Source: Candidatus Thermoflexus sinensis (GTDB lineage: Bacteria > Chloroflexota > Anaerolineae > Thermoflexales > Thermoflexaceae). Taken from it: a DNA stretch of 36,092 bases. Under the pieces are notes generated by a model. That model was not told the origin of the DNA and did not search any database. It saw nothing but the letters and a program-made list of their open reading frames with translations. The stretch spans positions 1-36,092 of the forward strand of contig JAEVEY010000079.1 of assembly GCA_016842045.1 (NCBI GenBank), written 5' to 3'. Below are positions 1 to 36,092 of this stretch, piece by piece. The translations under genes were made by a program, and so were the position numbers. Positions within the stretch are counted from its first letter, which is position 1. Every line of letters begins with the position of its first letter.

Positions 1-37
1 CCGGGCGCCGAAGGCGCCCGGCTCGCCCCCAAAATCT
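1..37. repeat. GC-rich hairpin, cut by the window edge
   Basis: A perfect 9-bp stem (1-9 with 13-21) has a GAA centre; on the minus strand it reads as a C(UUCG)G tetraloop. Bases 11-37, including the AAAATCT tail, are identical to 21267-21293 in the map-rpmJ spacer, so this is the truncated edge of the same dispersed element. It contains no coding sequence. Confidence 0.75.
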
Positions 38-41
38 CTTT

Positions 42-86
42 TCTCCCCCCTCCCCACGGCCCTTTGGGCCGTGGGGAGGGGGGAGA
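42..86. repeat. Long perfect hairpin, copy 1
   Basis: A 21-bp perfect inverted repeat (42-62 with 66-86) surrounds a TTT loop. The 47 bases at 42-88 are identical to 16263-16309 inside a MITE-like element. No U-tract follows on either strand, so it is not a typical intrinsic terminator. It looks like a dispersed structured module. Confidence 0.85.
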
Positions 87-142
87 AAGGGGGGTGGGGC
101 CATTGGCCCACACCCTCTTATATCCTCAAAACAAATCTGAAC

Positions 143-482
143 GAAGCACTACGAACAGGAAAAGCCCTTTGTTTGTAGTCGGGCACGAAGCGAAGCGGAG
201 TGCCCGTTGTAAGCGTTCCCAAAAAGAGGACGGGCACTGACGTGCCCTACTACGAACAGGAAAAGCCCTTGTTCGTAGTAGGGCACGAAGCGAAGCGAAG
301 TGCCCGTCACAGGCGTTCCCAAAAAGGACGGGCACTGACGTGCCCTACTACGAACAGGAAAAGCCCTTTGTTTGTAGTCGGGCACGAAGCGAAGCGGAGT
401 GCCCGTTATAAGCGTTCCCAAAAAGGACGGGCACTGACGTGCCCTACTACGAACAGGAAAAGCCCCTGTCTGTAGTAGAGCG
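143..482. repeat. Tandem ~100-bp palindromic repeat array, locus 1
   Basis: The motif ACGAACAGG recurs at 151, 252, 350 and 449, giving periods of 101, 98 and 99 bp. Each unit holds two alternating palindromes. Palindrome A is a 17-bp perfect stem in the second unit (241-257 with 271-287). Palindrome B is a 10-bp stem (299-308 with 327-336). The loops carry constant AGGAAAAGCCC and GCGTTCCCAAAAAG sequence. The same unit occurs in reverse orientation at 10214-10583. The array has short open frames only because its period is near a multiple of three; I see no gene in it. It resembles REP/BIME-type intergenic repeats by architecture only. Confidence 0.85.
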
Positions 483-715
483 CGGGGCGGAAAATGCTTC
501 TTCCCTATCGGCGAAACATTCCGGTTCCTGTCGATTTCAGGGGGAAGGGCTACATGAATTCGTGGGGTGCTTTCTGGTCATCCCTCTTGATCCACACCCG
601 AAGAGGCAGACCAACCTGAGGCGGCCGGTCCCCTATTAGGGGAAGGAAGGGGGACCGGCCGCCTCCACAGCCTCCCCTTTCCCTCACGGCCCGGCCGGCA
701 GGGGAAGGCGTGGAC
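483..715. other. Non-coding spacer with strong hairpin 3' of the oxidoreductase operon
   Basis: There is no supported gene here. A perfect 15-bp stem (619-633 with 650-664) with a 16-nt loop lies about 50 nt beyond the last stop codon of the minus-strand operon. It may act in termination or 3'-end protection, but no run of T follows it on the minus strand. The whole 1-715 stretch is therefore repeats and hairpins. Confidence 0.6.
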
Positions 716-1279
716 TTATCCCGACGCTGCTGGCGTGACCGCGGCCTGGGCGGCGAGAGCGCCCTCCCGCAGGGCCCGGATATTGAGTTCGATCAGATGT
801 CGATGGCGCCCGGGCATATGCTCCCGGAGCGCCTGTTCCACCTGCTCCAGGCTCAGCACCGGGAGCCGGGCCAGCAACGCGCCGACCATGATCATATTCG
901 CCAGGCGCCGATCCCCCAGGGCCTCCGCCATCTCGTTCGCCGGAAGGGCCACCACCTCCACATCCGTCCGTTCCGCCGCCCGCCCGGCCATCGAGGCGTT
1001 CACCACCAGGATGCCCCCGGGCTGCATTAGGGGCTCGTATTTATCGAGGGAAGGCCGGTTCATCACAATGGCCGCGCGGGGACGACGCACCAGCGGGGAG
1101 CCGATCTCCTCGTCCGAAATGATCACCGTGCAGTTCGCGGTGCCTCCGCGCATCTCCGGCCCATAAGAGGGGAACCAGGTCACGTTCTTCCCCGCATCCA
1201 TCGCGGCATAGGCCAGCACCTGCCCGGCGAACAGGATCCCCTGCCCGCCGAACCCGGCGATGATGATCTCCACCTGCAT
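716..1279 (-). CDS. 2-oxoacid:ferredoxin oxidoreductase, gamma subunit
   Basis: This is the gamma subunit (187 aa) of a thiamine-diphosphate, CoA-dependent 2-oxoacid:acceptor oxidoreductase, which converts a 2-oxoacid plus CoA to acyl-CoA and CO2 with electrons passing to ferredoxin. The N-terminal GFGGQG glycine loop (residues 9-14) and the SYGPEMRGG motif near residue 40 are hallmarks of the family. I chose the ATG at 1279 because GGAGG lies five bases before it; longer starts at 1291 or 1318 lack a good site. It is the last gene of a delta-alpha-beta-gamma operon, 40 bp after the beta subunit. The substrate cannot be told from the sequence. Confidence 0.92.
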   Translation of the reverse strand: MQVEIIIAGFGGQGILFAGQVLAYAAMDAGKNVTWFPSYGPEMRGGTANCTVIISDEEIGSPLVRRPRAAIVMNRPSLDKYEPLMQPGGILVVNASMAGRAAERTDVEVVALPANEMAEALGDRRLANMIMVGALLARLPVLSLEQVEQALREHMPGRHRHLIELNIRALREGALAAQAAVTPAASG

Positions 1280-1319
1280 GGGTGCCTCCATGCTCGAAAA
1301 TCGTAACGGGTCCCTCACA

Positions 1320-2108
1320 TTACACGCGCAATCCCTTTAACTCCGGGGCCACTTTGAATTCCCCGAGCGGGAAGATAGGGAGCATCATTTCCTCCACCCA
1401 TTGCATGGCTTCGATCGGCGAAAGCCCCCAGTTGGTCGGGCAGGTGGAGAGCAGCTCCACGAACGAGAAGCCCAAACCCCGCGCCTGCGCCTCAAAGGCC
1501 ATGCGGATCGCCTTCTTCGCCAGGCGGATGTTCTTCGGATCGTGGAGGCTGCGCCGCGCCACATAGCTGGGCCCTTCCAGGGTCGCCAGCATCTCCGCCA
1601 TCCGGATCGGAAAGCCGCTGCGGCGCACATCCCGCCCATTCGGCGTCGTGGTCGTCCGCTGGCCCGGGATGGTGGTGGGCGCCATCTGACCGCCCGTCAT
1701 CCCGTAGTTGGCGTTGTTGATGAAGATGACCGTGATGTTCTCCCCCCGGGCGGCCGTGTGGATGATCTCCCCCATCCCGATGGAGGCCAGATCGCCGTCG
1801 CCCTGGTAGGTGAAGACGATGCGATCGGGCAGCATCCGCTTGATGCCTGTGGCCATCGCCGGCGCCCGGCCATGGGGGGCTTCCACGAAATCCACATCGA
1901 AGTAGTTGTAAGCGAAGACCGAACACCCCACCGAGGCCACCCCGATGGTGCGCTCCCGCAGGCCCATCTCCTCCAGGACCTCCGCGATCAGGCGATGGGC
2001 CACACCGTGGGTGCACCCCGGGCAATAATGGGTGTGCACCTCGATCAGGATGCGCGGGCGCTCATAGACCTTTTGATAGGTTGTCTCCGGCGCAATTGCC
2101 GTCACCAT
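1320..2108 (-). CDS. 2-oxoacid:ferredoxin oxidoreductase, beta (TPP-binding) subunit
   Basis: The beta subunit (262 aa) binds thiamine diphosphate and a cluster. CPGC lies at residues 29-32, a GDGD motif at 103-106 and the [11 protein letters not shown] segment at about 131-141. The GDGD...NN pattern is the TPP-Mg binding signature of the KorB/VorA/PorB family. The start is an ATG preceded by an AAGGAGATGC-like site. It lies 153 bp after the alpha gene and 40 bp before gamma, in one orientation. Length and motifs are complete, so it should be functional. Confidence 0.93.
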
Positions 2109-2261
2109 CTCGGCATCTCCTTGGCGAAGGAGTTACAGGCGTTTTTCCCTGAAGCGCAACTCGCCCTCAGCCGACTGTATCCTGCGAAACCCCCAACCCA
2201 TCCGAGATGAGGCGGTGGACCCTCTCCCCAGGTCTTTCGGGCTGAGCTGAGCGTGCTTCCC

Positions 2262-3374
2262 TCACCGCACGAGACTCAACCGCTGGAACCAGGCCTCTCG
2301 GGGATCCCCCTCCAGGGACGGCGGCTGTCGAGCGATCCGGCGGATCTCCTCCAGGATTTCATCCGGGAAGGGAACCACACCTCCCATCCGGCCATAAAAG
2401 ACCACTGGAGCGCGACGGGCCACCGCCAGCATGACATCGTCTAACATCTGACCCGCGTTCATCTCGACCACCAGGAAGGCCTGAGCCTGGCGGCAAAGCG
2501 CCTCGATCACCCCATAGGGGAAGGGGCTGAGGGTGATCGGCCGCAGCAATCCCGCCCGAATTCCCTCAGCGCGGGCGGCCCGCACCGCCGAGAGCGCCAC
2601 CCGTCCGGCGATCCCAAACCCCACCACGATGATCTCCGCGTCGTCCAGATAGTATTCCCGGTAACGCACCTCATTCGCCTGGATCTGACGCCAGCGCTCT
2701 AACAGGCGCCGGTTGGTCTTCTCCTCCTCATAAGGATCCAGATAGATCGACGTCAGCACCCGCCGGGGGCGGCCCTGGGCGCCCGTCACCGCCCACTCCG
2801 GGCGGGTCCGGGGGATCTCCCGCATCGGCGGCAACTCCGCCGGCTCCATCATCTGTCCGATGCTCCCATCGGTCAGCACCACGGCGATGGTCCGGTATTT
2901 CTCCGCCAGATCGAAGGCCAGGACGGTGAGATCGATGGCTTCCTGAACGGTGGCAGGCGCCAGGGTGATCACCCGGTAATCGCCGTGGCCGCCGCCGCGG
3001 ACGATCTGGTTGTAATCGCCCTGGGAGGGCGCGATGTTCCCCAGGCCGGGGCCGCCGCGCATCACATCGATGATCACACAGGGTACCTCTGTGCCGGCGA
3101 TGTAGGAGAGGCCTTCCATCATCAAGCTGATCCCGGGGCCGGAGGAGGAAGTCATCACCCGGGCGCCGGTGCACGCTGCCCCGTAAACCATATTGATGGC
3201 CGCGATCTCGCTTTCCGCCTGGACGAACACCCGGCCCAGCTCCGGCATGCGTCGGGCCATGTATTCCAGCAGCTCCGTCTGAGGCGTGATGGGGTAGCCG
3301 AAATAGGCCTCCACGCCGGCCCGAATCGCCGCCTCCGCCATCGCTTCGTTGCCTTTGAGCAGCTCCCGCGCCAT
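2262..3374 (-). CDS. vorB: 2-oxoacid:ferredoxin oxidoreductase, alpha subunit (VorB type)
   Basis: The alpha subunit (370 aa) carries the pyrimidine-binding PP domain with YFGYPITPQ near residue 24 and a conserved [10 protein letters not shown] segment near residue 75. The [11 protein letters not shown] stretch and the [13 protein letters not shown] motif resemble VorB, the 2-oxoisovalerate (3-methyl-2-oxobutanoate) ferredoxin oxidoreductase subunit. The ATG at 3374 follows a strong AAGGAGG and lies 10 bp after the ferredoxin stop; upstream in-frame sequence overlapping the ferredoxin is not needed. A branched-chain 2-oxoacid substrate is an inference from VorB similarity; 2-oxoglutarate or pyruvate remain possible. 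Confidence 0.88.
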
Positions 3375-3384
3375 GGCCGCCTCC

Positions 3385-3639
3385 TTACGCCAGGGAAGGA
3401 GTTCGCTGCGCCCGCACGGGCACCTGCCGGTAAACGGTGATGGCCCCTTCCGGGCAGACCACCGCACACACCTCACACCCGGTGCACCGTTCCGGATCCA
3501 TCAGCTGCGCCGGGTGATAGCCTTTCGGCGTCCATCGATCCTTCGCCAGCCCCAGCACCTGCTGCGGGCAGAAGTGCACGCAAAGCTCACAACCCTTACA
3601 GAACCGCTCATCAACGGTGATCCATCCTTTGATGGACAT
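3385..3639 (-). CDS. 2x[4Fe-4S] ferredoxin, delta subunit of the 2-oxoacid oxidoreductase
   Basis: This 84-aa protein has two complete CxxCxxCxxxCP motifs: Cys14/17/20/24 and Cys52/55/58/62. That is the arrangement of a bacterial-type 2[4Fe-4S] ferredoxin. It is the first gene of the operon and lies 10 bp before the alpha gene, so it most likely is the electron-transfer delta subunit (VorD/KorD/PorD-like) which passes electrons from the TPP and beta-subunit cluster to free ferredoxin. Its ATG follows AGGAGG at a normal spacing. Confidence 0.93.
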
Positions 3640-4056
3640 GGAAGCCTCCTGAAAGAGATAACGTCACGGGGTTATGGGATCCGTTGCAGCAGGGTTTTCG
3701 AGGGCCAGAGGTCCGCGGCCCGGCCCCCAGAAGATAAAGAGGGATCGGCATATCGGGCTCTAAACAAACGAACGCCTGGATGGAATCCGTGGAAGGCTTC
3801 GTTTCTGCAGCGCTCTCAGAACGGGTGGGAAACATGAACATCCAGCGGGGGAAGAAGGTGGACAGTCGGAGGGATTGAGAGGTGAGAGATATAAAAGAAC
3901 CCCTTCGCTCGATCGCCCGCCACCGACCCGAAAGCCAGGGCCTTCGGAGGCCGAGGACCGAGCCCACAGGAAGGATCCAGTTCCAAATCCTGGGCTCGTC
4001 CTTCCGTCGCGCACGGATCATAGAGTGAGGAGCACTCTTTCCTTGTTGCAATACTA

Positions 4057-4084
4057 ATTATAAACGAAATTTGCGAAAAGTCGA
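4057..4084 (-). promoter_or_regulatory. Putative sigma-70-type promoter for the oxidoreductase operon
   Basis: On the minus strand a perfect -10 TATAAT (4062-4057) lies 16 bp after TCGACT (4084-4079), a 4/6 match to TTGACA. The surroundings are much more AT-rich than the rest of the window. Transcription would start near 4050 and run leftward into the ferredoxin gene after a long leader. Prediction only. Confidence 0.45.
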
Positions 4085-4189
4085 ACTGGAGCTCACACGA
4101 GGTAGAGAATTTTGATCAAAATAATCATCAAAAATGGCCCTCCCCGTTCTGTTGGGATCCTGGCGGTGCCCGCTCGGGTTCCATGCTTA

Positions 4190-4253
4190 TTCCTCCCCAC
4201 GCTGCGAAACGTTATGGGGAGGAACAAACAAAGCCCCCGTTTGCAACAGAGCA
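4190..4253. repeat. Hairpin plus IS6-like terminal motif, copy A
   Basis: A 10-bp stem (4190-4199 with 4215-4224) is followed by AAAGCCCCC and TTTGCAACAGAGCA (4240-4253). The same order (CCCCACGC hairpin, then the motif) occurs at 21296-21356 and near 35869-35923. On the minus strand the motif reads TGCTCTGTTGCAAA, which differs from the known IS26/IS6-family terminal repeat GGCACTGTTGCAAA at two positions. No transposase or opposite end is nearby. Confidence 0.6.
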
Positions 4254-4307
4254 AACGAATGGGCCTCGGAGAATTCTGAGGGAACGGAAGCCTGAGGGCC
4301 GTCCCAA

Positions 4308-5900
4308 TTAGCGGATCTCCTGCGGGAACTCATACCGCCGCACTTCCACCAGCTGGAACGCCCAGCGCCCGGTCAGCCGGCCGTGGGTATCCAGCCAGCG
4401 CCGCACCAGATCCCGATCGTCCCACATCGAAGCTTCCGAATAAATCAGCCAGACCACCTTCCGGCCCTGCACCAGGGCAGCCATCCGGGCCGCGAGCTCC
4501 GCTTCCCCCAGCAGATACTTCCCATCCGGTGTCCGGAAGTTGGTGGCCGGAGCCCATACCCCCTCGTAGGGCTGGCGGAAGTAATAGTCGAACACATACT
4601 GGACATAACCGATGTGGAAGAGGATCAGTTCCCCCGGTTGATAGCGGGCGGCGACGGCCCGGGCCGCCGACCGGAAATCCGATTTGATGGGTGTGGTGGC
4701 CTGAGCCCACAGGCCCATCATCATTGGGGCCAGAACGAGCGTCAGGGCCAGCCCACGCCGGACGCGACCCGGGATCCGTTCCCAGCCGAGGGCGGCCAGG
4801 GCGAACCAGGCGGGCAGGGCGGCGATGAGATAGCGCTCCACGAAGAGCGGACGACACAGCGAGAGCAGGGAAAGAAAGGCCCATGGGCTCAGCGCCCAGA
4901 AGGCCAGGGCTCCGCGTCCCCGCCAGGAAGCCCGCCCCACCATGATCCCCAGGGCCATCAACCCGCTCAGTGGAAGAAACCCCCAATCCGGGAATCCACC
5001 CCATACGCCGACCGCGGCCCCCCAGGCCAGCCTCCCCAATCCCTCCAGCGGAGCCACCCGCGGGAAGCCCGTTTCCCCGCAAACCGCGCGGATCCCTCCT
5101 TCCCATTGAAGCACCTGAGGGACCTGCCAGCGCAACAGCGGGAGGTCCGCGACCAGCAGCAGCAGTCCCCCGGCTGCCATCCCGGCCAGAGCTTTCCACG
5201 GCCATCCTTTCCGGATGAAGGTCAGCGCGAGGAAGGCGGGGAGGAATAGCACGAAGAGGAGATGACTGTAAAGCCCCAGGAGCAGCCAGAGGGCGGCTTC
5301 CAGCCATCCCAGCGGATCCCGGCGGGCGGCCTCCTGGGCGCCCCAGGCGGCCAGGAAGAGGAACACCAGAAGGGCATACATCTTCGCCTCCTGGCCATAC
5401 CAGACCAGGAAGGGCCCTACCGTCAGGAACCACGCGGTCAGCCGCGCGGCGACAGGGGGCAGATGTCGCCGGAAGAGGGCAAACCCCAGGGCCACCGTTA
5501 GGACCCCCAACCAGACGGATGGGAACCGGAGGGCGAATTCCGAATCGCCCGCCAGGCGAATCCACTGGAAGAGCCCGATGAAATAGAGCGGTCCATTGAA
5601 CCCTGGACGGGTGAGCAGCGCGGCCAGCCGTTCCCATCCCGCCGCATCGCCCTGTTGGAAGGCCCCCGCGATCTCCATCGAGAGGTCCCGTCCGAACCGC
5701 AGGGCATCCACCTCATCCCGCCAGAGCGGCTGGGCGGTCAGGGAGCCTGCGCGCAACCCGAAGGCGAGAAGAAGCAGAAGAAGCAGGCGGGGATCCGGGC
5801 GCCGGTGGGATGGTCGGAGGAGGGCCCGGATCATCCGTCCGACGCCGAAGCTGATCCCCAGGCCAGCCAGGAAGGGGAAAAGGAAAACTTCGACGCTCAT
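4308..5900 (-). CDS. GT-C family membrane glycosyltransferase (ArnT/PMT-like)
   Basis: This is a 530-aa polytopic membrane protein with many hydrophobic segments and a soluble C-terminal tail of roughly 110 residues. After the first membrane segments a PLWRDEVDALRF motif places acidic residues D62-E63 in the first extracytoplasmic loop, the usual catalytic motif of GT-C enzymes of the family 39/ArnT type that use polyprenyl-phosphate sugars. The ATG at 5900 overlaps the stop of the preceding MEMO gene as ATGA, implying translational coupling; a GTG six bases upstream is an alternative start. The acceptor and sugar are unknown. Confidence 0.8.
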   Translation of the reverse strand: MSVEVFLFPFLAGLGISFGVGRMIRALLRPSHRRPDPRLLLLLLLAFGLRAGSLTAQPLWRDEVDALRFGRDLSMEIAGAFQQGDAAGWERLAALLTRPGFNGPLYFIGLFQWIRLAGDSEFALRFPSVWLGVLTVALGFALFRRHLPPVAARLTAWFLTVGPFLVWYGQEAKMYALLVFLFLAAWGAQEAARRDPLGWLEAALWLLLGLYSHLLFVLFLPAFLALTFIRKGWPWKALAGMAAGGLLLLVADLPLLRWQVPQVLQWEGGIRAVCGETGFPRVAPLEGLGRLAWGAAVGVWGGFPDWGFLPLSGLMALGIMVGRASWRGRGALAFWALSPWAFLSLLSLCRPLFVERYLIAALPAWFALAALGWERIPGRVRRGLALTLVLAPMMMGLWAQATTPIKSDFRSAARAVAARYQPGELILFHIGYVQYVFDYYFRQPYEGVWAPATNFRTPDGKYLLGEAELAARMAALVQGRKVVWLIYSEASMWDDRDLVRRWLDTHGRLTGRWAFQLVEVRRYEFPQEIR

Positions 5901-7114
5901 CGCCACACGAGGCCGCAGATGGAGACCACCGAGGTGCCCTGCTCATCCGCCGGGCAGAGGGCGTAATCGACTTTCTCTCCGGTGGTCGGCTCCAGCACGC
6001 GCAGGGCGAGGTAGATCGGGGAGACCCCACACACATTGTTGCGATCTTTGGTCCGTCGGATCTCCGCGAAGAAGCCGGCGGCGTCCCCGGCCACCATGCG
6101 TTCGATCAGAGCCTCATCATCCGCCTTCAGGCGGGCCCGTCCCGGAAGATCCAGCGGGCGACCGCCGAAGGCCGGGCCGACATGGGCCAGATCCCCGGCG
6201 GCCACGATCACCGCCCGGCGCCCGGCGATGGCTGCCCGCAGGGTCTCGATGAAGCGGACGATCGCGGGATCGGAGATCGGATCCCGATCCTCCTGAATGA
6301 AGGACATCAGAGGGCCGCAGAGGATGGGCACCAGTTCCACCGGCTTCCCCTCCCGCATCGCGTGCAGCCACACCGCGGCCAGCTCGATGGAATGCTCCCC
6401 CCGATGGCGGAGCTCGCCGGCGAAGGCCGCCTCCTCCCCCAGGGCCTGAGCCAGGGCGTCCACCACCGACAGCGCAGTGGGCAGCACGCCAAAGGGTGTG
6501 GCGTAGTGCTGCCGGGTCAGGGTGATCGACCGATCCTCGCCATAATGATCCGTCCCCAGGATGACCGCCAGATCCGCCTCCCGGACGAACGGGGCGGCCC
6601 GCCTCCAGACCCGGGCATAGGTCCGACCTCCCCGGGCATAATCGATATGTGGGCTCACCAATCCCCGCCCGTCTTCTTCCGGATCCTCCCCAGAGGCTTC
6701 CTCCTCAAATCGACGGATCAACTGGCGCAGGGCCGTCGGATCTTCCGGGTAGACCTCTTCCGCCAGCATGGGGGGACGGAAGGGGGCCCGGCGGTAGATC
6801 TCCAGCGCCCGGGCCTGGGCCTCACGGAAACGCTCGTTCTCCAGCAGGTAGAGCTCATCCAGCGTCGCGATCAGCGAACGGAGCGTTTCCTCATTGACAC
6901 GGACGCCGTAGCGCACCATCAGGGCGGCGCGGATGGCCCGCAGGTCCCGTGTGCCGTCGCACAAAGCCAGCGCCGGCGCCAGGGTCTGGGGGATCATCAC
7001 CATCTGTTCCGATAGCCGGAGAGGATCCCGCACCACAACATATTGGCGACCATTGCGAACGATAGGGCGCAGATCCACCGGGCGAAGTCGGGGATAGCGC
7101 GCTGGATCGTCCAT
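5897..7114 (-). CDS. MEMO1-family protein (AmmeMemoRadiSam system protein B)
   Basis: The C-terminal ~255 residues of this 405-aa protein match the MEMO1 family. It has SPHIDYARGG (His156), LGTDHYG (His190), GEHSIE (His241), GDLAHVG (His311) and NNVCG (Cys362), the histidines and cysteine that line the metal-like pocket in the family. Residues 1-110 form an extra N-terminal region with a helical stretch (LCDGTRDLRAIRAAL) reminiscent of PqqD-like domains; this is tentative. The ATG at 7114 follows AGGAGG at six bases. The usual partners of the family (AMMECR1, radical SAM) are not in the window. The gene is coupled by 4 bp to a glycosyltransferase. Biochemical function is unknown. Confidence 0.85.
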   Translation of the reverse strand: MDDPARYPRLRPVDLRPIVRNGRQYVVVRDPLRLSEQMVMIPQTLAPALALCDGTRDLRAIRAALMVRYGVRVNEETLRSLIATLDELYLLENERFREAQARALEIYRRAPFRPPMLAEEVYPEDPTALRQLIRRFEEEASGEDPEEDGRGLVSPHIDYARGGRTYARVWRRAAPFVREADLAVILGTDHYGEDRSITLTRQHYATPFGVLPTALSVVDALAQALGEEAAFAGELRHRGEHSIELAAVWLHAMREGKPVELVPILCGPLMSFIQEDRDPISDPAIVRFIETLRAAIAGRRAVIVAAGDLAHVGPAFGGRPLDLPGRARLKADDEALIERMVAGDAAGFFAEIRRTKDRNNVCGVSPIYLALRVLEPTTGEKVDYALCPADEQGTSVVSICGLVWR

Positions 7115-7139
7115 CACGATCCTCCTGCGGATCATGGTC

Positions 7140-7224
7140 GGACTTACACGGTTCGTTTCCCGTGGGGGATTTTGGGGGCGGAGCCATTCCGTCCCACCTT
7201 TAGAGCTTTCAACTGCATAACTTC
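7140..7224. mobile_element. MITE-like element, short copy without nested hairpin
   Basis: The ends are GGACTTACACGGTT (7140-7153) and AACTGCATAACTTC (7211-7224), imperfect inverted repeats. The interior, read on the opposite strand, aligns with both sides of the copy at 16209-16346 (for example AAGCTCTAAAGGTGG and GGGAAACGAAC), but lacks the ~55-bp hairpin present there. It fills nearly the whole spacer between the MEMO start and the aldo/keto reductase stop, whose TAG overlaps its end. Confidence 0.7.
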
Positions 7225-8027
7225 TAAGCTGGAAAATTCGCCTCGATCCAGGCGACATCCTCCGGATCTAAAGCAAAATCCAGCGCGGCGATGTTCTCCC
7301 GAAGGTGCTCAACGCGCTCGGTTTTAAAGATGAGGATAACATCCCGTTGCCGGGCCAGGAAGTTCAGGATGATCGAATAAGGGCTCCGCCCGTATCGGGC
7401 GGCGATCCGCTCGAGGCCCCGCCAGCGGGGGCTGCGCCGGGGGATCCGGCCCTCCCAGAACGGCGAATAGCCCGAAACCGTAATGCCGGCCTCCCGGCAG
7501 TAAGGCAGGAGATCCCGCTCCATCCGACGGTGGGTCAGGTTGTATTCCACCTGATCGTTAACCAGCGCGTAAGGCTGAAACAGCGCCTGAGCCCGGCGGA
7601 GCTCACGAACGCCGAAATTGCTCACCCCCACGAACCGCACTTTCCCATGTTCGATCAGCGCCCGGAACGCCCGGAGCGTTTCCTCCAGAGGGGTATCCCG
7701 TTCCAGCCAGTGCAGCAGATAGAGATCGATGTGAGAGGTTCCCAGCCTCCGAAGGCTCCGCTCGCAGGCAGCCAGGGTCCCGGCGTAGGTGGCATGCTGA
7801 GGGGCCACCTTGGTGGTCAGGAAGACCTGCTCCCGAATCCCGCGGATCGCTTCCCCCACGATCTCTTCCGCCCCCGGATAGATCTCGGCGGTATCGATAT
7901 GGAAGACCCCCATATCCACCGCGGCCCGGATGGTCTCCCGCATCGCCGCCGGATCGCGAATGTTCCAGGTTCCCAGGGCCAGGTTCGGCAGTTGAACTCC
8001 AGTGCGTCCCAGCTCCACCGTCCACAT
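7224..8027 (-). CDS. Aldo/keto reductase
   Basis: This is a cytosolic NAD(P)H-dependent oxidoreductase (267 aa) with a TIM-barrel fold. The catalytic tetrad is visible as Asp45, Tyr50, Lys73 and His106 (motifs FHIDTAEIY, TTKV, YLLHWL). It also has GVSNFG near residue 137 and the NDQVEYN strand. At 267 residues it is complete and typical of the prokaryotic 2,5-diketo-gluconate-reductase-like branch. The substrate is not predictable. The ATG at 8027 has only a weak GAGAT site. It is flanked by a MITE-like element downstream and by a 130-bp spacer upstream after the moeA fusion. Confidence 0.9.
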   Translation of the reverse strand: MWTVELGRTGVQLPNLALGTWNIRDPAAMRETIRAAVDMGVFHIDTAEIYPGAEEIVGEAIRGIREQVFLTTKVAPQHATYAGTLAACERSLRRLGTSHIDLYLLHWLERDTPLEETLRAFRALIEHGKVRFVGVSNFGVRELRRAQALFQPYALVNDQVEYNLTHRRMERDLLPYCREAGITVSGYSPFWEGRIPRRSPRWRGLERIAARYGRSPYSIILNFLARQRDVILIFKTERVEHLRENIAALDFALDPEDVAWIEANFPA

Positions 8028-8157
8028 GGGATAGATCTCGCTCCGTTGCCAGTATGGGATTTCGGATGACTCCTGCTCTCCAGCGCTTCACAACGCGAAA
8101 GGGAAGAGAAACGAATCCCGTATTCTCATCTCTCCATGCAGGGAGCCCGTTGTGTGC

Positions 8158-10143
8158 TCAGAATGCCGCCAGCCGGGCAACCTCCCGCCCCATCTCCTGG
8201 ACATCGTAGCCGGGCAGGGCGGCGACCGCAGCCCGGAACCGCGCGTCCTGCAGGAGCTCCAGCACCGGTTGGAACCACGGATCCTCATAGAAGGCCAGCG
8301 GGATCACCAGATCGTAACGCTCAAGCGCCAGGGGGATGAAATCCAGCCCCACGGCAGCGGCTGCCGCACGGATCCCCAGGCCCACGTCCGCCCGGCCGCT
8401 GGCCACCGCGGCCGCCACGGCCAGATGGGTCAGCTCCTCACGCTCGTAGCCTGAAATCATGCTCGGGGAAATGCCCAGGCGCTGGAGATAATAATCCAGA
8501 AGAATACGGGTCCCTGCCCCCCGCTGGCGGTTCACGAACCGCACATCCGGCCGCGCCAGATCATACAGATCCCGAATCCCTTTCGGATTCCCCGGGGCCA
8601 CCATCAGGCCCTGCTCCCGATGAGCCAGGGTGACCACCACCACGGGCACTCCGGCGAGATACCGTCGGATATAGGGCAGATTATATTCACCGCTTTCCGG
8701 ATCCAGAAGGTGGGCGCCGGCCAGATGACATTCCCCCCGCCGGAGGGCGATCAGGCCTCCCAGACTGCCCGCGTTCGCGCTCTGGAGCCTTCGATCCGGA
8801 TAACGTTCCGCCAGGAACTGGGCCATCAGATCCAGGGCCATATCATGACTGCCGATCGCCAGGATCGTCCCTTCAATCTCTTCCACACGGGTGTAAAGCT
8901 CAATGGAAACCATCTGTCCCTGATCGTATCCCTCCACAAACCGGGGGATCCGCAGGATCCCATCCGCTCGCACCAGAGAGGAAAGAACTCCCGCTCCCCG
9001 GGAGAGGGGTGCCGCCACATAGCGTTCGCCCACCCGACCCACGGTCACCCGTACCCACTCCTCATCGCCCAGCGGGGAAAGCAGCTTGCGGGTGAGCACC
9101 GCGGAAAGGCGTGGCCGCCGTTGGGGCGGGCGGCCCAGCCAGCGGGCGAGCAGGGGTTCCACAAAGATCTCTCCAGTGAGGGCCGCCGAGACCGGGAATC
9201 CCGGGACCCCGATGACGGGGACGGGACGCCCATCGACCTGGAGCATCCCCAGGATCACGGGATGGCCGGGGCGCACGGCCACCCCGTGAACCAGGAGAGT
9301 GCCCAGGGTGGAGACGACCCGCGCGGTGAAATCCTCACGGCCCGCAGAAGAACCCGCGTTGATGAGGACCAGATCGTGAGCGCGGGCCGCTTCCCGGGTT
9401 GCCTCGAGCAGACGTTCGAAGTCGTCGGGGATGATCGGGAAACGCGTGGGGAGTCCGCCCCACTGGCGGATCTGCGCGGCCAGCACCAGGGAATTGAATT
9501 CAATGATCTCTCCTGGCCGCACCCCCCGCGCTGCGGCCTGTTCGGGGGGAATCAATTCCGTCCCGGTGGGAAGGATGGCCACCCGGGGCTGACGGCGCAC
9601 GCAGACGTCTGCGTAGCCACATGCGGCGATCACCCCCAGATCCACGGGCCGCAGACGATGGTTGGCCGGCAGCACCAGCTCGGCAGCGGCGATGTCCTCG
9701 GCGACCGGACGGACGTTCGCCCAGGGAGCGACCGGTTGATACAGGGTGATCCGGGTGGCCCGTTCCGGCGCTTCCGCATCGAACTGCACCTGCTCCACAG
9801 GAACCACCGCGTCCGCCCAGGGGGGAAGCGGATCCCCGGTATCCACATAACAGGCCCCTTCTCCCACATCGGCCGGGTGAACGGGAAGCACGCAGGGGTG
9901 GGTTTCGGTGGCGCCCACGGTATCCTGGGCGCGAAGGGCGAAACCGTCCATTGCGGCAGCCGGATAAGGGGGAACTGAAAGCCGCGCCCAGATCGGCTCC
10001 GCCGTGATCCGTCCCAGCGCCTGATCCAGGGGCACGCGCTCGCCCGGGAAAGGCCCATCCAGGCCGACCTCCGCCAGCGCTTGAAGGAAGCGCGCCCATG
10101 CTTCCTCCAGGGGGATATCCTCCAGATAGATTCGACGGCCCAT
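8158..10143 (-). CDS. moeA: Molybdopterin molybdenumtransferase MoeA fused to a molybdate-binding-like domain
   Basis: The first ~400 of 661 residues are MoeA, which inserts molybdate or tungstate into adenylylated molybdopterin. Visible motifs are AAAMDGFAL, DTGDPLP, PTGTELI, NAGSSAGREDF and GVPGFPVSA. From about residue 425 a second domain begins (ILAIGSHDMALDLM, NAGSLGGL, FVNRQRGAGTR, GRADVGLGIRAAA); this is the PBP-type domain also found alone or behind MoeA in COG1910. There is no signal peptide, so it acts in the cytosol, probably binding molybdate, tungstate or a related ligand. The ATG at 10143 follows GGGGAG; a GTG 15 bases upstream is possible. No Mo/W enzyme is encoded in the window. 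Confidence 0.88.
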   Translation of the reverse strand: MGRRIYLEDIPLEEAWARFLQALAEVGLDGPFPGERVPLDQALGRITAEPIWARLSVPPYPAAAMDGFALRAQDTVGATETHPCVLPVHPADVGEGACYVDTGDPLPPWADAVVPVEQVQFDAEAPERATRITLYQPVAPWANVRPVAEDIAAAELVLPANHRLRPVDLGVIAACGYADVCVRRQPRVAILPTGTELIPPEQAAARGVRPGEIIEFNSLVLAAQIRQWGGLPTRFPIIPDDFERLLEATREAARAHDLVLINAGSSAGREDFTARVVSTLGTLLVHGVAVRPGHPVILGMLQVDGRPVPVIGVPGFPVSAALTGEIFVEPLLARWLGRPPQRRPRLSAVLTRKLLSPLGDEEWVRVTVGRVGERYVAAPLSRGAGVLSSLVRADGILRIPRFVEGYDQGQMVSIELYTRVEEIEGTILAIGSHDMALDLMAQFLAERYPDRRLQSANAGSLGGLIALRRGECHLAGAHLLDPESGEYNLPYIRRYLAGVPVVVVTLAHREQGLMVAPGNPKGIRDLYDLARPDVRFVNRQRGAGTRILLDYYLQRLGISPSMISGYEREELTHLAVAAAVASGRADVGLGIRAAAAAVGLDFIPLALERYDLVIPLAFYEDPWFQPVLELLQDARFRAAVAALPGYDVQEMGREVARLAAF

Positions 10144-10213
10144 CGGGGAACTCCCCACGAAGAAATCCTAACCAGAGGGTATTTTATCTGGGAATGCAAC
10201 CTGCCACAGGGGC

Positions 10214-10583
10214 TTTCCGGCACGTCAGTGCCCGTTGTCTTTTGGAGAACGCTTAGACGGGCACTCCGCTTCGTGCCCTACTACAAGCAGGGGTTTTTCT
10301 GTTCGTAGTAGGGCACGTGAGTGCCCGTTCTTTTTGCGAACGCCTGTGACGGGCACTCCGCTTCGCTCCGTGCCCGACTACAAACGAAGGGCTTTTCTCG
10401 TTCGTAGTAGGACACGTAAGTGCCCGTCCTCTTTTTGCGAACGCTTATGACGGGCACTCCGCCTCGATTCGTGCCCTACTACAAACGAGGGGTCTTTCCT
10501 GTTCGTAGTCGGGCACGTAAGTACCCGTCCTCTTTTTGTGAGCGTTTATAATGGCACTTCGCTTCGTGCCCGACGACGAACCA
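10214..10583. repeat. Tandem ~100-bp palindromic repeat array, locus 2 (inverted)
   Basis: This is the same unit as at 143-482 but in reverse complement. GTTCGTAGTA or a close variant recurs at 10301, 10400 and 10501 (periods 99 and 101). Palindrome A appears as 10272-10284 with 10305-10317. Copies differ at several bases while pairing is mostly kept. The gene-free stretch 10159-10838 contains this array, then 10584-10780 with nothing I recognise, then the cold-shock terminator. The two arrays enclose about 9.7 kb of leftward genes. Confidence 0.85.
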
Positions 10584-10780
10584 TGAGACGCACCCTTCGA
10601 GGAAAGTATCCCTTCGGAGCGGCGGACCGGGGGCCATCACATCCGCGCGCCCAGAGACACCCCTCTGAAAAATCGTGAAATACAGAGCGCCGAAGGTGAC
10701 GCGCGCCTCACGAAAACACATCCATTTTTGTATGGGGAGCAATACGTAAAGACGCGCCACGCCTCGTCTCATTGCCCCCC

Positions 10781-10818
10781 AAAAAAACGAAGGCCCTGCC
10801 GGTGGCAGGGCCTTCGTT
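10781..10818 (-). terminator. Intrinsic terminator of the cold-shock gene
   Basis: On the minus strand a perfect 15-bp stem (10818-10804 with 10800-10786) with a tiny loop overlaps a run of seven T (10787-10781). It lies 20 bp past the cold-shock stop codon. It is the clearest intrinsic terminator in the window. Confidence 0.92.
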
Positions 10819-10838
10819 CGGGTCGACGGACAGTCGGT

Positions 10839-11060
10839 TCAGGCGGACACGCGGGTCACGTCGTAGGCCTGTGGCCCCTTCGCCGTCTGCCGGACGCTGA
10901 ATTCCACCCGGTCCCCTTCCTCCAGGTTCCGGAAGCCATCCCCCGCGATCCCGGAGTAGTGGACGAAGATGTCCTTCTCCCCGTGATCGGGCCGGATGAA
11001 CCCGTAACCCTTGGCGCGGTTGAACCAGCGAACGGTCCCCTTCATGCGTGCTTCAGACAT
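10839..11060 (-). CDS. csp: Cold-shock domain protein
   Basis: This single-domain OB-fold RNA/ssDNA-binding protein has 73 residues. RNP1 is seen as GYGFIRP (residues 18-24) and RNP2 as DIFVHYS (30-36), with the N-terminal KGTVRWFN strand. Such proteins act as RNA chaperones and often control their own mRNA. GAGGAG precedes the ATG at 11060. It is monocistronic by appearance: its own promoter lies ~200 bp upstream (11256-11284), a structured leader follows, and a strong terminator lies directly downstream. Regulation through the leader is an inference. Confidence 0.96.
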   Translation of the reverse strand: MSEARMKGTVRWFNRAKGYGFIRPDHGEKDIFVHYSGIAGDGFRNLEEGDRVEFSVRQTAKGPQAYDVTRVSA

Positions 11061-11171
11061 CGGACGAACTCCTCAAAAAAGTTTTAGGGTGAAGCCTGAG
11101 CGGGGGCTTCGGTTTAGGACGAAGGGGTCTGGCGACGAACTGGAGGACGGCCTGGGGGCCGATTCCAGATC

Positions 11172-11210
11172 AACAAAAAACCGCCGGGGCGTCTCAGCAG
11201 ACCCGGCGGT
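11172..11210 (-). terminator. Terminator/attenuator in the cold-shock leader
   Basis: Minus strand: a 9-bp stem (11210-11202 with 11188-11180) is followed by TTTTTT (11180-11175). It lies ~40-75 nt after the predicted start of csp transcription and 115 nt before the csp ATG. A competing perfect 6-bp hairpin, CAGACC with GGTCTG (11213-11208 with 11203-11198), uses the whole upstream arm of the terminator, so the two exclude each other. It may also end read-through from the phosphatase gene. A second small stem (11105-11110 with 11091-11096) lies nearer the gene. Confidence 0.6.
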
Positions 11211-11255
11211 CTGGCCTTCGACTTCCCTTCACGTGTTCGCTCACCACGCAACCCT

Positions 11256-11284
11256 ATGTTACCAGAGTTACGGGGATTTGTCAA
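11256..11284 (-). promoter_or_regulatory. Strong sigma-70-type promoter for csp (or a small RNA)
   Basis: Minus strand: perfect TTGACA (11284-11279), 17-bp spacer, TAACAT (11261-11256). The -35 box is the centre of a perfect 7+1+7 palindrome (11274-11288), which could be an operator. Transcription would begin near 11250 and give a leader of about 190 nt before csp. The 11061-11428 stretch has no other gene; 11289-11428 shows nothing I recognise. Confidence 0.65.
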
Positions 11285-11428
11285 ATCCTGGGATGGCACT
11301 GGATCAGGTTCCAGTCGATGCCCCCAGAGCTTCACTGCGGTGGTCATGGGAGTGGCACTCCGGCTCGGTGAAAAGGACCCCTTCGGATGGCCTTTCAGGC
11401 CGCAGAGAGAAAGGTACAGAACATGGCT

Positions 11429-12223
11429 TCACATTCCGAGAACGGCCCAGACCGCCCGTTCCAGACGTCCATTGCTCACCACCGCCGCAGAGCTCCGGAA
11501 AGACCATGGCATGCTGTCCGGTTGATAAAGCATCCCGCCCGCCTCGCGGACGATCACCGCAGCGGCGGCCACATCCCAGGGTTGCAGCGCGAAATGAAAA
11601 TAGAGATCCAGCCATCCAGCCGCCACATATGCCATCCCCAGGGCCGCAGATCCGATCGCGCGCACCGTTTGACATCGCACCGCCAGCCGGCTTAACCATC
11701 CCAGGATTTGCTCTCGGGTCTCGTTGCGATGTCCCCAATCCAGCCCGATCAGGGCCTGTTCCAGACGCTCCGTCTCGCTCACCCGGATGGGCTTTCCATT
11801 GAGGAACGCCCCGCGTCCCCGCGCCGCGGTGAAGAGCATATCCTTCAGCGGATCATAAATCGCTCCGACCACAGGCTCGCCATCCACCAGCAACCCAACC
11901 GAGACCGAAAAGCATGGGAAACGTCGGGCGAAATTCGTGGTCCCATCCAGTGGGTCCACCACCCAGACGATCCCCTGTTCTACCTCTGCCGCGCCCCCTC
12001 CTCCCTCTTCCGCCAGGATCCGATGCTCCGGGCCGTGGCGCCGGATGACCGCCAAGATCGCCTCCTGAGCAGCCAGGTCCGCGGAGGTCACCCAATCCCG
12101 AAACCCCTTCTCCTGCACCTGGCGGGACATCGGCCAGTGGGCACGAAGGACAGATCCGCCGGCCAGCGCGGCCTCAATGGCGGTTAGCAACCAGACCTCC
12201 AGATGAGCCCCAGAGGAACCCAC
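11429..12223 (-). CDS. Inositol-monophosphatase-family phosphatase
   Basis: This 264-aa enzyme belongs to the Mg-dependent, lithium-sensitive phosphatase superfamily. Glu72-Glu73, the DPLDGTTNF motif (residues 90-98) and the WDVAA motif (Trp216-Asp217) supply the usual metal ligands. Family members hydrolyse inositol-1-phosphate, fructose-1,6-bisphosphate, histidinol phosphate or 3'-phosphoadenosine phosphate; the sequence alone does not separate these. The start is a GTG at 12223 behind GAGGAGG. It lies 71 bp after a solute-binding lipoprotein gene in the same direction. In thermophiles such enzymes can serve compatible-solute synthesis (inference). Confidence 0.9.
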   Translation of the reverse strand: MGSSGAHLEVWLLTAIEAALAGGSVLRAHWPMSRQVQEKGFRDWVTSADLAAQEAILAVIRRHGPEHRILAEEGGGGAAEVEQGIVWVVDPLDGTTNFARRFPCFSVSVGLLVDGEPVVGAIYDPLKDMLFTAARGRGAFLNGKPIRVSETERLEQALIGLDWGHRNETREQILGWLSRLAVRCQTVRAIGSAALGMAYVAAGWLDLYFHFALQPWDVAAAAVIVREAGGMLYQPDSMPWSFRSSAAVVSNGRLERAVWAVLGM

Positions 12224-12294
12224 GGTTCTTCCTCCTCATCGATGGGGGTGAAGCTGGGCGGCCACCCTCACGTTCGAAACCTCATCCTCTGCAA

Positions 12295-13470
12295 TTATGG
12301 GCTCTGTAATCGCTCGAGGATTGCAGAAATATCTGCGCCGCCTTCGAGCAGGTCCAGCGCCTCTTCCAGACGGCGCAAAGCGCCCTGACCCGTTAAGGGC
12401 TCCTCGAAATACCCCTGGAGCGCCCAGCTCAGCACGATACTCCACGGGGCTTCTGCGCCCGCAAGCTGGCGCAAGCGCACCGCCGCAGCACGACGTATAG
12501 GGAGCGATCGGGCATCCTGCGCCCAGCGTGTCTGGGCCTCGACCCCCACGGCCCAGCGCAGAAAGGACCAGGCCGCAGTTTGCTGCCCCGGATCCCGGGC
12601 CGTGATCGCCAGATCCCAGCCCCATCCAGGCAGGATCGGGCCCTCCTGGCCCGATGGGGTCGGCAGGGGAGCCAGCGCCAGTCGGAATTTTAACCGACCC
12701 GCTTCGGTCTCCTGTTCCAGAACGGAAAGCCAGCGCGTGGGGCCGAACAGGATGACCGTCTCGCCCTCCAGAAAAGCCCGTAGCGCGGCCCGGGATTCCG
12801 CCAGGCGACCGCATCCTGCCCTCAGCATGAAGGCCATATCCGCCACCCACTCCCGCCGTTCCACGGCGGAACGGCGGGCCAGCCAGCTCTGGAGCACATG
12901 CCCATCCCGCGGGGCGATCCAGCCCGCCGTATCCGGCCGTCCATCCCCATTCAGATCCAACGCCCCCCGCAGGCACACCTGGCGGATCCCCACCCAATCC
13001 ACCGGAGGTTGCTCGAAACCGGATTCCAGCAATCGATCCTCATCCGCATACACGATGAGCCCATCCCGAAGGAATGGGATAGATCCTGGCGTCATGGGAG
13101 CCAGGAGATCTTCTCGCTCCTCAGCCGATAGCCCCTGCTGGGGATCCTCCAGCCAGCGGCGAAGCGGGATCAGCCGTCCGGATCCCCACAACTCCGGCAC
13201 CGCCTCTGCGGGGATCAGGACCAGATCCGGTCCTCGCTCAGATGGCTGCTGTAGCCGGTTGAGCAGCTCCCGGGGTCCGGGGAACGTCTCGATATAGATC
13301 GCGCTGTCGGGGTGCTCCGCCATATAGGCCTCTGTCAGCCGGGCCAGGGCGATCCCCCGTTCGGAATCCAGCGCGTGCCAGAGAACGATTAACCTCGGGG
13401 GCTTCGTCACCGATGTGCAGGCGGCTATCCCGAGAAGCATGACCCATGCCCATCGCAGTGGAGATCGCAT
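12295..13470 (-). CDS. ABC transporter-type extracellular solute-binding lipoprotein
   Basis: From the ATG at 13470 the 391-aa protein starts with a lipoprotein signal: two arginines, a hydrophobic core and the lipobox IAAC with Cys18. The mature part looks like family-1 solute-binding proteins (LIVLWHALDSERG..., DLVLIPAEAVPEL, WGWDLAITARDPGQQTAAWSFLRW near the end), which deliver sugars or similar solutes to an ABC importer at the membrane surface. No permease or ATPase gene is present in the window, so it is an orphan binding protein here or works with a distant system. A longer upstream frame exists but would bury the signal peptide. Confidence 0.82.
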   Translation of the reverse strand: MRSPLRWAWVMLLGIAACTSVTKPPRLIVLWHALDSERGIALARLTEAYMAEHPDSAIYIETFPGPRELLNRLQQPSERGPDLVLIPAEAVPELWGSGRLIPLRRWLEDPQQGLSAEEREDLLAPMTPGSIPFLRDGLIVYADEDRLLESGFEQPPVDWVGIRQVCLRGALDLNGDGRPDTAGWIAPRDGHVLQSWLARRSAVERREWVADMAFMLRAGCGRLAESRAALRAFLEGETVILFGPTRWLSVLEQETEAGRLKFRLALAPLPTPSGQEGPILPGWGWDLAITARDPGQQTAAWSFLRWAVGVEAQTRWAQDARSLPIRRAAAVRLRQLAGAEAPWSIVLSWALQGYFEEPLTGQGALRRLEEALDLLEGGADISAILERLQSP

Positions 13471-13848
13471 CGCCCGGATCCTCCTCCACACGTTCCAGCT
13501 CGAAAGCGGGCTGCCTCTTCCCCTTCCCATAACAGCATGCACCTCTGGCGGTTGACATCCCTTTCAGGTTATTATTTCACAAAACCTATAACGCAACCTG
13601 CTGTTCCTCCCACCAGGGGGCTTCTGCGGGCAGGCCCTCGCCTGCCCGAACATCTTAATCGTCTGCTGGTCTCGTGGTTCATCAGGCCCATGAATTGATT
13701 CTTCTCCTCTCCACAGCTCCCCGGGCCGCGGAGAGGAGGCTGAAGGTCGACTGATTCCTCCCTCTGCTACCCTTCGGGGTGGCGCAAAGAGAAAAAAGAA
13801 GTATCGCATCCGGTTCGTCCGGAGTCCAGCAACCCGGGAGGTTTCCGT
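13471..13848. other. Divergent intergenic region
   Basis: This 378-bp spacer separates the leftward lipoprotein gene from the rightward nitrilase gene. It holds a 9-bp stem (13704-13712 with 13730-13738) and a 7-bp stem (13766-13772 with 13777-13783) whose plus-strand loop is UUCG. On the minus strand TTGCGT, 16 bp, TAATAA near 13590-13564 is a possible weak promoter for the lipoprotein gene. No gene is seen. Confidence 0.4.
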
Positions 13849-14700
13849 ATGAGGATGCTGAAAATCGGTCTGGCGCAGATTTATCCAACGCTGGGTGATC
13901 TGGAGGCCAACCTCCGCAAACATCTGGAAGTCATCGAGGATGCGGTGGCACGGGGCGCGGATTTGATCGTGTTCCCCGAGCTTTCCCTCACCGGATATGT
14001 GCTTCAGGACCTGACATATGAGGTGGCCATCCGACTCGAACCGGAGCACCCCATTCTCCAGCCCCTGTTGAAAGCGAGCCTGCAGGCCGATCTGGTCGTC
14101 GGGTTTGTGGAGGTGGATGAGCGCGGACGCTACTACACCGCGGGTGCCTATCTATCCGGAGGACGCCTGATCCACCGTCATCGCAAGGTGTATCTTCCCA
14201 CCTACGGGATGTTCGACGAGGGTCGGGATATGGCTCCAGGAGATCAGGTTCGGGCTTTCGACACCCGCTTCGGGCGCTTCGGATTATTGATCTGTGAGGA
14301 CTTCTGGCATATCAGCCCGCCTTATCTCCTGTGGCTGGATGGGGCCGAGGTGCTGATTTTCACCTCGGCGAGCCCGGGACGAGGATTGGGGATCCCCGGG
14401 AAGTTGGGCAGCGCGCGATGGGTCGAGCTGGTGAACCAGGCTTATGCAAGCCTTTTTACCGTGTTTGTCATCCATGTGAACCGCGCCGGATTTGAGGATG
14501 GGCAGAATTTCTGGGGAGGATCAACCATCTTTGATCCAAATGGGGATCTGGTCGTGCAGGGCCCTTATTTCGATGAGGCGCTGATCCTTGCCTCCATCGA
14601 TCTGGATCAAATCCGGCGGACCCGAATTCGATTGCCGCTTTTGCGGGACGAACGGCCAGCCCTGGTCCTTCGCGAGCTTCAGCGGATCCTGAACCCTTAA
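13849..14700 (+). CDS. Carbon-nitrogen hydrolase (nitrilase superfamily, glutaminase-like)
   Basis: This 283-aa amidase has the complete nitrilase-superfamily triad: Glu44 in FPELSLTGY, Lys113 in HRKVYLPTYG and Cys149 in LLICEDFWH. The sequence resembles the N-terminal glutamine-amidotransferase domain of NAD+ synthetase and related stand-alone amidases, but the NadE synthetase domain is absent. It may release ammonia from glutamine or hydrolyse another linear amide. GGGAGG precedes the ATG. It is the only complete gene in the window on the plus strand and converges with rpsI. Confidence 0.88.
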   Translation: MRMLKIGLAQIYPTLGDLEANLRKHLEVIEDAVARGADLIVFPELSLTGYVLQDLTYEVAIRLEPEHPILQPLLKASLQADLVVGFVEVDERGRYYTAGAYLSGGRLIHRHRKVYLPTYGMFDEGRDMAPGDQVRAFDTRFGRFGLLICEDFWHISPPYLLWLDGAEVLIFTSASPGRGLGIPGKLGSARWVELVNQAYASLFTVFVIHVNRAGFEDGQNFWGGSTIFDPNGDLVVQGPYFDEALILASIDLDQIRRTRIRLPLLRDERPALVLRELQRILNP

Positions 14701-14737
14701 ATCGGACCCCGGACAAAGTGCTTGTTGTGTCCGTTTT

Positions 14738-14780
14738 TCCCTCGGGGTTAGGCCGAAGGCCCCGGCCTAACCCCGAGGGA
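14738..14780. repeat. 18-bp-stem hairpin after the nitrilase gene
   Basis: A perfect 18-bp stem (14738-14755 with 14763-14780) lies 37 bp beyond the nitrilase stop. The five T at 14734-14738 are on the 5' side for plus-strand RNA, so it is not a textbook intrinsic terminator. It is a possible two-way roadblock between convergent genes. The 14701-15037 spacer contains this, a MITE-like element and one further hairpin, with no gene. Confidence 0.7.
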
Positions 14781-14800
14781 TCCTCCTTGCAAATTCCCCG

Positions 14801-14923
14801 GGACTTACACAGCTGCTCTCTGTGCAGAAGGGGTTGAGAACGTGGATTTTTGGGCTGGGACGGGCGCCGAAGGTACTTGGCCCAGCCCAAAAATCCGGAG
14901 GAGAAGGTCAACTGCGCAATTCC
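14801..14923. mobile_element. MITE-like element with nested hairpin
   Basis: The ends GGACTTACACAGCT (14801-14814) and AACTGCGCAATTCC (14910-14923) are imperfect inverted repeats of the same type as at 16209-16346. The interior holds a perfect 16-bp stem (14844-14859 with 14881-14896) whose central CGGGCGCCGAAGG echoes other hairpins in the window. It has no coding capacity and no clear target duplication. Confidence 0.65.
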
Positions 14924-14943
14924 TGTTCCTAAAGAGCCAAGAT

Positions 14944-14988
14944 CTTTTGGGTTGGGGGCTGTCTTCGGCGACCTTCCCAACCCAAAAG
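14944..14988. repeat. 13-bp-stem hairpin 3' of rpsI
   Basis: A perfect 13-bp stem (14944-14956 with 14976-14988) has a 19-nt loop containing CTTCGG. It lies about 50 nt past the rpsI stop and could mark the 3' end of the ribosomal transcript, although no U-tract follows on the minus strand. Confidence 0.6.
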
Positions 14989-15037
14989 CCTCCTGCCGTG
15001 CTCCTTTCCTCTTCCCAGGGTCGAGGGGCTGCGGCTT

Positions 15038-15472
15038 TCAGCGCTTGGGCGACTGAGGCGCCTTGCGGGCACCCCGGAGTCCAGGCTTCTTGCGCTCTTT
15101 CTCGCGCGGATCGCGGGTCAGCATGCCATGCTGTTTGAGCAGGGGGCGTAAACCTGGATCCACCAGAAGCAACGCGCGGGCCAGCCCCAGGCGGACCGCG
15201 CCGGCCTGGCCGGTGAGGCCGCCCCCTTCCACTTTCACAGTGACATCCAGCTTCCCTTCCATGCCGGTTAGACGGAGCGGCTCAGATAGATGATGGAGAT
15301 CCTGGGCACGGACAAAGTAATCCTGCACCGGCTTGTTGTTCACAAGGAAAATCCCGCTTCCGCCCGTGTAGAGCCGAACACGGGCGACAGCACGCTTGCG
15401 TCGACCCACACCCTCCACATAGGGACGGCCTTTGAAAGCTTCAAAGGTGATCTCCTCCACAGCAGCCGCCAT
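15038..15472 (-). CDS. rpsI: 30S ribosomal protein S9
   Basis: S9 (144 aa) sits in the small-subunit head, and its C-terminal tail reaches the P-site tRNA. The body shows GVGRRKRAVARVRL near residue 21 and the basic C-terminus ends in SPKR, equivalent to the usual SKR end. The N-terminal 20 residues (MAAAVEEITFEAF...) are an extension beyond shorter homologues. It is the last gene of the cluster and follows rplM, its standard partner, but with a 224-bp spacer that carries a 16-bp-stem hairpin. Confidence 0.97.
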   Translation of the reverse strand: MAAAVEEITFEAFKGRPYVEGVGRRKRAVARVRLYTGGSGIFLVNNKPVQDYFVRAQDLHHLSEPLRLTGMEGKLDVTVKVEGGGLTGQAGAVRLGLARALLLVDPGLRPLLKQHGMLTRDPREKERKKPGLRGARKAPQSPKR

Positions 15473-15620
15473 AGGTGCTCCTTTCCCTCCCGGTTGTAAG
15501 CTTGGGATTTAAATGGGCGGTAAGGCGGGCGGCGAAGCTGCCCGCTTCACTATCCATATCCATTTTCCTGCTCCCCCAGGGCCCACAACCTCGTGGGAAG
15601 GGGGAGAAAAGAGGTTCAGG

Positions 15621-15657
15621 GGCCGGGCAGGCGCGCTGAAGGCGCGCCTGCCCGGCC
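15621..15657. repeat. GC-rich hairpin in the rplM-rpsI spacer
   Basis: A perfect 16-bp stem (15621-15636 with 15642-15657) is followed on the plus strand by TCAAATCTTG, similar to the tail after the 19081 and 21249 stems. The minus-strand loop is CUUCA. Confidence 0.75.
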
Positions 15658-15696
15658 TCAAATCTTGCCTTCGCATTACCGGTGAACTGGATGCGC

Positions 15697-16125
15697 TTAC
15701 AGTGGAAGCGGCCTGGGCTGTTGCGCCTGATGCGGATGCTCCGGTCCGGCATAGACCTTCAGTTTCTTCAGCATGCGCCGCCCCAGGCGATTCTTCGGCA
15801 ACATCCCCCACACCGCTTTCTGGATCACCCGTTCGGGATGGGTCTGCAACATCCGGCGGAGCGGGATCTCCCTCAGGCCGCCTGGATACCCGCTGTGGCG
15901 GTAGTAAACCTTCTGCTCCAGATGGCGAGGATGAACCGCCACCTTCGCGGCGTTGATCACAATCACATAATCCCCACAATCCTGCGAGGGGTCAAAGTAT
16001 GGCTTATGCTTGCCGCGAAGGATCTGAGCGATCCGGCTGGCCAGCCGCCCCAGGTTCTGATTGGTCGCATCCACAATCCACCATTCCGCCCGGATATCGG
16101 CCGGTTTGGTGACGTAAGTCTTCAC
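15697..16125 (-). CDS. rplM: 50S ribosomal protein L13
   Basis: This is L13 (142 aa), an early-assembly 23S rRNA-binding protein. The opening [11 protein letters not shown] and the internal [12 protein letters not shown] and [12 protein letters not shown] motifs are typical. I chose a GTG at 16125: it directly gives the canonical N-terminus and has GGGAGG at a good distance; an in-frame ATG 21 bases upstream overlaps that site. It pairs with rpsI downstream and is preceded by a 250-bp spacer containing a MITE-like element. Confidence 0.95.
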
Positions 16126-16208
16126 GGCGCTCTCCCTCCCATACAAATGGTTCAGACCACCACCCAGAAAACCCCTGGGCCTATCGCCTCCTCACTTTAA
16201 TTCTTATA

Positions 16209-16346
16209 GGAATTACGCAGTTGAAAGCTCTAAAGGTGGAGCAGAATGGCCCCTCTCCCCTTTCTCCCCCCTCCCCACGGCCCTTTGGGCCGTGGGGAGG
16301 GGGGAGAAAAATCCTTGCCCCCATGGGAAACGAACTGCGTAAGTCC
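16209..16346. mobile_element. MITE-like element, best-preserved copy
   Basis: The ends are GGAATTACGCAGTT (16209-16222) and AACTGCGTAAGTCC (16333-16346), a 14-bp inverted repeat with one mismatch, flanked by TA on both sides. TA flanks suit a TA-targeting transposase, but no transposase is in the window. It contains the 21-bp-stem hairpin at 16263-16307; without that block it matches the 85-bp copy at 7140-7224. It sits between truA and rplM inside the ribosomal cluster. Confidence 0.75.
16263..16307. repeat. Long perfect hairpin, copy 2 (nested)
   Basis: This is the same 21-bp stem and TTT loop as at 42-86, identical over 47 bp. It lies within the MITE-like element at 16209-16346 and is absent from the related element at 7140-7224, so the hairpin behaves as a separate unit. 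Confidence 0.85.
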
Positions 16347-16377
16347 TACTTACATTCAGAAAGCAGAAAGGGTTGGT

Positions 16378-17178
16378 CTACCTGTCTTTCAGCACTCGAA
16401 GATCATCGCTCAGGAACCGGGGAGGCGGCGGAATAGAGATCCGATCATAGCGCGCCCCAACAAAATACAGGCCATACGGTGGGGCCGGCGCGTGGGCCGG
16501 ATAGGCCTCTGGACGCCCCAGGTAAGCGGCCGCTGTCTCCGGGGATCGCTCCCCCCGGCCGATGGCGACCAGCACCGCAACCATGATGCGCACCATATGG
16601 TAAAGAAAAGCATCCGCCTCAATCTCAAACGCCACCCACTCCCCATCCGCCACGATGGCCGTCCTTCGGACCTCCCGCACGGTGTTCTGCCCCCTGGGAG
16701 GGCGGCCAAACGCCCCGAAGTCATGGCGCCCAACCCACAGGGCGGCCGCCTGGCACATCGCCTCTACATCCAGCGGCCGCGGCACATGCCATGCCAGCGT
16801 GCGTCCGAAGGGGTCCCGCCAAGGCCCGTTGTAAATCAAATAGCGGTAGATGCGGGCCTGAGCCTCCCGGCGCGGATGGAAATCCGGCGGTGCCTCCCCC
16901 AGGGCCCAGACCACAATGTCCGATGGCAGGAGAGCGTTCAGGGCCCGTTGCAGATCCTCCAGGGAATGCCGCCAGGAGACATCAAAAGCGACCACCTGAC
17001 CTAACGCATGGACTCCCGCATCAGTGCGACCCGCTCCACGCACCTGAACGGATGTCCCGGTCAGACGATGGAGCGCCGCCTCCAGGACACCCTGGATGGT
17101 CGGTTCATGAGAAGGAGCCAGGCGCTGGAACCCCCGATACCCGGTGCCCTCATAAGCGATGGCCGCCCAGATCCGCAT
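16378..17178 (-). CDS. truA: tRNA pseudouridine(38-40) synthase TruA
   Basis: TruA (266 aa) makes pseudouridine at positions 38-40 of the anticodon arm. The catalytic loop reads GAGRTDAGVHALGQ with nucleophile Asp53, and YEGTGYRGFQ opens the protein. The sequence is complete and soluble. The gene is in its common place after rplQ and before rplM-rpsI, but a 325-bp spacer separates it from rplQ, so it may have its own transcription signal. No clear Shine-Dalgarno sequence lies next to the ATG at 17178. Confidence 0.95.
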   Translation of the reverse strand: MRIWAAIAYEGTGYRGFQRLAPSHEPTIQGVLEAALHRLTGTSVQVRGAGRTDAGVHALGQVVAFDVSWRHSLEDLQRALNALLPSDIVVWALGEAPPDFHPRREAQARIYRYLIYNGPWRDPFGRTLAWHVPRPLDVEAMCQAAALWVGRHDFGAFGRPPRGQNTVREVRRTAIVADGEWVAFEIEADAFLYHMVRIMVAVLVAIGRGERSPETAAAYLGRPEAYPAHAPAPPYGLYFVGARYDRISIPPPPRFLSDDLRVLKDR

Positions 17179-17503
17179 TCTGAATCACACGACAGGAGGG
17201 TTTTAAAGTCGTCTCCCCCTGCACCTTTCAGATCAAGGGGGGATAGCCAGCTGGACAGGCTCCTCCCCCCGAACCCTCTGGATCGAAAGCGACCATGCCC
17301 GGGGAACCGTGAGACGCCGATTCGCTTCTCGCACCCCTCAGAGGGAGACGACGGGTTTTTGGCCTGGTGCAGGCTGCCTTCAACGCCCCACACCGGGCCA
17401 GGATCTCCAGGTCCATGTCCCGAACAGTCGGAGAGGCAAGCGCCCTCATTTGAGAGATCAGGAGCCTCCTCCCTGCTCTTCCCTTTAGGACCCAGAGGTC
17501 CCG
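17179..17503. other. rplQ-truA spacer without gene
   Basis: This spacer of 325 bp has no convincing gene or promoter. The imperfect pairing of TTGGCCTGGTG with CACCGGGCCA near 17358-17400 is a weak stem. A 73-residue minus-strand frame from 17449 has no ribosome site at normal distance and no recognisable domain. Confidence 0.4.
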
Positions 17504-17878
17504 CTATTCCTGAACCAGCTCCAGACGCGCCATCGGCGCCGCGTCCCCCCGCCGGAAGCCAAGCTTATAAATTCGGGTGTATCCCCCGTTCCGGTCCCTG
17601 TAGCGCGGCGCGATCTCATCGAAAAGCTTCTTGACCACTTCACGGCCATACAGGCGAGCCGCGGCCAGCCGCCGGGCGGCCACCTGCTTCGAAGGATCCT
17701 CCAGCGCCTGCTTGGCCAGGGTGATCAATTTCTCGGCATAGGCCTGGACGAACTCCGCCTTGGCCTCGGTGGTTTCAATCGCCCCATGCAGGAAGAGCTG
17801 GGTGGCCAGATTCCGGGCCAGGGCCTCCCGATGGTCCTTATCCCGGCTCAACGTCTTCCCGGCAACTCGATGACGCAT
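17504..17878 (-). CDS. rplQ: 50S ribosomal protein L17
   Basis: L17 (124 aa) lies near the polypeptide exit tunnel. The N-terminus [20 protein letters not shown] is canonical. The ATG at 17878 follows GGAGGAGG and lies 2 bp after the rpoA stop, the standard alpha-operon ending. A TTG two codons upstream is less likely. Confidence 0.96.
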
Positions 17879-17880
17879 GG

Positions 17881-18861
17881 TCAAGCCTCCTCCGTCTCCT
17901 CCGCTGGCTGCGGCAGATCCTCAGGCCTCAGAAAGCCCCGCTCGATCAGACGCTCCTTCAATTCCTCAAGGGACTTGGCCCCAAAATTACGCACGGAGAG
18001 CAGCGCCTCCTCTCCCCGATAGAACAGCTCCAGGACCTGACCCACGGTGGTAATGCCCGCCCGCCGCAGGGGGTTGATCACCCGCGCGCTCAGCTCCAGG
18101 CTTTCCAGGGATGTCTCATAAGCCTGAGGCGGGATCATCTCCCGCACGGGTTGCGGCGGGGCTTCCACCTCCTCAGGCCCCACAAACTCAGAGATCAGAG
18201 AGAAGTGCTGCAGCAACAACCGGGCCGCTTCGATCAGCGCCTCTTTCGGCCCCATCGTCCCATCCGTCCAGATCTCCAATACCAGCCGGTCATAGGTGGT
18301 TCGTTGCCCCACGCGGGCCCGGTCGATCTCAAAGGTGCAGCGCCGGATCGGGCTGAAGATCGCATCCACCGGGATCTCTCCGATAGGCAGACGGCCCCGT
18401 TCCTCGGCCGGCGAATATCCTCGCCCGCGCTCTACCGTCATCTCGATCTCCAGGCGAGTCCGATCATCATCCACGGTGAATAGATAGAGGTCCGGGTTCA
18501 CGATTTCTACTTCGGGCGGGCACTGGATATCCGCCGCCGTGACCACGCCCTCACCGGCCACCTCCAGACGCAGACGAGCCGGACCATCTCCGTAGAGCTT
18601 CATCCGAAGCTGCTTGATGTTCAGGATGATCTGGATCACATCCTCCCGGACGCCCGGGATGGTTGAATACTCATGGGGCACATCGGTGATCCGGATGCTG
18701 GTCACCGCAGCGCCCGGCAACGAGCTCAACAGCACCCGCCGGAGAGCGTTCCCAATGGTCACCCCATAGCCCGGCTCCAGCGGGCTGATGACAAAACGTC
18801 CATAGGATTGTGTCAGGATTTCCGCTTCTACCTTCGGCAGAACCAGCGTTACGCCAGCCAC
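17881..18861 (-). CDS. rpoA: DNA-directed RNA polymerase alpha subunit
   Basis: Alpha (326 aa) nucleates RNA polymerase assembly. The N-terminal domain (about 1-235) has [20 protein letters not shown] near residue 32, and the C-terminal domain (about 255-326) has [19 protein letters not shown], which binds UP elements and activators. The start is GTG behind AGGAGG. It follows rpsD after a 318-bp spacer, far larger than usual, which holds the strongest hairpin of the window. Confidence 0.97.
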
Positions 18862-19179
18862 AAAAACCTCCTTTACCGATTGAACTGGTCCCCACAGAGA
18901 TTCAGGGCAGGTCGTATTTCGCCTGCCAACCAGAGGGGGGAGTAAGGGAGAGCGCTAAACCCATGCATCCACCACCTGTTACTCGGTGATCGTATTGGGC
19001 CGCCTGAATGCCTTCCTCCCCATTCATCCCCCCCCTTCCCGAGGCCCTTCAGGCTCTGGTAGGGGGAAAGAAAGCCCTCGGCGGGCTGGGTCGGGCGCCG
19101 AAGGCGCCCGACCCAGCCCGCCTCAAAATTTCCCAAGCATAAGGGGATGGATGGATTCATCCAGAGACCAATCCATCCA
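18862..19179. repeat. rpsD-rpoA spacer with 19-bp C(UUCG)G hairpin
   Basis: A perfect 19-bp stem (19081-19099 with 19103-19121) has GAA between the arms. In the sense (minus) RNA the tip is C(UUCG)G, the most stable common tetraloop. A second weaker G/C-rich stem lies around 19030-19070. The stem is followed on the plus strand by CCTCAAAATTTCCC, like the other modules. No gene and no U-tract are present. Confidence 0.75.
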
Positions 19180-19818
19180 TTAGCGCGAATAGAACTCCAC
19201 GATCAGATGTTCCTGCACCCGCGTATCGATCTCCTCACGAACCGGAAGGCGCAGCACCTGACCGGATAGATCCTGGGGATTCAGCTGCAACCAGGCCGGT
19301 GGGCGATGACCCTCCAGGCGTTCCACGATGTTCTTGAAATACTCCTTCTCCCGGCTGCTATCCCGCACCCGGATGATATCGCCTGGCTTCACCTGATAAG
19401 AAGGGATATCAACCTTACGGCCATTGACCTCAAAATGGCCATGGCGCACGAGTTGCCTTGCCTGAGCCCGCGAGCTGGCAAACCCCAGCCGATAAACCAC
19501 ATTGTCCAGCCGACGCTCCAGCAGGATCAGCAAGAGGGCACCCGTCATCCCGCGGGCACGCTGCGCGATTTCAAAGTAGCGTCGGAACTGACGCTCCAGC
19601 ACCCCATAGATCCGCCGCAGTTTCTGCTTCTCCCGCAGTTGAAGCCCATAATCGGAAGGCCGGCTTCGGCGGAATTGCAGCTCCCGACCATGCTGGCCAG
19701 GAGGATAATTTCGCCGCTCAATTGCACACTTCGGTGTAAAACAGCGTTCCCCTTTCAGATAAAGCTTCTCGCCCTCTCGACGACATAACCGGCAGACAGG
19801 TCCGATATAACGTGCCAT
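19180..19818 (-). CDS. rpsD: 30S ribosomal protein S4
   Basis: S4 (212 aa) is a primary 16S rRNA binder and, in many bacteria, the translational repressor of the alpha operon. The N-terminus carries Cys9, Cys12, Cys26 and Cys31, the zinc-binding C+ form. NYPPGQHG and an S4 RNA-binding domain (about residues 100-160) follow. The ATG lies near a GGGAGGAACGG site. It keeps its place between rpsK and rpoA. Confidence 0.97.
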
Positions 19819-19917
19819 CCGTTCCTCCCAAACAGGATCTCGCTCCTACGGATCAGATTTCAGGATTCGATTGCCCCTTCCCCTGAAAAACATTTTTCAG
19901 GGGCCAGTGAGATCGAG

Positions 19918-20304
19918 CTACACCCGACGCTTGGAAGGCGGCTTGCATCCGTTATGAGGGATGGGCGTGACATCGGTGATCGACCGAATCTTAAGCCCCA
20001 TGGCGTGCAAAGCCCGCAACGCCGCCTCCCGCCCGGGGCCCGGGCCATTAATGAAGACATCAATCTCCCGAACGCCCATATCCATTGCTTTCCGGGCCGC
20101 CTGTTCGGCTGCCAGACGCGCCGCATAGGGGGTGCTCTTCTTCGAGCCTTTATAGCCAATCGTCCCCCCGCTGGCCCATGTTAGAGTATCCCCATTGGGA
20201 TCTGTAACCGTCACAATCGTATTGTTGAACGTCGCATGGATGTAGACATGCGCCCGGGTGACGTTTTTCCGGGCTTTCCGACCGCCCCTCGAACCTCGTG
20301 CCAT
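19918..20304 (-). CDS. rpsK: 30S ribosomal protein S11
   Basis: S11 (128 aa) lies on the platform of the small subunit. It shows [16 protein letters not shown] at the start, [19 protein letters not shown] and the [13 protein letters not shown] segment, and ends in PSKRRV. The ATG at 20304 follows AGGAGGTATCT. A 211-bp spacer lies upstream after rpsM, with a short imperfect stem (GTGAGAATC with GATCCTCAC). Confidence 0.97.
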
Positions 20305-20515
20305 AGATACCTCCTTCCAGGCAATCCGCACAGGATTTCGTATCCAGACTTCAGGCGAACAAACCACGCGACCCGCGCCTTATCCATTGTGGTGAGAATC
20401 AGCCGGCCCCCCCCAGGTGGGGGAAGGCAGCCGATCCTCACCCTCATACTGGGGCCCGCGGGCCAGGGCCCCCAGAGAATCCCGGAGAACCGGGACATCT
20501 GGAAATTGAACCGGA

Positions 20516-20905
20516 TCACTTCTTCTTGGCGCCGCGCTTGCGGCCGCGACCGGGCACCGTCTTCCGCGGCCCTTTCCGAGTGCGGGCATTCGTTCGGGTC
20601 CGCTGGCCCCGCACCGGGAGGTTCATCTTATGCCGTAGACCGCGATAGCACCCGATATCGATCAGCCGCTTGATGTTCATGGCGATCTCCCGGCGCAGAT
20701 CGCCCTCCACCTTATAGTTCCGCTCAATGGTCTCCCGCAGGATGTTCACCTCGCTCTCAGTCAGATCCTTCACCCGCTTGTCCGGGTTCACCCCGGTCTG
20801 CTGAAGGATCTTCTTGGCCAGGGAGCGACCGATCCCAAAGATATAGGTGAGGGCGATCTCCACCCGCTTATCGCGAGGCAACTCCACACCGGCAATACGT
20901 GCCAT
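20516..20905 (-). CDS. rpsM: 30S ribosomal protein S13
   Basis: S13 (129 aa) forms the head contact with L5 and tRNA. Typical motifs are [24 protein letters not shown] (start), [19 protein letters not shown] and a basic C-terminal tail ending in KRGAKKK. The gene follows rpmJ after 121 bp. Confidence 0.97.
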
Positions 20906-21026
20906 TGAATCTCCCCTCCATCGATCAGATCCACATCGTTTAAGACCCTGTCATGAGCCCGTCGAAATCCTGGCGACAGGGAACCTGTTTTTCAAGATCC
21001 AGAAACTGGCGCGCAGGCAGTTTCCC

Positions 21027-21140
21027 TTATCCCTGTCGCTGCTTATGTTTAGGATTTTCGCAAATCACCCGCACCACTCCCTTGCGCCGAACGATCTTAC
21101 ATTTCGGACATCGTCGGCGGACGGACGGTGTGACCTTCAT
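21027..21140 (-). CDS. rpmJ: 50S ribosomal protein L36
   Basis: This small gene encodes 37 residues beginning [15 protein letters not shown]. Cys11, Cys14, Cys27 and His32 form the zinc site of the C+ form of L36. GGGAGG precedes the ATG at 21140. In the usual order infA would come directly before it; here 289 bp of structured non-coding DNA separate it from map. Confidence 0.97.
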
Positions 21141-21248
21141 TGCGCCCTCCCACGATAGAATTCTCAGGCGAAGGATATACCTTTCACGCACCCCTGACCG
21201 CTGAAGCCCTCCGCCCAGGGCTTTTTATGAGAGTTCCCATGGGGGTTA

Positions 21249-21293
21249 GGGGCGAGCCGGGCGGCAAAGGCGCCCGGCTCGCCCCCAAAATCT
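21249..21293. repeat. 15-bp-stem hairpin in the map-rpmJ spacer
   Basis: A perfect 15-bp stem (21249-21263 with 21271-21285) with a 7-nt loop. Bases 21267-21293 are identical to 11-37. It lies in the position where infA is normally found. Confidence 0.75.
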
Positions 21294-21295
21294 TT

Positions 21296-21356
21296 CCCCA
21301 CGCTGCGAAGCGGCGTGGGAAGAGGATCAATAAAGCCCCCAGTTTGCAACAGAGCA
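21296..21356. repeat. Hairpin plus IS6-like terminal motif, copy B
   Basis: CCCCACGC pairs with GCGTGGG (21297-21303 with 21313-21319) and AAAGCCCCCAG then TTTGCAACAGAGCA (21343-21356) follow. The arrangement matches 4190-4253. Next to it, 21363-21383 is a small AT-rich inverted repeat (CCTTATTT with AAATAAGG) just after the map stop on the sense strand. Confidence 0.6.
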
Positions 21357-21429
21357 GCAAAACCTTATTTTACCCAAATAAGGGAAAGCTTCCACTTTCT
21401 GCAAAAAGCGGAAAGCCCTTCTCTAAGGC

Positions 21430-22266
21430 TTACAGGGCCAAACGGGGATCGTCCTCCAGGGCGGTCAGGATAATGGGATCTCCCTCCGTAATCGCAATGG
21501 TATGCTCAAAATGGGCCGTCAGGCTTCCATCCAGCGTTACAACAGTCCATCCATCCTCCAGAATACGCGTCCGCCAGTCTCCCATTGTGACCATCGGCTC
21601 GATCGCCATGGTCATTCCCGGCCGCAGGGGAAGGCCTCGACCCGGTTGTCCCCGGTTCACAAAGGAAGGAGGCTCATGGAGAGCCCGTCCGATACCGTGA
21701 CTGGTGAATTCGCGGGCCACGTGGAATCCCTGGGATTCCACCGTATGCTGGATGGCCCACTGGATATCCCCCAGGCGCCGACCGGGCCGGGCCTGGGCGA
21801 TCGCTGCCCACAATGCGGCTTCCGTGACTTCCAGCAATCGGCGGACCTCCGGGGGGATCGAGCCGACGGGCAATGTGATAGCCGCATCCGCGTAATAGCC
21901 CTGGAAATTGACTCCCACATCGATGCTGATGATATCTCCCTCCTTCAACCGATAGGAGCCAGGGATGCCGTGGACCAGCACATGGTTGACAGAGGTGCAG
22001 AGCGTGGCCGGATAAGGAGGCCCGCCCTCATCCTTCATGCTGGGATAGCCCTTGAAGGCGGGGATCCCCCCTCGACGGCGGATATAGTCCTCAGCCCACC
22101 GATCCAGCTCGGCGGTGGTGACACCGGGCTGAACCATTGTGCGCATGGCGGCCAGGACCTCCGCCACAATCCGACCCGCTTCCCGCATCATCCGGATCTC
22201 TGACCACGTTTTCAGCCGGATCCCCGTTACCGGTCGACCCGCTCGAGGGACTACCCGTGCACTCAT
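21430..22266 (-). CDS. map: Methionine aminopeptidase, type I
   Basis: The enzyme (278 aa) removes the initiator methionine from nascent proteins. The five metal ligands are visible: Asp116, Asp127, His190, Glu223 and Glu254, with the TSHGIGRALHEPP and AIEPM motifs. A ~15-residue N-terminal extension precedes the core. Its ATG overlaps the adk stop (ATGA), so translation is probably coupled. It is the last gene before the spacer that lacks infA. Confidence 0.96.
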   Translation of the reverse strand: MSARVVPRAGRPVTGIRLKTWSEIRMMREAGRIVAEVLAAMRTMVQPGVTTAELDRWAEDYIRRRGGIPAFKGYPSMKDEGGPPYPATLCTSVNHVLVHGIPGSYRLKEGDIISIDVGVNFQGYYADAAITLPVGSIPPEVRRLLEVTEAALWAAIAQARPGRRLGDIQWAIQHTVESQGFHVAREFTSHGIGRALHEPPSFVNRGQPGRGLPLRPGMTMAIEPMVTMGDWRTRILEDGWTVVTLDGSLTAHFEHTIAITEGDPIILTALEDDPRLAL

Positions 22267-22931
22267 GGATCCACCGCCTTCCGCACCTCGATCGCCCGGA
22301 TCAACTCCTCCGTCACCTCCGGAATCGGACGCTCTCCATCGATTTCCATCAGCAGGCCCCGTTCCCGATAAAACGAAACCAGGGGTGCTGTCTGCTCCTG
22401 GTAAACCTGGATGCGCCGCCGCTGAACCTCTTCTGTGTCATCTTCACGCTGATAAAGTGGTCCCCCATCGAGATCACAACGACCCGGCACACGAGGCGGG
22501 TTGAACTCGCTATGATACACAGCCCCGCACGTCCGACAGGTCCAGCGCCCCGCCAGACGACGGAGCAATAACTCATCGCGCACCCGAATATAAAGGACTG
22601 CGGTGAGCGACCGGCCCATTCCGGCCAGGAGCTCATCGAGCGCCTGGGCCTGGGCAGGCGTTCGGGGGAACCCATCCAGGATCACCCCGTTGCGGCAATC
22701 CGCCTGCTCCAGCCGCTCGCGAATCATCCCGATGGTCACATCGTCTGGCACCAGCTCCCCCCGATCCATATACTGACGGGCCAGCTGGCCCAGCGGGGTC
22801 TGGCGATGCAGGTGATCGCGAAAGAGATCACCGCTGGCTACATGAGGAATGCCCAGGCGCTGGCTGAGAATTTTGGCCTGGGTTCCCTTTCCCGCACCTG
22901 GAGGCCCCAGCAGGATCAGATCGAGCGGCAT
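22263..22931 (-). CDS. adk: Adenylate kinase (zinc-lid type)
   Basis: Adenylate kinase (222 aa) interconverts ATP + AMP and 2 ADP. The P-loop GPPGAGKGTQ covers residues 9-18 and DGFPRTPAQA residues 86-95. The lid holds Cys132, Cys135, Cys152 and Asp155, the Cys3-Asp zinc variant known from Bacillus subtilis. I start at the ATG at 22931; 12 upstream codons lack conservation. It lies between secY and map as in most spc operons. Confidence 0.96.
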   Translation of the reverse strand: MPLDLILLGPPGAGKGTQAKILSQRLGIPHVASGDLFRDHLHRQTPLGQLARQYMDRGELVPDDVTIGMIRERLEQADCRNGVILDGFPRTPAQAQALDELLAGMGRSLTAVLYIRVRDELLLRRLAGRWTCRTCGAVYHSEFNPPRVPGRCDLDGGPLYQREDDTEEVQRRRIQVYQEQTAPLVSFYRERGLLMEIDGERPIPEVTEELIRAIEVRKAVDP

Positions 22932-23008
22932 GGTTCGATGACTCCAAGCCTGAAAGTCTTCAAGCATCCCTGGCCTTCACCGGAGGCCAGAAGACAGGAA
23001 CCCACTGC

Positions 23009-24313
23009 TCATCGAATGAAGCCTTCATAATGACGCATCACCAGCTGCGCCTCCAGTTGCCGCATCGTATCCAGGACCACGCCAACCACGATCAGGAGAG
23101 CGGCGCTGCTGAAGAGCAGCACATTGGTCTGGAGCACCGACCGCACCGGCCATGGCAGGATCGCCAGGATTCCCAGGAACAGCGCCCCCACCAGGGTGAT
23201 GCGCCGGGAGATCCGGTTGATATACTGCTCCGTAGCCTTCCCGGGTCGGATGCCCGGGATGAACCCACCCTGCTTCTGCAGAGTATCCGCCAGATTCATC
23301 TGCTGCAGCATCACATCCGTGTAAAAGTAAGTAAAGGCAACAACCGTAACGAAATACATCGGCCAGTAAGCGTCATGGAACCCGGAGAAAACACTAACGA
23401 TGGTATTGGCGATGCCCGCAATGACCGCGTTGCTGGAATACTGGAAGAACTGGGCGATGATCGCCGGAAACGCCAGCACCGACTGGGCGAGGATCAGCGG
23501 GATCATCCCCGCCATGTTCACCCGAAGGGGGATATAGGTGCTGCCGCCCCCATAGATGCGGTGACCCCGAACCCGACGCCCATACTGGACGGGGATCCGC
23601 CGCTGCCCTTCCTGAATGAAGACGATGGCTGCCACCGTGATCACCGTCAGGGCCAGGAACACGAGGATCCCCATCGTGCCGTTGCTGGTCCAGATCTGAG
23701 CCAGATTATAGGGGGCCCGAGCCACGATCCCACCAAAGATGATCAGCGAGAGCCCATTGCCGATCCCCTGTTCGGTGATCAGCTGGCCCAGCCAGATCGC
23801 AAACATGGTCCCCGCTGTCATCGTCAGGATCACCGTCAGGGTCGGCAGCAGCTGGTGGGGGGCAAAGCCAAAGTTCGGCAACACGGCCCGACCCGGGGCG
23901 CTGAGCAGGTTCGCCTGGCCGATCGCGTACAGGGCGGCCAATGGAACTGTAAGGAAATACGTATACTGCTCAAGCTTGCGTCGCCCCTCGGATCCCCCTT
24001 CTTTCACCAGCCGCTCCAGCTGCGGGACAATGGGGACCAGGAGCTGAAGGATAATGGAAGCCGTCACATAGGGGTAAACCCCCATCGCCATAATGGAAAA
24101 GTTGGCGATGGCACCACCGGAGAGCAGGTCCAGGATAATGTAGAGCTGCCCGGCGGCGGTGGTGCCCTGAAGCAGCTGCTGCAACGCCGCCCGATCCACC
24201 CCGGGCACCGGGATATGCGCAGCCAGGCGGTAGATCGCCAGAATCAGCAGCGTGTAAAGGATCTTGCGCCGCAGATCCGGCAGATGCCATGCATTTCGCA
24301 ACGCGTCCAGCAT
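23009..24313 (-). CDS. secY: Protein translocase subunit SecY
   Basis: SecY (434 aa) is the channel of the Sec translocon. It shows about ten membrane segments, the cytosolic GGSEGRRKLEQYTYFLT loop, and the hallmark KQGGFIPGIRPG near residue 355. AAGGAGG precedes the ATG at 24313. It follows rplO after 88 bp and precedes adk by 77 bp. Confidence 0.97.
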   Translation of the reverse strand: MLDALRNAWHLPDLRRKILYTLLILAIYRLAAHIPVPGVDRAALQQLLQGTTAAGQLYIILDLLSGGAIANFSIMAMGVYPYVTASIILQLLVPIVPQLERLVKEGGSEGRRKLEQYTYFLTVPLAALYAIGQANLLSAPGRAVLPNFGFAPHQLLPTLTVILTMTAGTMFAIWLGQLITEQGIGNGLSLIIFGGIVARAPYNLAQIWTSNGTMGILVFLALTVITVAAIVFIQEGQRRIPVQYGRRVRGHRIYGGGSTYIPLRVNMAGMIPLILAQSVLAFPAIIAQFFQYSSNAVIAGIANTIVSVFSGFHDAYWPMYFVTVVAFTYFYTDVMLQQMNLADTLQKQGGFIPGIRPGKATEQYINRISRRITLVGALFLGILAILPWPVRSVLQTNVLLFSSAALLIVVGVVLDTMRQLEAQLVMRHYEGFIR

Positions 24314-24401
24314 AGGTCCTCCTTATGGGCTCCCAGCCAGCAAACAGCCCCGCACGGCGGACCTCAGGAGCTGAGGATAGCTCCCCCAGGTCCTCTCACC
24401 C

Positions 24402-24863
24402 TTAATGTGGGATCACCACCGCCTGGCCGCCCGCAGCCTCGATTTTCGCCCGAGCGGATGCCGAAAAGCGGTGAGCCTTAACAACGAGCGGGCGGTCCAG
24501 CTCCCCATCCCCCAGGATCACCACGGGCTCCTCGGGATCCCGCAGCAGACCAGCCTGGGCCAGGATCAGCGGGGTGATCTCGCTGTGGGGCGGGAAGCGA
24601 TTCAGCTGCCCCACATTGACCGGCTGGTAGATCACCTTCTCCACCAGCGTGAAGCCCTCTCCCCGGGCCTTGGGGAGGCGCCGGACCAGAGGGGTGCGCC
24701 CACCCTCAAAATAGGGCGGCATCTTTCGATCACCGGAACGGGACTTCTGGCCCTTCCGGCCTCGTCCGGCGTAGGTCCCATGGCCCGAGCCGAGCCCGCG
24801 GCCCACTCGCTTTCGCTCCTTCTTCGAACCCGGCGCCGGCTTCAATTCATGAAGCTTCACCAT
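24402..24863 (-). CDS. rplO: 50S ribosomal protein L15
   Basis: L15 (153 aa) starts MVKLHELKPAPGSKKERKRVGRG, the glycine-rich arginine-rich region continues with GRGRKGQKSRSG, and the C-terminal globular domain ends in EAAGGQAVVIPH. The start overlaps the rpmD end by 17 bp. Confidence 0.97.
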   Translation of the reverse strand: MVKLHELKPAPGSKKERKRVGRGLGSGHGTYAGRGRKGQKSRSGDRKMPPYFEGGRTPLVRRLPKARGEGFTLVEKVIYQPVNVGQLNRFPPHSEITPLILAQAGLLRDPEEPVVILGDGELDRPLVVKAHRFSASARAKIEAAGGQAVVIPH

Positions 24864-25056
24864 CCACCTCCTCCACGTGAACCAGATGGCTGACCTTTTC
24901 GATCATCCCACGCACGACCGGCGTATCCGGCCACTCCGTCACATCATTCAGATGGCGCAGCCCCAGAGTGCGCAGCGTGCGGCGCTGGCGCTGGGAATAC
25001 CCAATGGGGCTCTTCACCAGCGTGATCCGCAGTCGTCGAATGCCCTCACCCTTCAT
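24847..25056 (-). CDS. rpmD: 50S ribosomal protein L30
   Basis: L30 (69 aa) shows RLRITLVKSPIGYSQRQRRTLRTLGL and the VRGMIEKVSHLVHVEE end. It overlaps rpsE by 11 bp and rplO by 17 bp, so these three genes are tightly coupled, in contrast to the loose spacers elsewhere in the cluster. Confidence 0.96.
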   Translation of the reverse strand: MKGEGIRRLRITLVKSPIGYSQRQRRTLRTLGLRHLNDVTEWPDTPVVRGMIEKVSHLVHVEEVDGEAS

Positions 25057-25576
25057 GGCGCTTCCGGCTCCATGGTGGCATGACTTCCTCGACAGGCTTG
25101 CCCCGGATCTGAGCGATCTCCTCTGGGGAGCGCAACATCTCCAGCCCCTTCATGGTGGCGTAAACCGCGTTGACCGGGTTGGTGCTCCCCAGGATCTTGG
25201 TTAACACGTCCCGAATCCCGGCGGCTTCCAAAACAGCCCGAACCCCCCCGGCGGCAATCACGCCGGTCCCCGGCGAGGCGGGCTTCAGAATCAGCCGGGT
25301 GGCTCCAAACTTCACCACCACCGGGTGGGGGATCGTTGTCCCCAGCAAAGCCACCTGCTTCATATTGCGTCGGGCGCGCTCCGTAGCCTTCCGCATGGCC
25401 TCCGGGACCGCCCGCGCCTTGCCAATCCCTACCCCTACTCGTCCGTTGCGATCGCCCACCACAGCGACCACCCGGAACGAGAAGGAGCGGCCGCCCTTAT
25501 GAACCTTCGCCACACGGGCGATATCCACGATCCGTTCCTCATATTCCACCGTGGGAACTTCCCGGATCTCCGCCAT
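25046..25576 (-). CDS. rpsE: 30S ribosomal protein S5
   Basis: S5 (176 aa) controls decoding fidelity. It contains the N-terminal double-strand RNA-binding domain (RVAKVHKGGRSFSFRVVAVVGD) and the C-terminal domain with GTTIPHPVVVKFGATRLILKPASPGTG. The ATG at 25576 gives MAEIREVP; the long upstream frame is spacer. Confidence 0.96.
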   Translation of the reverse strand: MAEIREVPTVEYEERIVDIARVAKVHKGGRSFSFRVVAVVGDRNGRVGVGIGKARAVPEAMRKATERARRNMKQVALLGTTIPHPVVVKFGATRLILKPASPGTGVIAAGGVRAVLEAAGIRDVLTKILGSTNPVNAVYATMKGLEMLRSPEEIAQIRGKPVEEVMPPWSRKRHEG

Positions 25577-25706
25577 CGTCACCTCGCTTGATGAACTCCT
25601 TGCGCGACATCCCATATGGTGCAGATTGTGAGTTGGGAGACTTAGGCTGGAGGCTGAAGGCCCCAGCTCAACCCTCGAAAACCCTGAATCGAACAGGGCG
25701 TTCGTT

Positions 25707-26075
25707 TTAAAACTCCAGTCCAGCCTCACGGGCTGCATCGGCCAGGGCCTTCACCCGGCCGTGGTATTTGTATCCGCCCCGATCGAACACCACCTTGCGG
25801 ATCCCCTTCGCCAGGGCCCGCTGAGCGATCAGGCGGCCCACCAGGCGCGCTTTCTCCGTCTTGGTCAGGCCATCCAGCTGCCCCCGAAGCTCCGGATCCA
25901 GCGTGGAGGCCGCTGTTAGGGTGATCCCCTTCGTGTCATCAATAATCTGAGCATAAATGTGCTTCAGGCTCCGGAAAACCGAAAGCCGGGGCCGTTCCGG
26001 AGTGCCGAACACTTTCTTTCGGACCCGTAAATGTCGCCGGCGGCGTCCTTCATCCCGCGGATGCTCCCAGCTCAT
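25707..26075 (-). CDS. rplR: 50S ribosomal protein L18
   Basis: L18 (122 aa) binds 5S rRNA. The motif [24 protein letters not shown] near residue 13 and the [24 protein letters not shown] end are canonical. GGAGGAATGG precedes the ATG. Spacers of 187 bp upstream (after rplF) and 130 bp downstream are unusual for spc operons. Confidence 0.97.
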
Positions 26076-26262
26076 CGACCATTCCTCCTGGGGGCCAGGA
26101 TTTTATCCCTGAGCCCGAGGATTTCAATGTATTTAGGACCTGCCCGGAATAACCCATTGGGGAAAACGGATTGTCCCTTCTCCCGTCTTTCCCGATCACC
26201 ATGGCCCAAAGGGCCCTGGTGCAGGTCATGACCTTCAGCCCCTCGACCGGCACCCAACCGCC

Positions 26263-26832
26263 TCACTTGGCCTTGCCGGCCTTCCCGGCCTTGCGCCGGA
26301 TGGGCTCGTCCTCCCAATGATCGCCCTTCCAGTAGGTGTAACGGATCCCTTTGCCCTTGTAAGGTTCCGGCGGGCGCAGGGCCCGGATCTTGGCCGCAAC
26401 CTGGCCTACCAGCTGTTTATCGATGCCCGAGACCGTGATGATGCGATCCCGCGTGTTGACTTCAAAGGTGATCCCTTCGGGGGGCTCCACAATAATCGGG
26501 TGGGAATACCCCAGATATAGCACGATCGCCTTCCCCATCGGCTCCGCCCGATAGCCCACACCCTCAATGCGCAGATGCTGCTGGAACCCCTGAGTCACCC
26601 CGGTCACCATATTCGCCAGCAGGGCCCGGGTCAGGCCGTGGAGGGCCTTATGTTTCCGATCATCGGATGGCCGCCGAACCACCAGATGGCCATCCTCGAT
26701 GGCGATCTGCATGGACGGATGGAAGGTTTGGGTCAGGGTTCCCTTCGGCCCGGTAACCGTCACGGTGGAACCTTCAATCCGCACCTGGACCCCGGGCGGG
26801 ATTGGGATCGGTTTCTTGCCTACACGCGACAC
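26263..26832 (-). CDS. rplF: 50S ribosomal protein L6
   Basis: L6 (189 aa) has two repeated domains; it begins with a GTG-coded Met and [16 protein letters not shown] and carries the C-terminal [12 protein letters not shown] motif. The start follows GGGGAGGG. Twelve bases separate it from rpsH. Confidence 0.97.
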
Positions 26833-26844
26833 GGTTCCCTCCCC

Positions 26845-27255
26845 TTACCAGACATAACAGATGACCTCGCCGCCGACGCCCAGACGGCGGGCCTGCTTAT
26901 CCGTCAGGATGCCCTTCGGAGTGGAGAGGATCGCAATCCCCATTCCGCTCATCACCAGCGGGATGTCCTCCTTGCCGACATACACCCGACGGCCGGGTTT
27001 GCTCACCCGTTTCAGGCCGGAGATGGCCGGCTTCCGGAAACGGCGCTCGCCGATATATTTCAACTTGATGATCAGCTTCGGCTGCGGCCGATCATTTGTC
27101 ACCTCGAAATCCTCAATGTAACCCTCCTCCTTGAGCACCCGGGCGATGGCCACCTTGATCTTGGAACTGGGGATGGCCACCCGGCTATGCCCCACCATGG
27201 AAGCATTTCGGATTCGGGTGAGCATGTCGGCGATCGGATCCGTCACAGCGCTCAT
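26845..27255 (-). CDS. rpsH: 30S ribosomal protein S8
   Basis: S8 (136 aa) binds the central domain of 16S rRNA and in some bacteria represses the spc operon. It begins [18 protein letters not shown] and ends [26 protein letters not shown], both typical. The ATG at 27255 was chosen from this N-terminus. Confidence 0.97.
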
Positions 27256-27332
27256 CGTTTTCACTCCTATCCAGATATTCCTCATTGGATGCCCAGCGCC
27301 TTCCCCATACCGGATTCGGTATGGCTGGAAAT

Positions 27333-27515
27333 TTACCAGCTGGCCTTGCGAACACCGGGAATGAGCCCCTGAAGGGCCAGCTCCCGGAAGCAAATGCGGC
27401 ACAGCCCAAACCGTCGGATATATGCGCGGGGCCGGCCGCACCGGCGACACCGGTTCCGCACCCGCACCTTGTATTTCCGCCGCATCTCCCGATAGATCAT
27501 GCACTTGCGCGCCAC
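27333..27515 (-). CDS. rpsN: 30S ribosomal protein S14, type Z
   Basis: S14 (60 aa) is the short zinc form with Cys23, Cys26, Cys39 and Cys42. The start is a GTG at 27515 behind AAGGAGG, giving [10 protein letters not shown], which matches the family length exactly; upstream in-frame sequence is not needed. Confidence 0.96.
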
Positions 27516-27546
27516 GTCGTCCTCCTTAGATCCGACCTCCGTCGTT

Positions 27547-28113
27547 TTAACCCCTGCGGAACGGCATGCCGAGCAGCTCCAGCAGCCGCCGCGCCTCCGC
27601 ATCGGTTTTCGCCGTGGTCACAATGGTGATCTCCATCCCCCGGACTTTATCCACCTGACTGTAATCGATCTCCGGCCAGACCAGCTGCTCCCGCAGCCCC
27701 AGGGTGTAATTCCCCCGGCCGTCGAAGGAATCGGGCGAGACCCCCCGGAAATCCCGGATGCGTGGAAGAGCCACATTGAATAACCGGTCCAGGAAGGCCC
27801 ACATTCGATCCCCCCTCAGGGTCACCTTGACCCCGATGGGGCGCCCGGCCCGCAACTTGAAGGCCGCAATGGATTTACGGGCCTTGGTGATCAGCGGCTT
27901 CTGGCCGGTGATGGTAGCGATGTTCTGGACCGCATAATCCAGGGCTTTGGGATTCGTCACCGCTTCCCCCACCCCCACGTTCACCACCACCTTCCAGATC
28001 CGGGGGACCTCCATGATGTTTCGATAGCCGAACTCCCGCATCAGGGCCGGCCGAACCTCCTCCAGATAACGTTGCTTTAAACGCGGAACCACCTTGGTGG
28101 TTGTCTCCGCCAT
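27547..28113 (-). CDS. rplE: 50S ribosomal protein L5
   Basis: L5 (188 aa) binds 5S rRNA and contacts S13 and P-site tRNA. It shows [21 protein letters not shown] near residue 12, VVNVGVGEA and the C-terminal [27 protein letters not shown]. The ATG at 28113 fits; 20 upstream in-frame codons are spacer. Confidence 0.97.
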
Positions 28114-28173
28114 CCTGATCGCCTCCCCAGATCTCGCTGGATACAAAGAAGGGTTAGCTGTACAGAATCCCAA

Positions 28174-28497
28174 TCAGACAAAAGTCGCTTTGCACCTTTT
28201 GCACTGACGAAGCTTCCGCCCCCCCGCCTCCACCACAAAGCCCACGCGGGTGGGCTGGTTGCATTTCGGGCAAACCAACATCACGTTGGAGATGTGGATC
28301 GGCGCCTCGAATTCGATGATGCCACCCACCTGAGATCGCCCGGTCGGTCGGGGTCGCTGATGTTTCTTCACAATGTTCACCCCGGCGACCACCACACGGT
28401 TTTCCTTCGGGAGCACCCGCAAGACTTCTCCCTGAGCGCCCCGATCCTCCCCGGCAATCACCAGGACCTTATCCTTTCGCTTGATCTTAGCTGCCAT
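28174..28497 (-). CDS. rplX: 50S ribosomal protein L24
   Basis: L24 (107 aa) initiates large-subunit assembly. The N-terminal KOW region reads [21 protein letters not shown]; the C-terminus has a zinc-ribbon pattern Cys76, Cys79, Cys99, Cys102. Its ATG lies inside the reading frame of the HEPN remnant (11-bp overlap), with GGAGG ten bases upstream. It should directly follow rplN, but an MNT/HEPN module is inserted between them. Confidence 0.95.
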
Positions 28498-28633
28498 GAA
28501 TACTTTCCCTCCAGAAAAAAATCCGCAGATCCGGCAGGTGACACGCAAAGCAATCATCACCGGGCTCGAACACCCCCATATCCGCCTCAGCCTGCCGAAG
28601 CCAGCGCCAGGCCTCGATTTCACTCTGCTTCAT
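28487..28633 (-). pseudogene. Truncated HEPN-domain protein (HepT-like remnant)
   Basis: An ATG at 28633 opens a 48-codon frame beginning [19 protein letters not shown] and continuing with DDCFACH. The pattern W-L-R-Q-A-E-x-D followed by an aromatic/Cys-rich FACH stretch is the start of HEPN-domain proteins, which normally continue with QAAEKALKA and span ~110-140 residues. Here resemblance stops after about residue 32 and the frame ends inside the rplX start. The R-x4-6-H nuclease motif is missing, so it cannot be an active HEPN toxin. The ATG overlaps the nucleotidyltransferase stop by 14 bp, the typical layout of MNT-HEPN pairs. Confidence 0.68.
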
Positions 28634-28940
28634 AGAGCACGATCCCCTCCTGTTGGGCCACCCAACCCAGGCCGAACTCCTTCATCCGCTCGAATTCCTC
28701 CGGCGTATACACCAGGATCTCGGCCGGACGGCCAAACTCCACCAGGTAAGGAACCATTTCCTGAAGCCTTTCCATGAAAGAGCGATCGCTCCTTTTCACA
28801 AGGATCACATCATAGTCGCTCAGGTCGTCCGCCTCGCCCCGAGCGCGAGATCCAAACAGGAGGATCTTCTGCGGCCCGTAGCGCTTCAGCAAAGCGACCA
28901 GCCGCTCCAGCTCCGGATCTCCGATCATTCCTTTGCGCAT
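28620..28940 (-). CDS. MNT-type minimal nucleotidyltransferase (MntA-like antitoxin)
   Basis: This 106-aa protein has the polymerase-beta nucleotidyltransferase signature [16 protein letters not shown]: Gly30-Ser31 and metal ligands Asp42 and Asp44. The third acidic position is Glu74 ([10 protein letters not shown]), where Asp is more common. MntA proteins neutralise HEPN toxins by adenylylating them. It sits 15 bp after rplN and before rplX, on the same strand, replacing the normal short rplN-rplX junction. Its intended HEPN partner is only a fragment (28487-28633). Expression is assured by the ribosomal transcript. Whether it is active is unknown; all catalytic carboxylates are present in some form. 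Confidence 0.9.
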
Positions 28941-28955
28941 GGCGCCCCCGCTCTT

Positions 28956-29324
28956 TCACAGCACCTCAGGCGCCAGGGAGATGATCTTGGTGAAGCCCTT
29001 GTCGCGCAGCTCCCGGGCAACCGGGCCGAAAATCCGCGTCCCCTTCGGGTTGCCGAATTCGTCCAGGATCACCGCGGCGTTATCATCGAAACGGATCGTC
29101 GATCCATCAGGACGACGGTATTCCTTCGCCGTCCGCACGATCACCGCGCGCACGACCTCGCCCTTTTTCACCGTGGCGGTCGGGATCGCATCTTTGACCG
29201 TGGCCACCACCACATCCCCAACATAACCGTAACGGCGATAGGAGCCGCCCAGCACCCGGATGACCAGGATCTCCCGGGCGCCCGTGTTGTCTGCAACTTT
29301 CAGACGGGTCTCCTGCTGAATCAT
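28956..29324 (-). CDS. rplN: 50S ribosomal protein L14
   Basis: L14 (122 aa) forms an intersubunit bridge. The N-terminus [19 protein letters not shown], the [17 protein letters not shown] segment and the [19 protein letters not shown] end are canonical. The ATG at 29324 follows AGGAGG. It is followed by the inserted MNT gene instead of rplX. Confidence 0.97.
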
Positions 29325-29505
29325 GGATACGCCTCCTGCGATGCCATCCATGCATGGTTGTTCTAGAGTCCGGGATGCTCGGTTGCACTCCTGGCACAGC
29401 ACTCCGGGAAGCTCCAGAGAGCCCCTTCGTTATCGAGGGACCGGGCCGCCTCCGGAGGCCTGTCCGCAAAGCTCCCGCCCTGGTCTCCAAGCCGGCGGTG
29501 GGACG

Positions 29506-29811
29506 TTACTCGGCCAGGATCTCCTCGCCGGGTAACTGTTCAGGCACAGGCTCCACCGGCTTCTGAGCCCGTTCCAGGATCGCTTCCACGATCCAGCGCT
29601 TGCGGCGGCTCAGCGGGCGGGATTCCACGATCTGCACCAGATCCCCCATGCGGGCCAGATTCCCCTCATTATGGGCCATGAACTTGCGGCGACGGCGGAT
29701 CACTTTTCCATAAAGAGGATGGCGCACCAGCTCCTCCACCGTCACCACCACGGTTTTATCCATCTTGTCGCTGGTCACTCGCCCGATAAAGCGCTTGCGC
29801 CGATCTTTCAT
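29506..29811 (-). CDS. rpsQ: 30S ribosomal protein S17
   Basis: S17 (101 aa) is an OB-fold 16S rRNA binder. MKDRRKRFIGRVTSDKMDKTVVV and the GDLVQIVESRPLSRRKRW motif are typical. The C-terminal ~20 acidic residues (PVEPVPEQLPGEEILAE) extend beyond many homologues. The ATG overlaps the rpmC stop as ATGA. A 181-bp spacer follows before rplN. Confidence 0.96.
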   Translation of the reverse strand: MKDRRKRFIGRVTSDKMDKTVVVTVEELVRHPLYGKVIRRRRKFMAHNEGNLARMGDLVQIVESRPLSRRKRWIVEAILERAQKPVEPVPEQLPGEEILAE

Positions 29812-30020
29812 CGCCCACCTCCCTGAGCCAGCTCCCGCTCCCGCATGATGGTCAATATGCGGGCGATATCCTTCCGCAAGGCACGGATCCGATTGACATC
29901 TTTGAGCTGGCCCATCATCCACTGAATCCGCAGGTTAAACAATTCCCGGCGGAGCTGCTCCAGTCGATTTCGAAGCTCCTCATCTGACCAGTTGCGTATC
30001 TCCTCAGGACGAAGGGCCAC
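29808..30020 (-). CDS. rpmC: 50S ribosomal protein L29
   Basis: L29 (70 aa) is a helical hairpin near the exit tunnel. It shows LRPEEIRNWSDEELRNRLEQLRRELFNLR and the NRIRALRKDIARILTIMRERE end. The start is GTG behind GGGAGGG. A 190-bp spacer separates it from rplP, where the genes are usually adjacent. Confidence 0.96.
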   Translation of the reverse strand: MALRPEEIRNWSDEELRNRLEQLRRELFNLRIQWMMGQLKDVNRIRALRKDIARILTIMRERELAQGGGR

Positions 30021-30210
30021 AGTTCCCTCCCTGCTGAATATCTGACGATCGAGATAACACCCTCTGCGATTTGCAAGCTACGCTCAGGAAAACACCCTGT
30101 ACACAGCTGGCCTCTCCATGAAGGAGCCCGGATGCAACCCTCAGAAGCCGTGGAAGGCCTGGGCGATCCGGCCTCTCTTGTACAGGCCAGCGGCGAGATC
30201 CTTTCCCGAA

Positions 30211-30633
30211 CTATCCGACCTGCTGTTCTTCAGCGGTGATAATCTGAGTGCGAATCGGCAGCTTATAGGAAGCCTGTCGCAACGCCTCATGAGCGATGTC
30301 TGCGCTCACTCCTCCGATCTCAAAGATAATGCGGCCGGGCCGCACCACGGCCACCCAGTGATCCACATTCCCCTTGCCTTTCCCCATTCGGGTCTCGGCC
30401 GGCTTACGGGTCACCGGCTTATCCGGGAAGACCCGGATCCAATATTTGCCGCGCTGACGGAGGAACCGGACGATGGCGCGGCGGGCCGCCTCGATCTGGC
30501 GGGCGGTCAACCAGCACGGCTCCAGGGCCTGGAGGCCATATTCTCCAAAAGCCAGCTCCACCCCCCGGCTCTCCTTGCCCTTCATGCGCCCCCGCATCTG
30601 CTTGCGATATTTGACCCGCTTTGGCATCAACAT
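30211..30633 (-). CDS. rplP: 50S ribosomal protein L16
   Basis: L16 (140 aa) lies by the A site. It shows [19 protein letters not shown], the [34 protein letters not shown] segment and the [24 protein letters not shown] motif. The ATG at 30633, three bases after the rpsC stop, has GGGGAGG upstream. Confidence 0.97.
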
Positions 30634-30636
30634 CGC

Positions 30637-31329
30637 TTAACCTCCCCGTTGCGCCGATGTCACCCGGGCAACCATCTCCGCCGTCTGCTGAACATAGGCG
30701 CCTGGCTCTGTATCCCCACGGTAGATCCAGACCTTGACGCCGATCTTCCCCCACTTGGTGATCGCTTCCGCCAGGGCGTAATCAATATCCGCCCGCAACG
30801 TGTGGCGTGGGACCCGCCCTTCCATCAGCGTCTCCGTGCGGGCCATTTCTGCTCCCCCCAGACGGCCCGAGACCGTGATCCGGATCCCCTTCGCCCCGGC
30901 GCGCATAGCCTGCTGGATCGCCCGCTTCATGGCCCGGGCGTGGCTGACCCGCTTCTCGATCTGCTGGGCGATGCTCTCGGCCACAATAGCCGCTTCCAGT
31001 TCGGGCTTGGGGACCTCCACGATCTCCACCCGGGCCTTCTTGCCAGTCATCTCCTCGATCGCCTGGCGCAGCTGCTTGATCCCCAGGCCTCGCCGGCCGA
31101 TGACGATGCCCGGACGAGCCGCGTGGATATAAAGATTAATCTGCTTGGGGAACCGCTCAATCTCAATTCGAGCGACCCCAGCCTCTTTGAGCTGCTCCTT
31201 TACAAACTGCCGGATCTTCAGGTCTTCATGGAGCAGCTCCACATACTCCCGGCCCTCGGCATACCAGCGGGCCAGCCAGTTCTTCGTGATCCCCAGACGA
31301 AAGCCGATCGGGTGAACTTTCCGACCCAA
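30637..31329 (-). CDS. rpsC: 30S ribosomal protein S3
   Basis: S3 (230 aa) is part of the mRNA entry channel. It shows GRKVHPIGFRLGITKNW at the start, the KH-domain motif GIVIGRRGLGIKQL (about residues 74-87) and GRLGGAEMARTE. The start codon is TTG behind GAGGAGG at five bases, an unusual codon for this gene. Confidence 0.96.
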   Translation of the reverse strand: MGRKVHPIGFRLGITKNWLARWYAEGREYVELLHEDLKIRQFVKEQLKEAGVARIEIERFPKQINLYIHAARPGIVIGRRGLGIKQLRQAIEEMTGKKARVEIVEVPKPELEAAIVAESIAQQIEKRVSHARAMKRAIQQAMRAGAKGIRITVSGRLGGAEMARTETLMEGRVPRHTLRADIDYALAEAITKWGKIGVKVWIYRGDTEPGAYVQQTAEMVARVTSAQRGG

Positions 31330-31380
31330 GATAACCTCCTCACGCGCAATGGATCCAGCCTTTCAATCGGCACCGCAGGC

Positions 31381-31725
31381 TTAACTCGCTCGCTCCTCCA
31401 GGACCACTGTGAGATGAGTGGTCCGCTTCAGGATTGGACGAACCCGGCCCCGGGCGGCGAAACGGACCCGCTTATATCGGGGCCCGTCGTCGGCCCGAAT
31501 ATCCACCACATAGAGGTCCGCAGGTGAGAGACCATAGTTGTTCTCCGCATTGGCCATTGCCGAGCGGATCAGCTTCTCGACATAGCGCGCTGCCTTCTTG
31601 GGTGTGAAACGCAGCACGCTCAAAGCCTCTTCAGCCCGCATTCCTTTAACCAGGTTGCAGACCAGGCGCGCCTTATAAGGCGAGATCCGGATATAACGGG
31701 CCACTGCCCGAACCCGATTCGCCAT
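31381..31725 (-). CDS. rplV: 50S ribosomal protein L22
   Basis: L22 (114 aa) lines the exit tunnel with its beta-hairpin. It shows YIRISPYKARLVCNLVKGMRAEEAL and, in the hairpin, ADDGPRYKRVRFAARGRVRPILKRTTHLTVVL. It ends ERAS. A 202-bp spacer separates it from rpsS upstream; that spacer holds an 8-bp stem (31870-31877 with 31891-31898). Confidence 0.97.
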   Translation of the reverse strand: MANRVRAVARYIRISPYKARLVCNLVKGMRAEEALSVLRFTPKKAARYVEKLIRSAMANAENNYGLSPADLYVVDIRADDGPRYKRVRFAARGRVRPILKRTTHLTVVLEERAS

Positions 31726-31927
31726 CGCAATCCCCCATCAATTCAAAAGTTTTTACATGACTTGTACAGCTGATTGCTGTTGGAGGAAGGGCACGGAAAC
31801 CTCTCCCCTTTATCCTCCCTCCCCACGATCCCCTCGGGCCGCGGAGGGCGGAGGGCTGGTTGCTAAGGAGGAGCCGGATATGGAGGGTGCCCGGCTCCAC
31901 TCCCAAGCCCCAAAGCAGCCGATCACC

Positions 31928-32209
31928 CTACCTGACTCCAGTTTTCTTTTCCTTAACCGTGTGACCGCGATAGGTTCGCGTCGGGGCGAACTCCCCCAGA
32001 CGGTGCCCGACCATCTGCTCAGTGATGTAAATCGGCACATGACGCCGCCCATCATGGACGGCGATGGTGTGCCCCACCATCTGAGGGAAGATCACCGAAG
32101 CGCGGGACCAGGTGCGGATGACCCGCTTCTCACCCCGGCGGTTCAGCTCTTCGATTTTCTTTAACAGCTTGGGATCACAATACGGACCTTTCTTTAACGA
32201 GCGTCCCAT
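31928..32209 (-). CDS. rpsS: 30S ribosomal protein S19
   Basis: S19 (93 aa) begins [22 protein letters not shown] and contains [50 protein letters not shown] in several conserved blocks. It is complete and ends TGVR. Its upstream spacer (266 bp after rplB) is one of the largest in the S10 part. Confidence 0.97.
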
Positions 32210-32319
32210 TCCCGATCACCCCCTTATGGTTTCTTCCCCACCTGCAGCTTGAATGGGCGCGGGGAGGAAGAAATCGTCAAGCTTGTTGGATGGCATTGCT
32301 GCAATGGATTCTGAGAATT

Positions 32320-32432
32320 CAGACAACCCGATCCGGCTGGGAAAGCAGGTTGTCCCTCCCCCCTCCCTTTTGGGGCGCGGGGAGAGGGGGAATACCGTCA
32401 CGCTGGGAAGCTGTTGAGCAGCCTTCCCAGCC
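32320..32432. repeat. Hairpins in the rplB-rpsS spacer
   Basis: Two structures lie in the spacer 32210-32475. GACAACC (32322-32328) pairs with GGTTGTC (32348-32354). GCTGGGAAGCTG (32402-32413) pairs with CAGCCTTCCCAGC with one bulged base. Between them lies a C-run and a G-run of the type seen in the 42-86 hairpin. No gene is present. Confidence 0.6.
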
Positions 32433-32475
32433 CGAAAAGCCCTCTGCCGTGATCACCTCACCGGCTTGCCAGATA

Positions 32476-33312
32476 TCACTTCTTCTTCTGGCGACGCTGG
32501 ATAATGTATTTGTCTGTAGCCTTGTTGCGCCGCGTCTTCTTGCCCAGGGTATGCTTGCCCCAGGGCGTCTTCGGATAAGGCAGGCCAATCGGCGCCCGGC
32601 CCTCACCGCCGCCATGCGGATGATCCCGCGGTGACATCGCCGAGCCGCGCACCGTGGGGCGGATCCCCAGCCAGCGCTTGCGGCCCGCCTTGCCCAGGCG
32701 GATATTCGCATGCTCCAGGTTCCCCACCTGACCGATGGTCGCGTAGCACTCCAGGCGGACCTTCCGGATCTCCCCGGAGGGCAGGCGCAGGATGGCGTAT
32801 CCCTCCTCTTTCCCCAGCAGCTGCGCGACCGCGCCCGCCGCCCGGGCGATCTGACCGCCGTGCCCGGGATACAGCTCCACGTTATGCACCAGCGTCCCCA
32901 CCGGGATATTGGCCAGCGGCATAGCATTGCCGACTTTAATCTCCGCCTGAGGCCCACTCATGACAATGTCCCCAACCTGCAGGCCCAGGGGTGCCAGGAT
33001 GTAACGCTTTTCCCCATCCGCATATTGCAACAGCGCGATGCGGGCGGTGCGGTTGGGATCGTATTCGATGCTGATCACCTTCGCCGGAATACCTTCCTTA
33101 TCCCGCCGCTTGAAATCAATGATGCGATAAAGCCGCTTATGACCGCCGCCCCGGTGGCGGACGGTGATCCGGCCCTGGAAGTTCCGCCCCGCGTGCTTTT
33201 TCAAAGGAACGACCAGGGATTTCTCCGGCTCGTCCTTGGTGATTTCCTCGAAGGTGTAACCGGTCGCATTGCGGCGACCGGGCGTTGTCGGCTTGTAGAC
33301 TTTGATTCCCAT
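32476..33312 (-). CDS. rplB: 50S ribosomal protein L2
   Basis: L2 (278 aa) supports the peptidyl transferase centre. It begins [19 protein letters not shown]; the conserved [22 protein letters not shown] block near residue 218 holds the catalytically important His. The ATG at 33312 was chosen from the canonical N-terminus and the AGGAGGACCT site. Confidence 0.97.
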
Positions 33313-33392
33313 AGGTCCTCCTCCACCGCCTTTGGGCTCCTTCCCCGCCGAATCGACTGGTGGGGGCTGGGTCGCCAACCCATGCCCGGTCG

Positions 33393-33415
33393 GCTGGACC
33401 AGCCCCTGGTCCAGC
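33393..33415. repeat. Small hairpin in the rplW-rplB spacer
   Basis: A perfect 10-bp stem (33393-33402 with 33406-33415) with loop CCC lies in the 140-bp spacer. It resembles the other operon hairpins in compactness but has a different sequence. Confidence 0.65.
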
Positions 33416-33452
33416 GGTTCAACGGGGTCCCCGCTCCAAACGCCGCGGGCGC

Positions 33453-33761
33453 TTAGACCTCAAAGAGATCGATGCGCTGGCCAGGGGCGATTTTAACAAT
33501 CGCCTTCTTCCAGCCCGGGCGGCGCACCACCTGCTTGGGTTTGCTGCTGAGAATCCGCGCCCGCCAGTCCCGTCGTCGCTTGGCCGGGACGTTGATGATG
33601 CGCACGTCCAGAACGCGGACGTTGAAGATCTTCTCCACTGCCTCCCGGACCTGGTGGCGATTCGCCCGCGGATCCACCTCAAATACATACTGATTCATTT
33701 CCTTAAGCCGGGTGGTCTTCTCGGTGATCACCGGCCGTTTAATCACTTCGTAGAGATCCAT
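33453..33761 (-). CDS. rplW: 50S ribosomal protein L23
   Basis: L23 (102 aa) docks trigger factor and SRP at the exit tunnel. [19 protein letters not shown] and [24 protein letters not shown] are canonical. It follows rplD after 28 bp. Confidence 0.97.
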
Positions 33762-33789
33762 CTCCCATCCCCCCGCTCAGGGCTCTCCA

Positions 33790-34476
33790 TCAAGTCGATG
33801 AAGCCGATGACGCCGCCTCCGGCTGGGGCAGCGCAAACTTCTTCCGGATCACCGGGCGTGTCAGCCAATCTTCGATGACGGCCAACGCATCTTGCGGGAT
33901 AATCAACGTCTCATACTTAAAGAGATCGCGAATGTTCAAGCACATCGCGTGCAGATAGGCTACGTTCGGCAGATTCCGAACCGCCCGCTTCACGTTTTCG
34001 TTCGACCCGGCGAGCAGGATGAGGGCGCTCTTGCCAATGGGGAGCCGATCCAGGATCTCCTTCATTAACCGGGTCCGCGGCTCCGGCAGCTCCAGGCGAT
34101 CCAGGATCAGGATCTGGCCCTCCTTCGCTTTCACGGAAAGCGCCGAGCGCAAGGCCGCCCGCCGCATCTTCTTCGGCATCTTCTGCTCATAGCTACGCGG
34201 CCGTGGTCCGAACACCACCCCACCGTGATACCAATGGGGTGCATCCCGGCTCCCCTGACGGGCTCGCCCGGTATGCTTCTGCGGCCACATCTTACGGCTG
34301 CTATAATGCACCTCCCCACGGGTTTTCGTCTTATGGGTCCCCAGGCGGGCGTTGGCCAGCTGCCGGACCAGCGCCTGATGCATCAACGGGATATGAATGG
34401 GGGCTTCGAAGACTTCCGGTCGCAGCTCGATCTCCCCCACCTGCTGCCCCTCTATATTCCAGACCGGAACACGCAT
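33790..34476 (-). CDS. rplD: 50S ribosomal protein L4
   Basis: L4 (228 aa) lines the exit tunnel and in some bacteria represses the S10 operon. It contains the long loop KTRGEVHYSSRKMWPQKHTGRARQGSRDAPHWYHGGVVFGPRPRSY in blocks. The C-terminus has a low-complexity tail (EAASSASST). The upstream spacer to rplC is 281 bp. Confidence 0.97.
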   Translation of the reverse strand: MRVPVWNIEGQQVGEIELRPEVFEAPIHIPLMHQALVRQLANARLGTHKTKTRGEVHYSSRKMWPQKHTGRARQGSRDAPHWYHGGVVFGPRPRSYEQKMPKKMRRAALRSALSVKAKEGQILILDRLELPEPRTRLMKEILDRLPIGKSALILLAGSNENVKRAVRNLPNVAYLHAMCLNIRDLFKYETLIIPQDALAVIEDWLTRPVIRKKFALPQPEAASSASST

Positions 34477-34567
34477 CGCAATGCCTCCTTGAACTTGTCC
34501 CTGAACGCCTTAATCTGGAGCTTTGTTGAAAATCCGCCGGTCTTCCTCTTCCAACTCGATTCCCGGG

Positions 34568-34650
34568 TTTGCTTCTCAGGGGAGATCTTTCAGGAGACAG
34601 GTGGGACCGCTTTTCAGCAGCCCACCTGTCTCCTGGACCCCCGAAGCAAA
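34568..34650. repeat. Compound hairpin in the rplC-rplD spacer
   Basis: A perfect 15-bp stem (34591-34605 with 34621-34635) with a 15-nt loop is enclosed by an outer stem, TTTGCTTC (34568-34575) with GAAGCAAA (34643-34650). It sits in the 281-bp spacer 34477-34757 which has no gene. It could influence transcription or mRNA processing between L3 and L4. Confidence 0.7.
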
Positions 34651-34757
34651 TCACTCCCTCCAGGGGCTTCCGGGAGTGGGGAGGGCGAAATTCGTCTCCA
34701 ATCTCAAAGTGTCATCTTGCCCCACCCCCGAAGTCCACCGTCGAGGGTATCATCCGT

Positions 34758-35399
34758 TCAATAAGGCCGCTTGGCCTGTCGAATCATCACCAGTCCGCCT
34801 CGGGGACCCGGGACGGCGCCTTTCAGGGCGATCAGATGGCGCTCCGGATCCACCCAGACGACCTGGAGGTTCCGGACTGTCACCCGCTCGTTCCCATAGT
34901 GGCCCGCCATGCGCTTCCCCTTCACCACGCGCCCTGGATCTGTGTTCGTGCCGATCGACCCGGGCGCCCGGTGGCGATCCGACTGACCGTGGGTTTTCGC
35001 CTGCCGGGCGAAACCATGGCGCTTGATCCCTCCCGCAAAGCCGCGCCCCTTGGACCAGCCGGTCACATCCACCCGTTCCCCGGGCGAGAAGATCGAGACG
35101 GTCAGCACTTGGCCTTCATGGTAGGAAGCCAGAGCCTCCGGGCCAGGGAGGCGGAGCTCCCGCAGCACCCGAAGCGGAGGGAGATTCCGCTTGAGCAGAT
35201 GTCCTAACTCGCCCTGGGTCAGCCGTCGGGGCTTTGTTTCCTCAAAGCCCAGCTGGATCGCCGCATAGCCGTCCCGCTCGGGCGTTCGCAGCTGCGTCAC
35301 ATAACAGGGCCCGGCCCGAAGAACCGTCACCGGGACCACCTCGCCCTGCTCGTTGAACATCTGAGTCATTCCAATTTTGCGAGCCAGCAAGCCTTTCAT
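34758..35399 (-). CDS. rplC: 50S ribosomal protein L3
   Basis: L3 (213 aa) is an early-assembly protein reaching the peptidyl transferase centre. It begins MKGLLARKIGMTQMF and carries GFAGGIKRHGFARQAKTHGQSDRHRAPGSIG in the extension. The ATG at 35399 was chosen from this N-terminus. Confidence 0.97.
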   Translation of the reverse strand: MKGLLARKIGMTQMFNEQGEVVPVTVLRAGPCYVTQLRTPERDGYAAIQLGFEETKPRRLTQGELGHLLKRNLPPLRVLRELRLPGPEALASYHEGQVLTVSIFSPGERVDVTGWSKGRGFAGGIKRHGFARQAKTHGQSDRHRAPGSIGTNTDPGRVVKGKRMAGHYGNERVTVRNLQVVWVDPERHLIALKGAVPGPRGGLVMIRQAKRPY

Positions 35400-35465
35400 G
35401 ACGGCAAACCTCCGCTGGGGACTGGTCACCTGTTCCGGCCCATCATCCCCTGAAATCCGCGCAAA

Positions 35466-35774
35466 TTAGATCTTGATTTCAATATCCACGCCCGCCGGCA
35501 GGTTCAGGCGCATCAGCTGATCGATGGTCTTGGGATCCGGATCCAGGACATCGATCAGCCGCTTGTGGGTGCGGATCTCAAAGTGTTCCTGGGAGTCCTT
35601 ATCGATAAACGGCGAGCGGATCACGGTGAACCGCTCCCGCTTCGTGGGGAGCGGGATGGGGCCGATGACCCGCGCGCCGGTGCGCTCCGCCACTTCCACG
35701 ATCCGGCGAGCGGATTCGTCCAGGATCCGATGATCGTATGCTTTCAGACGGATACGCAATCGCTGCTTGGCCAT
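35466..35774 (-). CDS. rpsJ: 30S ribosomal protein S10
   Basis: S10 (102 aa) also serves as NusE in antitermination. It begins [24 protein letters not shown] and ends in a [15 protein letters not shown] strand. It is the first complete gene of the cluster; the 226-bp spacer after tuf includes a G/C-rich stem (about 35944-35968) and an IS6-like motif. Confidence 0.97.
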
Positions 35775-35909
35775 AGGCCTCACCACTGTTTCTGAGATTG
35801 TGAGCGAAAACCCGCCCTGCTGCGATCCTGGCCGTGCCTGCTTGGGCTCAGCGTTTGCCCCTCCCCACGCCGCCTCGCAGCACGGAGAGGAGAGCCGACC
35901 AGGCCCCAG

Positions 35910-35923
35910 TTTGCAACAGAGCA
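35910..35923. repeat. IS6-like terminal motif, copy C
   Basis: TTTGCAACAGAGCA occurs here after CCCCACGCCGCC... and GGCCCCAG, the same order as at 4190-4253 and 21296-21356. It lies between tuf and rpsJ. Confidence 0.6.
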
Positions 35924-36000
35924 ACGAAAACCTGAAATTTGGACGGGAGAGAGGGACCCTCCCTCCCGGGTCATGTAGGCGGCTTATGGGGTCTGTGGGG

Positions 36001-36092
36001 CTAATCCAGGATGCGGGTGACCACGCCGGCCCCCACCGTCAGACCCCCTTCCCGGATGGCAAACCGCAGCCCCTCCTCAATCGCCACCGGCG
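36001..36092 (-). CDS. tuf: Elongation factor Tu, C-terminal end (partial)
   Basis: The last 30 codons ([16 protein letters not shown]..., ending TRILD and TAG) match the final beta-barrel of EF-Tu. The rest lies beyond the right edge. tuf directly before rpsJ is the standard str-S10 junction. Confidence 0.95.

Follow-up and report, generated by a model that had tools for sequence, protein, structure and literature searches.

A probably decaying HEPN-MNT insertion with an orphan antitoxin gene between rplN and rplX in Thermoflexus

Two classes of HEPN-MNT gene pairs (MNT, minimal nucleotidyltransferase) are distinguished in PMC7641770: Class I, in which the HEPN protein belongs to PF01934 or PF08780 and carries the motif RX4HXY, and Class II, in which it belongs to PF05168. 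In what that source gives on Class II, the MNT keeps the motif GSX10DXD, the toxins have a conserved tyrosine, and no RX4H motif was found. AMPylation of the RX4HXY tyrosine is shown there for the PF01934/PF08780 class, and the toxicity tests in its section on these pairs were done on Class I. Class II (PF05168 with PF01909) corresponds to the combination of MNT with HEPN-T/COG2250 treated in PMC2701414 and PMC3710099; the latter lists PF05168 under the name HEPN-T and notes that its histidine is in several cases replaced. A HEPN-MNT pair from Legionella is described in PMC11586414. Also, solo toxins and antitoxins are reported in PMC2701414 to make up more than half in the largest families, and that source discusses solo antitoxins and anti-addiction and mentions two Thermus thermophilus strains, one of which has its lysine operon interrupted by an MNT-HEPN pair while the other does not. 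Among the matches listed in a search of titles and abstract openings in open-licence PMC, there was no description of an MNT-HEPN pair in a ribosomal operon.

We have studied a locus of this kind in the window, by which we mean the whole stretch of 36,092 nt analysed here, and have compared it with its counterparts in a genus sample consisting of the window genome (G000) and eight other Thermoflexus genomes (G001-G008). We assign a probability of about 0.7 to the interpretation in which a Class II HEPN-MNT insertion is decaying at this locus and its orphan antitoxin is retained passively.

The MNT gene and the HEPN remnant

The genes rplN, MNT, a 48-codon frame and rplX follow each other in that order, all on the minus strand (Table 1). 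The rplN frame ends at 28956, which leaves a gap of 15 bp to the ATG-started MNT gene, and the 48-codon frame overlaps the MNT stop by 14 bp and the rplX start (28497) by 11 bp. An earlier note on this DNA, made from the letters alone, had described an intact MNT gene 15 bp after rplN, followed by a 48-codon frame with a 14-bp overlap at the MNT stop and an end in the rplX start; the coordinates of both frames, and the Pfam match of the first, bear this out.

Table 1. Features of the rplN-rplX junction in the window (positions are those of the window)
Feature	Position	Strand	Remarks
rplN (L14)	28956..29324	-	Upstream neighbour; TIGR01067 E 1.4e-55
Orphan MNT (minimal nucleotidyltransferase), 106 aa	28620..28940	-	GSX10DXD (G30 S31, ten residues, D42 x D44); third carboxylate E74
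48-codon chimeric frame: HEPN stump and spacer, end within rplX start	28487..28633	-	
HEPN toxin gene stump: start codon and about 22 codons	28566..28633	-	Match to G002 HEPN
Deletion junction	28565..28566	no strand	Net 442 bp of G002 arrangement gone
Remaining spacer ahead of rplX	28498..28565	-	49/70 alignment columns identical to G002 spacer end
rplX (L24)	28174..28497	-	Downstream neighbour; TIGR01079 E 1e-38

The spacer that remains ahead of rplX includes a ribosome-binding-like stretch, CTGGAGGGAAAG. A scan of positions 28100-29420 gave no promoter candidate and no terminator-like site on the coding strand; two terminator-like sites were seen inside rplX, solely on the strand opposite to the genes. 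Rfam searches at the gathering threshold gave zero matches in 26000-36092. Elsewhere in the window, we observed a 666-aa MoeA-type molybdopterin protein with a PBP-like domain at its C-terminus (8158-10158, minus strand) and a 453-aa frame with a C-terminal Memo-like domain (5897-7258, minus strand), the first ~160 residues of which have no Pfam match at E 1e-5.

The MNT protein matched Pfam NTP_transf_2 (PF01909; E 8.5e-8, 32.9 bits) above the cut-off of 21 and the NCBIfam MntA model (1.1e-5, 25.2 bits) below its type VII equivalog cut-off of 60. As judged from the sequence, its catalytic motif is complete. An AlphaFold model built with 32 aligned sequences had a mean pLDDT of 88.9, by which the protein should still fold, and placed residue 74 on a strand (73-78). 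When the predicted model was compared with the PDB by Foldseek, the best matches were 8xeo (E 6.6e-6, TM 0.70) and 8xeh, which are titled as an MNT antitoxin and a HEPN-MNT complex and which, judged by title and date, are probably the Legionella proteins of PMC11586414. The glutamate at position 74, in place of the third aspartate, had been regarded as an oddity in the earlier note. Among 79 related loci, which were kept out of 107 MNT relatives in a GTDB scan, this column is occupied by Asp in 67, Glu in 8 (the G002 copy included), Asn in 3 and Val in 1. Glu74 also occurred in 8 of the 33 scored loci of L001-L037, four of which are MNTs at rplN-rplX (G000, G002, G004, G005) and four of which lie elsewhere. 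Glutamate is an ordinary alternative at this column, and we reject the reading of Glu74 as a defect.

The same note took the 48-codon frame to begin like a HEPN protein and named a HEPN profile search as a check, a negative outcome of which it would have counted as a refutation. We observed no HEPN match when the frame alone was searched against Pfam and NCBIfam with a limit of E 10, at which the HMMER filters discard most matches above about 0.1. The search was negative because merely about 22 HEPN codons remain, and comparison with an intact gene was needed. Comparison of the junction in close relatives, which the note had also proposed, provided such a gene in G002, where a complete 140-aa HEPN frame (PF05168, E 2.8e-27) follows and adjoins the MNT gene with a short overlap. 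The first 22 residues of the stump are 77% identical to the full G002 HEPN (E 3.4e-4), and the window DNA is collinear with the G002 HEPN gene as far as position 28566, with a 1-nt gap in the last few bases of the stump. Five of the 25 columns that are invariant between the G002 HEPN and 11 homologues fall in the stump, and all five are kept in the window. Past position 28566, the 48-codon frame is not HEPN: its 46-nt tail aligned with the G002 post-HEPN spacer at a score reached by 14 of 1000 shuffles, as against 215 of 1000 for the HEPN gene. The HEPN-like start thus holds for the first ~22 codons and the remainder is spacer, including the letters FACH, which had been cited as HEPN and which lie past the breakpoint.

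Relative to G002, the rest of the HEPN gene and part of the spacer are absent (Table 1), and the alignment then picks up in the rplX spacer. The sequence TCGA is present at the window junction and close to each of the two G002 breakpoints, which would suit a deletion by short homology. From the intact pair at the G002 junction and the alignable deletion, we conclude that the toxin gene was lost by deletion, which left the antitoxin gene as an orphan, in agreement with the earlier proposal that a pair had entered the ribosomal operon and then lost its toxin. That the loss reflects faulty assembly of a fragmented genome is highly improbable: the window genome is in 212 contigs, but the junction is inside a 36-kb contig, the stump and spacer have diverged from G002 as the adjoining MNT gene has, and a toxin-less MNT junction is present also in G005, a one-contig genome.

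The junction in Thermoflexus and the wider distribution of the module

The nine genus members comprised one with the pair, one with MNT and a HEPN stump, one with MNT alone, one with a frameshifted MNT, one that breaks off in the MNT start and four without MNT. MNT lies between rplN and rplX in G000, G002 (91% identity), G005 (74%) and G004 (60%, frameshifted), and that three Thermoflexus genomes besides G000 have it at the identical junction, one as a frameshifted copy, is more than chance. No HEPN gene is present in G005 and G004, where no more than 20 bp separate the MNT stop from rplX; this junction is unlike that of the window. The frameshift in G004 (L040, G004:C54) results from a short deletion, and the gene is intact in its very close relative G005. 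With the rplX start in these lengths taken as an alignment estimate, the rplN-rplX gaps were 900 bp in G002, 458 in G000, 357 in G005 and 352 in G004, and, where MNT is absent, 172 bp in G006 (L044), 154 in G001 (L043), 114 in G008 (L042) and 78 in G007 (L046). A search for rplN was positive in all of 60 genomes and yielded 30 loci, 9 from Thermoflexus and 21 from other genera. In the other genera, the gap was at most 100 bp in 21 of the 21 junctions read, and three of the four MNT-less Thermoflexus spacers exceed the largest of these (100 bp).

In G003, the rplN contig ends 68 bp past rplN, and the bases after rplN are those of the G002 MNT start (16/16 nt; 0/300 shuffles); the match is limited to G002, since the score of this contig end against G005 was reached by 205/300 shuffles. 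The 85 bp at the contig end on the far side of the junction showed no similarity. Both G003 contigs, L045 (C216) and L187 (C43), break within the rplN-rplX junction, the former shortly after the 16-nt match, so that the MNT gene of this genome may contain a repeat or an insertion.

Searches of the MNT-less junctions for remnants gave nothing above shuffles in G006 and G007. Two kinds of shuffle were used for chained alignments with the G005 MNT, which formed part of 12 uncorrected comparisons, and the scores were reached by 5 and 10 of 500 in G001 and by 2 and 3 of 500 in G008; chained scores of these two junctions against G002 and G000 were reached by 21 to 342 of 500. Single-block scores were reached by 13/300 (against G002) and 26/300 (against G005) shuffles for G001, and by 33/300 and 36/300, respectively, for G008. 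Given these shuffle scores and the weak resemblance to the G005 MNT, the G001 and G008 spacers are not counted as MNT remnants.

In the GTDB scan, a HEPN match was found within 300 bp of the MNT in 67 of the 79 related loci; MNTs of this kind are thus normally paired, which supports the loss of a partner in the window. L14 and L24 beside an MNT relative were found, within the stretches fetched, in the G002 record only. Among 396 genomes of the class, seven had an MNT match at E <=1e-20, and four of these are the Thermoflexus copies. The closest relatives outside the genus (L099-L101; G066) are MNT-HEPN pairs. The G066 pair (L227, G066:C22), from another family of the class, has an MNT that is 81% identical to that of G002 and no L14 or L24 gene in the 3.3 kb fetched. 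The L099-L101 pairs (MNT 64-66%, HEPN 59-66%) come from MAGs labelled Armatimonadetes, Desulfobacca and 'bacterium', and L14 and L24 were likewise absent from the stretches fetched. Provided that those MAG bins are clean, the module seems to move between phyla, and L227 together with L099-L101 points to horizontal transfer of this MNT-HEPN subfamily. The plasmid collection that we searched held 25 records with an MNT relative, all of them below 60% identity, and no close plasmid source.

A tree of the genus built on up to nine ribosomal-protein genes had two clades, one of G000, G002, G003, G007, G001 and G008 and the other of G004, G005 and G006, with support of 57% for G000-G002, 64% for G004-G005 and 73% for the second clade. 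A single insertion would call for three later losses (in G006, G007 and the G001/G008 line), together with a disruption in G003. On the sequences at hand, a single vertical origin is doubtful. The MNT tree did not resolve the genus copies at rplN-rplX as one clade, with forks in conflict, and the G002 MNT is 81% identical to that of G066, from another family, against 76% to that of G005. Synonymous divergence between the clades was higher in MNT than in the ribosomal neighbours (G000-G005, 0.65 against 0.44, p 0.0006; G002-G005, 0.68 against 0.53, p 0.012), and did not differ within the first clade (G000-G002, 0.30 against 0.33, p 0.80). This higher divergence raised our estimate for two insertions at the same junction (one in the G000/G002 clade and one in the G004/G005 clade), or for a later replacement of one copy, from somewhat unlikely to only a little short of even odds. 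Against two events, the junction, orientation and position are all the same in both clades, one clade of rplN-rplX MNTs was not rejected (p-AU 0.313), synonymous sites are close to saturation, and recombination could have made the conserved flanks less divergent. Two insertions, replacement, or recombination of conserved flanks would each fit the divergence pattern, and two insertions are compatible with any of the explanations of MNT retention considered below.

Constraint on the MNT gene and its retention

Between G000 and G002, the MNT genes have 10 nonsynonymous and 23 synonymous differences (dN/dS 0.11), as compared with a dN/dS of 0.05 for seven pooled ribosomal genes at a similar dS (0.43 against 0.39). 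With G005 as the outside reference, and with 5 of the 33 differences left out as not polarisable, the window branch carries 6 nonsynonymous and 9 synonymous changes and the G002 branch 3 and 10 (Fisher 0.43). The window branch (6/15 nonsynonymous) is below the neutral expectation (p 0.003), although part of this may predate the toxin loss; the HEPN stump, with 20 codons, has too few changes for nonsynonymous and synonymous to be compared. The MNT differences between G004 and G005 probably postdate the toxin loss, because both share the toxin-less junction. They comprise 6 nonsynonymous and 7 synonymous differences, and G004 has the frameshift in addition; the corresponding counts for eight ribosomal genes are 2 and 29 (rplX being left out for unequal length; Fisher p 0.005). 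This ratio does not differ significantly from the G000-G002 ratio of 10 and 23 (Fisher p 0.33), and it is still below neutral (p 0.02). We read the pattern as weak constraint with ongoing decay, and do so with real doubt.

The earlier note had offered three fates for the orphan gene, namely domestication, action on other HEPN toxins, and recent decay. Decay is favoured here because the gene is frameshifted in G004, broken off in G003 and lacking at the junction in four congeners, and because of the ratio of 6:7 in the G004-G005 MNT genes against 2:29 in ribosomal genes. Counting against passive decay, the MNT gene is intact in two toxin-less genomes, G000 and G005, and the G000-G002 dN/dS of 0.11 would suggest some constraint.

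We consider it unlikely that the orphan MNT has been selected as an in-trans antitoxin, made constitutively with ribosomal proteins and directed against further HEPN toxins, whether the cell's own or those of incoming elements (anti-addiction); solo antitoxins and anti-addiction are among the subjects of PMC2701414. The intact catalytic motif and the dN/dS of 0.11 speak for such a role, and candidate targets are present: at E <=0.01, the window genome has 12 PF05168 and 7 PF01934 HEPN matches, besides 20 PF01909 matches. Ten of the 12 PF05168 genes lie beside a PF01909 match, and another, on C126, is at a contig edge. A PF05168 HEPN gene on C198 (1635-1997) and a PF01934 HEPN gene on C211 (2571-2927) have no PF01909 match on their contigs and are possible in-trans targets. 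However, the closest other HEPN of this genome shares only 45% identity with the G002 partner and has an MNT of its own adjoining, and the MNT is frameshifted in G004 and absent from the junction in four congeners despite 3 to 7 HEPN matches in each. Orphan MNTs are not rare in the window genome, since four of the 20 PF01909 matches (that of the window and those on C74, C9 and C8:18976) show neither a PF05168 nor a PF01934 match within 1 kb, the stump aside.

Recruitment of the MNT to a ribosome-related role, for example nucleotidylation of a ribosomal protein or assembly factor, would account for its retention within the operon. The constraint on the gene (dN/dS 0.11) would agree with such a role, as would its operon position, with the same direction, the 15-bp spacing to rplN and the absence of terminator-like sites on the coding strand in 28100-29420. 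It is nonetheless very unlikely, as the gene is patchily present and pseudogenised in the genus and the window MNT falls in the same sequence group as ordinary paired MNTs. A wider proposal, that in at least two Thermoflexus lineages the orphan MNT became a selected gene of the ribosomal operon after toxin loss and nucleotidylates HEPN RNases or a ribosomal target, is in our estimate rather unlikely. If it were true, MNT would be made in proportion to ribosome synthesis, and toxin restraint would be linked to growth rate. We regard slow decay as likelier than an antitoxin domesticated in this way and coupled to growth.

Under slow decay, the preferred reading, the events may be pictured as follows. 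A Class II HEPN-MNT (PF05168/PF01909) toxin-antitoxin-type pair would have been inserted between rplN and rplX in Thermoflexus. As long as the pair was intact, MNT would have neutralised HEPN, probably through nucleotidylation; both are known for other HEPN-MNT pairs. In the window lineage, as comparison with G002 shows, a net 442-bp deletion took the HEPN gene beyond ~22 codons and part of the spacer and spared the MNT gene and the sequence directly ahead of rplX. Any MNT protein made from the transcript of the ribosomal-protein genes would find no partner encoded at the locus; it would bring no strong benefit and would be carried along until it decays, as has apparently happened in relatives.

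The genus displays intact, stump, toxin-less, frameshifted and empty states together, and so offers a clear case in which a pair of toxin-antitoxin type enters an operon that ranks among the most conserved in the cell and decays there. The states suggest an order in which the toxin is lost first and the antitoxin later. Also, the toxin-less natural MNTs are material for asking whether orphan antitoxins are relics or in-trans protectors.

Comparison with described HEPN-MNT systems

With Class II pairs, as these are presented in PMC7641770, PMC2701414 and PMC3710099, the locus has in common the MNT family, the GSX10DXD motif, a PF05168 partner, a thermophile-linked subfamily and, as seen in G002, an MNT gene upstream of the HEPN gene with a short overlap. 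Unlike them, it has a mere stump of HEPN in the window and lies inside a ribosomal-protein cluster. With the HepT/MntA type VII systems described from Shewanella (SO_3166/SO_3165, PMC7641770) and Legionella (PMC11586414), it has in common the MNT fold and catalytic motif. The HEPN proteins of those systems are described as having RX4HXY with its tyrosine, whereas the G002 partner, of PF05168, reads RVVLGHSV, with R-x4-H followed by S-V and no tyrosine there; Tyr 91 and Tyr 96 do not vary among the 12 HEPNs aligned. The earlier note had placed the module with type VII pairs. The partner belongs to PF05168 Class II and not to PF01934/PF08780. Since a conserved tyrosine is reported in PMC7641770 for Class II toxins too, the assignment would be a reasonable extrapolation, and by analogy the module would work as type VII systems do.

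HEPN-MNT insertions and solo MNTs are already known, and it is the ribosomal site that is unusual. The nearest parallel in PMC2701414 is the lysine operon of Thermus thermophilus HB8, where an MNT-HEPN pair is likewise inserted in a housekeeping operon of a thermophile and is absent from HB27, so that its presence differs between relatives, as in Thermoflexus. In contrast to the HB8 case as given there, the operon concerned here is that of ribosomal proteins, and in the window the toxin gene was lost after the insertion.
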